Assembly (NCBI RefSeq): GCF_026210795.1
Contig: NC_089451.1
Location: 1,224,001-1,288,000 of the forward strand
Direction of reading: 5' to 3'
From: Rhizophagus irregularis
Lineage: Eukaryota > Glomeromycota > Glomeromycetes > Glomerales > Glomeraceae
Length of the DNA: 64,000 nt
The notes below the pieces were generated by a model. That model worked only from the letters and a program-made list of their open reading frames with translations. It had not been told where the DNA came from and searched no databases. Below are positions 1 through 64,000 of this stretch, piece after piece (within the stretch, counting starts at the first letter, position 1; each line of letters starts with the position of its first letter). The translations under genes were made by a program, and so were the position numbers.

Positions 1-2
1 TT

Positions 3-902
3 AGAATAAGTAATTCAATTAAAAATTTGGAATTTATATTTTATGATAGTGGGACTGATATGAATGGAATCATTAAATTAATTGAAGCTCAAAAGGAATT
101 ATGTAATGTTTATTATTTTGTTTATCATAGAGATAGATTATTTCGTATATCCTTTGAAGAATCATTAATTAAACATGCTGATACTATTCAATATTTAAAA
201 ATTGATGATAAACCTATTACAAAATTACTTTCTTATCTTGTTAATTTAATAAGTATAGAAATGGATGATCCATTTTATAATACATGTTGGAACCATTTAG
301 AGAATATATCTTTACCTAATTTAAAATTTTTAAAGGCTAAAAGAATTCCATTAAGATATTTGGCAAAATTAATTGAAAATACAAAAGGAAAACTTTGTGA
401 AATTAGTATTAATTCATTAAGATATAATGATTTTAATTATGAAGAACTTATTCAAGTAATTATTAAAAATTGTTTAAATCTTAAATATCTTACATTAGTA
501 TTTAGAAATGGTGATATTATGGAATTGGAAAAATTATTAATTAATTGTCAATATTTAAATGGATTAATTATTGTTACAAATAAGTTTGATTTGGTATTTG
601 ATTGGAATAAATTATTTGAAATTTTAATTAAAAATTCACCAATTAGTTTATTTAAATTTAAATTTTATTTTTATCGTTATAGAACATTATCTCAATTGGA
701 TTCTTTAAATTTATTCTTTGAAAAATGGAAAGGAAGATATCCAATGTTATTACAAACTGTTCCAATGTATAGTCATATAAATTTGGAAAAATATTTTGAT
801 ATAATAGAAAAATATAAATCAGAAGGTATAATTAAAAAATATGATAATGATTTATATGGTAATACTTATGATGAATTTGAATGGATTAAAGAGAGATTTT
901 GA
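3..902 (+). CDS. F-box/LRR-like protein, C-terminal part (5' end outside window)
   Basis: The frame is open from the left edge of the window (3) to TGA at 900-902, so the gene starts upstream; the first apparent start at 27 (TTG) is only the first permissible codon. About 299 residues are visible. Leucine/isoleucine-rich segments such as NLKFLKAKRIPLRYLAKLIE and ILIKNSPISLFKFKFYF alternate with asparagine-rich loops, and the tail has EYLDKY-like helical text followed by YDNDLYGNTYDEFEWI. This layout is the C-terminal leucine-rich part of the very large F-box-like family of Rhizophagus, whose N-terminal F-box would be upstream. Members are thought to bind SKP1 in SCF ubiquitin ligases and recruit substrates; that role is inferred from the family. 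No internal stop or intron is seen. Confidence 0.72.
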   Translation, partial: RISNSIKNLEFIFYDSGTDMNGIIKLIEAQKELCNVYYFVYHRDRLFRISFEESLIKHADTIQYLKIDDKPITKLLSYLVNLISIEMDDPFYNTCWNHLENISLPNLKFLKAKRIPLRYLAKLIENTKGKLCEISINSLRYNDFNYEELIQVIIKNCLNLKYLTLVFRNGDIMELEKLLINCQYLNGLIIVTNKFDLVFDWNKLFEILIKNSPISLFKFKFYFYRYRTLSQLDSLNLFFEKWKGRYPMLLQTVPMYSHINLEKYFDIIEKYKSEGIIKKYDNDLYGNTYDEFEWIKERF

Positions 903-1070
903 TTATAATTTGTAGTAATAATTTTTTTTTTTTTTATATAAATAAAAAAGTTTCACAAGTGTACTAAAAAACGTGATACAAATATCATCATTTTTTTTTA
1001 ATATTTCCATTTAAATATACTTTCCGGTTATACTGGCCAAAAGAATTATAAAAGGTTGCGAAAAAAAGAG

Positions 1071-1270
1071 ATTGCTTGTGGGAAAAACGTGAAAAAGAAA
1101 AAGATAATCACTATCAATCAAAAAATAGACTTCGGTTTTGTGGGAAAACACGAAAAAAAGTATATTCACTACATCAGGAATCAATCACAAAATAGACTTC
1201 GGTTTTGTGGGAAAAACGCGAAAAAAAGTATAATCACTACATCAGGAATCAATCACGAAATAGACTTTTA
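1071..1270. repeat. Three-copy tandem repeat, ~65-68 bp unit
   Basis: Three successive copies share GTGGGAAAAACG, a run of A/G, AATCACTA and AATAGACTTCGG. Copies two and three are nearly identical. The short reading frames through it change repeatedly and look like by-products of the repeat. Confidence 0.7.
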
Positions 1271-1913
1271 ATAAGCTATATAATACCCTGCGATTTTTCC
1301 CATTTTGAAAAAAAAAATTTTTACTCCGCCAGAGTGCAACCACTAGATCCACTAGATCAGATTATCTATCTTCCTCAAAATAATTCAAAGATAAGATAAT
1401 CAAAAATCCCCAGCGTTGGGGATCATATGGAAACGTCTTATGGCTTCTTCAAAATTTTGAATTTTCTCTAAATACGTTTGAGATACTATGATTTGTAAAA
1501 ATTGATTCAGCATCAACCAATGAGACTCAGTCCTTGTTCGTCTACCTACTCTTCCGGCTCTTCTGGTGTATACTATTGATTATGCCTTAGCACAAAACAT
1601 CATGTGATTACAGATTTAAAAGAAGATTTCCATCTATCTGTAATTTATCAATTTAAATAATCTCTTTTTTACATAAAATCATGTGATTACATATTTAAAA
1701 GATTTCTCACGTATAACAGCAAACTATTTATCTGTAATCAATAATCTCTTTTTTACAAATTTCTCACGTAACCATCTATCTATTTTTTATATATATATAC
1801 ACTGTCTGAGGTAACTTTTTTTCAATCGTCAAATAAGTTTTTTCTTAACCTTTAACGTTAATAATTTTAATGAATTTTTCTCTTTCAAATTTTCATCTCT
1901 GTTAAAATTAATA

Positions 1914-4323
1914 ATGTCATCAATAACTGAAGATATTTTTTCGAAAATTCACCGTGGTAAGAGTTTATTCATACGTACTTATTTATATACCAAAGTATTC
2001 TATTTTAATATTATACCTCCTTTTAGAGTTTTGGGAACGGCCTTATACGCAATGGGGGGACAAGGAGTGGGACCATTTTTATTCTAAAAAGTACTTAGAA
2101 AAAGAAACAAAACAACGTTCATATAATACTTATGCGGCTGAATTAGGGATCCTAATAAATTATCTAAAACCGGGCAGAGAAAAAGAAAAGGCATTAGCGT
2201 TAAGGCAAAAATTGGTATGTGCTACACCCTGTTCTGCGGTATGGGGAAGAAGAGCGCCCAGACACGAGTACCGGGTCTCGTCGCTGCGGCGTGCACATCT
2301 TACTATGAGTTCCTTTGAATCTGGAGGAGGGTTCTTTACTAAATGCTCATTACTCATATTACAGGAAACCAAAGCATCTAAGACAACAACCACAATCAGT
2401 AAATCTTATTCTTTAAGGGAAAGAAGAAGCACGATAGACTATAATGATAACCGAATATTAAAAAAATGAATAAATCAAATGTAAGCCGCTATTTATGATT
2501 ATCATGTTGAATATGATACAGGAACACAACATTCATATTCAATATACCATTCTTTATTTGAATTCCTTTTTTCAGACATCTGAGAAACGATATACTAGTC
2601 AATTACTCAAAGAAATTAAAAATCAACGAAAACAATCAAGTATGTTCATTATTAAGTGAACATAAATATACTTAATAATGTCAACAGATCATTAAATCTT
2701 TTTAATTCTATTATAGAATCCAACGAATGGACAGATGAGGAGCCATTTGACAGCTTATTCAGTACTCCAAAAGTTGAGGTAAGCTTCTACTATATCGTTA
2801 ATGTGTTTCTGTATTACTTACTAGAACTAAGAACGAATTTGATCAGATTCTAGCAAATTTTGAAACAAAATCACATTTGGAACGATACAATATCATCTGC
2901 CTCTTTGATATTGAATTCACATACACAAAGAAACTCCTTACAGTATTATCAATCAAACAAATACAAAGGTTGAAGAATGAATGGATAGAGGTACTGTAAG
3001 TTTATTTATATTTATATTTGGGAATTATTAATAACATATCTTATATACTATAATAATAATAAGGCTGAAAAATCTTTGAGTCAAGAAAAAATTGAAGATT
3101 CCTGGAATAAATGTACATTGAAAAAACAAGTCGATGATTACCTCAAAATTCTTGATGAAAAGATGGACAGAAATACATTTTTTATTGACTTTAATGAACT
3201 TTATACGGCTTTTATGATGCAACCATCTAACGAATACCAGCATCAAAACAATTACGAATTGTTTTGGTGCCAAGACTTATATAAACGAATGTAGGTTTTG
3301 TAATGGTTTACCATGAATATCATGCCATTGACGGTTAATTGAGTTTTTTCCCTCATATCAGGACTCTTCAATTCCTCCGTAATCGTAGTGTTTTAAAAGA
3401 CAAAACTGCAAGTGAATTTCGCTACAGAGATGAGTTAGTTAACCAACTTTTATCTACAATCTTTTATGATGTAGAAGATGCAATTTGGATTGATACGTAA
3501 GTTTCCAATGAAGGTTTTCGTTTCCAGTTATAAAACTGAATTCTTTATTTGTGATGAACTAGTGGCGAAATTGAAAATAGAACGCGAAAACGGCAACGAA
3601 ACTTCTCGAAGGCAGAAAATGAGCGTGAACAATTAGGAGACAAACATGATGGTGTTATATATATGAATGTACATGGTTCAAAAGTTGAAGTCGGATTCTT
3701 TGAAGTAGTTGGTAATGCATTAATTAATGATAACAGCTTCAAAAATGATGATTTAATAAAATTATTAAAAGGTATGACATAATTTGGTTTAAAAGTTTAA
3801 TACGATATTTAACTAATTTTGGTTCTCTATTAATTATAGCTATGATGATTTCGCTCCGATATCAACATGCATATAGCAAGGATACCTCAAATTTACAATC
3901 GTTTTCAATTTTAGTGTATGGTAAATGTTGATATAGCCCTTATGATTATTTATATCAAGAACCATTAACTAACTTAATTAATATGAATAGGATGCGAGTA
4001 TCATTTTTTGAGTATGCATTTGATCAATAACATGTACGTTGTTGACGAATATAATGCGTTTATTTTACCAAATTCAAGTGTATGCTTCTCAGAGATTGGG
4101 AATGCTGTCGAAGTAATAAAGAAGTTTAAGGTAGATCATTTTAATTTTAATCTCAGAAAAATATTTGTAGTTCTCACACGACAATTTAATATAGCTACGG
4201 ATGATAATGTATTATCACAAACTTATTAAAAGCCCACGTAAGGCAACTTGGTTGTCAAGTATAGATTTACCAACAGCTTCACCAAAAAGACAATCGCCAA
4301 GTAAAGAGTTTGTTTTTAATTAA
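1914..4323 (+). CDS. 12-exon hypothetical protein, one base short of an open frame
   Basis: Predicted exons: 1914-1956, 2027-2214, 2365-2480, 2576-2639, 2717-2778, 2832-2990, 3064-3290, 3362-3496, 3563-3771, 3840-3920, 3991-4130, 4195-4323. Introns are 60-150 bp, GT-AG, mostly GTAAG/GTATG. All junctions keep phase except in exon 3, where an A7 run (2460-2466) puts TGA at 2467; one more A would open a frame of about 517 residues. Start ATG gives MSSITEDIFSK; notable text is HDGVIYMNVHGSKVEVGFFE and, later, YHFLSMHLINNMYVVDEYNA. I recognise a Glomeromycotina-type hypothetical family but no named domain. The spaced acidic residues around VEVGFFEVVG recall a PD-(D/E)XK-like core; that is inference. 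The donor of exon 6 (GTACTG) is weak. Exon coordinates are hand-made. Confidence 0.6.
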
Positions 4324-5360
4324 CCTTTAATATAAATACATATGTTAAATTTTATTCTATATCTTAACATAGAATTTGATGCCGTAGTATCTGATGTATT
4401 ACTATATAATTTTTTAAGATATTTTTTTAAGATATTTTATAATATATTGATCAAAAATGTTTAAATTTAGAACTAATAAATTGTTTTTTCTTGTTACAAA
4501 TATATGATTTTTATATACTTATTTGTTGGTTTACTAATTTAGAAGTGTAAACATTAGTGTTATAGACGAAACTAAAATCCAAAGTCGAAAAACCGATACT
4601 GAGGTGAAATTACTAAAACTTTCCGTTATTAGCGAAACATTTCGAAACCTCTTGGATTATGTATTTAATATATTGGTAGAAAGGAAGATACAGTTTATTA
4701 TATATTTAGTAAAACAATAATAGATAGTAAAAAAAAAGTAATTTTTAAAACTATTTAAATTTGACACCATGATATTATAATAATATAGACTGCCGTTTAG
4801 CCTAAGACAAACAATCACCTTCATGTTATAATAAAAAGAGTACGAAAGAGATTATAACTGTAATACTAATACACAAATAGTAATCTATATATTAAGTGGA
4901 AGAAGAATTAGGTTGAACTATATCAACGTCTTACAATAGAGGCGGAAAAGTTAGGTTTAGGAAAAGAAGTTAGACAATCAGTATGTAGCGAGGATCATGA
5001 TGTGAAGCGTCATTGAGGAGGTTATTTTCACTCATACGACATTGAATGATGCAATCACATCAATTGCAGGTATCTTGATTGATTTTGAATATCCAATGTT
5101 CTCCAAGACATCTCGATCAGATAGTTTTTTCAATTATCTTTCCATAAACTATATCGTTGATAATGTGAGACCAGAATTAATAATTGGCGTGAACTAAAGG
5201 GTTTTAATAATAGGATTTGGAATTTCTATATTTTATCGAAGATTACTGATAAGGAAAGAAATCCAATGCACTTCTTCCTTTTTCCCTTTTGTGAGAGTTT
5301 TTAATTTCTTGCCAAGATAATTAAAAGTTCCATCAGAGATAATAACACGGCCAAAAACAT
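4321..5360 (+). repeat. Inverted duplication, arm 1 (partner 15,345-17,542, opposite strand)
   Basis: Reading plus, this segment opens TTAACCTTTAAT, and the same text opens the minus-strand sequence just after the 253-codon ORF that ends at 17,544. Shared landmarks are ATATTATAATAATATAGACT, CTTAGGCTAAACGGC (as reverse complement), AGGCGGAAAAGTTAGGTT and TTTCTTGCCAAGATAATT. Arm 1 is about 1 kb, arm 2 about 2.2 kb, because a 1.2-kb stretch is missing here. No open frame of note. From 5,360 to 5,750 I see nothing recognisable. Confidence 0.7.
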
Positions 5361-5814
5361 TTTGTCAGACTATTAAAGTAGGAAGGAATTTGCTATAATT
5401 GATAATAAAATTGATAGAGTGTGCCGCTTTTAGTTGATAAGTTACAGTAAATGTTGTTAAACGTAAGATTGCAATTAATAATAAGAATCAAATGTCCGAT
5501 TCTAGAAAACATTTTTCGGGGATTTAATAAGATGGTTGATTGGGGAAAACCGGAAAAGGAACGATGAAATTAATGGCTTTATAGGTATGCGAAAAGTACA
5601 GAAGCTTGCCCGTACTCAAGTTTTATTACCAAAAATGAAGAAAATTATTATCATTGATACGATGAAATTTAATGAAAAAAAAATTCTTAAAAACGCATGA
5701 GAAAATATATATATATATTTAAATTTGAGCTTTATTCGTAAAGTTCTAATTTTGATAATTTAGTAATAATTATCATGTGAAAATTAAGAATTTTTCATAA
5801 TAAACATTAAGAAA

Positions 5815-6185
5815 ATTAAGAAAATTATTTCATATGAGAAATGTGAAAATGTAATAAAATATGCAATGTTTCCGCAAAATTTTAAAAATTGGACTGGTGT
5901 TAATAATTATATTGATAAATTTATTCAAGGTACTCAGCTATCAGCTCATAAATATTTACAAATCATGATATTCAATATATTGTAAAAGGCGGATTTGTGT
6001 GTAAAGCAACTTAGATTGATGACTTATAGACGAATCAGTCGAATCACGAATGGGATTATGAAAATGATAATTGGGAATATCAAAATGAAGTTGTGGCTCT
6101 GAAAAGTTTAAATAATTCTTTATCAAACAAAGATAACATTGCATCAGAAATATTCCCAAATGGATTATTATACTTTACGGAATAA
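5815..6185 (+). pseudogene. Protein-kinase N-lobe fragment, decayed (block copy 1)
   Basis: Conceptual translation in shifting frames gives FKNWTSG-like text (positions ~5,880), then IDKFIQ, YIVKGGFV, and finally an open stretch EWDYENDNWEYQNEVVALKS with the ATP-lysine-like VALK and NNSLSNKDNIASEIF. This is the linker plus glycine loop and beta-3 strand of the Rhizophagus TKL-like kinase expansion. Stops and frameshifts interrupt it and no catalytic loop follows. A homologous fragment lies at 13,740-14,060. It cannot encode a working kinase. Confidence 0.6.
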
Positions 6186-6529
6186 CATAAGAAATTATAT
6201 CGTGGTTTTATAATATGAAAATAATGGAAGTTACGAAATTATTTAGAATAACAAGGAAATTTCGAAAATTTATATGGTCGATTTTGACATAATTTCGTAT
6301 GCATTCATCAGTCAGTTCCTGTATTCCCATTTGTTTATAATTTGGCCATTTGATCAATTACTGTATATATCTTTTATACCATGTTTCCTATTAGTCGTAC
6401 GCAACTTTCCTTATTGATATTTTTATAGTTGATATCTATTTAAAAAAAAATCTCAGTAGTTTAAAATTATATACAGGACGTTGCTCTCCGTGGTATAACT
6501 CAGTTATTTTACGGATTAGCCTCGATCTC

Positions 6530-6572
6530 ACTATCATCACGGATTCACGGCGACGGAGCCGTGATGATATTG
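6530..6572. repeat. GC-rich hairpin ATCATCACGG...CCGTGATGAT
   Basis: An inverted repeat whose arms include ATCATCACGG and CCGTGATGAT stands out in otherwise AT-rich DNA. It is kept in the duplicate block at 14,420-14,453 although the loop differs (GCATGGA there), so the stem is better conserved than its surroundings. No function is known to me. From 6,185 to 7,060 nothing else is visible. Confidence 0.5.
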
Positions 6573-7200
6573 ATATCTACGGCTTCCCATGAAACAGAAT
6601 TTACTTGTTTCTCTTGTCTTTGTCGACCATTGGTTGATTAGCAAAAAAAAATATTTGCCTAATTATATCAATACGGTATATACCAAATTATTAAGTACAA
6701 TAATTTTCATGATTTTATAGTTATACGATAGTATTTTAAATCTCCGGTGATTGTCGTTTGTATGATAAAGGTTTCAAACTCATCCTTTACAATAGTGATA
6801 ATTTCCTTTTGCAAATGACTATCCTATCATTGTAGCAAAGAAAATAGGAGAATATTATAAAATATTTTAATAGAGCATAGAGCCTCTCGTATATAAAAGT
6901 TATCCAATGAAAAATGATATAACATTATTTTTACTTATTACAAGTAAAATGATTGGCTGATAATAAGCTACTATTATTTATTCTTTTTCGATTTCGTTTC
7001 GAGTCAGTTTTACAAGTTTAATTGATGATTTTATGCCCGATTAATTTAGTTATTGACTAAGAATCTTTGGACCGAACTTGGAACGTCTTTGAAGACACGC
7101 TAAAAAATCTAAAAAAAACAGATCATTCCGACCAAAAAAGGAATACAACAAAATCAAGCGCCTCTACGTCAACTAAATAATCACGTGATCTTACAATACA

Positions 7201-8973
7201 ATTTTTTTTTTTTTTAAAAAATAGTAATGCGTTTTATTAATTATTTAGAATTGCGAAACAATTACATAATTAAATATAAAAACACTTAGAGCAAAGCAAA
7301 AAAAAAATTTTTGCTAAACCCTATAACTAAGTAATTTACGAGTATAACCTTTCACAATTGAGTCTACAGAGGATGCAGAGTATAATTTACTGGCTAATAC
7401 TATATAATTATGCTAATTTTATGCAATACTACAAAACTCTAACATAATATAGTATTTTAATTATTTTATGATTTGCGCAGAGTTTACTTCATCATAATTG
7501 AATTTAATGAATTTAAGTCATCCGAAATTTGACCACTAACATTACAGTATTAATGTGCTGATATGTGTTACATGAAAAAATTTAAAAAAAATTTCAAGTA
7601 TTTCAAGAACAGTATTTTCGGATATATTCTTAGATATTTTAATATTTGTTATACTGTATAGTACGATGTAATATTTATCTGAGTATTCGAAAATTTGATA
7701 TGTATACTCAGCAAAAAATACAGGTTTTTGCAGTTCATAATTTTGCGGAATCAAACCAAAATCACGCTATACTGAACTCAGCTAGGCAAGTAGACTCAAT
7801 TGTAAAAGGAATTACCGGTAATTTACGAACATAAAAGTAAACTATCCTATACTATGTTAAAATAAAATTATGTAAAATTTTGCCTATTCTAATAAAATGG
7901 TAATTTGACTATCGTATCCCATTTTCTATCTATATTAATACCGTCCGTTAATGCACCTGTTAATTTTCCTAAAGTTACTATTTTAATTTGGTTATTTATA
8001 TTATTTTTCTTGGTTTTTTCTATATTTTCTTTTGTTTTTTTGTTTTTACTATTTTCTGTTTCTAATATTTCGTTCTGATTATCTTCTGATACCTGCTTCT
8101 TTAATCGTAGATCGGATTTCTTTATTTCCTCTTTTTCTTCTAATCTTTTGATCTCATCACATCGTGGAATCCGAATTCTTTTCTTTATTTCGTCATATAT
8201 GAAATTCCAAAGCTCTTTTATGACCGTCTTTTCTTCTTTGATTTTTGATATGTTGTTAAAATTATTGTTAAAAACTCCTCTGATCAATTCCCATTTTCTG
8301 CTCTTTCCTCTTAGAATTATTGAAGGACTTTCAAGTATAGTCAAAAAATTGCAAAGATAATTTCTTAATATTTCTATATCTTTATCTTTGTTTTGAGCTA
8401 CTAATTCTAATTCAAATTTATACGGTGATTCTTGTATTATATCGTCGATCGAGAATTCGTTATCGTCGCAAATCCAGACGTGATCCCAATCTTCTTCTTC
8501 CTTTTTCCCGCACCTTATACATTTCGGTGAAGCTATTTTATTGGTATTTCTTTTATATAAGGTTTTGTATGTAGGTAGTTCTTTCAAAATATTCTTGATC
8601 CTATACGAACGATCTTTCGTGTCTTTATCACCGCATTGTCTTGAAGAAAAGTTTATTCTATTACTAATAAATTCCAACGTTGTAATCCAATCAAATTCTT
8701 TTTTGTAATTATATACGAATAAATCATCTAGTTTATCACTATTTAAAATTTCGTTCTTCCAAATAGCGTTTGTAATTTTCTTTCGCCACGCTCTATATCC
8801 TCCTGTTATTAATCTATTATTCCAAATCAGATTAAATTCGTTTGTTACTAAAGCTTCGTCTATTAATTCAAATTCGTCTTTTATCGTATCGGTATAAGAT
8901 TTGGTTTTTAACGACTCGCTCAGTGCTTTTCTTATTTCTTTTATATTGTTATCAATTTTATCATCTGCGTCTA
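7201..8973 (-). mobile_element. 5'-truncated LINE, minus strand, inside another LINE
   Basis: Its 3' end (poly-A on minus) is the T-run at 7,202-7,216; its 5' end lies at about 8,973. The direct repeat ATCTTACAATACAA at 7,188-7,201 and 8,974-8,987 is the target-site duplication. The 3' untranslated text (CCCTATAACTAAGTAA region at 7,318-7,335 and AGTAATGCGTTTTAT at 7,225) matches the 3' end of the LINE at 30.0-33.9 kb. Only the C-terminal part of the protein is present. From 7,230 to 7,860 lies the 3' untranslated and adjacent non-coding part. Confidence 0.8.
7889..8973 (-). CDS. LINE protein C-terminus with Cys/His zinc-binding motif (truncated)
   Basis: An uninterrupted frame of about 360 residues. 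The first eleven residues of the apparent ORF (up to 9,007) come from the flanking host LINE, so the element's own coding begins near 8,973 with DADDKIDNN. Key features: RLITGGYRAWRKKITNAIW, a motif C-x2-C-x9-H-x3-C in PKCIRCGKKEEEDWDHVWIC, then SPSIILRGKSRKWELIRGVF and a lysine-rich, coiled-coil-like tail. It parallels the last third of the LINE at 32.2-33.7 kb over its whole length. The zinc motif resembles the zf-RVT type found after LINE reverse transcriptases. No RT or endonuclease remains, so it is not autonomous. Confidence 0.7.
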
Positions 8974-10277
8974 ATCTTACAATACAATTTTTTCGACTAA
9001 ACAACATTAAAATACGTTACAAATTAAACATCACCGAATTAAACACTTCAGATGCTATTCAACAAATCCCAAACACAATTTGGTCTGAATACTTCTCAAA
9101 GTGGAATTCATACTATAAAGAAATTATCAAAATCATAGATCATAATAAAACGGAGATCAACTTAGTCCTCTCTATCAAAAATGAAAATTTCTCACTCCAA
9201 AAGACCAAAATTAATCAAATATATCACACACTCATATTATTATACATAAACTCTAAAAATGATTGGACAACAGAAAATTATTACATCAATGAACGAAATC
9301 AAAATTTAACGCATAACCAGACGAAAATGACAGATTCAATTCTTCAAAGAAAACCTAGACGTATAATATTAGGCCGTTTATTAATATAAACGACCAACAA
9401 CATTTACTAATAACCCGAATATCATAGAAACTCAATCTATTAAACATTTTCTTACGCTACAAGTGATGATAATACTATATACAAAGACATTACCGATATA
9501 CCTCTAGACTAGCAAGACTATTATTATTATAATCCATCTCTACAGTCTACTAAAGAGGAAGATTGGACATCACTAGAATAAGATTTAACTATACAAGATT
9601 TAATAGACATTGTACCATCCCTTAATAGCAATAAAGCTCCAGGAAGCCATGGGCATTTTGACCGCAATCATTGCCCTATGAAAGACATTAATACCCTAAT
9701 TTGGCGGGAACGCCTAAACAATGGAAACTTCTAAAAGGCGTTACAAAAAAGAAAAAAAAGAATTACTACCGTCTCCACCCACGCAAACGTGCCAATACGA
9801 AAAATCAGGAACACAACCTCACACATCACAATACTAATGATGTCTTACATAATAGGCGACCTCTGCCTCAAATGTCAACTTCACCTTACAACAACACACA
9901 AGTCCGGATTAACGACCAGGCCTACATCCGCTGGACTTCATTTGGGAAACACAGAGATATTTTATTATTATCTTTTGACACTTCTATAGATTCCATTTAT
10001 AACTTTTCTTACATCAGTAATATTCTCCATATGTAATTTTATAATAGTATTTTTATTTTCTCTTCTTTCTTTTTCCTTGGTTCGTGGGTCCGGCTGTGAT
10101 TTTTAATCACACCCGTACTTCCTTATTTTATCGCCAAGATGGCATCGCCTCATCTCTGAAAGGGTTGGACGCGATTTGATTTACAGTTGTTAGAGTCGCT
10201 GTCGGTCTTAGTATAGGATCGGTGTGATTTCTACTGTGGCTTCGTTCACTTTGAGAAATAATAATAAAAATAAAGAA

Positions 10278-10900
10278 CTTGAAGCCTGTATCAGACTGAT
10301 TTTCCGTCCTGTTACTTGCGGTCCAATACCTGACAAATAAAAGGGTATAAGTAATAATATTAGCAGATAAAATCTATCAATCTTACAAAAGTATATGAGT
10401 GTCGAACAAGCAGTTCATCACTGGCCACTAACAGTCCCAGCTTGCGCTCAAAAAGTAACTAATAACTAGATTTTACTCGAATTACTATACCTTCCAACGG
10501 TCAAGGATTTCTTGAGTCTTTCTTTTGTGCATGACGCTGAATCTGGAATCTGAAGTTATTTCTCGAAGATCACCTTATCAAGAACGTAATTTAACTCTTT
10601 TCGTTCAAACTTCTCACGATAATATTCTACTATTTTTGCGCACGTCCAGTCCTTAAATGTTGTATTGAGATAAAAATCCGCAAGAGCGTATAGACATAAT
10701 CACTTTTGGAAATGAAAGAAATAATAAAATAAAAATTATTATTGCGCGACGCGATAACTACAACTATGATTAAATTATTAACTATTTATTATCTAAGTCG
10801 AGGTGAACACGTGTAACCAGGGTAATGAAACAACTCCCTGGAAACAACGAATTTTTGATATAACTGCGCATGTATCACGTAGGACGAAATTTTTTTATCA
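10278..10900 (-). pseudogene. 5' fragment of the gene at 21.4-23.8 kb, cut by the LINE
   Basis: From ACTTGAAGCCTGTATCA to CATGTATCACGTAGGACGAA this stretch matches 23,408-23,962, including exon-like text that reads HKRKAQEILDRWK on minus and CAKIVEYYRE. It stops exactly where the LINE tail begins, so the LINE either landed in the exon or carried the boundary. Copy differs by indels (for example an extra TTC at ~10,575). Only the first exons exist; the rest of the gene is absent. Confidence 0.6.
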
Positions 10901-11318
10901 TCGCTTTATAATAATAATTTTTTTGCTCCTAGTACATGATTGACATTTATAGTATAATATATTACTTATACATAAAGCGATATAATATAATACCCCGCGA
11001 TCTTTCGATCTTTCCTATTTTGACTCGATCAGATTAATCTATCCCCGATTTATATCTGCAAAACCGTCTTATGGCTTCTTCGAAATTTCGAATTTTCCTT
11101 TGAGATACTATGATTTGTAAAAAATTGATTCAGCATCAACCAATGAGACCCAGTCCTTGTTCGTCTACCTGCTCTTCCAACTCTTTTTACTTTTATTTCA
11201 ACGTGTACAAATTACAAGGACACAAGGACACTAAACTAGAGCCAAAAGTAATCTCTAAAAACTATGAACCAAACCGCCGCTATCGTGACTCGACTCTTCT
11301 GGTGTATACTATTGATTA

Positions 11319-11774
11319 TTGCCGTTTTCAGAAATGTTGACAATCTGAAATTTTGACCATTTTATACCGAACACACCGAACACACCGTGAACACATACAA
11401 AAAATTATGCAAACTTGAAGTATTCATGCATAACTTTATATAAAAACTATTTTTGTCACTTTTTAGATATGAATAAAATTGAAAATATGAAAATTTGTAC
11501 CGAACACACACCGAACACAAACGAACACACCGAACACACCGAACATTGGCAAATACAAGCAAATACAAGTGAATACATATATGCAAATAATATAATTTTT
11601 ATACATTTTTTTTTGCACACTACCTAAAAATATATTACTAAAGTTTTAATTTTGCTTTTTTTAAAGGAAAATTTGTTTTTTTTTAATTTTAATTGCTGTG
11701 TTCGGTGTGTGTTCGGTGTGTTCGATTTATAGAAATGATCGACATTCTAATGTCAACATTTCTGAAAACGGCAA
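11319..11774. mobile_element. 456-bp MITE with ~25-bp TIRs and TA target duplication
   Basis: Ends are TTGCCGTTTTCAGAAATG at 11,319 and its reverse complement ending at 11,774, flanked by TA on both sides (11,317-11,318 and 11,775-11,776). The TIRs match over about 25 bp to TTGACA. The other copy of the duplicated block has the uninterrupted site (CTATTGATTATGCC at ~1,573-1,586), which proves insertion after duplication. Inside, GAACACACC is repeated many times, inverted near the two ends, which explains the short spurious reading frames. No coding capacity. TA duplication fits the Tc1/mariner superfamily. Confidence 0.85.
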
Positions 11775-11959
11775 TAAACCATAGCACGTGAAATCTGATA
11801 AAGTAACAATTCATCATGTGATTACAGACAAAAGATTTCTCACGTATAAAGCAAACCATCTATCTGTAAAATCGCCCGACGTTTGAGGTTTAATTGTTAA
11901 ATATTATAACTGCAAAGTTTCTAGCGTCTGTAAAGAAGTGTCTGGGTAATCTTTTATTT

Positions 11960-13530
11960 AATCGTTAAATAAGTCTTTTCTTAACCTTAAATAATTTTAA
12001 TGAATTTTTCTTTGTCATCAATAACTGAAGATATTTTTTCAAAACTTCGCCGTGGTAAGAGTTTATTCGTACGTACTTATTTATATACCAAAGTATTATA
12101 TTTTAATGTTATACTTCTTTTTAGAGTTTTGAGAACGCAATGGAGGGACAAGGAGTGGGCCGTTTTTATTCTGAAAAGTGGAACAATACAACGATCGTAT
12201 AATACTTATGCGGCCGAATTAGGGATCCTAATAAATAACCTAAAACCGGGTAGAGAAAAAGAAAAAGCATTTGGCGTTAAGGCGTAAATTGTTAAGTATT
12301 TTTACATGTACGGGGAAGAAGAGCGCCCAGACAGGTTTGGTACCAAGGAGGACACAAACGTTTGGATTGAGTATATTGCCAAAAGCGTTAAAGAACCAAC
12401 GATGAGAATTAATCTTTTTCGCGTTCTTTTCTTTAAGACAGAAGAGCACTTGAATTGGAACTATTCCCTTATCAGCACCCTTAATTAATTTTTTTAATTT
12501 TATTATAGAATCCAACGAATGAACGGAAGCTCAAAAATCAGGTTTCGTTGAAAAGATATTCAATACTCCAAAAGTTGAGGTAAGCTAAGTTTCTACTATA
12601 TTGTTAATGTGTTTCTGTATTACTTACTAGAACTAAGAATGAATTTGACCAGATTCTGGCAAATTTTATCTGCCTCTTTGATATTGAATTTACATACACA
12701 AAAACTCTTATCAATCGAACAAATACAAAGGTTGAAGAATGAATGAGGTACTGTTAGTTTATTTTATTTTTATATTTGGGAATTATTAATAACATATTTG
12801 ATATACTATAATAACAATAAGGCTGAAAAATCTTTGAGAAGAAACAATTGAAGATCTTGAAACAAATGTACATCGAAAAACAAGTCTATGACTACCTCAA
12901 AATTCTTGATGAAAAGATGGACAGAAATACATTTTTTAATGAACTTTATACTGCTTTTATGATGCAACCATCTAATGAATACCAGCACCAATGCAATTAC
13001 GAATTGTTTTGGTACCATGACTTATATATATAAACAAATGTAGGTTTTGTGATGGTTTACCATGAATATCGTGCCATTAACAGTTAATTGGTTTTTTTCC
13101 CCTCATATCAGAACTCCAATTCCTCCGTAATTGTGGTGTTTTGAAAGACAAAACTGCAAGTGATTTCGTTACAGAGATGAGTTAATTAACCAACATTTTT
13201 TTATTTACAATCTTTTAAAATGTAGAAGGATTGATGCGTAAGTTTCTGATGAAAGTTTTCATTTCCAGTTATGAAACTGAATTCTTTATTTGTGATGAAC
13301 CGGTGGTGAAATTGAAAATAGAACGCGAAAATGGCAACGAAACTTCTCAAAGATGGCAAATAAGTATGAATAATTATTAAGAGACAAACACGATGGTGTT
13401 ATATACTGTATATGAATGTACATGGTTTAAAAATTGAAGTTGGATTCTTCGAAGTAGTTGGTAATGCATTAATTAATGATAACAGCTTCAAAAATGATGA
13501 TTTAATAAAATTATTAAAAGGTAACTAGGG
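11960..13530 (+). pseudogene. Broken paralogue of the 12-exon gene
   Basis: Exon-by-exon similarity to 1,914-3,771: [49 protein letters not shown]-like text at ~12,880-12,950, YNELFW-type text, and GNALINDNSFKNDDLIKLLK at 13,470-13,520. Damage includes an in-frame TGA right after the first intron (AGTTTTGAG at ~12,125), missing segments in the region equivalent to exon 8, and loss of everything after the KLLK exon, where unrelated sequence (GATGCATTCAGGATGATCACC) begins. It cannot make the full protein. Confidence 0.7.
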
Positions 13531-13734
13531 ATGCATTCAGGATGATCACCCTGGGTTTTTGACAGTATGGCGCTTCATATTCCCAAGTGTATAAAAATAA
13601 TTATCATGTGAAAATCCTTCCATTTAAATATCGGATATATCGGAATTTTTTATTATTTACAGTATGTCTAATTTCGCTTTTACACTTTTATTATTTGACT
13701 TTTAATTTAAATATGGATTTTTTTTAATATGTAC

Positions 13735-14065
13735 TAAGAAAATTATTTCATATGAGAAATGTGAAAAATGGAATAAAACATGCAATGCAATACATTTCTG
13801 GCAAAATTTAAACATTGGACTGGTGGTAATAATTATATCGATAAATTTATTCAAAGTACTCAGCTATCGGCTCGTAAATATTTACACAAAGCATGATATT
13901 AAATATATTGTAAAAGGCAGATTTGGCAAAGTGTATAAAGCAAATTAGATTGATGGACTTATAGACGAATCACGAATGGGATTATGAAAATGATAATTGA
14001 GAATATCAAAATGAAGTTGTGGCTCTGAAAAGTTTAAAAAATTCTTTATTAAAATAACACAAGAA
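13735..14065 (+). pseudogene. Protein-kinase N-lobe fragment, decayed (block copy 2)
   Basis: Counterpart of 5,815-6,185. Shifting frames show NFKHWTGG-like, IDKFIQSTQLSAR-like, KADLAKCIKQ (a glycine-loop relic; the DNA reads GGCAGATTTGGCAAAGTGTA), HEWDYENDN and YQNEVVALKS. Slightly better preserved at the glycine loop than copy 1, worse elsewhere. No catalytic segment. Confidence 0.55.
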
Positions 14066-15344
14066 CCAGAAACAAAAAATTATATCGTGGCTCTATAATA
14101 TGAAAATATAATAAATTAAGTTGATATGATAAATAAAACATTATTATTTGATTTAGAATAACAAGGAAATTCTGAAGATTTATATGGTCGATGTTGGCAT
14201 AATTTCGTATGCATCCATCAGTCAGTCCATTGATCAATTATATATCTTTTATACCAGTCGTCTGCAATTTCCTTATTGATATTTTTTATAGTTGATATCA
14301 ATTTAAAAAGATATACTAAAAGACCTCAGTGGTTTAAAATTATATATGGAACGACCGGGACGGCGGGACGTTACTCTCAGTGGTATAACCCAGTTATTTA
14401 CGGATTAGCTTCGATCTCATTATCATCACGGCGCATGGAGCCGTGATGATATTGATATCTATGGCTTCCCATGAAACAGAATTTACTTGTTTCTCTTAAA
14501 CATTTATATTTGGTCTTTGTTGACCATTAGTTGACGAATCATCAATTAACAAAAAAATATTTGTCTAATTATATCAATACAGTATATACCAAATTATTAA
14601 GTACAATAATTTTCATGATTTTATAGTTATATGATAGTATTTTAAATCTCCGATGATTGTCGTTTGTATGATAAAAGTTTCGTAATTAATAAATATCATC
14701 CTTCACAATTGATTATCTTATCATTGTAGCAAAGAAAATAACAAAATATTATAAAATATTTTTAATAGAGCACCAACGATCATAGAGGCCTCTCGGATAT
14801 AAAAGTTATCCAATGAAAAATGATATATTATTTTTTCTTATTACAGGTAAAATGATTGGCTGATAATAAGCTATTATTATTCACTCTTTTCTGATAACTA
14901 TATAATATTACATTAATCATCATGCGTGATGTTTTGATCTTTTGCTCATAAATTTATTGCATATAATCTTCAACGAAAGTTGGCAAAACTGTTTCTTTAG
15001 TTTTTCAATTGGTATCCAAAACTTATAAAATTAGTAGAGGGCGGTGGAATAAAAATAATGAACCTCAAAATATTGGCAAATTTTACTTGCCAAAACATTC
15101 AATAAAGTCACCTCCCGAAAGAAAGACATTTGGACGTCGATCCAAATATCAAATTATAAATAACAATACCGAGTTTCAGTTTTACAAGTTTCATTGATCT
15201 GCATCACGTGATTTTATGCCTGTCCAATTGATTAATTTAGTTATATCACATGTTAACAGACGCGTTTTTATATTGATGTTCAGTAATCATTTTTGTTTTT
15301 GTAATTTCGTCTTTGTGTAAGATATTCGTACTGTTTTTTATTTT

Positions 15345-17542
15345 AATTTATATTTTGGTCGTGTTATTATTCCTGATGGAACTTTTAATTATCTTGGCAA
15401 GAAATTAAAAACTCTCACAAAAAGGGAAAAAAGAAGTGTATTGGTTTTCTTTCCTTACCAACCAACTTACCCCTTAATACTAGTAATCTTCGATAAAATA
15501 TAGAAATCCAAATCCTATTATTCAAACCCTTTGGTTCCTGCCAATTATTAATTCTGGTCTCATATTATCAACGACATAGTTTATGGAAAGATAATTGAAA
15601 AAACTATCTGATCGAGATGTCTAGATATTCAAAATCAATCAAGATACCTCGATCAATGAAAATCTATTGTTTCTAGATGCAATTGATGTGAATTGCATCA
15701 TTCTTACTTCATCGGTCATCTAATATCGTATGAGTGAAAATAACCTACTCATCCTTGAACTATCGCTTACAATGAATATTTAATTTAAAACAACAAAATT
15801 CAATCTTCTTCTTCAATATCACATCTTAATAATTCTATTTCCAATTAATCGTTTCCATTTTTTTGCATCTCCTGATCTTAACATCCTGAAACAAGCACAC
15901 TAACTATTTAACTAAAATCTATAATTGACGTCCATAAAGACGATCCATTTCACAAAATAATATTTCCAGTATAATTGGGTTATATGAAATGTCGCAAATG
16001 AACCGATATACTTTTCGGCTTCTACAAAACATCGACTAAACCTGAAGCTTTTAACCATTTGTATTGCGTTAGTGATTTGCCACAATAGCTCATTAACATA
16101 TATACGGATTCTCAAACCTGTACTAACACCTTTACAAGCCTTTCATACTTCAAAACAACTCCACGTAGATCTTAAAAGTCAATAGCCACTTAATTTTGTC
16201 AGCAATCAAACAATAATCAACAGCTAGACCTACAAGTTAATATCGTATATAGTAAAAGTCAAAGCGCATTTGGGTGATGTGATGAACGACAGAGCGGACC
16301 TCTTAGCAAAAGAAGATACTACTTCCTCCGACTTCATTTGGAATCTCATATGAATATTTGAGGTTAAATGTTTGACAAATCGTTTGAGACGTACCTTTGT
16401 CTATGATCGTAATGTCCCATGATAACAATGAGATAACAACTTTGTTCAAATAGTAGTCTAGAGATTGAATCCTTTGTAATATACTGATTGTCTAACTTCT
16501 TTTCCTAAACCTAACTTTTCCGCCTTTATTGTAACAAATGTACTAGAAGAACTCATCGAAGGGACAATTAGAAATTCTAACCAAAGACGCTATTAATCGC
16601 TCAAACATTTTTAAATGGTTATAATCCCCTATAATCATCTTTATCAGACTTATACCATTAACATTTTAGTGATAGACAGTTCTGAAAGGGCTTTTATCCA
16701 TCTTCAATGTACAGTACATATCTCATCAATTGCCAAAATTAAACGTCATAGCACCTTTCTTTTATAATTTCCACCTAGTTCTGCACACTCAATGGAACCA
16801 ACTTTTCAGAGCCTGGAAACTACAGTATCACATCACTAATAAAGACTTCTCAAATCACAGACGCCCCTCATCGACCCTAAACTACAAGACAGTCATACAA
16901 TACGTTTAAACATTCCAATCCGTTAATAAACCGCGATTTAACCTATTGAGCTTTATGGACTACAAATTTTTTACGTAATGGCCCTTGGATTCTCATCTAG
17001 ACGTTGATATAGTTCAACCTAAATCTTCTTCCACTTAATATATAGATTACTATTTGTGTATTAGTATTATAATTATAATCTCTTTTATATTTCATAGTAC
17101 TCTTTTTATTTTACACGAAGGTGATTGTTTGTCTTAGGCTAAACGGCAGTCTATATTATTATAATATGGTGTCAAATTTAGTTAATTAAATTACCTTTTT
17201 TTTATCATCAATTATTGTTATACTAAATATATAATAAACTGATCTGGTATCTTCCTTTCTACCAATATAAATACATGTTTTTCGACCTTGGATTTTAGTT
17301 TCGTCTATAACATTAATGTTTACACTTTTAAATAAGTAAACCAACAAATAAGCATATATATATGTATTTGTAACAATTTATTAGTTCTAAATTTAAACAT
17401 TTTTGACTAATACAGTATATCATAAAATATCTTAAAAAAATAACTTTAAAAAATATATAGTAATACATCAAATTCTACGCATCAAATTTTACGTTAAGAT
17501 ATAAAATAAAATAACATGTATTTGTATTAAAGGTTAACAATT
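15345..17542 (-). repeat. Inverted duplication, arm 2 (partner 4,321-5,360)
   Basis: Reverse complement of arm 1 at both ends (15,345-15,740 and 16,470-17,542), with about 1.2 kb in the middle that arm 1 lacks. That middle part includes a plus-strand LINE RNase H relic. The arm begins on minus within a few bases of the stop codon of the 253-codon ORF. Confidence 0.65.
16255..16360 (+). pseudogene. LINE RNase H relic
   Basis: Plus-strand translation gives VKAHLGDVMNDRADLLAKED. The pattern H-x-G-x2-x-N-x2-A-D-x-L-A-K is the C-terminal signature of LINE-encoded RNase H, with the catalytic aspartate of N-x2-A-D. The frame is closed soon after, although further LINE-like text (FRAWKLQYHITNKDFSNH) appears near 16,805-16,870. 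A decayed fragment. Confidence 0.55.
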
Positions 17543-17543
17543 A

Positions 17544-18305
17544 TCAATTCAATTCATCCCAAGCTAAAGATCGTGGTTTATTTACCATTGATTTCCCCGC
17601 CTCAATACCTTTTTCTCTAACAGTATCCTCCAACGTCCTTAACCTATCATTATCCAACGCCAACAATTTTAAATCTGGTTTTCCACTAAATTCAGCGATG
17701 TATTTATTATGTTGAGGCCTCCTATCAGTTACTTTTATCCAACCTACACAGCTCCATAAAATAATGTATGCTCCATGATCATAACTACTACCGGTATCTA
17801 ATTCTACAAGGCTTTCTTGTTCTTTGTTCACCGAAGGCCATAAGGGAAATTTGATGTAATGTTTACTATGTATTTCATCAGATAATACTTTTCTTGCCGG
17901 TTTTAATTCTTCCCTGAATGATCTCATTCCACCTCCATTAAAAGGATCATTTGCCTTTACACGATCACAAATCTTATCCAAGTAGCGTTCAATGGCGTCT
18001 CGATACTCACTCCATGCTTTATAGTTGTCATCCCCAGTATGAGGAACGTTAAAATCATGAGATAAGGAGAAACCGTATAAGCCACCATTTGCTTTAAGAA
18101 ATCCTATGGTACCTTCTCGATTATACGTAAATAATTGTGAAAGAGTTGGATAGTCATTTTTTAGTCGACGAACTATAGATTCCGATTTGCAAACCATCAA
18201 AGCACTTTGGCTACAAAAATTTGACATTTCGTTTAAGTTTAAAGTAAACTTTCGTGGTGAGGTGGAAGGAAAAAAAAAAAGGTCCTTATAAAATTTTTTA
18301 AACAA
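17544..18305 (-). CDS. Unrecognised 253-codon ORF
   Basis: A single uninterrupted frame. The first ATG (18,305) is followed by FKKFYKDLFFFPSTSP, partly encoded by an A-rich stretch; the second in-frame Met at residue 27 (MSNFCSQSALMVC, ~18,227) is an equally good start. The protein is soluble-looking: no signal peptide or membrane segment. Notable text: LFTYNREGTIGFLKANGGLY, DPFNGGGMRSFREELKPARK, SYDHGAYIILWSCVGWIKVT and a C-terminal RTLEDTVREKGIEAGKSM. Its base composition is visibly less AT-rich than the flanks, which supports real coding. I do not recognise the family. Its stop abuts the start of the inverted duplication, so its 3' end may be shared by transfer. Confidence 0.6.
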   Translation of the reverse strand: MFKKFYKDLFFFPSTSPRKFTLNLNEMSNFCSQSALMVCKSESIVRRLKNDYPTLSQLFTYNREGTIGFLKANGGLYGFSLSHDFNVPHTGDDNYKAWSEYRDAIERYLDKICDRVKANDPFNGGGMRSFREELKPARKVLSDEIHSKHYIKFPLWPSVNKEQESLVELDTGSSYDHGAYIILWSCVGWIKVTDRRPQHNKYIAEFSGKPDLKLLALDNDRLRTLEDTVREKGIEAGKSMVNKPRSLAWDELN

Positions 18306-19090
18306 TTGTTAAAATGGTTAAATAGAAAACTTTTTTAGTATAAGGGCTTTATGATACCGTTCAAATTATTTTAATCAGGCTTAGTATCAAATTTTCAAAG
18401 CATGAGGATAATCACATATTTGGTATAGAATTTATGTTTGAGGGTTTACAATAAACAAATTAAGGGAGTATTTAAACATGTATATCAATATTATTACGTA
18501 TTTATTAAACTTAGATTTTTTAAAAAAAGATGGAGCGAGTTACGTTAAACAAACGATTAAATTGGAACGATCTTCACCCTAAAAAAAAATCTATACCATC
18601 TATACCATAAGGATTTTGTTGTACAAAAAGGTGTAAAAACAATGGAGCATCAATATTCTGATAGGTGTTACTTAAGCCCATATAGTATGGTCAAAACCCA
18701 ATACGTGTATGGATTTTCAGCAAACAAATAATGTTCCACAAATTAAAATTTATTATCTCTATAAAATAAAAAGAAAATTACTTATAATAAAGGGAAAGAA
18801 ACAAACAAAGTAATACATGTTTACGTGTTTATATTTCTTTTAACTAATACATCATCAATATAAATATCTTATAAATCAAGAAAATGATCAATTTTAAAAT
18901 ATATTTGTTACTACAAAACTATAAAACTAGGCCGTAGAGTACGGAACAAATTTATTTATCGAATTCTGATTATTTTTTAAAATATCAAAAATGAATAAAT
19001 TGATTGAGAGTTTTCATCAGTATAAGCATTTCGTAACATATTTAATCTTTGTTTTATCGATGTGGCACAAATTTCAGTGACGTGTAATCG
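18306..19090. other. AT-rich intergenic stretch, nothing recognised
   Basis: Long T and A runs, no frame above background, no inverted or tandem structure that I can support. Confidence 0.5.
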
Positions 19091-19094
19091 GAAC

Positions 19095-19815
19095 TACCTA
19101 GGTCCCAGCATAGACCGGTCCTGTATCAATCTTTGGGACTGATCTTCACGGTCTTCGGTAATCTCGGACCGGACACCTATTGAGGATCGGACCGGACCGG
19201 GACCGATTATATAAAATTTTTATCTAATATAAAAATGATAGTTTTCATTTTGAAATATCAAAATTTTCATATTTTGGTATTTTGTAATATCATTGTCATT
19301 GTTAAAGTATGAGAAATAAAAATTTTGTATATGCAATTATTTTGTGTTACATGGTCAGCAATTTTTTTATTTTTATTTCCATTACAATCTTTTTTCATAT
19401 TTCGAAAGTTGTATAAGATTTTAAAATTCTATCTAGTATTTTTACTCTTAAACTTTGAGATTTTATTTGGGTTTACAATGAAAACAAAGGTAATAATGAC
19501 ATAATTTTTAGTGCGACCTGCATTTCATTATCTTGTTGATCCAACCTCCTGCTATAAATAAGACAAACTAAATTTTTGAACCCGATCCGCCGATCCGCCG
19601 ATCCGGTATTTTTAGCTGGGCACGTGATCCTGATTTGATTGATTTGAAATAAATAACTGAACCGGATCGGTGGGTCGGCGGTCGGGTTCAAAAATTTATT
19701 TTGTCCCGGGTCTTATGAAAACAGCTGTAAAAACTTTAAGAACCGGTCAAAAGACCGGTCCAGTCCGGTTCTAGCTGAAAGACCGGTCTTTTTGGGATCG
19801 GACCAGACTGGACTA
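19095..19815. repeat. CCGG-rich repeat region with an internal foldback MITE
   Basis: GC-rich clusters of ACCGGTC and GGACCGG at 19,100-19,210 and 19,740-19,815 flank AT-rich DNA. Between them, 19,562-19,607 and 19,660-19,704 form a hairpin with about 45-bp arms that agree at all but a few positions (left GACAAACTAAATTTTTGAAC, right ending TTCAAAAATTTATTTTGTC). The arms carry CGATCCGC repeats. The unit of about 150 bp has the form of a foldback MITE. The outer clusters may be the ends of a larger element, but I could not align them as TIRs. Confidence 0.5.
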
Positions 19816-21420
19816 GACTAATCCAACCAGCACCCTGAACAAATTCTGCGAGATATAACATTTACGCGTCTTATTTATTTTTTCAATATTAAAAGAGCAA
19901 GTCAAAATTGTGTTGTTTTGTGAAATATTAAAAGAGCAAGAGATATTAATAAAGGAGCAAGAATTATTAAAAATATTAAGAGAGCTAGTAATTAAATTTA
20001 TAAAAGAAATAATTTTTTTTAAAGTGAATTTTGTCAAATATTAAAGATCAAATTTCTTTTCATTAAAAGGCAAAATATAAAATAAAGTTTTTTTATCTTT
20101 TAATATGGTTAACAAACAAATCTTTTAATATGGTAGTACAAGATCATTAATTCATTATGGTAACGGCACGATACCGGAGATGGGTAATTTTTATTCTGGT
20201 TTCCACATAATGGTTATTGAGTAACGATTAAATAGAACCTGAAGAATCGATCTTTTTTGTTTTTTGCTATTGTGGTTTTAAATTACAGTTTATATGTTTT
20301 GCATCTAGCTATATATTATCAGTTATGCCGATTATCACAAAAAAATAAAAGAGAACGACCACAAATTGTAAAAAATTTCAAAACGGCTTCAAAATCTTCC
20401 TTTGGACACACTTGTTTGTAACCCATGTCTTATTGCAATGGATCATGATAAAGAATATAAATTATCAACCATCAATCCAATTATGAATTTTTTGATTATT
20501 CGTACGTCCTTTATAATATTCAGCTAAAAAATAGAAATTCTATCGTGAATCTTTTGAGGACTTAAGCGAGTCAAATTAAGTATGTAAAAAAAGGTGGTCA
20601 ATATTCTGATTTTTTTATTTCACTTTTTATAAAAAAAATTTTTTAACTTCGATTTTTAGTGAGAAGATTCGTCTAAAACAACACAAAAATGGTGAAAAGA
20701 CGATTCACGAATTCAAAAGAAAATATTCGATATTAGATTCATTGATGATGTAGAGAAGATGTAGGATTTTTGCTAAATTGTTAAATGCATCAGGAATTTC
20801 AACATCAGCAATTGATACTTTGACATCAAAGCCAACGAAATCATAGGATAAACTTTGATATTCCCATATCGACGTCGATTTCTTGAAATTATTGACAAAT
20901 AAATCAATGTCGAATTTAAATTAAAATTTACTTTTTTTTTGAAATATAGTAATTCTTATAAGCAATGATGCATGATTACGAATTTATGGTAATTTTGGGC
21001 GTAGCATAGATAACAGCCCAAATGCCAAATTATTATAAGTCCACACGCACAACTAATTAGTTATTAAATTTTAAAATTTAAATAATTAAAAAAAAATAAA
21101 AATAAAATTTATGCATAATCGCGTTTTTTTTTTATCTAAGATTCCGCATATAAAGGTTTGTCGCATTACACTTTCAATAAATGTCGTAATATATCGATAT
21201 ATTTTCATTTTTCAATTTATGAATATAACATTTTCTTCATATTTTGCATTAGACGTTCACTCATTTTTTATATGATATTTTATGTAAAAATAAGAGAGTA
21301 TGATTCTATGAAAACGCTAAAAAAATAATGGATTATTATAATTGTCTTCACTTATTAGATTGTAATTATTTACAGATACTTGAAAGAAATAAGTATTAAG
21401 ATCCTGAACAATAATAATAC
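19816..21420. other. Gene-free stretch; A/T-rich with short TATTAAAAGAGCAAG repeats
   Basis: From 19,885 to 19,990 the motif ATTAAAAGAGCAAG recurs with variations. On minus near 20,750-20,860 a short open stretch reads YDFVGFDVKVSIADVEIP, too short to place. Nothing else is supported. Confidence 0.4.
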
Positions 21421-21423
21421 AAC

Positions 21424-23800
21424 TTATAAATGATCTATAATTTCTTTAAAACTTGGTGAATCAAGAGTACTTCGCCTGCTTGGTTCTTTATTTTCGATTG
21501 ACGCAATACAATTATCCCAAAACGCATTAGATATGATGAGGCTGGCGAGGAAGGCAGGAACCTGTTCAAGCGACATGGGCACATTAACGTGTCCAACTTC
21601 CACCATAACATACAAAGCATCGTATAATTGCCCTGCCTTTTTGCTTTCTGGCTCATATGCCTGTTTATTTGGCCTGTAGTATTCTTATTGATTAGAAAAT
21701 GTTTTATGTATATAATCAGGTTAAAAAAACTTACCATCGCAGAAAATCTCCGCGATCTGGATCCATGAACAATGTACAGAGAATTGGATCAACGTAGGTG
21801 GTACATAGCTCCACTTCCCCAACGGAGCTTTTTAATGTGGTTCTCGGTACTCTTTCGATACTATTAAATAGAAATGAAAATGCGTGAGAATTGGATGCCG
21901 TGAAAGGACCCTCGTCCTAAAATTTGTTACAATCTTACATGTTTCTTATTGCCTTCAGAATTACGCGTTCACCATAAGAGCGACCGACTGCAAGAATTTG
22001 CAGTTCTGAAAATGCTTTGTCTCTAGTGATCTCCTCTCGTAGCAGGCGCTATAACAAGAATAATGGGTACAATTTTTTCCACAACAAATAAGAGTAGAAA
22101 ATGAGCAATACCTTGACAATGCGAGTAAGTCTTATCAAGGTTTCTTTATCAAATTCCGATTCATGTTTGGTGAATCTCTTTATTACGTCCTTGTGCATGC
22201 TCTCCAATAAATCTCCTCCAAAAACCTCCAATATTAATGGACAGTGTTGCTTAGGCTTCAACAAAAGAATGTGTGATAAGGACCTATATAGTATTCAATT
22301 AGTTCCGAAGTAATCTAGTAAATGAAAAATAGAAAGCTGGAAACACACAATATCTGCTGCGTATGGCTTTTTACATATAATTTGCTAGTCCTAGTGATTT
22401 TTCTTTAAATAGATGCCATGTTTCAGAAACATCAATGTAATTTAATATCCACCTGGACTCTTTTTGGGGTAAAGGTCCTAATTGCAGTTCCGTGACATCG
22501 TTGATAATGGGGAAGTTAACAGGTTCATTATCTGAAAATGAGTCCGATTCACAGTTGTTATTAGATACGAGATCTTTGAATTCTGGATGTGACGATAGTG
22601 GTGATGATATTTGCTCTTGGACACTTGATTTTATCTAAATAATGAAACTGATAGGCAAACATGCCAGAAGTTATTTTACTTTATATGATTGTTGATGTTC
22701 CATTTTCATTGTAAAGAAGTGTATGTAAAATATAATCACCCTTTCCGTTGACATTATCGGAATCGCGGTTCCTGTTGTTTTCACTTCTTCATCCGTAAAT
22801 GTGGCTGGACATTTAAGTGGTGCATCTGAAAGAGACAAGTCAGATTCGTGATCGTCAATGACATCTTCGAACTCCGACTGAGGCGATAATGGTGATAGCT
22901 GTTTCGATGATATTTGTTCTTGGCCACTTAATTTATCTAAATAATGAGATGGAAAGTCAAACATGATAAGTTATTACAGATTCTCTTGTAAAAGATAATC
23001 TGTAGAAAAAAATTAGATTTTGTCCAATATGAATAGACTGAACAAATAATCACTTTAATGTGAACTTCCTCCTCAGAGTCCGTTTCGTCGACAATTCCTT
23101 CTTCGTCCAATTTCTAATTTTACTTGTTGATTTTTTTTCAGATGAACTCTACAGCAATAAAGTTTAGTATTGTGAAAGAATTATTTTTTAAGAACAACGA
23201 CTCATTGATCTCACCTTATCCTCTGTAATTTCTTCTCCATCGTCTTGACGGTGTTTTTCAGTCAACCGGCGATTATCGATATTATCGATTGATACGGAAT
23301 TACCGATCACGAGCACCACCTGTTGTACCTAATCGAAAAAAAAAACGTTATTCATGTTTTTTTACCTTATGAAATTTTCAGACTAGAATCTCACCTGAAT
23401 GAAATTCGAACTTGAAGCCTGTATCATGATTTTCCGTATTGTTACTTGCGGTTCAATACTTGAAAAAAAGGGTATAAGTAATAATATTAGCAGACAAAAT
23501 TTATCAAACTTGCAAAAGTATATGAGCGTCGAACAAGCAGTTCATCACTGGCCACTAACAGTCCCAGCTTGCGCTCAGAAAGTAAGAACTAATAACTAGG
23601 TTTTACTCGAATTACTTTATAGAAATATACCTTCCAACGTTCAAGGATTTCTTGAGCCTTTCTTTTGTGCATGACGCTGAATCTGTAATCTGAAGTTATT
23701 TCTCGATCACCTTATCAAGAACGTAATTTAACTCTTTCGTTTTCTCACGATAATACTCTACTATTTTTGCGCACGTCCAGACGTCCAGTCCTATTATTAT
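21424..23800 (-). CDS. Multi-exon hypothetical protein of a Rhizophagus-type family
   Basis: Exons on minus, from 3' end: 21424-21673, 21735-21916, 21939-22048, 22112-22283, 22375-22634, 22740-~22951, 23054-23113, 23215-23328, 23395-23458, plus first exons about 23,640-23,800. Introns are GT-AG, ~23-215 bp. Landmarks in order: CAKIVEYYREKTKELNYVLD, QASSSNFIQ, LTEKHRQDDGEEITEDK, QEQISSKQLSPLSPQSEFED, QEQISSPLSSHPEFKDLV, LILEVFGGDLLESMHKDVIK, LQILAVGRSYGERVILKAI, VELCTTYVDPILCTLFMDPD, VEVGHVNVPMSLEQVPAFLA. Most junctions keep phase (for example ...LANYM/SLSHILLL). Two do not: the exon starting ~22,951 and the 21,939/21,916 junction are each off by one. The two QEQISS exons look like an internal duplication. 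Function unknown; an expanded Glomeromycotina family is likely. Confidence 0.55.
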
Positions 23801-23969
23801 AAAATCGTAAGAGCGGGTACAGACATAATCACTTTTGTTATTACGCGACGCGAGTCACACGACAACTACAATATAGTCGAGGTGAACATATGTGTAACCA
23901 GTGTGGTATGCAATATTATAGCTGCGCAATTGCGCATGTATCACGTAGGACGAAATTTTTTATATTTTT

Positions 23970-24540
23970 TTTGGCATTCTCTTTTCTGAAGAACAGTCCG
24001 GTTGATTTCGGGACATATTATAGCAAAAAAGTTATGTAACTCACTCTATGAGCAGATGTTCGAATATATTTCCTTTAAGTGTGCCAATAGAACTTACAAC
24101 ATAATAAAAGGGGGATATGACGATTGTTAATTAATGGGGAAATTGGTCATTAAAAGATTGGGAATTTTTATGTCATAAGAAAGAGGACGTTCTATTTTTT
24201 TCACATGTGGCCTTGGACTTTTGGAAAAAAGAGTTAACGCTTTATAGTGTTCGATTGCAATCAATATCACAAATAGGTACGTGTTTTTGGTATACTTACG
24301 GAGTTTGGATTTGGTACATTAATTGTTGATGACACATCGAAATCTAAAGATCAAATAACAATGTTAACACTATTATCTGGGATTCATTTGTTGTCAATAG
24401 CTAGTTGGCGTATAATCGTCGAACTCCTCGATTATACCATTCGAATTCTTATTCTTGATGATGCAAGTTATTCATCGCTAGTTGTTATACGAGATATGCG
24501 CTTTCATAGCAGAATAAGAAATAGAGTAGCACTATAGAAC
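23970..24540 (+). pseudogene. Decayed repetitive ORF (LINE-like C-terminus?)
   Basis: Plus-strand frames hold SHVALDFWKKELTLYSVRLQ, ISQIGTCFWYTYGVWIWY and, after stops, SGIHLLSIASWRIIVELLDY and IRILILDDASYSSLVV. These are long sensible stretches with interruptions. The tryptophan-rich text resembles C-terminal parts of Rhizophagus repeat proteins, but I cannot name the family. From 24,560 to 25,460 nothing is visible but AT-rich DNA. Confidence 0.35.
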
Positions 24541-25467
24541 ATTTAGGTTACGAGGTAAATCCTTTTTAAAAATCATGTCATGAAGCCAACTTACCCAGAT
24601 ATAGTCCGGTAATTAAGTGTAGCTCTGTTTTAGCATATTTTCAGAATCATAATAATTTAATTGTGGTTGAGACGATAGATTAATATCAAAAATATAATGT
24701 TGAAAAATATGATATAATATAATTAAAAGTTGGTTTTTTATTGTAAAAAAATGATAAAAATTGTTCGTAAAAGAAAATTTAAGAAAAAATGATTTATTTA
24801 AAATATTAATTTCTTTTCATACCGTTCTTTATTTATTTATTTTATGACTACATTTTTTTAATAATCTCGTGATAATATTTTTTAAAATAAATTGTCGTAC
24901 ATGGATTATTTCATGAAAATGAAAAGAGTTAAATACCTTGCTTTTCAAAATGACAAAATCATTTCACTGATGCTAATGATCATTTACGTAATAAGATATT
25001 TTATTTTTATATTTATACATTAAAAAATAAATAATAAATAAATAAATTTAAAATTCTGATGGGACGCAGCTTTTTCATCAGATGTGTATTTTTTGCTAAA
25101 AAAAAAAGGTTCATCCAGATAATTTAATGAAATAATTAACTAAAAGTTCATTTCCTTCTTAAATACAAACTAATAACAGAAATAAAAATGATTACTAATT
25201 GACAAATTCTTTCTATCTACGTAAATTCTTTACTACTACTAAGTAAATAAATCAGTTCAGTAAAATACTAGATAAATACTGATATACTGTATAAACATAA
25301 TTTATTAAGTTATAATTGGTAATATTGTTTATTAGGCCAAATAAATCATTGCTTGGATATTATTAGTATACAAAGAGGTTGTAAAGAAATTACGCAAAAT
25401 CTATTAATATATTTTGAATAATTCAAATAATTTATTTAAAATACCAGTTTGAAATTTTGGCCAAAGG

Positions 25468-27237
25468 CTACAATAAATCCTTTATAGCGATTTTAACACC
25501 ATATTTGCATTTTTTTGAATTATTTTGTGCTACAGCACTTTTGGCTGCTTTTGAGAACCATTTAGTTGCATTATTCTTGTTTTTTCCTGTTCCACAACCA
25601 TGTTCATAACAATATCCCACATTATTTTGTCCCATTTTATACCCTTTTTCAGCCGATTTTAAATACCACTCAAATGCTTTTTCCTCATCCTTATTCGTTC
25701 CTTTACCATATTTGTAACAATCTCCTAACTTATTTTGTGCTGCAGCATCACCCTTTGCAGCAGCCGCTTTTGTGTACCATTTAAATGCTTTTTTTTCATT
25801 CTTATCCGTTCCTTTACCATTTTCATAACAATATCCTAAATTATATTGTCCATCAGTACATCCTCGAGTAGCTGATTTTGTATACCATTCAAATGCTTTT
25901 GAATCATCCTTATCTGTTCCTATCCCATGGTCATAGCAATATCCCACATTATTTTGACTCATCGCATCCCCATTTTCAGCTGATTTTAAATACCATTCAA
26001 ATGCTTTTGTTTCATTCTTATCTATTCCATAACCTTTTAGATAACAATATCCCATGTAACTTTGACTCTTTACATTTCCATTTTCTGCTGATTTTAAATA
26101 CCATTCAAATGCTTTTGTTTCATTCTTGTCCATTTTACGACCACTTTGATAACAAATTGCCAAATGAATTTGAGCCTTTACACATCCATTTTTAGCTGAT
26201 TTTAAATACCATTCAAATGCTTTAATTTCATTCTTATCCGTTCCGTTACCATATTCATAACAACACCCTAAATTAAATTGACCCTCAGCATATCCTGCAA
26301 TAGCTGATTTTAAATACCATTTAAATCCCCTTGTTACATTTATTTTTAATCCTCCTTTACCAGATTGAAAACAAAATCCTACACTATTTTGTGTTATTGA
26401 ATTATTTGATATCGCAGATTCTAAACCCATTTCAAATTTAATCCTTTCATTATAAATTTTCATCGTATTATTTATATGAACATGAGATTTATTTTGTTGA
26501 ATAGATTTTAAAAACAAGTCAAATGCTTTTTTTTCATCTTTTTGTGTTCCTATTCCATCCATATAACAAATTGCCAAATTATATTGTGCATCTAGATTTT
26601 CTTCTTCAGCTAAACTTAAAAGTAATTCAAAAGCTTTTTTATAATTAACATTTCTATCTTTTCTACAAATTGTTAAATTAAATTGTACTTCTAATTCACT
26701 ATTTCCTTTTAATTTTTCAAGAAACACTAATTTATTTTGTTTAATATCAATATCAAATAAAATATTATTAATAATATCTTTATAATAAAATAATGATAAT
26801 AAATATTTTCCAATAATTGTGTTACTATTTCTTAACAAATTGAATTCCCCATTATTTTTTACTACAATCAAATGTAATTGATTCTCATCTATTATATTTA
26901 AAGAATTATAATCAATATTATTATTAATAGCAATTAAATAACAATCCAACGCCTTTTCTCTATTAAGATTACAACCAATTCCAAATTGATAAAAATATCC
27001 TACTAAACTAGTAAACCAAAATTTATTTTCTTTATGCTTTTTCATTATTTTGAGAATTCTTTCAGGATCTTTATCATTATTTTTAAGGGAAGTTTTTACC
27101 CAATTATACGAAATATTTTCAAAATTATTAAAGTCATATGATCTAATAATGTTATTACGAAATTTTATTATAAGATTCTTTAAATAATTTTCATCACCTA
27201 TAGAAATATTGATATCTGTAATTTTATTGGACGACAT
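25468..27237 (-). CDS. Sel1-repeat (SLR) protein, 589 residues
   Basis: An intact, intronless frame. Residues 1-75 are a non-repetitive N-terminus. Then come about ten Sel1-like repeats of ~36 residues with the pattern A-x2-x-L-G-x-C-Y-x2-G-x-G-T-x-K-N-E-x-K-A-F-E-W-Y-x-K-S-A-x-x-G, most regular from residue ~285 on (for example AQFNLGCCYEYGNGTDKNE). Sel1 repeats are alpha-helical solenoids that scaffold protein complexes; in Glomeromycotina they are hugely expanded, often fused to kinases. No kinase domain is present here, nor a signal peptide. The start ATG (27,235-27,237) gives MSSNKITDINISIGDENYLK. The near-identical repeats suggest recent internal expansion. Partner unknown. Confidence 0.9.
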   Translation of the reverse strand: MSSNKITDINISIGDENYLKNLIIKFRNNIIRSYDFNNFENISYNWVKTSLKNNDKDPERILKIMKKHKENKFWFTSLVGYFYQFGIGCNLNREKALDCYLIAINNNIDYNSLNIIDENQLHLIVVKNNGEFNLLRNSNTIIGKYLLSLFYYKDIINNILFDIDIKQNKLVFLEKLKGNSELEVQFNLTICRKDRNVNYKKAFELLLSLAEEENLDAQYNLAICYMDGIGTQKDEKKAFDLFLKSIQQNKSHVHINNTMKIYNERIKFEMGLESAISNNSITQNSVGFCFQSGKGGLKINVTRGFKWYLKSAIAGYAEGQFNLGCCYEYGNGTDKNEIKAFEWYLKSAKNGCVKAQIHLAICYQSGRKMDKNETKAFEWYLKSAENGNVKSQSYMGYCYLKGYGIDKNETKAFEWYLKSAENGDAMSQNNVGYCYDHGIGTDKDDSKAFEWYTKSATRGCTDGQYNLGYCYENGKGTDKNEKKAFKWYTKAAAAKGDAAAQNKLGDCYKYGKGTNKDEEKAFEWYLKSAEKGYKMGQNNVGYCYEHGCGTGKNKNNATKWFSKAAKSAVAQNNSKKCKYGVKIAIKDLL

Positions 27238-28200
27238 TGTTGGTTTTCTTGTTAGTTTATTAATTTTTTTTTTTTAAAAAAAAATTATATTGGAGTCTAA
27301 CGTTAACAATTCTTTAAATAAAGGCTACTGTAGATCAAAGTGGTACGGCGACATTTTTGGATGTCATCTGATACTCGTTGATTTATATATATTTTAAATA
27401 AAGATTGACAATTTTCTTATTTATAAAGTTAAATTATTATGCAGATCCAATTCTTGGAGTTAAACAATATAAGAAATTATCGTTCAGCCAAATAGGTTCA
27501 TGCAGATTTTCTTTGTTATTATGCATTTATACTTTGTAATTATGCATGGTGATTAACAAAGAATTGAATATTCGATAATTAAACTTTTTTTTTTCAAAAA
27601 AAAAAATTTTTATTAAACACTACCATGAAAATATAAACGTACTTTCGCAGCGATTTGCACCTACAAATACATATAACAAAAATATCTATCTAATAATATA
27701 ATTACTATTTATAAAAAATGACTAGATGTTACATTGTAATTTAATCAACGTTAAAAAATGTCGTAATATCAAATTTTTATATTCTCTCATGTAGTGGAAT
27801 AGTGAAATTTATCGTTATCAGTTATATTAATATATATCGGTATATCGAATATCGATATATCGAGGTTTGACCATATTTATTACAATAAAATATCATTATC
27901 ATTGATTACTTCATTATGAAAATTGCGTGTTAAATATAATATTGTGTAACAATACATCATAAATAATATAATTATTTCTTATTTTTGATCTTTTATAACT
28001 GAAACAACTGCCTTTGTAGTTAAAATTATTTTATCTATCATCAAAACAACGGTTACATTTTATAAATAATACAGTTGATAATTATTATGATGCATTATGT
28101 ATTGTGTAATTATAGACATATTTCATCTTTTTTACTACCGTTTAATCTAGATTCGTATTATAACATTTCTTATATATGTAATTTAATCCTATAATTTTAT
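27238..28200. other. AT-rich intergenic stretch, nothing recognised
   Basis: Contains T/A homopolymer pairs at 27,267-27,290 and 27,585-27,610 and a TATCGATATATCG cluster near 27,838-27,862. No gene or mobile-element structure is supported. Confidence 0.5.
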
Positions 28201-28207
28201 TTTTTTA

Positions 28208-29380
28208 TCACTGTTCATTTTTCTTTAATATTAGTTCGATAGAAACTGTCTGATTGGTGGGTTCGTGCTTTTTCTCCCTTTTTTTTCCACCAAGGTGACA
28301 ACGCCCTATGTCCGAAAGGCTTAGACGCGTTCTATATACTAGTTTCATAGTTATGCAATTAGTTGGTTTTATGGGCTGCACAGCGTACATCCCATATGTT
28401 AGCTGAATATTTTGCCTTGCAATCCGACAATTAGAAGCATTGTCAGTAACAATTGCAGCAAACTTATCACTGCCAAGCTGCTTAATAATACTAGGAATTT
28501 CGTGTGTTAAAAATTCACTTGTGTGTGAATCTGATGAATAATGACGTAGGGATATTAAGTATTCCATTCTAGTATCAGTTGTAACAATATAATTGTCATT
28601 TGAGGAGTGGACCAACTGTCTAGGGCTATTAAGAAATTAAGTTAAAAATTAACATTAAATTTCAATAAATTTAGCTATTTTATAATGTTTAAATTACATT
28701 TAACTAACGTAAGATGAGACGGTAGTCCGTGACGGTGGTGAATACCCAGATCTTAGATCTTTGAACAGATTCAAAATAAATGGAATTTCAATTACACTAA
28801 ATGGGATACCAGCCATAACCAAAGCTTTTAAAATTTTTTTGTCAAGTCGATCAACAATAGATTTAGGTAAATCTTTATCAGAAGAATAATGATCAAGTTG
28901 TTGGAAATCATTAATTATCCAATCAACAAGACATTGTCGAAATTCTTATTAATTTTTCTCCGAATAATGATTCTTATGCACCTTCATATCTTGCTTTTCT
29001 TGATCGTTTGGCTATATTTTTAGTAGTAATTAATATTTGAACTAACTAAAAGTATTTTTAACTTTGCAATACGAGATATTCAACCAACCTTTTCGATTTT
29101 AATATCATGCTAATTTCTTAAATGATTTATTGCATTACCAGTGGATCCACTAAGACTTAATATATGTTTTCTACATGGGGTCTGATTAGCAGTATCAATA
29201 ACTTTACAAACGATTACTTGATGTGGTACACCTTTTACTTCTTGAATTTCTTCATCCCAGTATGCTCTCAATATCACTAAGTGATAGTGCATAATCAGGA
29301 CTTTCAGTCTCACTATCCTCGAGTAATGATGGCAATATTGAATTATTAGGACTTACAGTTTCGGGTAATGATGCATTCAT
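28208..29380 (-). pseudogene. hAT-type transposase, broken
   Basis: Minus-strand text in order: start MNASLPETVSPNNSILPSLL (ATG 29,378-29,380), then a BED-finger-like part (VIVCKVIDTANQTPCRKH ... GNAINHLRNKHD, with two Cys and two His), then DKDLPKSIVDRLDKKILKAL and IPFSVIEIPFILNLFKDLR, then EFLTHEIPSIIKQLGSDKFA with AAIVTDNASNCRIARQNI. The last motif (VTDNASN) carries the second catalytic Asp of hAT transposases. Frameshifts separate these parts and the C-terminal dimerisation domain is missing. TIRs were not identified. Confidence 0.65.
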
Positions 29381-30007
29381 TTTAGCTGAAAGTATTTTTA
29401 AATTTTGTGTTTATTTTATTTTTTATTTTATTTTTACTTAGAAGAGGTGAATACATCGTTTAATTACAGACTTGCAACAGTATAAAAGCACTACAAAGTA
29501 CACAACTAAACTAGACATACAATATCCAACCGGTGGACCCACCCTTCGTTAGAGGAACTGATTAATGGAGACTTAGTTGCCATAGCAGTGAGCGAACAAA
29601 GGGTACTAGAAACTAAAGTAAAAATAAGGGGAAACGTACTCAGAAGACAATCAAATAAAAAAAAAGAAAATATAAATGATATGTATTTTGCTTTTGATTG
29701 TAATACTTGTGATCATATTTAGTTATTTTGTTGTTTGAACTAAAATGAATTACAAATAAATAAAATAAAATGAGTAAATGAATCATTTTTATTGTATGTT
29801 TTTAAAATATGAATTCAATAATTGAATAAATGAGCAATGAAAGAGTAAATGAGCCTCTTTTATATGTTTTTGCTAAAACATTTTTTTTTTTATAAAAATA
29901 AATAATTCAGGAATCTAAAGATATGAAATTTTTTTCAAAAATAGATAAAAAAAAAATTTTAAATATGAAATTTTTTAATAAATAAATATGAAAAAATTAG
30001 CGGCGAT
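29381..30007. other. Intergenic stretch before the LINE, nothing recognised
   Basis: AT-rich with A runs. The last bases before 30,008 are pre-insertion host sequence of the LINE described next. A small less AT-rich island at 29,520-29,600 gave no recognisable frame. Confidence 0.4.
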
Positions 30008-30021
30008 AAAGTTGCCGCATA

Positions 30022-30950
30022 CCTTCAATGAAAGTCTTAGTAGAGAAAATGCAACAGATAAATGGAGAAAAGGGATCATTTATCCGATAAATAAAACAAC
30101 GAGATCTCATTGGAATTACGATTTGAAATTGACAAGTCCCATAGTACTTTTAGAAACAGCAAGGAAAATATGGTTTAAAATATTGGTGAACAGACTAAGT
30201 GAGATATTAACGAAAGAGCAAGTCCTTACAAACACTAACTATGCTGCACTGAGAAATGAAAGTACTTTAGAACCTCTAAAAATAGTGCAAGCAGTGATAG
30301 AAGATGCCAATAAATATAAAAAAGAAGCTTGGATTTTGTTGATGGACATATCCAAAGCATACGATTCAGTCAGCTCAGTTATGTTAAAGAAATGTATGGA
30401 AAGGATCAAGTTACCAAAAAATTTTATTAACCTTGTAATGGACGTAAACAAAAATAGATACAATAGAGTCTTAGTCAATAACGAATTAATGGATGAATAC
30501 TACATAGAAGATGGAATAGACCAAGGTGAAGTGTGGTCACCGATTTTGTGGAGAATCTTCTATGACGCCCTATTAACAAGACTAAACGAAACGAAAGAAG
30601 AAACAGGATATAATTTTTATGAAGAAAAATTAATAAATAGAGAAAAAGGAGAAACAAGAGTATTAGAAATATCAATTAACGCAATGGCATTTATGGATGA
30701 CACGACATTGATTAGCAAAAATAAAATACAATTGACAAAAATGATAGAAATATGTCATCAATTTTTTAAAATAAATGACATTAAAGCGAACATATCGAAG
30801 TATGAGCTAATCAAAATAAATGATAAAGAGAAAGAAGATTTAATCATTGAAGGAGAAAAAATAAGTAAAGTCAATAATGAGAAGGCAATAGATATCTTGG
30901 AATATTCTTCAGACACGACAATAAGAAAAGAATTTATAAAGATAAAATAA
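30022..30950 (+). pseudogene. LINE reverse transcriptase domain
   Basis: The open frame starts at 29,988 in host DNA, but the element begins near FNESLSRENATDKWRKGIIY. RT motifs in order: KWRKGIIYPINKT (finger), LTSPIVLLETARKIWFKILV, AWILLMDISKAYDSVSS (catalytic Asp, palm motif A), GIDQGEVWSPILWRIFYDAL (motif B), and AFMDDTTLISK (FMDD in place of YADD/FADD, motif C), then KANISKYELIKIN. All catalytic aspartates are kept. The frame shifts near 30,945 so the protein is not made whole. Confidence 0.8.
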
Positions 30951-31026
30951 TGTCGATAGTAAATAGCGCATGTAAAATATTCAATTGGAAAAGGTTAAAT
31001 GAAAACAAATTACTGCCGTTTGGAAC

Positions 31027-32055
31027 ATGGTAATAGTGCCCAGAATAGAATATCAACTAGCAGCTATCGTTTTAACGAAAAGAGAGTGTGAAAATTTGAT
31101 GACAAAATTAAGCAGTATAATTAAAAGAAGAGCGAAACTTGCGAAATCGACACCAAATTTTATATTATACGAGAAAGAGATTATGGGAGTTAAACATATA
31201 TATGATTTGCAAATAGAAATACTATGCAAAAATTTATTATATCAAGCAAACGGCAATGAAAAACTAAAAACTTTATTTTTAATTAAAATTTCGCAAGAAC
31301 AAAAAAATATATGGACATCGAAATGTCCTGGTGAAATGAAAATTGAGAGTAAATGTCATCACAATTGGATATTAGCTGCAATTAAAGCTTTAAATGAAGT
31401 GAATATAACCTTATGCAACCACGAAATTAAAAATATAAATGAAGATCACAGAATAAAAGGAGGAAGAATAGACATAGTAGAAATTTTGGGGAAAAAATTC
31501 ATAAAAAACAGCGCTATTTCAAGAAGAAACAAAGACATTATGTTCTTAGAAGACCTTCTCGAAGCGGATGGTATAAATATGTTAAAATGGAAACACTTAT
31601 GCAAGGAGAAAGGATTAAACACGAAAGGGAAGACTCCAAAATGGTTTAAAGATATAGAAAATAAAATTTTAGAAGATGGAAATAATATAATTAGAAAAAT
31701 AAAAAAGGAATATATAGGACAAGTCACAAAAAGTAACATTCATATCAATCTTTTTGATGAGAACGAGAAAAAAGGGAAAAATCAGATTATCACATGGAAC
31801 GTAGAAGGAGATTTTCCAATTTTTTGCGAGGATAAGAAAAAATCTCAAAGTAAAAAATGCAAGAGAATAGGCTTACATTTAGAACTCGTCAATGACAAGA
31901 TAGATATAAATAATTCTCCTTTTCTAAAAAAATGCAAAGGATGTGATAGAAATATTGGTAAAAAGAATAAAGGAAATAAAGAATGTCTGATATATATAGA
32001 AAATGAGATTAGCAGAATAATAGAAAAAAGAAAAGAAGAAAATTATATACAGTAA
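31027..32055 (+). pseudogene. LINE thumb/connection region, frame-shifted
   Basis: A frame of 342 codons continuing the LINE polypeptide in another phase: IVPRIEYQLAAIVLTKREC resembles the RT thumb, followed by LSSIIKRRAKLAKSTPN, WKHLCKEKGLNTKGKTP and a Cys pair KKCKGCDRNIGKK. Between 30,950 and 31,027 text NSACKIFNWKRLNENKLLP bridges the gap in yet another frame. Confidence 0.65.
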
Positions 32056-32217
32056 AACCGTACGAAACTCTAAACAACATAATTATTAAAAATAGTTGCG
32101 TCAAAAAAGTACTAGAAACAGAAAATAGAGATGAAAACTACAATAAAAAAATAGAAAAAATAGATAATTTAATTCAATCAGAGACGGAGTTTATAAACAT
32201 TATAAAGAACAGTATTT

Positions 32218-33717
32218 ATGAAAAAGACATTCAAGAAACTAACGAAAAATCAAAAATTTTTTTTAATTATAGATACGAAAAAAATTAAACCGAAAGTAGA
32301 CGAGAGAGGCAAAAAGATTTATGGTTTTAAAATCATGTGGAAAATTTTAGAAGAGAAAAATAATATAATTGAAGAAAATTCGGAAATAACTTTATTAGCA
32401 AAACACGATGGTAACAACGAAAACGAATTTAAGATAATACTAAGGAGTTTAATTATAGGTTTATTAATAATAGAAAATGATAGCGAGATAGTATTGGGAA
32501 TCAATGAGAACGTACAAAAATTAATTTTTGATTTTAAAAACAATTTTAGTAACAGAAGGAAAATAGATAGTGATTATTATTTGGAATTACTATTTATTGA
32601 AAATTTTTTAGAAGATAATGAAATGAAAATTGCAGAGATGAACGAATACGATTATAGATTATTAAAGAAATTGAGAGTTATAGCGAGGGAAATTTTAAAT
32701 GAAGAAATCAATACGATAAAATATAACTTTGAGATAAATAACGAAGCCTTATTAGTCAATGAATTCAACCTATATTGGAATCAAAGACTGATTACTGGAG
32801 GATATACTAGAGGTTGGAGGAAAAAAGTAACAAATGCAATATGGAAGAACGAGATGTTAAATAGTAACAGATTAGATGATTTATTCATGTATAATTTTAA
32901 GAAAGAATTTGATTGGAAAAACACATTAGAATTCATAAGTAATAGAACAGAATTTTCAAAAAGACAATGTGGTGACAAAGATACATATGAAAGATTCTAT
33001 AGAATCAAGAATCTTTTAAAAGAACAACCAACTTACGAAGCGCTATATCAAAGAAATACAAACAAAATCGAGGATAACAAATGCATTAGGTGCAAGGAAA
33101 ACGAAATCGAAAGTTGGGAACACATATGGATCTGTAATGACAACGAATCAACTCTAAATGAAATTATATATGATTCGTTAAATCTGTTCGAGCAACAATT
33201 AAAAAATTCCAATCAAGAAGAAAATATAGAAATATTGAGAAATTTCAGTTTTGATTTCTTAAATGTATTGGAAAGTCCTTCAGTAGTTTTAAGAGGCAAA
33301 AGCAGAATTTGGGAATTGATTAGAGGTATATAAAATAATCAGTTTAATAATTTATCTAAGAAGAAAGAAGAGATAATGTTAATAAAAGAACTATGGAGAT
33401 TTACATATAACGAGATCAAAAATCGTATTTGGATTCCAAGATGCAACGAAGTTAAAAGATTAGAAGAAATAGAGAATATTAAAAAGGCCGATCTAAGAAA
33501 ACGGAAAAATGATCAGGAAGAAAAACTGGACGAGGACGGAGAAAAAATAAATAAAAAAAAGAAAAAAACAGAAGAAAAAATAGAAGAAAATAAAAATATA
33601 TTAGAAACAAATATTAAATTAGCAACGCTTACGAAGCTAACAGGTAAAATAGTAGACGGAATTAATATAGATAATATATGGGATACGACAGTTAAAATAG
33701 CTGATTATATAGATTAA
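32218..33717 (+). pseudogene. LINE RNase H-like region and zinc-binding C-terminus, one stop
   Basis: One frame interrupted only by TAA at 33,331-33,333 (where the 7.9-9.0 kb copy has a Phe codon after RGV). It starts KKTFKKLTKNQKFFLIIDTK, in the place where LINEs carry RNase H, and continues to RLITGGYTRGWRKKVTNAIW, the zinc motif CIRCKENEIESWEHIWIC (C-x2-C, H-x3-C), SPSVVLRGKSRIWELIRG, and after the stop IPRCNEVKRLEE and a Lys/Glu-rich tail ending near ADYID. 3' untranslated sequence and the A run follow to 33,885. Confidence 0.7.
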
Positions 33718-33899
33718 ACTAGGATAAATATAAGATAGAATTAGTATTAGATTTTACTTAGTTATAGGGTTTTATTAATTATTTTATAATTTTTGAAGCT
33801 CTAAGTATTTTACCAATTAATTATATAATTTGTATCAAATTTAAATAATTGATAAAATGCGTTACTATTTTTTTTTAAAAAAAAAAAAGTTGCCGCATA

Positions 33900-34480
33900 T
33901 CAACCTAATCTAGTTGACACCATATACAGATCACACTATATAGTTAACGATATCAGGTGATCTTCATTTTAATAGTGATAGTCCTTGTAATTGGTTGTTA
34001 TGCTAATCGTGCTATCCTGGAAAGGAAGGAAAATTTTACTAATTTGGTTAGCTCTTATGCGCTAAGTATAGGGTACGTTTTTATATTATTGATATTGATA
34101 TTGATATTGATATTGATATTGATATTGAGTTGATATTGAGTTCAATATTACGAACAATGGTCGTTTATATAAAAAAAAAAAAAAATTAATCATGATCTAC
34201 AGCATGATCCGAATTGGTTGATCAAAAATCAAGAGCTAACCATATATTGACATCAAGGAATTATGAATTGTCAATTTGGCTGGCCAAAAATCTGGGAGCT
34301 AACTACATATTAACATCAAGGAAATATTTATTATTCGTACAGTATACATTGTTCAGGAGGCTAATTTTTGGGATTAATTATAATAGGAATTGAAGGAAAT
34401 TAAATATATAAAGCGAATATATAACATTTTTAAATGAACCTGATCAAATATAAAAAAAAAAATATGTCTGAAATATACAT
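33900..34480. repeat. Intergenic stretch with TGATAT microsatellite and 66-bp direct repeat
   Basis: A (TGATAT)n microsatellite of about nine units lies at 34,087-34,145. Two imperfect copies of a ~66-bp unit (GAGCTAACCATATATTGACA / GAGCTAACTACATATTAACA) lie at 34,214-34,340. No gene seen. Confidence 0.6.
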
Positions 34481-35011
34481 ACAGTGTGTTGCAAAAAAAA
34501 CCAGAAAACTGTTCACGTGATAAAAATGCATGTTATACTGTTGTATCAGTTCTTTACGCTTAAATTTATTAAGCAATTTATATGGTTAGGTAGCAGAAGG
34601 TTTATGTAGTGTATAATTAGACAATATATTAAACAATGTATAAAAATTATCCGATCAGACGTGTTGTATAGCGCTGTACGTCGGCATATACTTCCAAACA
34701 CGAATAAAGGATTTCACTTGATAAAAACTGTCACTTTATAACTTAAAAATGAAAACTTTATTTATTTCCTTTCATTACAACAAGAAAATTGACCTATATT
34801 TATAATAAATTATACATATACGAAGAAATTTAATATATTTACTATGTATAATATGACTAACATGTTCAATGCGTTGATCATAACCAACATGTTAATTAGG
34901 TTCGACATTATGGCAAGCCGAGCTGGACTAAACTATCAGGCATTGGGCGGGTGAAAAATCAAGCATGGATTGACAAAATGTTACACTGTGCCTGACATTT
35001 TACCTGTTCAT

Positions 35012-35328
35012 GCTTGATATTCATCTGTCCCGTGCTTGATATTTATCTGTATGTGCTTGATATTTTTATCTGTTCATGCTTGATGTTTATCTATCACGTG
35101 CTTGATATTTTTATCTGTTCATGCTTGATGTTTATCTGTACATGCTTGATGTTTTATCTGTACGTGCTTGATGTTTTATCTGTACGTGCTTGATGGTTTT
35201 ATCTGTACGTGCTTGATGGTTTTATCCGACCATGCTTGACATTTTTATCCATCCATGCTTTATGTTTTTATCCATCTGTGCTTGATATTTTTGTCCGTCT
35301 GTGCTTGATGTTTTTGTCCAACTGTGTT
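35012..35328. repeat. TGCTTGAT minisatellite in the left arm of element 1
   Basis: About 13 units of 21-25 bp, consensus TGCTTGATNTTTTATCTGT. The right arm carries the reverse-complement units at 45,060-45,350 and 45,485-45,850. Confidence 0.8.
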
Positions 35329-35330
35329 TG

Positions 35331-35625
35331 CCCTATAAAAAAAGAAAATTCGGAATTTGTCCTGAAAAGTATGGAAAATGTCTGGAAATTTTCCGTGCGT
35401 CCGGAAAACATTCGGAAACGGTCACGTTTTGGAACACTTTCCGGACGCACAAATTCCAGACATTTTCTTGACACTACAGAATTTGTCCAGAATTTGTCCA
35501 GAATCGAGCGTCCGGAAAATGTTCCAAAACATGACCGTTTCCGAATGTTTTCCGGACGCACGGAAAATTTCCGGACATTTTCCATACTTTTCAGGACAAA
35601 TTCCGAATTTTCTTTTTTTATAGGG
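35331..35625. mobile_element. 295-bp palindromic MITE, TTG target duplication
   Basis: Starts CCCTATAAAAAAAGAAAATT and ends with its reverse complement; the arms pair over almost the whole length (~100 bp and more), with CCGGACGC repeats. TTG at 35,328-35,330 and 35,626-35,628 flanks it. The other arm of the host element holds the empty site (AACTGTGTTTGATTTAATCC when read on minus at ~45,052-45,071), proving insertion. Reading frames on both strands are mirror images and not genes. Confidence 0.85.
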
Positions 35626-36712
35626 TTGATTTAATCCAACTATGCTCGATAATTTTATCTTTGTCAAAAATTAGTTTCTTTGTCAGCACAGGGTTGATAT
35701 ATTGTTGGTCACATGTTTTAAGTTTAGCGTAGTTTTAAAAAAATTTTTTTTTTTTATTGGCTTTTTTTTATAAACAAATTTTGTAGAGAATTTTATTTTT
35801 AATATAGGCAAAGGCTTAGTTTGATAGAATTTCTTTGGGAATTTTTTTAATAAGATTTTTTTGATAAAAAATTTCGTTAGAAAATTTTTTTTTTGATGAT
35901 AATTTCGTTAAAAATTTTTATTTGATAGAAATTTTATTGGAGAATTTTTTTTTGATAAGATTTTTTTTTTGACATATACTTAACAATTTTTTGTGACAGG
36001 AGAAATTTTTTTTTTTTTGATAGAGAATTAATTGAGAATTTCTTTTTTTTTTTGCAGAAAATTATTTGAAGAATTTTTTTTAATAGGGAAGATTTTTTTT
36101 TTGATAGATAATTTCGTTACTAGAAAATTTTTTTAACAAGTGAGATTTTTTTTTGATAGAGAATTTCGTTAAGAATTTTTTTTTAATAGGAGGGAGTTTT
36201 CCTTGATAAAGAATTCTTTTGGGAATTTTTTTTAATAAGTGAAAGTATTTTTTGACGGAGAATTTTATTAGAGAATTTTTTTTTTTTTTTTTTTGATAGA
36301 AATTTCATCATAGAATTTTTTTTTAATAGGTAAGATTTTTTTTTTTTTTGATAGATCATTTCGTTAATAATTTTTTTAACAGGAGAGATTTTTTTTTTGA
36401 TAGATCATTTCGTTAATAATTTTTTTAACAGGAGATTTTTTTTTTGATAGAAAATTTCGGTAAAGAATTTTTTTTTTAATAGGGAAAATGTATTTTTTGA
36501 TGTTAGAAATTTTTCTTAATCAAGGATATTTTTTTTGATTGAGAATTTCATTAGAGAATTGTTGGTTGAAAAGTTTTTTTATTTTTTTGATGGAGAATTT
36601 TGTTAGAAGTCTCAATATTGAAAATAGTTTTTTTTTTTAATAAGGGTATCGAGAATTTTGGCTTGAAATTTATTTTTTTAATAAAGAATTTCATTAAAGA
36701 TCTTTTTTTATA

Positions 36713-38111
36713 AAATTAAAAAAACACTAAATTACATTAATAAGATTAAGATAAAATTAAAAAAAACTATGATAGAATCCTAAGTAGCATAGTAAATTAA
36801 GCAAATTTTATATACTAGTAAAGCTCCGCATGAGCCGACATAAATTAAAAAGTTAAAAATGTTAACTTTAAGAAAAGTATATAGCAGAAATTTGTTTGCA
36901 GTGTTTCTTCTTTTTATCATTAATTGGCATAAAAACATTTTTGAAAATCTACTATTTTAAATACTTTTAATATATATAAATAAAAATTGGAATTGCTAAA
37001 TGTCGCCTGGGCGATCATCGCCTGGGTTTTTTTTTTCAAATATGTATCTAATTTTTGATCGGTTATTATTAAAAAGATATTTTTTTTAAAATTTTTTTTG
37101 CAAACATATTTATTCAAAATAATCTTATTTAATGAAATCTTATTTACAAATATTAAAATTTAAGTCACATTTACGATTTTAAAGAATAAAATCACCATAT
37201 TTATTTTTATTGAAATGTACAAATAAAAGAAACAATAACAATAAATAAAAAAGATAAGTAAATTACAATGATCAAGGAAAAAAAAATAAAATAACAATGG
37301 AGTAATGGAAAGTAATAGAAGATGAAAGGGAGTAAAAAAGAGTAATGAGAAGTGATAGGAACCAAAAGGAGAAATAGGACATGATGAGAGATGAAAAGGA
37401 GTGATGGAAGACGAAAAGAAGTGATGGGTGACAAAGAGGAGTGATGGGAGATAAAAAAAAAGAAGTGATGAGAAGATTAAGAGGAGTGATGGGAGACAAA
37501 AAGAAGTGATGAAAGACGAAGAGGAGTGATGGGAGACGAAAAGAAGTAATGGGAGACAAAGAGGAGTGATGGGTGATGAAGAGGAGTGATGGGAGACGAA
37601 AAAGAGTGATGGGAGACAAAAAGAAGTGATGAAAGACGAAGAGGAGTGATGGGAGACGAAAAAGAGTGATGGGAGACAAAAAGAAGTGATGAAAGACGAA
37701 GAGGAGTGATGGGAGATAAAAAGGAGTGATGGGAGACGAAAAGAAGTGATGAGAAGATTAAGAGGAGTGATGAGTGACGAAAAGAAGTGATGGGAAGATT
37801 AAGAGGAGTGATGGGAGACGAAAAGGAGTGATGGGAGACGAAGAGAAGTGATGAGAAGATTAAGAGAAGTGATAGGAGACGAAAGGGAGCGATGGGAGAC
37901 GAAAAAGAGTGATGGGAGACGAAAAGGAGTGATAGGAGACGAAGAGGAGTGATGGGAGATGAAAAGAAGCGATGGGAGACAAAAAGGAGTGATGGGAGAC
38001 GAAAAGGAGCGATGGAAGATTAAAAGAAGTGATGGGAGGATGAAGAGGAGTAAAAATTTATTAAAATTGTAAAATTTAATAAAAATTTTCCAATAAATTC
38101 TCAATCAATTT
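36713..38111. repeat. Loop of element 1 with GGAGTGATGGGAGACGAAAA minisatellite
   Basis: From about 37,340 to 38,050 some 35 units of ~20 bp follow the consensus GGAGTGATGGGAGACGAAAA. The minisatellite plus its leader (CACCATATTTATTTTTATTG, ~37,193) recurs at 47,550-48,400 (minus), 57,110-57,500 (plus) and 60,310-60,740 (minus). Long hydrophobic minus-strand frames here are a by-product of the repeat. Confidence 0.75.
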
Positions 38112-38602
38112 TTTATAAAAAAAAAGATCTCTAATGAAATTCTTTATTAAAAAAAAAAAATTTCAAGCCAAAATTCTCGATACCCTTATTAAAAAAAAAC
38201 TATTTTCAATATTGAGACTTCTAACAAAATTCTCCATCAAAAAAATAAAAAAACTTTTCAACCAACAATTCTCTAATGAAATTCTCAATCAAAAAAAATA
38301 TCCCTGATTAAGAAAAATTTCTAACATCAAAAAATACATTTTCCCTATTAAAAAAAAAATTCTTTACCGAAATTTTCTATCAAAAAAAAAAATCTCCTGT
38401 TAAAAAAATTATTAACGAAATGATCTATCAAAAAAAAAAATCTCTCCTGTTAAAAAAATTATTAACGAAATGATCTATCAAAAAAAAAAAAAATCTTACC
38501 TATTAAAAAAAAAATTCTATGATGAAATTTCTATCAAAAAAAAAAAAAAAAAATTCTCTAATAAAATTCTCCGTCAAAAAATACTTTCACTTATTAAAAA
38601 AA

Positions 38603-39845
38603 GGGTTTTGTTTTTTATCGCACCCGCGATATGTCGCAAGGGCATGCGCCTCCTAATTTTATTGGCGAAAAATTTTTTTGTGGCGCGTCAAATTTCAATT
38701 GTAACACGATCTTAAAAAATTTTTTTTTAAAAAATTCTTCGATCTGTTTTGGTTTCTTTGTCCCTACCCTTTAATAAAAACAAACCTTTACATTTCTTTT
38801 CTAATTACGTTTTCATTAAAAACATTGTTTATCATGTTTATATTCGATGGTTGGTTTCTTTTTTCTTCTTTTTTGTCTTGTTTTGAAAACTACACTAAAG
38901 GTTTTTTTTTTCTTTTTTCAGGTCCTTTGCGTTGTGGATTTTGACGTTAATATCATTTGAAAAGAGACTTTTCGTTCTTTAAAGACTCGGTAGGTGAAGT
39001 TTAATACACCGTGTTTAATAACCTTAAAAACACTATTAACGATTTTTTTTTTTACTTTAGATTCTTTCACTTTAGATTCTTTTCACAATGGAAGTTTAAT
39101 GTCAATTTCGTTACTCTTCCTTCTTCTCATTTGGAAAAAATATTGGTAAGTGTCGGTTATATAGACTATGAACTAATTTAAACGGCCTCTTCAAAGTTTT
39201 TGTATATGTATTAACCTCTTGTAAACAATATTAACCAATTTTCTTCTTTTTTTTAGGTTCTTTAATTTGATTTCCTTTCTAAAGAAGACCTCTTACTTTC
39301 CACTTTGGCGAAGTCTCGGTAGGTGTTATTCAGGTTGTTGGTGTACGCGAAGCTTTTAGAAACAACACTAACAGGTGTTTTTTCTTTTTTTTAGGTTTTT
39401 TTTCGTTGTAAAAGCTAAGATTTACCGCCAATTGTGTTTTTTTTCATTTCGGTAGGTGTTATATAGGTTAATGGTGCATGTAATAACCTGTTATAAATGA
39501 TATTAATGAGTTTTTTTCTTTTTTTAGGTTCTTTCACGTTGTTAAAGCCAAACTTTAAAGCTGATCTCATTTTTAAGGTACCTTTGTTACCTTTCACTTC
39601 GGTAGGTGTTATATGGGCTAATGGTGTATGTAATAACCTATTATAAATGATAATATTAATGAGTTTTTTTTTCTTTTTTTAGGTTTTTTTCACGTTGTTA
39701 AAGCCAAACTTTAAAACTGATCCCATTTCTAAGGTACCTTTGTTACCTTTCACTTCGGTAGGTGTTATATGGGCTAATGGTGTATGTACTATATAGTAGT
39801 CTTTAAAATGAATTAATGGTTTTTTTTTCTTTTTTAGATTCATAC
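38603..39845 (+). repeat. Left MULE TIR with tandem intron-like units
   Basis: Read inward, donor-like GTAGGT or GTAAGT sites lie near 38,989, 39,149, 39,321, 39,451, 39,602 and 39,759. Each is followed 70-110 bp later by a pyrimidine tract and AG (for example TTTTTTTCTTTTTTTAGG, near 39,060, 39,257, 39,394, 39,528, 39,682 and 39,837). The exon-like parts share CACGTTGTTAAAGCCAAACT and TTGTTACCTTTCACTTCGG. Units are ~130-160 bp. Confidence 0.65.
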
Positions 39846-40059
39846 GGATGTAATTCACCCGACAATGATGATACAGCAAGTGTAACAAGTACGACTAGTG
39901 AACATGAAAAATGCACATGGAAACTCTGATGTCTTCTATTTCGGAGATAATAAATAGATTAGTGGTGTATGTATATCTTTGGGAAGTATTAGTGAAGATT
40001 TAATTAGGAGGCTTAATAAACTTTATTGTCAAATTTAAAGATACTTTAGCATTTGATAA

Positions 40060-42479
40060 CTATCTTAAAATATTACAATTTCGCTTATTATGACCCATAT
40101 CACCACAATTTCCACATTTATATTGTTTACTATTTACTGAAGTCGTAGCCTTTTCTTTTTCATGGCTTGCTTTAATTCGTTTTGTACCCTTCGGGCGTCC
40201 TTTAGACCTGGTTTGTTTATTAGGATTATTGAGAATAAAAGGAAAATTTTCCTTATCAGATTCATCATCTTTTGTATCTTCTAATTCGATATTTTCATTT
40301 TGTTCTTCATCTTGTTCTTCATCAACATCTTTTAAGTAATTCTCCAAAATATGTATTATACGTATATCCCTTTTACTAACAGCTTTCATAGTAGCTTTAT
40401 GTGATAAGCCAGCAATTTTACCATATAATTGTATGTCTGTAAGTTGTTCATGCCGAGTAATAAATTCTTGTGATGTTTTGCAAATTGCAGTTAAAAATGG
40501 AACATTATGTTGAGGAATAAGAGGTGTAATCTCATTTTCAAATTTGCTAGCAACTAAAAATTGCTCTTTACTAGGATCTTTATCTCTATAATACCATCGT
40601 GAAGGAATAAGTCTTAAATGGAATCTTGCTGCAGGACTACGAAGCATTATTTGAAAATAATGCCTGCAAATAATTCCTCGATTAATAAGAGATAGACAAG
40701 AGCAATAATGAGATCCATTTATTAATAAGATAATAAAATGTTTCTCAACAAGTTTGTTTTCAACATTTACAGCCCACATAGATGAAATTTGATCTTTATT
40801 AATGTTGGAAATCATACATGCTGCAGTTATTTGACGAGCATCAGATACATCTTCCAAATATTGACCTAATAAGAGATCATACTGCAAACACATGTAATAG
40901 CAATGTTAAATCAAGTAAAATACAAACATAATAAGTATACAATTATTATTGTAATATATACTTTATCAAATTCATCAATTACTTCTTGGGTAACTTGTAC
41001 AGCATTATAAAAAACACACTGACGAATTTCATCTCTTTGAAGTTCTAATATGGCAGGAGGCAAATATTCTTCAAGTTTTTGGTTAATAGAAGTAAACATG
41101 AACGCAGCAGTGGAAATCTGAGTAGGCATACAGGGAATAGCAGCTTTCCATAACACAAGTTGATATTTTTTGTTTTCTGCCATTTGTCTTCTCTCTATTA
41201 CATCCCCAAGTTCACATAAAGAAATATTAGAGTTAAAAATATAACTTTTAATCCATGCATTAATGCTTTCTACAGGAGAAGATGCATGGAGTCCTGCAGT
41301 AAATTGGTGACATGTCCAAGGATGAGCCCATGATTCTTTAGTATTATAAAGAGTATTTATCAAATATTGCTGTATTTCAGGATATTGAGTAATTAATTTT
41401 CTCCATTCTGATTCAAAGGAAAGTGTGTTTAGTGTATTACGTACAGCATGAAATTTTGTAAAAAACTCTTGAAATTTATTTCCAATTAGTTTTTGAACCT
41501 TTTTAATCAAATTTTGGCTAATATGAAAAGTGCAATGCATCGGGTATGTGGTAGGAAATGTAGACCTAATCGCAGCATGTACAGCTGGATCTGCATCTGT
41601 CATTATTACTTGTGGATACACATTATTTGTTGCTAAATTGAGTTGTTCAAATGACCATTCATGTGATTCTTTTGTTTCATCAATTAATAATGCTTGTGCA
41701 ACAAGTCTTACATTCCGATTTTCATCAAGAATAATAAATAAACTTAAAGCCATCTCATACCTATTGGTTTTACAAGTTACATCTTGTACCACAATATCTG
41801 AATACCGATACCATAATTCTAACTGAGATGGCGTCATCCAGAATAAATGTGTAAGAGTATTATTATTATCAAATTTGATCGCAACCTTCCACATTGGATT
41901 ATTTTGTGATAATTCAAGTAATTTCGTATACAATTTAGCTGCATCATTACTATCATCTTTATTTTGTGGACGAAAATGTTGAATTGCTTTATACAAATCA
42001 TTATCATAAATTATTTGTCCTGGGAACTTTGCTTCAAGATATTGTCTTTGTGTAGCAGCTCCCATTCTGCATTTAATAGTAAGAAATTCAATCTCCTTCA
42101 TAATTTCAGGAGGTATGTATTTGTTATCTCCAAATTGAATGATATTAGGATTAAGATTATGTGAATGGATATCATGAAGTGTTGTAATATAAACATATTT
42201 AAAAGGATTTTTAGAGGTAGGTTCTGATAAATTAATATGCCAAGCACAGCCTAGACGTTTTGTTGTTGTCTCTTTATTGGATTTTGTAACATAATTACCA
42301 TGATGTTCACATTGTGCAGTACGTCTACGAAAAGTTCCATCAGATTTTTTCTCAACACGACTATATATGATATTAAACCCTTGCTGCTTTGCCCGACTTT
42401 CAATAGTTTCAAATGCTTGCTTCCAAGTGGTGAAAGCCTTTCCTTGATACAAAACTGGTTCAGAGTTTTCTTGTTGCAT
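40060..42479 (-). CDS. MULE transposase, two exons, ~779 residues
   Basis: Exons 40962-42479 and 40060-40881 on minus, joined in phase across an 80-bp GTATAT...TTGCAG intron (text FDK/YDLLLGQ). I choose MQQENSEPVLYQG as start, after two upstream in-frame Mets of weaker context. Domains: a FAR1/WRKY-GCM1-like DNA-binding region (residues ~25-110, with C and H in TAQCEHHG and GCAWHINLS); an MULE DDE core with catalytic Asp in VVQDVTCKTN and VIMTDADPAVHAA and HCTFHISQNL; a SWIM zinc finger (HYCSCLSLINRGIICRHYF, C-x-C ... C-x-H); and a C-terminal CCHC knuckle (CGNCGDMGHNKRNC). An acidic stretch DEEQDEEQNE precedes the knuckle. It would bind the TIRs and cut and paste the element. No stop or frameshift is seen. 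Confidence 0.88.
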
Positions 42480-42984
42480 TGTAGTAAACAAAGGTATAAG
42501 GTGTGTAAAAAGCAAAAAAAAATAAAGGGACGTACAAAAAAATTAGGTAAACAAATAGTAACTTTTGTGTTACAATCACAATTCATATATTTACTAGCCA
42601 ATAAAATTAAGCATTGTCCGCACACTAATATTTTCGTTTATTCAGAACTAAAACCAAGTTAATGACATTTATAAAAGCAATAACATATACTATTAGTCCT
42701 ATCAACACTTTACCGAAAATGAAAAGTCTTTTTTTAACAAGATTTAAAATTAAAATTAAGCTTCTGCAATAAAAGAAGTCTTTTAATATAATATTTACCA
42801 ACTCTCTATCAAAATAAAAAGACAATACCATCAAGAAAGTAAGAAAAGTAAGGATTAATCATTAATTATTAGACCTTTTCTATATAAGAATTTTATGTGT
42901 ATGTAATTAATTACTTTATTAAAAAAATTGTTAAGCATCCTGGTTCCTAATTTATATACTTTAATCATTTCCAAAGGCTGTTTC

Positions 42985-44421
42985 ATACACCATTAGCCCA
43001 TATAACACCTACCGAAGTAAAAAATAACAAAGGTACCAAAAAAATGGAGAAAAAAGGATTTATACCATTTATCCTGGTAGAGCGTTAGAATTTTTCCGCC
43101 AAACAATTTCTACTAGTCCTTTATTACCTGGTATGTTTCGTCCGACGGTATCAGCTTTAAAGTTTGGCTTTAACAACGTGAAAACCCCTAAAAAAAGAAA
43201 AAAAACTCATTAATATTATCATTTATAATAGGTTATTACATACACCATTAGCCCATATAACACCTACCGAAGTGAAAGGTAACAAAGGTACCTTAGAAAT
43301 GGGATCAGTTTTAAAGTTTGGCTTTAACAACGTGAAAAAAACCTAAAAAAAGAAAAAAAAACTCATTAATATTATCATTTATAATAGGTTATTACATACA
43401 CCATTAGCCCATATAACACCTACCGAAGTGAAAGGTAACAAAGGTACCTTAAAAATGAGATCAGCTTTAAAGTTTGGCTTTAACAACGTGAAAGAACCTA
43501 AAAAAAGAAAAAAACTCATTAATATCATTTATAACAGGTTATTACATGCACCATTAACCTATATAACACCTACCGAAATGAAAAAAAACACAATTGGCGG
43601 TAAATCTTAGCTTTTACAACGAAAAAAAACCTAAAAAAAAGAAAAAACACCTGTTAGTGTTGTTTCTAAAAGCTTCGCGTACACCAACAACCTGAATAAC
43701 ACCTACCGAGACTTCGCCAAAGTGGAAAGTAAGAGGTCTTCTTTAGAAAGGAAATCAAATTAAAGAACCTAAAAAAAAGAAGAAAATTGGTTAATATTGT
43801 TTACAAGAGGTTAATACATATACAAAAACTTTGAAGAGGCCGTTTAAATTAGTTCATAGTCTATATAACCGACACTTACCAATATTTTTTCCAAATGAGA
43901 AGAAGGAAGAGTAACGAAATTGACATTAAACTTCCGTTGTGAAAAGAATCTAAAGTGAAAGAATCTAAAGTAAAAAAAAAAATCGTTAATAGTGTTTTTA
44001 AGGTTATTAAACACGGTGTATTAAACTTCACCTACCGAGTCTTTAAAGAACGAAAAGTCTCTTTTCAAATGATATTAACGTCAAAATCCACAACGCAAAG
44101 GACCTGAAAAAAGAAAAAAAAACCTTTAGTGTAGTTTTCAAAACAAGACAAAAAAGAAGAAAAAAGAAACCAACCATCGAATATAAACATGATAAACAAT
44201 GTTTTTAATGAAAACGTAATTAGAAAAGAAATGTAAAGGTTTGTTTTTATTAAAGGGTAGGGACAAAGAAACCAAAACAGATCGAAGAATTTTTTAAAAA
44301 AAAATTTTTTAAGATCGTGTTACAATTGAAATTTGACGCGCCACAAAAAAATTTTTCGCCAATAAAATTAGGAGGCGCATGCCCTTGCGACATATCGCGG
44401 GTGCGATAAAAAACAAAACCC
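42985..44421 (-). repeat. Right MULE TIR; leader side of the transposase with intron-like units
   Basis: Reverse complement of the left TIR plus one extra unit. On minus, reading inward toward the transposase start at 42,479, GTAGGT donors (plus-strand ACCTAC) occur near 44,030, 43,703, 43,570, 43,418, 43,263 and 43,010, with AG acceptors after T-rich tracts (plus-strand CTAAAAAAAGAAAAA) between them. Because the units point the same way as the gene, transcription from this TIR would carry them in the 5' leader. The transposase promoter is likely in this TIR (inference from other MULEs). Confidence 0.6.
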
Positions 44422-46916
44422 TTAAAAAAAATTCCCAAAAGAATTCTTTATCAAGGAAAACTCCCTCCTATTAAAAAAAAATTCTTAACGAAATTCTCTA
44501 TCAAAAAAAAATCTCACTTGTTAAAAAAATTTTCTAGTAACGAAATTATCTATCAAAAAAAAAATCTTCCCTATTAAAAAAATTCTTCAAATAATTTTCT
44601 GCAAAAAAAAAAAGAAATTCTCAATTAATTCTCTATCAAAAAAAAAAAAATTTCTCCTGTCACAAAAAATTGTTAAGTATATGTCAAAAAAAAATCTTAT
44701 CAAAAAAAAATTCTCCAATAAAATTTCTATCAAATAAAAATTTTTAACGAAATTATCATCAAAAAAAAAATTTTTTAACGAAATTATCATCAAAAAAAAA
44801 ATTTTCTAACGAAATTTTTTATCAAAAAAATCTTATTAAAAAAATTCCCAAAGAAATTCTATCAAACTAAGCCTTTGCCTATATTAAAAATAAAATTCTC
44901 TACAAAATTTGTTTATAAAAAAAAGCCAATAAAAAAAAAAAAAATTTTTTAAAACTACGCTAAACTTAAAACATGTGACCAACAATATATCAACCCTGTG
45001 CTGACAAAGAAACTAATTTTTGACAAAGATAAAATTATCGAGCATAGTTGGATTAAATCAAACACAGTTGGACAAAAACATCAAGCACAGACGGACAAAA
45101 ATATCAAGCACAGATGGATAAAAACATAAAGCATGGATGGATAAAAATGTCAAGCATGGTCGGATAAAACCATCAAGCACGTACAGATAAAACCATCAAG
45201 CACGTACAGATAAATATCAAGCATGAACAGATAAAAATATCAAGCACGTGATAGATAAACATCAAGCATGAACAGATAAAAATATCAAGCACATACAGAT
45301 AAATATCAAGCACGGGACAGATGAAAATCAAGCATAAACAGGTAAAATGTCAGACACGGAGTGACATTTTGTCTAGCCATGCTTGATATTTTATCGCGCA
45401 ATGTCTGATAATTTTGTCCAACTCGGCTTGCCATAAAGAAACTAATTTTTGACAAAGATAAAATTATCGAGCATAGTTGGATTAAATCAAACACAGTTGG
45501 ACAAAAACATCAAGCACAGACGGACAAAAATATCAAGCACAGATGGATAAAAACATAAAGCATGGACGGATAAAAATGTCAAGCATGGTCGGATAAAACC
45601 ATCAAGCACGTACAGATAAAACCATCAAGCACATACAGATAAATATCAAGCACGTACAGATAAGCATCAAACACGTACAGATGAAACATCAAGCACGTAC
45701 AGATAAAACATCAAGCATGTACAGATAAACATCAAGCATGAACAGATAAAAATATCAAGCACGTGATAGATAAACATCAAGCATGAACAGATAAAAATAT
45801 CAAGCACATACAGATAAATATCAAGCACGGGACAGATGAAAATCAAGCATAAACAGGTAAAATGTCAGACACGGAGTGACATTTTGTCTAGCCATGCTTG
45901 ATATTTTATCACGCAATGTCTGATAATTTTGTCCAACTCGGCTTGCCATACGACATGTTAATCATGTTCGGCATATTAATTATGTCCGACATGTTAATCA
46001 TGTTAAACATTTGCAACATCGATCAATTTCGGAGTGGCACATGACGATCACATGACAATACGCCCAAAATAAATTCAATTTACATTATGTAAATTGTATA
46101 ATAAATCTGAGACCCAAGGCTACATTTTGATATCTTTTGAAGTTATAAACACTTCATTATCTTTTGAAAAAATCAGCAATAATTATTTATTTCAAATTAA
46201 AAAATATAACAGAAAATTAAATTACATTTATAAAACATTGGTGGATTAGATTTAATTTAAAATACTCAAATATTATTAAGAATAATGCCAAAAAATAAAT
46301 ATCAAAAAATTTGCAGTAAATAAACCTTTATGATAAAATGATGAGAGTTTTATTCATTAAGTTATCACAATTTCGGTATATAGTAAAAAATGCTAATAAA
46401 TGGTTCAAATTACAAAAATGCGTGTAGTTTACTTAAAACAAAACCAATTTTTATCATTTAAAATGCAAAATAAACTTGAATATTGGGGCTACGTTTTGAC
46501 ATTATTTAGGGCTCTAGTACATTTTTACTTTTTGAGAAAATTAACTACAAATGTTGATTTTAAAGAAAAATTTGACATGAAATTCTTAAATTAGAAAATG
46601 GATGCAAATTCACTAGAAATTTCTCAAATTTTATCAAGATAAATGGGAAAATTGCGAATAAAAAAAAATTTTTTTAATATATGCAAAAAAAATATAAATT
46701 TGCTCTAAAATAGTTATTTGAAAGATGGAAACCCATAGATTTTATCAATAATAAATTAATATGGAATTTATTTTAGTAATTTTTCTATAATTAAGCTTAT
46801 AATTATATTTTTCTTATTTAAAAATTTTTTATAAGCTATTTTACATACAATTTGGTGAGATCATCATGGTGTTATGACTGATTTTTTAATTCCAGTTTTT
46901 TTTGCAACACACTGTA

Positions 46917-47241
46917 TATCCAAATTATATAAAAAATATATATATCCAAAAATATATATATATCTGAATTTTATTTTATTAAAAAATATATATCCGAATT
47001 TTATTTTATTAAAAAAAAAATACATCCGAATTTTATTAAAAAAAATATATACTCGAATTTATTAAATTTATTCATTAAAAAACATTATACGAGTTTATTT
47101 ATTAAAACAAAGCATTATACAAATTTAGTAATTATTAAAAAACATTATACAAATTTAATTATTAAAATATACTATATTACATGAATTGATTTATTAAGAA
47201 AAATTATATATCCGAATTTATTAAATTTATTTATTAAAAAA
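46917..47241. repeat. AT-rich tandem repeat, ~30-bp unit
   Basis: Degenerate units such as TATATCCGAATTTTATT and ATTAAAAAACATTATAC follow each other. Similar units reappear at 48,590-48,770, on the other side of the Helitron-like segment's minisatellite part. Confidence 0.55.
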
Positions 47242-49150
47242 CTAGGTGTAACCCGTCGCGCTGCGCCGGGGATAAAACTTCTTAGTATTTTGATAATAAA
47301 TATTTACAATATGGTAAGGTTAGACTAATAAATTTATATAATTTATATAATTTACATATTTAATTTTATTTCATTATTTTTAGGTCCTTTAGTTCTTCCA
47401 GTAAGGTTCAGTTGTTTTTCACTTTACATTTCGTTTCTTACTCATTTTTTTATTTTTTATTTTGTTTCTGTTTCATATTTCGTTTTTCACTAATTTATTT
47501 TATTTTTTTTCAGATATTTTAGTTCTACAATTAATAAAGGTATTTTTTTTATTTGTTTTTTATTTTTTTTATTTTTTTTATTTCGTTTTTATCTTATATT
47601 TCATTTCTTACTAACTTCATTTTTTGTTTACTTTATGGTTTATTTTTTACTTTGTTTCCTCATGATCACTTTTTATTTTTGTCTCTCATCATTTTTACTT
47701 TATACTACTTCTCATTATTTGTCTCCCATTATTTTCTATTACATCTTCATTTTCCATTATTTCATTTTCTCTCCTATTTACTTCCCATCATTTCTTTTGT
47801 CTCTCAATCATTTCTTTTCATTTCCATTACTTCTTTTCGTCTCTCATCACTCCTTTTTATCTTTCATCATTCCTCTTTGTCTTCCATCACTTCTTTTCGT
47901 CACCCATCACTCCTCTTCGTTTCTTATCACTCCTTTTCACTCCTCTTCGTCTACAATCACTCCTTTTCGTCTCCCATAACCCCTCTTCATCTTCCCATCA
48001 CTCCTTTTCGTCTCCCATCACTCTTCTTCATCTTCCCATCACTCCTTTTCGTCTCCCATTACTCTTTTTCATCATCCATCATGTCCTATTTTTCCTTTTT
48101 GTTTCCTATCACTTCTCATTACTCTTTTTTACTCCCTTTCTTCTTCTATTACTTTCCATTACTCCATTGTTATTTCATTTTTTTTATTAGCATCTTTCTC
48201 CTTGATCATTGTCATTTACTTATCTTTTTTATTTATTGTTATTGTTTTTTTTATTGTATCACTTCATTAAAAATAAATACAGTGATTTTTTTCTTTAAAA
48301 TCGAAAATGTGGGACTTAAATTTTAAAAAATTTCATTTAATAAGATTATTTTGAATAAATATGTTTGCAAAAAAAATTTTTTAAAAAATATCTTCGCAAT
48401 AAAATTTTGTTTAACCGATCAAAAATTAGCTAAGTTAAAAAAATCTATACGTTTGCCGATCAAATAAATGGCCTTAACTTTTAAGTTTAAATCAGGCACT
48501 GAATCATGCTACACAATTCAAGATTATTTATACAGACTTAATCTAAACGTTAGAAGATCGACATGTATTTTTTTATTATATTATATAGATATTTATTAGT
48601 AAAAAATTATAATTAAAAATATAATACAAACTTAATTATTAAAAACATTATATGAATTTAATTATTAAAGAAAAATTATATGAATTTTCTTATTAAAATA
48701 TATATTACATGAATTGATTTATAAAAAAAATTATATATTACATGAATTGATTTATTAAAAACATAATATGTGGACATAGAATCGTCCAAATTTGATTTGA
48801 AATATCCTACAATATTAAGTTTTAATCATGTGAAATAAATTTTATTGAATTATTTTATTTTGGTTAGAAAGTAGAAACGAAAAAATTTTTTTTAAAAAAA
48901 TTGTTTTTTATAAATTCTTCTTTTAAGGCCAATTACAAGATTAATTATTAAATCAAAACGTAAAAAACAAATTAAAATATTTTAGATGAAAAAAAATAAA
49001 ATAAATTATTTATTTATTTCAAATTATATCTTATCAATACTTTTGTTTCTGCAAATAAGTGTTAAAATTTATGGTATATATCATACTCTTAGAAAGGGCC
49101 GGTCACCGGCCCTAGGGTATGACTCTAGTTTTATATATAAAAATGAATGA
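47242..49150 (-). mobile_element. Probable Helitron (3' end on minus at 47,242)
   Basis: On minus, the text CCCGGCGCAGCGCGACGGG folds into a hairpin (CCCG-G-CGC / GCG-A-CGGG, loop AGC) and is followed ten bases later by CTAG and then a T: the classical Helitron 3' terminus (hairpin, CTRR, insertion before T). The 5' end is uncertain; near 49,125-49,150 on minus stands TATATAAAACTAGAGTCATA after TC. A perfect palindrome GGGCCGGTCACCGGCCC lies at 49,097-49,113. No RepHel frame is present, so it is non-autonomous. It contains a copy of the GGAGTGATGG minisatellite and intron-like text (TTTTTAGGTCCTTTAG) at 47,380-47,540. Confidence 0.45.
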
Positions 49151-49183
49151 TAATCATTTCATTAGTGCTTAATAATTACCTAA

Positions 49184-49432
49184 GATGAAATGTTTATCCA
49201 GTTACTGCAATTTTGTAATAATTGATCTACATTCGGGTTTGTTTGTCATATATGCAATGATGCAAATGCTTGTACTTGTGATCACCGTTTTTGCACATAA
49301 TGTATTTTGCATAAATATTGTTACCGTATTTATTTATACTAATAAAGGTATTTAATAATAAAAAAAAAAGAAAAAAAGATATCTTTCCAATTAGAGATAA
49401 TTTTGATATAGTAATGGACCAACGTATTGAAG
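49184..49432 (+). other. Possible upstream exon(s) of the kinase gene
   Basis: One frame shows a cysteine-rich stretch CHICNDANACTCDHRFC, and a short open segment further on reads DNFDIVMDQRIE and ends at a GTATAT donor (~49,431). Rhizophagus kinases of this type often begin with a Cys-rich segment before a W-x-S-G-N linker, so these could be first exons; stop codons between them mean more introns would be needed. Weak support. Confidence 0.25.
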
Positions 49433-49589
49433 GTATATCAACAAGCTGAAATATTAATTCATGTTTAATATTTTATATAATTCAACTAATTATATTCTTA
49501 ATTTAAATAACTAGATTGTAAGTAATTATAATTTACAGTAAATACTTTTATATTATCTTTATATCTAACTAATTAATAATTAATAATAC

Positions 49590-52500
49590 TACAGGGTGTA
49601 AGTTATATGATATCTATATTTAGGGCATTGACATATATTAGAGGGTGGGGAGTAAAAAAATATTAGGCTATACATAATATAAACCATGTGAAATGGTTGT
49701 GTTTGGTCATAAAATCTTACCTGGTGGGTGAGTAAACGTTACTATTAAATAATATTAGCTAATATATGTCACTGTCCCTTATATTATTTGTACAATTCAA
49801 TTGAACTAATTTATTTATTTAAAAAATTATTTCATAGATGGTAAGTTATTTATTTAATTCTATAATTACTTATTATTATAATATTTACATATAATTTAAA
49901 CTACCTAATTTCTTTATTTAAAAAATTATTTCATAGATGGTAAGTTATTTATTTAATTCTATTATTACTTATTGTTATAATATTTACATATAATTTAAAC
50001 TATTTAATTTCCTTATTTTTCATAGATGGTAAGTATTTATTTAATTCTATTATTACTTATCATTATAATATTTACATATAATTTAAACTAATTTCTTTAT
50101 TTAAAAATTATTAAATTATATAGGGAGTAAGTTATTTATTTAATTCTATTATTACTTATTGTTATAATATTTACATATAATTTAAACTATTTAATTTCTT
50201 TATTTAAAAATTATAGGGAGTAAGTTATTTATTTAATTCTATTATTACTTATTGTTATAATATTTACATATAATTAAACTACCTAATTTCTTTATTTAAA
50301 AAATTATTAAATAATATAGGGTGTAAGTCATTTATTTAATTCTATTATTACTTATTGTTATAATATTTACATATAATTTAAACTATTTAATTTCTTTATT
50401 TAAAAAATTATTCATAGATGGTAAGTTATTTATTCAATTATATTATTACTTATTGTTATAATTTTTGCATATAGTTTAAACTAACTAATTTCTTTATTTA
50501 AAAAATTATTAAATAATATAGGGTGTAAGTTATTTATTTAATTCTATTATTACTTATGTTGTAATATTTACATATAATTTAAACTATTATTTCTTTATTT
50601 AAAAATTATTTAATAGATGGTAAGTTATTTATTTAATTCTATTGTTATAATATTTACATATAGTTTAAACTATCTAATTTTTTTATTTATTTAATAGATC
50701 GTAAGTCATTATTTATTTATTTAATTCTATTACTACTTATTGTTATAATATTTACATATAATTTAAACTACCTGATTTCTTTATTTAAAAAATTATTAAA
50801 TAATAGGGTGTAAGTTATTTATTTAATTCTATTATTACTTATTGTTATAATATTTACATATATTTTAAACTATCTAATTTCTTTATTTAAAAAATTATTT
50901 CATAGATGGTAAGTTATTTATTTAATTCTATAATTACTTATCATTATAATATTTACATATAATTTAAACTATCTAATTTCTTTATTTAAAAAATTATTAA
51001 ATAATATAGGGTGTAAGTTATTTATTAATTCTATTATTACTTATTGTTATAATTACATATAATTTAAACTATCTAATTTCATTATTTAAAAAATTATTTC
51101 ATAGATGGTAAGTTTATTTATTTAATTCTATTATTACTTATTGTTATAATGTTTATATATAATTTAAACTATCTAATTTCTTTATTTAAAAATTATTGAA
51201 TAATATAGGGTGTAAGTTATTTATTTAATTCTATTATTACTAATTGTTATAATATTTACATATAATTTAAACTATCTAATTTCTTTATTTAAAAAATTAT
51301 TTCATAGATGGTAAGTTATTTATTCAATTCTATTATTACTTATAATATTTACATATAATTTAAACTATTTAATTTCTTTATTTAAAAATTATTTCATAGA
51401 TGGTAAGTTATTCATTTAATTTTATTATTACTTATTGTTATAATATTTACATATAATTTAAACTATCTGATTTCTTTATTTAAAAAATTATTTCATAGAT
51501 GGTAAGTTATTTATTCAATTATATTATTACTTATTGTTATAATATTTACATATAATTTAAACTATCTAATTTCTTTATTTAAAAAATTATTAAATAATAT
51601 AGGGTGTAAGTTATTTATTTAATTCTATTATTACTTATTGTTATAATATTTACATATAATTTAAACTATCTAATATCTCTATTTAAAAAATTATTAAATA
51701 ATATAGGGAGTAAGTTATTATTTAATTCTATTCTTACTTATTGTTATAATATTTACATATAATTTATATAATTTAAACTATCTAATTTCTTTATTTAAAA
51801 AATTATTAAATTATATAGGGTGTAAGTTATTTATTTAATTCTATTATTACTTATTATTATAATATTTACATATAATTTAAACAATCTAATTTCTTTATTT
51901 AAAAAATTGTTTTATAGATGGTAAGTTATTTATTCAATTATTGTTATAATATTTACATATAATTTAAACTATCTAATTTCTTTATTTAAAACATTATTAA
52001 ATAATATAGGGTGTAAGTTATTTATTTAATTCTATTATTACTAATTGTTATAATATTTACATATAATTTAATCTACCTAATTTCTTTATTTAAAAAATTA
52101 TTTCATAGATGGTAAGTTATTTATTTAATTCTATTATTACTTATGTTATAATATTTACATATAATTTATACTATTTATCTATTTAATAGATCGTAAGTCA
52201 TAATTTATTTATTTAATACTATTATTACTTATAATATTTATATATAATTTAAACTAACTAATTTCTTTATTTAAAAAATTATTAAATAATATAGGGAGTA
52301 AGTTATTTATTTAATTCTATTATTACTTATTGTTATAATATTTACATATAATTTAAACTATCTAATTTCTTTATTTAAAAATTTATAAATAATATAGGAT
52401 GTAAGTTATTTATTTAATTCTATTATTACTTATTGTTATAATATTTACATATAATTTAAACTATCTAATTTCTTTATTTAAAAAATTATTTCATAGATGG

Positions 52501-52995
52501 TAAGTTATTTATTTAATTCTATTATTACTTATTGTTATAATATTTACATATAATTTAAACTATCTAATTTCTTTATTTAAAAAATTATTTCATAGATGGT
52601 AAGTTATTTATTTAATTCTATTATTACTTATTGTTATAATATTTACATATAATTTAAACTATCTAATTTCTTTATTTAAAAAATTATTTCATAGATGGTA
52701 AGTTATTTATTTAATTCTATTATTACTTATTGTTATAATATTTACATATAATTTAAACTATCTAATTTCTTTATTTAAAAAATTATTTCATAGTAGATGG
52801 TAAGTTGTTTATTTAATTCTATTATTACTTATTGTTATAATATTTACATATAATTTAAACTATCTAATTTCTTTATTTAAAAAATTATTTATGATCTAGC
52901 TTGTAAGTATTTCTATTGTTATATATATTATATAATATTTATTTGGTAATTTAATTCTTTCATTTAAAAAATATCTGTTACTTTAGTTGGTAAGT
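49590..52995 (+). repeat. ~31-unit tandem array of 96-bp introns with 3-nt spacers
   Basis: The regular unit (best at 52,400-52,880) is 99 bp: GTAAGTTATTTATTTAATTC at the start, then TTGTTATAATATTTACATAT, a branch-site-like CTATCTAAT, and TTATTTCATAG at the end, followed by three bases and the next GTAAGT. The three bases are ATG in about half the units, GGT in about a third, otherwise GGA, ATC or GAT. A variant unit ends AATAATATAG and carries GGT or GGA; the two types partly alternate. Lengths vary from 80 to 105 bp. The last units carry CTT (~52,900) and TTG (~52,998). The array ends ~150 bp before the kinase exon. Splicing is not shown. Confidence 0.85.
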
Positions 52996-53145
52996 TGTAA
53001 ATTATAGATTATTATATGTACTTATCCAAAAATTAAGACTCATACTACATTAAATTTCTATTTAAATTTTAGAGTAAGTAATAATTTATTTTAATGTAAA
53101 TTATAATACAATCTATAATATAATTTTAATTATTTAAATATATAG

Positions 53146-54669
53146 ATTTGTGAAAAGTGGAAATGCAATTATAGATGATTTTATTCTTAAAAAAAAATTA
53201 AAATGGTTTCCTTATTACAAATTTAAAAATGTTAAATATCTTAAAGAAGGAGGATTTGGTACTATATACAAAGCTATTTGGTTGAAAAATAATGGAGATG
53301 AAGAAGATGAAGAGGATGAAGAAGGTAAAGAAGTAATTCTCAAATGTCCCAAGAATTTAAATGAAAATTTAAATGAATTTTTAAAAGAAGTATGATAATA
53401 TATTATTTTCTATTTTTAATTTAAATTAAAATTTATTTGTATTAATAATAATAATTATTATTTTTTATAGTGGGAATATCATACAAGTGTTTTAACTTCA
53501 AGTGATATTATAGATGTTTATGGATTCACAGAAGATCTAAATACTTCAAAATATATGGTAGTAATGGCGTATGCAAATAAAGGTAATTTAAGACAAAATT
53601 TAACAAGAATAGTCGAAAATAATTGGAATCAAAAATTATATATGTTGTACGAAATTATTTCTGGGCTTAGTAAGATACATGGAAAAAATCTTATTCATTG
53701 TGATTTTCATGATGGTAATATTTTAAATCATAATGATGAGAATAAGGATAAAATTTATATTAGTGATTTAGGATTATGTCAACCTGTAAAATCGTTTTTG
53801 AAAAAGTATGATATTTATGGTGTTATACCATTTATGGCTCCTGAAGTTTTAAGAGGCAAACCTTATACTCCAGCTAGTGATATATATGGGTTTTCTATGA
53901 TTATGTGGGAACTTACATCCGGGGTACCACCATTTAATGATAGAGCACATGATATTCAACTTACTTTAAGTATTTGTAAAGGTGAACGTCCTGAAATCAT
54001 TGAAAATACTCCACAATGTTATGTAAATTTAATGAAAAAATGTTGGAATGAAGATCCATTAAAAAGGCCATCTGCATTAGAGGTGAAAGATATTATTGAC
54101 AATTGGATTTTCTATCCTTATGAAGTCAGTGAAGAATTAAAAAGCAACATTATTGAATTTATAAATGCACCAATTGGGCGTAACAAGCTTGCTACTAAAT
54201 CTCACTCTAAAGCATGTTATACAAGTCGCTTACTTGATTTTACTAGTAAAAAATTGAATGAAGTTCTTGAAAGTGAAAATTTACAAGCATATTGTGCAAG
54301 TCATTCAGATTTGAATGATTGTGTAATTAATGATTCGAGGTCATTAGGTATATACTATAATATATAAAAATTAATCTTGCAAATTATTTATATGAAATTA
54401 ATTAATTCATTTAATTATTAAAACAGATGAGAGTACTAGTAAATTGTTGAATGAAATTCTTGAAAGTGAAGATTCACAAGCTACTAGTGTAAAAGCAAAT
54501 AAAGTGCTAGTAAGTGAAGATATGAGTGATTATATAATTAAGGATTTGGGGTCATTGGGTATGTACTATGATATATAAAAGGAATTAATCTTGCAATTGC
54601 AAATTATTTATATAAAATTAATTTTATTTAATATTTAATTATTTAGATATTAAACCAGATGAAAATTAA
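53146..54669 (+). CDS. TKL-like protein kinase, four or more exons
   Basis: Exons 53146-53389, 53471-54347, 54427-54558 and 54647-54669 (stop TAA 54,667-54,669) join in phase. The first listed exon starts with an AG acceptor and phase 2, so at least one exon lies upstream. Kinase landmarks: glycine loop LKEGGFGTIYKA, an acidic insert GDEEDEEDEEGKE, ATP-lysine in VILKCPK, alpha-C Glu in FLKEVWEYH, catalytic loop HCDFHDGNIL, DLG in place of DFG, MAPEVL, SDIYGFSMIMWELTSG and the CWNEDPLKRPSA end. All catalytic residues are present, so it should be active. The C-terminus holds a duplicated exon (KKLNEVLESENLQ and SKLLNEILESEDSQ). It belongs to the expanded Rhizophagus kinase family, of unknown targets. 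Confidence 0.82.
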
Positions 54670-54771
54670 CTAATCATTATTTGTTTTTAAAAAAAATTTA
54701 TAGTTTTTTTTTAATTGATATTTGATATTACACATTCAAAAGAAATTGTTCTTTATTTTATTCTTTTTAAT

Positions 54772-54962
54772 TTATTTAAACACTAAGGCTAGAGTAGTAA
54801 AATATTTTACAAGTTATTTAGTTTGTAATTTAAATAATTCCTTTTTTTTAGCTTTCACTTTTTTATTATACTTAGAATTATTTAAACACTAAGACTAGAG
54901 TAGTAAATATTTTACAAGTTTCTTAGTTTGTAATTTAAATAAATCTTTTTTTTTATAACTTT
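54772..54962. repeat. Two direct copies of an ~80-bp sequence after the kinase gene
   Basis: TAAACACTAAGGCTAGAGTA and TAAACACTAAGACTAGAGTA begin copies at ~54,776 and ~54,883, each ending in AGTTTGTAATTTAAATAA and a T run. From 54,965 to 55,560 I see no gene. Confidence 0.7.
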
Positions 54963-55589
54963 TCCAATTACGAGATATAAATTATCAAAATAATAATATA
55001 AAGCTATTATTATTTTGGCGACTCTGCCTGTCACCATGACGACCCACCTCATATCATGTGATTTTTAATTTTTCCGATTTTTTCAATATTTATTTTTTTA
55101 ATTGGTATTCTTAATACTTTTTTTTACAGGTAAAAAATTGAGAAATTTTTAATAATAAACAAACAAATTAATGAATAAATAAATAAATGAGATTAATAAA
55201 CGAATGAATAATAAATGAATAAAAGCATGAATAAAACAAACAAAACTATTAAAAATATAAAAATGATCATGATTTCTTTATACAATTTATATATATTTTA
55301 TTGAAAATTCAATGTGTATATGTTATAATTAATGCTCATATATTGTAACTAAGTAATGATTAGGTGATAAAATTGATATTATCGGGAAATATCTTACAGA
55401 TATCACGTGATTCAATCATTTTAGCTAAGAATATCATGTGAAATAAAAAAATTTGTCTAGTTCTTAAATAAAATATTACATCAAATCTTTATACTTTATA
55501 TTTACAATTGAAGTAATTTATTCTTATTCAATTAATAAAAGAAAGCATTTCCTAAATGGAAAAATAGTTAATATTCTTAAAAAGAAAGA

Positions 55590-56316
55590 ACACCGAAAAA
55601 AGAATGAGGAGTTACTTGTTTCTTTTCCATCTAAGAATCGCTCCCAAGAGTCTATAGCCATCCTGCAAAAACAAATAAATGGAAAAATAGCAAATGTTTT
55701 TTAAATAAAAAAAATATCATCCCCATCTAAGTCTCACCTTCCAACTTGAATCCACAATCCAAGAGTCCATTCTACAGAAAGAAACGACGTTTAGTAAATG
55801 TTATTGTAAAAAGACCCAATTCTATTCACCTCAAGAAGCTATTCCAATACTAGTCTTCAAGGTGATTGTCACTAAAAGAAAATAAAATGAATGTTAGTAA
55901 CGTTCTTGGGATGACTTCTTCCTTTCCAATTACCTCAATATTTAAGAAGCCATTCCAATAGATTGTGACATTTTGTGAAATGTAAAGAGATACAGACTTT
56001 TCCCTTTTATTTACCTCAACTCTCAAAAAGCCTCAATAGTCCTCAAAGTGTATTCCCTTAAAAAAAAAAAGAGTTCTTGATAAGAGTTCTAGACTCTCCT
56101 CTTCAATTTCCCTTTACCTCAAGAAGTTTCAAAGTGGTTATCCTAAAAGAAAAAAAAAACACTAATAATGTTCCTTTAAAGAGTCCAGAAATCTCATTCT
56201 TCCATTTACCTCAAAAAACAATTCCCACGTTAAAGTAACGTTTTTTCTTAAAAAGTGTACGTTAATAACATTCCTGAAAAGGGACCGGCTTTTCCATTTA
56301 CCTTAAGTAGTGGTCT
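55590..56316 (-). repeat. Minus-strand array of seven or eight exon/intron-like units
   Basis: On minus, exon-like blocks of 25-42 bp (for example 55,738-55,771, AATGGACTCTTGGATTGTGG; one at ~55,827-55,868 ending AATAGCTTCTTGAG; others near 55,935, 56,015, 56,120) are separated by 65-90 bp that begin GTGAG, GTGAAT or GTAAA and end in T-rich AG (TTTTTGCAG, TTTCTGTAG, TTTTCTTTTAG). The blocks are relatives of one another (TTGGA, CTTCTTGAG), so the whole is a degenerate tandem repeat of ~105 bp. No single reading frame runs through all blocks. Confidence 0.55.
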
Positions 56317-56319
56317 CTA

Positions 56320-56559
56320 AGGCCGGGCAAAAAAAAATTTTAGATTCTCGTGACCCGGCCGGGTCAGTTTTTCGAAAAATGGGAAATTTTTTTTTATAGT
56401 AAAAAATTTTATAACGTGATTATAAGTTATTGGCCAATGTGGCGTAAAAAAATTTTACATATAAAAAAATTTTACAAATATAAAAAAAAATGCCGGCCGG
56501 CCGGGTCATTTTTAAAATTTTATGTCCCGAGAATCTAAAAATTTTTTTTGCCCGGCCTA
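56320..56559. mobile_element. 240-bp MITE with AGGCCGGGCAAAAAAAA ends
   Basis: AGGCCGGGCAAAA at 56,320 and its reverse complement ending at 56,559 form TIRs of about 30 bp that extend through TTTTAGATTCTCG. Internal GGCCGGGTCA appears on both sides. Flanks TA/AA make the target duplication uncertain. The ORF inside is not a gene. Confidence 0.75.
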
Positions 56560-56722
56560 ATGGTTGTACTTTAAATTTATAAAAAGGGAAATCTTATGCA
56601 ATATATACGACTGAAAAAATTATTTTTTTTTATTAAGAAAATAATTTTTGTTTATAAAGGGTAAAAGGGGTTCAGATGATCCGACGTCAATAAAAATATT
56701 CATCCGATCTATCTGATTTATC

Positions 56723-59700
56723 TATGGAAAGCCGCCATGGTCAAAAGTGCGTAGCAAAACATAGCGTGTATACGCTATGTTTTGTAGCGCGTATACGTTA
56801 TATTTCACGGCGGGTTACCCCTGTTCTGTCTGTTTCAGGGGTAACCTGTTGCAAAAAATAGCGTTTAATACGCTATATTTCATAGCGTTATATACGTTAT
56901 ATGTTATGACGGGTACCCGTTATAAGAAACGGCGGGTACCTGTTATAAGGAACGGCGGGTACCCGCTATAAAACGGACGGGTACCCGTTATAAGAAACGG
57001 CAGGTACCCGTTATAAGAAACGGCGGGTACCTGTTATAAGAAACGGCGGGTACCCGTTATAAGAACTGGCAGTCAGCATATTAACTTTTGATAAACATCA
57101 ATAATGATAATTATTTATTTAATGAAATTTTATTTGACAAATATTAAAATTCAAGTCACACATTTACGATTTTAAAGAAAAAAATCACCATATTTATTTT
57201 TATTGAAGTGTACAAATAAAATTAACAATAAAAATAAATAAAAAAGATAAGTAAATTACGAGAAAGATGCTAATAAAAAAATGAAATAACAGTGGAGTAA
57301 TGGAAAGTAATAGAAGATGAAAGGGAGTAAAAAAGAGTAATGAGAAGTGATAGGAAACAAAAAGGAGAAATAGGACATAATGAGAGATGAAAAGGAGTGA
57401 TGGTAGACGAAGAGGAGTGATGGGAGACGAAAAGGAGCGATGGGAGATGAAAGGAAGTGATGGGAAGATGAAGAGAAGTAAAAATTTATTAAAATTGTAA
57501 ATTTAATAAAAAATTTTCCAATAGATTTTCAATCAATTTTTTATAAAAAAAAAAGATCTCTAATGAAATTCTTTATTAAAAAAAATTTTCAAGCCAAAAT
57601 TCTCGATACACTTATTAAAAAAAACTATTTTCAATAAAATTTTCTATTAAGATTTCTAAACAAAGTTCTCCATCAAAAAAATAAAAAAATTTTTCAACAA
57701 ACAATTCTCTAATGAATTCTCAATCAAAAAAAAATATCCCGATTAAAGAAAAATTCAAAGATTCTTACCACCTATTAAAAAAAATTCTCAAAAGAATTTC
57801 TATACCAAAAAAAAAACTCCTCTCCTATTAAAAAAAAAAAATCTTTACCAAAATTCTCTATCAAAAAAAATCTCCCTGTTAAAAAAATTTACACTAACGA
57901 AATTATCTATCAAAAAAAAATTCTATGATGAAATTCCTATCAAAAAAAAAAATATTCTCAGCGAAATCTATTTAAGAAAATTCTTTAATGAAATTCTCTA
58001 TCAAAAACAATCCCCCTATTAAAAAAAAATTCTCTAATAAAATTCTCCGTCAAAAAATACTTTCACCTATTAAAAAAATTCCCAAAAGAAATTCTTTATT
58101 AAGGAAAACTCCTTCAATTAAAAAAAAATTCGTAACAAAATTCTCTATCAAAAAAAATTTCACTTGTTAAAAAATTTTCTAACGAAATTATCTATCAAAA
58201 AAAAAATCTTCTCTATTAAAAAAATTCTTCAAATAATTTTCTACAAAAAAAAAAAAATCTCAAATAATTCTCTATCAAAAAAATCTCTCCTGTTAAAAAA
58301 AATTGCTCCAACAAATTAAGTATACGTCAAAAAAAAAAAAATCTTATTAAAAAAAATTCTCCAATGAAATTTCTATCAAATAAAAGTTTTTAACGAAATT
58401 ATCCATCAAAAAAAAAAACTCAGAAATGTCCCTATCAATGAAAAAAATTTTCTAACGAAATTTTTTATCAAAAAAAATCTTCTTATTAAAAAAATTCCCA
58501 ATGAAATTCTATCAAACAAAGCCTTTGCCTATATTAAAAATAAAAATTCTCTACAAAATTTGTTTATAAAAAAAAGCCAAGAAAAAAAAAAAAATTTTTT
58601 TAAAAAAAAAAAAATTAAATGGCGGGTACCCGATATGTGAAATAGCGTTTACCCGCTATGTGAAGTGGCGGGTACCCGATATGTGAAGCGGCGGGTACCC
58701 GATATGTGAAGCGGCGGGTACCTGATATGTGAAGCGGCGGGTACCTGATATGTGAAGCGGCGGGTATTCAATCCCTTGAAAATTTTAAAATTTGGTCCAA
58801 AATAAATTAATAAACCGTTATAATATAAAGCGTATACACGTTAAATTATGTATGGCAAGCGGTAGTGGTCAAAAGTGCGTAGCAAAACATAGCGTGTACA
58901 CGCTACAAAACATAGCGTATACACGTTATCTTTTACGGCGGGTTACCCCTGTTCTGTTGGATTAACCTGTCAATTTCAGGGGTAACCCGCCATAAAAAAC
59001 AGCGTGTATACGCTACATAATTTAACGTGTATACGCTTTATATTATAACGGTTTATTAATTTATTTTGGACCAAATTTTAAAATTTTCAAGGGATTGAAT
59101 ACCCGCCGCTTCACATATCAGGTACCCGCCGCTTCACAAATCGGGTACCTGCCGCTTCACATAGCGGGTAAACGCTATTTCACATATCAGGTACCCGCCA
59201 TTTAATTTTTTTTTTAAAAAAAATTTTTTTTTTTCTTGGCTTTTTTTTATAAACAAATTTTGTAGAGAATTTTTATTTTTAATATAGGCAAAGGCTTTGT
59301 TTGATAGAATTTCATTGGGAATTTTTTTAATAAGAAGATTTTTTTTGATAAAAAATTTCGTTAGAAAATTTTTTTTCATTGATAGGGACATTTCTGAGTT
59401 TTTTTTTTTGATGGATAATTTCGTTAAAAACTTTTATTTGATAGAAATTTCATTGGAGAATTTTTTTTAATAAGATTTTTTTTTTTTTGACGTATACTTA
59501 ATTTGTTGAAGCAATTTTTTTTAACAGGAGAGATTTTTTTTGATAGAGAATTATTTGAGATTTTTTTTTTTTTTTGTAGAAACTTATTTGAAGAATTTTT
59601 TTAATAGAGAAGTTTTTTTTTTGATAGATAATTTCGTTAGAAAATTTTTTTAACAAGTGAAATTTTTTTTGATAGAGAATTTTGTTACGAATTTTTTTTT

Positions 59701-61200
59701 AATTGAAGGAGTTTTCCTTAATAAAGAATTTCTTTTGGGAATTTTTTTAATAGGTGAAAGTATTTTTTGACGGAGAATTTTATTAGAGAATTTTTTTTTA
59801 ATAGGGGGATTGTTTTTGATAGAGAATTTCATTAAAGAATTTTCTAAATAGATTTCGCTGAGAATATTTTTTTTTGATAGAAATTTCATCATAGAATTTT
59901 TTTTTGATAGATAATTTCGTTAGTGTAAATTTTTTTAACAGGGAGATTTTTTTTGATAGAGAATTTCGGTAAAGATTTTTTTTTTTAATAGGAGAGGAGT
60001 TTTTTTTTGGTATAGAAATTCTTTTGAGAATTTTTTTTAATAGGTGGTAAGAATCTTTGAATTTTTCTTTAATCGGGATATTTTTTTTGATTGAGAATTC
60101 ATTAGAGAATTGTTTGTTGAAAAATTTTTTTATTTTTTTGATGGAGAATTTTGTTTAGAAATCTTAATAGAAAATTTTATTGAAAATAGTTTTTTTTAAT
60201 AAGTGTATCGAGAATTTTGGCTTGAAAATTTTTTTTAATAAAGAATTTCATTAGAGATCTTTTTTTTTATAAAAAATTGATTGAAAATTTATTGGAAAAT
60301 TTTTTATTAAAAATTTACAATTTTAATAAATTTTTACTTCTCTTCATCTTCCCATCACTTCCTTTCATCTCCCATCGCTCCTTTTCGTCTCCCATCACTC
60401 CTCTTCGTCTACCATCACTCCTTTTCATCTCTCATTATGTCCTATTTCTCCTTTTTGTTTCCTATCACTTCTCATTACTCTTTTTTACTCCCTTTCATCT
60501 TCTATTACTTTCCATTACTCCACTGTTATTTCATTTTTTTATTAGCATCTTTCTCCTTGATCATTGTAATTTACTTATCTTTTTTATTTATTGTTATTGT
60601 TAATTTTATTTGTACACTTCAATAAAAATAAATATGGTGATTTTTTTCTTTAAAATCGTAAATGTGTGACTTAAATTTTAATATTTGTCAAATAAAATTT
60701 CATTAAATAAATAATTATCATTATTGATGTTTATCAGAAGTTAATATGCTGACTGCCAGTTCTTATAACGGGTACCCGCCGTTTCTTATAACAGGTACCC
60801 GCCGTTTCTTATAGCGGGTACCTGCCGTTTCTTATAACGGGTACCCGCCATTTCTTATAGCGGGTACCCGCCGTTTCTTATAACAGGTACCCGCCGTTTC
60901 TTATAACGGGTACCCGTCATAACATATAACGTATATAACGCTATGAAATATAACGTATACGCGCTACAACACATAGCGTATACACGCTATGTTTTGCTAC
61001 GCACTTTTGACCATGGCGGCTTTCCATAAATTATGTAGCGTATACACGCTGTTTTTTATGGCGGGTTACCCCTGAAATTGACAGGTTAATCCAACAGAAC
61101 AGGGGTAACCCGCCGTAAAAGATAACGTGTATACGCTATGTTTTGTAGCGTGTACACGCTATGTTTTGCTACGCACTTTTGACCACTACCGCTTGCCATA
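56723..61200. mobile_element. Foldback element 2: near-perfect 4.3-kb palindrome, 8-bp target duplication
   Basis: Ends TATGGAAAGCCGCCATGG (56,723) and CCACTACCGCTTGCCATA (to 61,200) are flanked by GATTTATC (56,715-56,722; 61,201-61,208). The arms, ~56,723-58,850 and ~59,013-61,024, mirror each other around ~58,930. From outside in: GTCAAAAGTGCGTAGCAAAA, a minisatellite of GGCGGGTACCCGTTATAAG units, the GGAGTGATGG minisatellite, ~1 kb of A/T-rich units homologous to element 1, and GGCGGGTACCCGATATGTG units. The loop (58,851-59,012) is itself a terminal unit (TATGGCAAGCGGTAGTGG), and an inverted copy of it is appended at the right end (61,025-61,200). No coding capacity. Confidence 0.8.
56880..57066. 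repeat. GGCGGGTACCCGTTATAAGAA minisatellite, element 2 arms
   Basis: About seven units of 21-23 bp on the left; the reverse-complement array lies at 60,757-60,920. Related units GGCGGGTACCCGATATGTGA occupy 58,620-58,765 and, reversed, 59,098-59,205. Confidence 0.85.
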
Positions 61201-61389
61201 GATTTATCCGACGGATGACGGATATCCGACACGTAGCACATATAGTTACCCATGCTTTTTCTCACGTCTACGTTCTACGTTTTGGTTTTGGAATATGCAA
61301 CATTCGTGTCATCATCTGAGGGTTTTTGTTGCTACTATTTCTTGACCATAAAAAATTTTTTATAGTGGTTGAACTTTCGCATAATAAAC

Positions 61390-62812
61390 GCTAATTTATA
61401 AAAATGTTAGTTTCTATATTCTGTTTCTATTCTATCTGTAAAGCAATTTATACAAACCTCAAGTTTTAAAAATCTGATTACAGTTTCATAAGAGTTCTTC
61501 ATATCTTTCCAGGTTTTTGGAATAGAGAACCGTAGTTCTACTCTTACGGTATAGATTTTAGAAAATTGGAGTTTAAATTCATATACAATCACCTGGTATG
61601 CTGTAAATACAAAAAATTAAAAAATTGGCAACATGAAATAATAAACAATGTGCCCAAAACTTACCATATACTTGTACTCCGTATAATTTAATTGTTCGTA
61701 CGTTCAAGCTTAGACAAAGTTTCGCAAAACGGTTCATCAATGTTTTTAACATTTTAATGATTTTCAACCGATCCCCAATAAAATGGGTCCAGTCTTTTTT
61801 TAGTGGGACCGCTTACTTCAACAACACAAAATTCCTCATCATCTTCTTTCATTGCAATTATTGTGTCAATTTTCTTACTGGTGAACAGCGCTCATCATAC
61901 TGCCTTCTGAGAATTTTGCCTTAAGGCATGTCTCCCCGAACTTCATGCGCCAATCACCTTTATTCTTTATAAAAAATTGGCGAAGTATTTGCGCCAGTAC
62001 CATTACAATAAATGTCCCTTCGGACATGTCCTCAAGAAATATATTCCGATTTTCAATTAGCTCCTGTCCTATATGAAGGTTAATTAGCCTCATTACACTT
62101 TTTCACTGAAAATCAAGCAAAATACAACTCACATATGGTTAACGAAAAAAATTACAAATTTCTCCTCAAAAGTATCATGCACTTTTTGTAGTTTATTAAT
62201 GTTTTCCTTTGTTTGATTTAGGTTCCAAACAATAATTTCATCAAGAAATGCTTTTACATTAGATTCAAAACTGTGCGTCTTCAATGTCTTTAATCATCTG
62301 TTCTATAACATTTTCTTCTAACGTCCTCAAAAATCCATTTCTGCTATTAAAGAAAATTACATCAAAATATTCCGGCCTTTTTGGTATACCGGTCTCTTGA
62401 TAGTTGATATTTCGAGAGACTTTGCCGGATGTTTATACCATTCACAACCATGCATAGTTTGCGTCTCCGACTATCGTTTGTATTGCGTCAAATTCGTCTT
62501 CATTATCAGATCAACAATAAAAGGGTTGGGTTCGGTTGATTGATTTTTAGGACTATAATGTTTTTCATCACTCTCGGTCGTACTCTGCTTTTGTGGATAA
62601 AAAAAAAGATCAGTAAATTTTCTAAATTATAGCACGCTCACTTTTTTGAACATTAATTTATGTTTACTGATCTTCCACTCCTTTAAGTCCTGAAGTAGAG
62701 TAGCAACTTTTTTTGCCAGTCTTGAAGTTGGTTTCAAAGCACGTTTTAAAATTTTTAACTCCACTGCAAGGGAATTGTGAGATTGGCGTATAGTTTCATT
62801 CGAATTGCTCAT
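61390..62812 (-). pseudogene. Multi-exon hypothetical gene, several single-base frame breaks
   Basis: Minus-strand text in order: MSNSNETIRQSHNSLAVELK (ATG 62,810-62,812, to a GTGAGC donor), NEDEFDAIQTIVGDANYAW, SRNGFLRTLEENVIEQMIKD, AFLDEIIVWNLNQTKENINK, HIGQELIENRNIFLEDMSEG, QFFIKNKGDWRMKFGETCLK, IDTIIAMKEDDEEFCVVEVS, HFIGDRLKIIKMLKTLMNRF, YEFKLQFSKIYTVRVELRFS, IPKTWKDMKNSYETVI. It is a Glomeromycotina-type hypothetical family; IDTIIA...EEFCVVEVSG has the D...E-x-S/K spacing of a PD-(D/E)XK-like core (inference). Breaks include an A7 run (61,795-61,801), a T4 where T3 is needed (~62,269) and an extra TA before MRLINLH. Either a pseudogene or assembly errors. Confidence 0.55.
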
Positions 62813-62814
62813 GT

Positions 62815-64000
62815 AATAATTGTCCCATGATTCTATCTCCCAAAAAGAGAAATTTCTCGTCCAGAAATCTAATTTAGAACGCGTGTTAAAGTAATCTTAT
62901 TATAGTAAATGTAAGCCTTGTCAAAGAATGAATACTTACCCGGGTGCATGGTTTTGGATATTACAGTTCGAGGAATTCCAATTTTTGATATATTTTGGCA
63001 TGTTGTAGAAAATTAATTTTTTCTTTTGTAGAGATATGTCAAAATATGTGAAATAATTCTGAAACGTATCATTAATTTTTTTTAAAAAAATAATAATGAA
63101 CAAATATAAAGAAAATAATGGTAGAATAAATCGTGAGAAAGGAATATAGATTATTTAAAATATATTTTTTATTGTCATTTAATCAGTTTGAAGAATATTT
63201 CAAAATCTTGTTAACCAAGAAAAACAAAAATTCGATCGATGGATGCAGCAGTTGGCCTAATACATATGGATCAGTGTACATGAATCCGAATTTTAAGTTT
63301 CTTAAAAAAAAACTAATGAGATATATCATTGTTCATTAAAAATCGCAGGACGTAAAAATATTAAGAACGTAGATGATAAATGTATATTTTAGCTATTAAT
63401 CATTTTCTCGCAAATTAGATTATTAATCATAATATTTATTCATTTGTAATTGAAATACGAACATTTGTCCAGAGTTTAACTAAAACAGGAAATAAATGAT
63501 AATTAAAAACTATTAATTAGGATTTTATTCCCAAGTTTCTTGATTGATTTTTTTCTTAAAAAAAAAATACGTTTTTTACCCGTAAGGGTGTAAAAATTAT
63601 TTAACGATCATCAGGTTGTACAGGATGTAATTGTACTAATTAATAAATAAATATGTTTAGCTCAAAAACTTAAAATATATTCATATGGGCCGATCCGACA
63701 TTTCATTAATTAATGATCAGGTGATATAATTAAGGAAATTTGTGATGATCTGCAAATAAAATAAACTTAGATAAGCTTTCTACAAAAAAACAATATGGTG
63801 GGGAATCGTCGGAATCGTTTTCCTATTGGATGTTGTTAAATATGTGACATGTTAAAGTTAGTATAATGTGCTCTATTTTTATAACATTATTTGCACATTA
63901 TTACGTTTATTAAGGCATTTTAAACAGCAGTTTACGCTGTAAAACTTTTTTTAAATATATTAATAGGTTTATTTTTATTTTTTAGGCATTATTGTTTAAT
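62815..64000. other. AT-rich intergenic stretch, nothing recognised
   Basis: A 68-codon plus-strand ORF (63,133-63,339, text SFNQFEEYFKILLTKKNKNS) has no recognisable family and may be chance. A small hairpin TTTTTACCCGTAAGGGTGTAA lies near 63,575-63,595 but is too weak to name. Confidence 0.4.

Follow-up and report, generated by a model that had tools for sequence, protein, structure and literature searches.

Schistosome micro-exon genes (MEGs) are described, in the passages of two papers, as containing 10–20 exons per gene that span 3–81 bp or 6–81 bp, with 15 bp the commonest length, and with introns of 0.1–5 kb; their products are secreted, and the variety of these products is ascribed to alternative splicing (PMC4350168, PMC10526429). 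Excerpts on the bicycle genes of aphids give a mean of about 17 exons, which begin at codon position 2 in nearly every case; these genes form a rapidly evolving family of putative plant-directed effectors, with a CYC motif (PMC9168663); such a start is termed ‘phase 2’ in that source and phase 1 here, by the number of bases carried over. Exons of one or three nucleotides appear, in passages on the respective genes, in Arabidopsis APC11, with a single-nucleotide exon for which sequential removal of the flanking introns is favoured (PMC4674806), in Fusarium CYP621A, also with a single-nucleotide exon (PMC12940212), and in Drosophila homothorax, with a 3-bp exon (PMC7392893). Here we describe a kinase-family gene of Rhizophagus irregularis, a root-associated soil fungus, whose 5' part appears to consist of a long row of one-codon exons. 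A search of the open-access full-text literature, with subscription papers and preprint servers outside its scope, returned neither such arrays in Rhizophagus nor such a design.

Results

Anatomy of the predicted gene

The stretch of DNA analysed (the window, 64 kb) contains 43 GTAAGT hexamers, of which 35 lie three nucleotides behind an AG, all of them within 49515–52995. Gaps of 0, 2 or 4 nucleotides between AG and GTAAGT are absent from the window, and a gap of one nucleotide occurs once, at 53073, in the last unit. The initial annotation had described some 31 intron-like units running from GTAAGT to AG with a 3-base gap between them; this agrees with the 31.3 copies of period 99 that Tandem Repeats Finder assigns to the homogeneous portion of the array (49806–52890, plus strand, as are all gene features below), and the 3-base gap holds at 35 of 35 sites. 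Diverged units extend the array at both ends (ATT and GGT on the 5' side, CTT and TTG on the 3' side) and keep the AG-3-GTAAGT pattern. Micro-exon spacing is 80–112 bases, close to the unit length of 80–105 bp given originally, with a single exception of 243 bases between 49598 and 49841. The intron concerned (49598–49837) carries an unrelated insertion that makes it about 150 bases longer than its counterparts, as judged by comparing spacings with other loci. Foreign-looking insertions were seen by eye inside array introns of loci L025, L028 and L030 as well as in this window intron, in each case off the splice sites, and the array of L031 has one long spacing of 627 bases.

The predicted gene begins with exon 1 (ATGGACCAACGTATTGAAG, 49414–49432, placed by sequence), which encodes MDQRIE plus one base and ends in phase 1 at a GTATAT donor; intron 1 (49433–49514, also placed by sequence) runs from GTATAT to AACTAG. 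It is followed by 35 micro-exons of three nucleotides (49515–52989), each with a GTAAGT...AG intron behind it. These start at 49515 (ATT), 49595 (GGT), 49838 (ATG), 49937 (ATG), 50026 (ATG), 50124 (GGA), 50217 (GGA), 50320 (GGT), 50418 (ATG), 50522 (GGT), 50617 (ATG), 50698 (ATC), 50807 (GGT), 50906 (ATG), 51010 (GGT), 51105 (ATG), 51209 (GGT), 51308 (ATG), 51400 (ATG), 51499 (ATG), 51603 (GGT), 51707 (GGA), 51819 (GGT), 51918 (ATG), 52010 (GGT), 52109 (ATG), 52190 (ATC), 52295 (GGA), 52398 (GAT), 52497 (ATG), 52596 (ATG), 52695 (ATG), 52797 (ATG), 52900 (CTT) and 52987 (TTG). Directly after the intron of the TTG unit stands a candidate exon of one nucleotide, A, at 53073 (TTTTAG-A-GTAAGTAA), and the array then runs into the kinase exon at 53146, as had been proposed.

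The first kinase exon (53146–53389) was delimited by its open frame and reads A-TTT GTG AAA AGT GGA... (FVKSGNAIIDDF...). It is followed by a second kinase exon (53471–54347) and by two exons placed by the joined translation, a third 3' exon (54427–54558) and the last coding exon, which ends in the stop TAA (54647–54669). The translation of the joined 3' exons ends with the final 170 residues of the annotated window protein (P0102, OCT59_015251). The first two kinase exons, when joined, match Pfam PF07714 (E = 6.1e-40, 137.6 bits, cut-off 23.1) and PF00069 (E = 8.2e-34, 117.6 bits, cut-off 31.7), both above the curated cut-offs, which identifies the window gene as a protein kinase gene. In this gene 37 introns would separate exon 1 from the kinase exon, for about 36 residues, and the sequence predicts a transcript with the junctions GAAG-ATTGGTATGATG...CTTTTG-A-ATTTGTG. 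Two conserved sequences, GTTTGTTTGTCATATATGCAATGATGCAA and TGCACATAATGTATTTTGCATAAATATT, lie upstream of exon 1 (49232–49320); at least one of them recurs in 19 of 21 stretches, and they are a possible shared promoter element.

Elsewhere in the window, tandem repeat families at 34998–48081 recur in reverse complement to either side of ~41.5 kb, as do TTTATCTGTACGTGCTTGAT at 35.0 kb with ATCAAGCACAGACGGATAAAAAC at 45.1–45.8 kb and units of 156 bases at 39.4 kb and 43.2 kb, so that the region looks like a large inverted repeat. A second mirrored set at 56908–60916, comprising CGGGTACCCGTTATAAGAAACGG and its complement and the 20-base ATGGGAGATGAAAAGGAGTG and its complement, is perhaps another large inverted element. 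A tandem repeat with a unit of 108 bases occupies 25597–26326 and may be coding on the minus strand. Its 36-residue period presumably recalls Sel1 repeats.

Related arrays across the genome

The genome searched comprises 146.7 Mb in 32 contigs, of which contig C23 carries the window at 1,224,001–1,288,000. A 216-base piece of the array used as query gave 522 matches, and the 3' block (TTG unit, one-nucleotide exon and start of the kinase exon) was found at an identity of at least 87% at a minimum of 40 loci, a lower bound in that 40 of 171 first-look candidates were scored. The double micro-exon pattern GTAAGT-N65-95-AG-NNN-GTAAGT-N65-95-AG-NNN-GTAAGT occurs 1119 + 1183 = 2302 times, against 24 (24 + 0) for the reversed control, with overlapping matches included in these counts; genome-wide, specificity for three nucleotides is judged from this control and from the fetched loci. 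Two matches to the pattern at G000:C1:1726858-1727610 have introns unlike those of the array family (GTAAGTGTATCATTTTTAAAATC...) and are perhaps 3-nt exons of another gene.

We read 29 stretches, namely the window, 20 fetched loci, 6 hold-out loci and two members of a diverged intron subfamily (L039 and L040); the overlap of L016 and L017 suggests that these two belong to a single gene, which would make 28 genes in all. An array is present in all 29, with a total of 915 micro-exons that includes units with non-GTAAGT donors filled into long spacings by script. The motif of the one-nucleotide exon, TTTTAG-N-GTAAG, was found in 20 of the 21 stretches of the first set and in 6 of 6 hold-out stretches. 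It is absent from L016, the 3' part of which lies in L017; the exon base is T in L019 and L023, and both members of the diverged subfamily have a similar site, TTTAG-A-GTAAGT. No kinase frame was assigned in L020, L021, L022, L026, L028, L030 and L032, where the acceptor motif did not match or the reading ran into a stop, and the kinase start of L033 was missed by the motif, yet the 3' block matches inside that stretch.

Introns and splice sites

Of the 852 introns of the 29 stretches, 726 contain a CTAAY motif, at a median of 33 bases before the intron end, in agreement with the branch-like CTAAT first noticed about 30 bases from the end. In order that splice sites should not select themselves, units were defined by matches to the intron interior. 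AG-3-GTAAGT is kept at 551 of the 584 junctions so defined in 21 stretches (two of the 584 are counted twice through the L016/L017 overlap), and AG-3-GT or AG-3-GC, tallied by reading the non-canonical rows, at 572 (~98%). The 33 junctions that lack AG-3-GTAAGT comprise 19 with AG-3 and a different donor and 14 of other kinds, sorted by the same reading: seven with gaps of 0, 2 or 4, five that have lost one or both sites and two with a gap of 3 and a weak or GC donor. The seven altered gaps are in L022, L029 and L032 and would shift the frame if used. The TTG unit before the one-nucleotide exon departs from the pattern in three loci: its donor is weak in L030 and GC in L023, and in L019 AG abuts GTAAGT. 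The terminal stop in the predicted peptide of L030 stems from this unit having been left unparsed. Apparent internal gaps of one nucleotide proved to be AGN triplets after TATAG or TTTAG, that is, true 3-nt exons.

Splice sites are modestly less mutated than other positions, as would be expected of working sites: 94.3% of junctions retain all eight splice bases and their spacing, compared with a median of 83.9% for interior eight-base windows, a few end windows of the intron model reaching 96%. Because the introns are homogenised, splice-site conservation by itself is a modest argument. Mean pairwise intron identity is 0.82 within the window array; it is 0.71–0.75 inside each of L039 and L040, and ~0.70 when the window is compared with these two loci. 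L040 still has 27 consecutive units in an unbroken chain. A plain satellite was rejected on the near-constant gap together with the codon-level signals described below. Judged by sequence signature, the units have the flanking splice sites and the coding content expected of micro-exons in the general sense (constitutive and in frame).

Reading phase of the micro-exons

Exon 1 was located in 26 of the 29 stretches, the exceptions being L017 (the 5' part of which lies in L016), L035 and L039. Its first GGTA donor is in phase 1 in 26 of 26 cases, with no phase forced, and in 25 of the 26 the same holds for all GGTA donors within 45 nt. Exon 1 types encoding MDQRIE and its relatives measure 19 nt, and those encoding MGQCIGK, MALNNDK, MAHSNNK and relatives measure 22 or 16 nt; an acidic exon caught in seven stretches (114–129 nt) is a multiple of three in 7/7. 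At the 3' end, the one-nucleotide exon and the base that opens the kinase exon fill a codon, such that TTG-A-A completes GAA before TTT. Exon 1 and the kinase exon thus both demand phase 1, and the micro-exons therefore start at codon position 2, each phase-1 codon consisting of the last base of one micro-exon and the first two bases of the next. The suggestion that each unit adds one codon in frame is upheld by the sequence; the codons proposed (Met, Gly, Ile or Asp) belong to the wrong phase, since the flanking exons demand phase 1. Phase 2 was rejected, with 139 stops. Phase 0 gives one stop in 915 triplets, and stops have little test power in this phase. The micro-exons of L031 include a TGA, which is a stop in phase 0 and is harmless only in phase 1.

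Avoidance of stops between neighbours

For a phase-1 stop to arise, a T-ending micro-exon must precede one that starts with AA, AG or GA, and we examined such junctions between neighbours 50–130 bases apart. In genomic order there is one stop in 852 junctions, compared with 14.8 ± 3.0 when micro-exons are shuffled within runs (20,000 shuffles, minimum 3); with strict sites only, 654 micro-exons in 21 stretches give no phase-1 stop against a shuffled mean of 10.0. Micro-exons starting with AA, AG or GA are preceded by a T-ending one in 1 of 53 cases, compared with 250 of 852 overall (Fisher P = 1.3e-7), and in 0 of 34 cases in the first set, where the background is 28.6%. The shuffles treat copies as independent, contrary to tandem duplication, which a control with other lags answers in part. 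These lag counts are circular and omit runs of fewer than eight micro-exons (first set and hold-out) or five (diverged subfamily). In the first set, stops number 0 of 628 at lag 1 and 5–14 of 661 at all 19 other lags; the hold-out loci, weak when taken by themselves, give 1 of 123 against 1–6 of 132, and the diverged subfamily 0 of 61 against 2–6 of 64. Joins that skip one micro-exon (lag 2) create stops in 6 of 661, 5 of 132 and 2 of 64 cases, 13 of 857 in all, inside the range of the other lags. The restriction of stop avoidance to lag 1 suggests that neighbouring micro-exons are probably joined in order and translated, with no routine skipping. The lone phase-1 stop is an in-frame TAG in L034 with canonical sites; this locus and the three with altered gaps look like broken or decaying members, or sites of unit skipping.

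Variability of codons and predicted peptides

Across 4584 between-locus pairs of micro-exons with identical 70-base flanks, bases 1, 2 and 3 differ in 48.8, 24.8 and 58.6% of pairs, and C/(C+T) at these positions is 0.359, 0.014 and 0.344. Phase 1 makes base 2 the wobble base, so that a T/C change there is always silent, and the 1.4% of base 2 is about the level of intron substitution (2.15%). The silent base thus appears to behave like the introns in phase 1 only, and the contrast with the other two bases indicates that the encoded residues are under strong diversification. In an alignment of 590 units, picked by their splice sites and hence biased at the site columns, the top base reaches 0.40, 0.59 and 0.35 in the exon columns and exceeds 0.93 in most intron columns. 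A single flank type carries 18 codons among 119 copies in 17 loci; certain others are invariant (ATG 25/25, ATG 11/11, TTG 12/12), so not every cassette is variable. The third codon base is T or G in 823 of 852 phase-1 codons.

The phase-1 peptide predicted for the window is DWYDDGRRYGYDRYGYGYDDGWRYGYDRRYDDDAF. Predicted peptides range from 9 (L037) to 56 (L030) residues per stretch, with DW or VW close to the start in 26 of 29 stretches, and consist of D (14.9%), R (10.8%), W and Y (9.2% each) and G (8.2%) among others, with 0.3% cysteine. Interior 5-mers are common to 4 of 406 stretch pairs. The repeated blocks YDHPAYDHP in L021 and WNRNRNDDGDG in L030 point to growth by duplication of several units at a time.

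Public protein models

Three protein searches returned 1249 (best 120 listed), 7 and 79 matches, including searches with the predicted spliced product, which was not found among the matches listed. The window kinase matches R. irregularis proteins; P0102 is 100% identical over the best local alignment (29% of the query) and its start omits the array. Among proteins P0001–P0202, inspected at the N-terminus or in the stretch before the kinase, none has a whole phase-1 array peptide joined to the kinase start. Many omit the array, and six (P0002, P0005, P0009, P0045, P0073 and P0074) read like phase-0 micro-exons; P0005 is from R. diaphanus, and the kinase starts of P0009 and P0073 read like those of L029 and L027, respectively. 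P0201 begins MDQRIEAFD, which, going by protein sequence alone, is what exon 1 followed by CTT and TTG would give in phase 1; the R. diaphanus model P0117 reads ...EYKDEWWNRMVEF. We take these models as a sign that the arrays probably occur in other assemblies too, and do not count them as RNA evidence. P0123 (R. irregularis, DUF8211) has the acidic exon and a segment reading ...STKESKDWSSTSQ..., with DW at the expected place, and then continues into an unrelated protein.

Discussion

We consider it likely that the array forms the 5' portion of a kinase-family gene and encodes a peptide at one residue per exon, with all exons included in order, as a recognition segment diversified by way of its introns. 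The sequence contributes to this reading the anatomy of the locus, its phase, the neighbour-specific avoidance of stops, the hypervariability of residues and the block duplications; from these we infer splicing itself, stepwise removal of introns, a mechanism of diversification and a role in recognition. Every micro-exon would be 3 nt long, start at the second codon position and be included in genomic order, and the final one-nucleotide exon would set the frame of the kinase exon. The ~95-nt introns would probably be removed stepwise, in a recursive-like manner, since an exon of 3 nt offers no room for two splice complexes at the same time. The same introns would provide long, uniform homology between one-codon cassettes, such that unequal exchange or conversion within them could add, lose or move residues without loss of frame, with selection keeping the residues of the array diverse. 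The resulting peptide is likely to be a variable binding segment ahead of an intracellular kinase. More tentatively, the family might constitute a germline repertoire, an NNK-like library of one-codon cassettes with dedicated diversification (targeted change of exon triplets, intron-driven exchange of cassettes, or both) that yields a kinase-specific recognition peptide for use analogous to the hypervariable loops of antibodies; this extension, drawn by analogy, is possible but doubtful.

Several other explanations account for part of these observations. Micro-exons that are freely included or skipped would give kinase isoforms of variable length, as the initial annotation had envisaged; all units are symmetric, which means that skipping keeps the frame, and gap-altered and dead units exist. 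Stops are nevertheless avoided between immediate neighbours only, lag 2 behaving like the other lags, which makes a run of variable length by optional inclusion unlikely, although some skipping may occur. The omission of the array from P0102, and of any whole phase-1 array from the proteins examined, would also fit one long intron or a decoy satellite, in which the sites are unused or serve as recursive-splicing waypoints that leave no residue. We regard this as quite unlikely, since waypoints need no 3-nt exon and unused sequence leaves unexplained the avoidance of phase-1 stops, the ~98% of 3-nt gaps, the hypervariable codons and the wobble pattern.

A phase-0 reading, in which a Gly/Ile/Leu/Met tract is joined to the kinase via a 5-nt exon, AGTAA, draws on the six protein models that read ...LSKFGKSGN or similar and on the near-absence of stops in phase 0. 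It is very unlikely in view of the phase-1 end of exon 1 wherever this exon was located; moreover, phase 0 offers no reason for the avoidance of stops at lag 1, and its silent base 3 has the C/(C+T) of 0.344 given above, far from the intron substitution level. That introns are nearly alike and exons diverse could likewise reflect invasion of a pre-existing exon by an intron-generating element that entered behind each of its codons. Random insertion would not yield the near-universal 3-nt spacing, however, and blocks were duplicated together with their codons, which implies that growth includes tandem duplication; we hold such an invasion to be extremely improbable.

If the preferred reading of an ordered, one-residue-per-exon array is correct, the introns are no interruptions; they do work as spacers in a system that generates diversity residue by residue. 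The array would supply a variable part, and the fungus could shuffle single amino acids. The splicing of 37 introns for about 36 residues would also test the limits of intron definition and of stepwise splicing. The public gene models examined omit the array exons or read them differently.

As far as the passages on schistosome MEGs go, the arrays resemble these genes in having many tiny symmetric exons, variable proteins and fast-evolving family members, and differ in their one-codon exons, 9–56 in a row, their repeated ~95-nt introns, the kinase that follows and the apparent disfavour of skipping. MEG coding sequence consists mostly of short symmetric exons, whereas micro-exons supply about 35 of the 421 residues of the predicted window protein; the predicted starts MDQRIE and MGQCIGK are, by eye, unlike signal peptides. 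To our knowledge, bicycle genes lack a kinase. Going by excerpts on them, they share with the arrays many micro-exons, the start at codon position 2 and fast change, and those excerpts make no mention of one-codon exons in tandem repeats (PMC9168663). Stepwise removal of introns is argued here as it is in the passage on a single-nucleotide exon (PMC4674806). In the passages on APC11, CYP621A and homothorax each gene has one exon of one or three nucleotides, compared with 9–56 in a row here. The ratchet points of recursive splicing leave 0 nt or a skipped exon, whereas each step in these arrays would retain 3 nt. In the parts of the literature on recursive splicing drawn on here, the likeness lies in a donor right behind an acceptor and in introns that leave in steps (PMC6224609, PMC5126111). 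Judged by the passages on MEGs and bicycle genes, rows of one-codon exons combined with repeated introns and a kinase set the Rhizophagus arrays apart from both.
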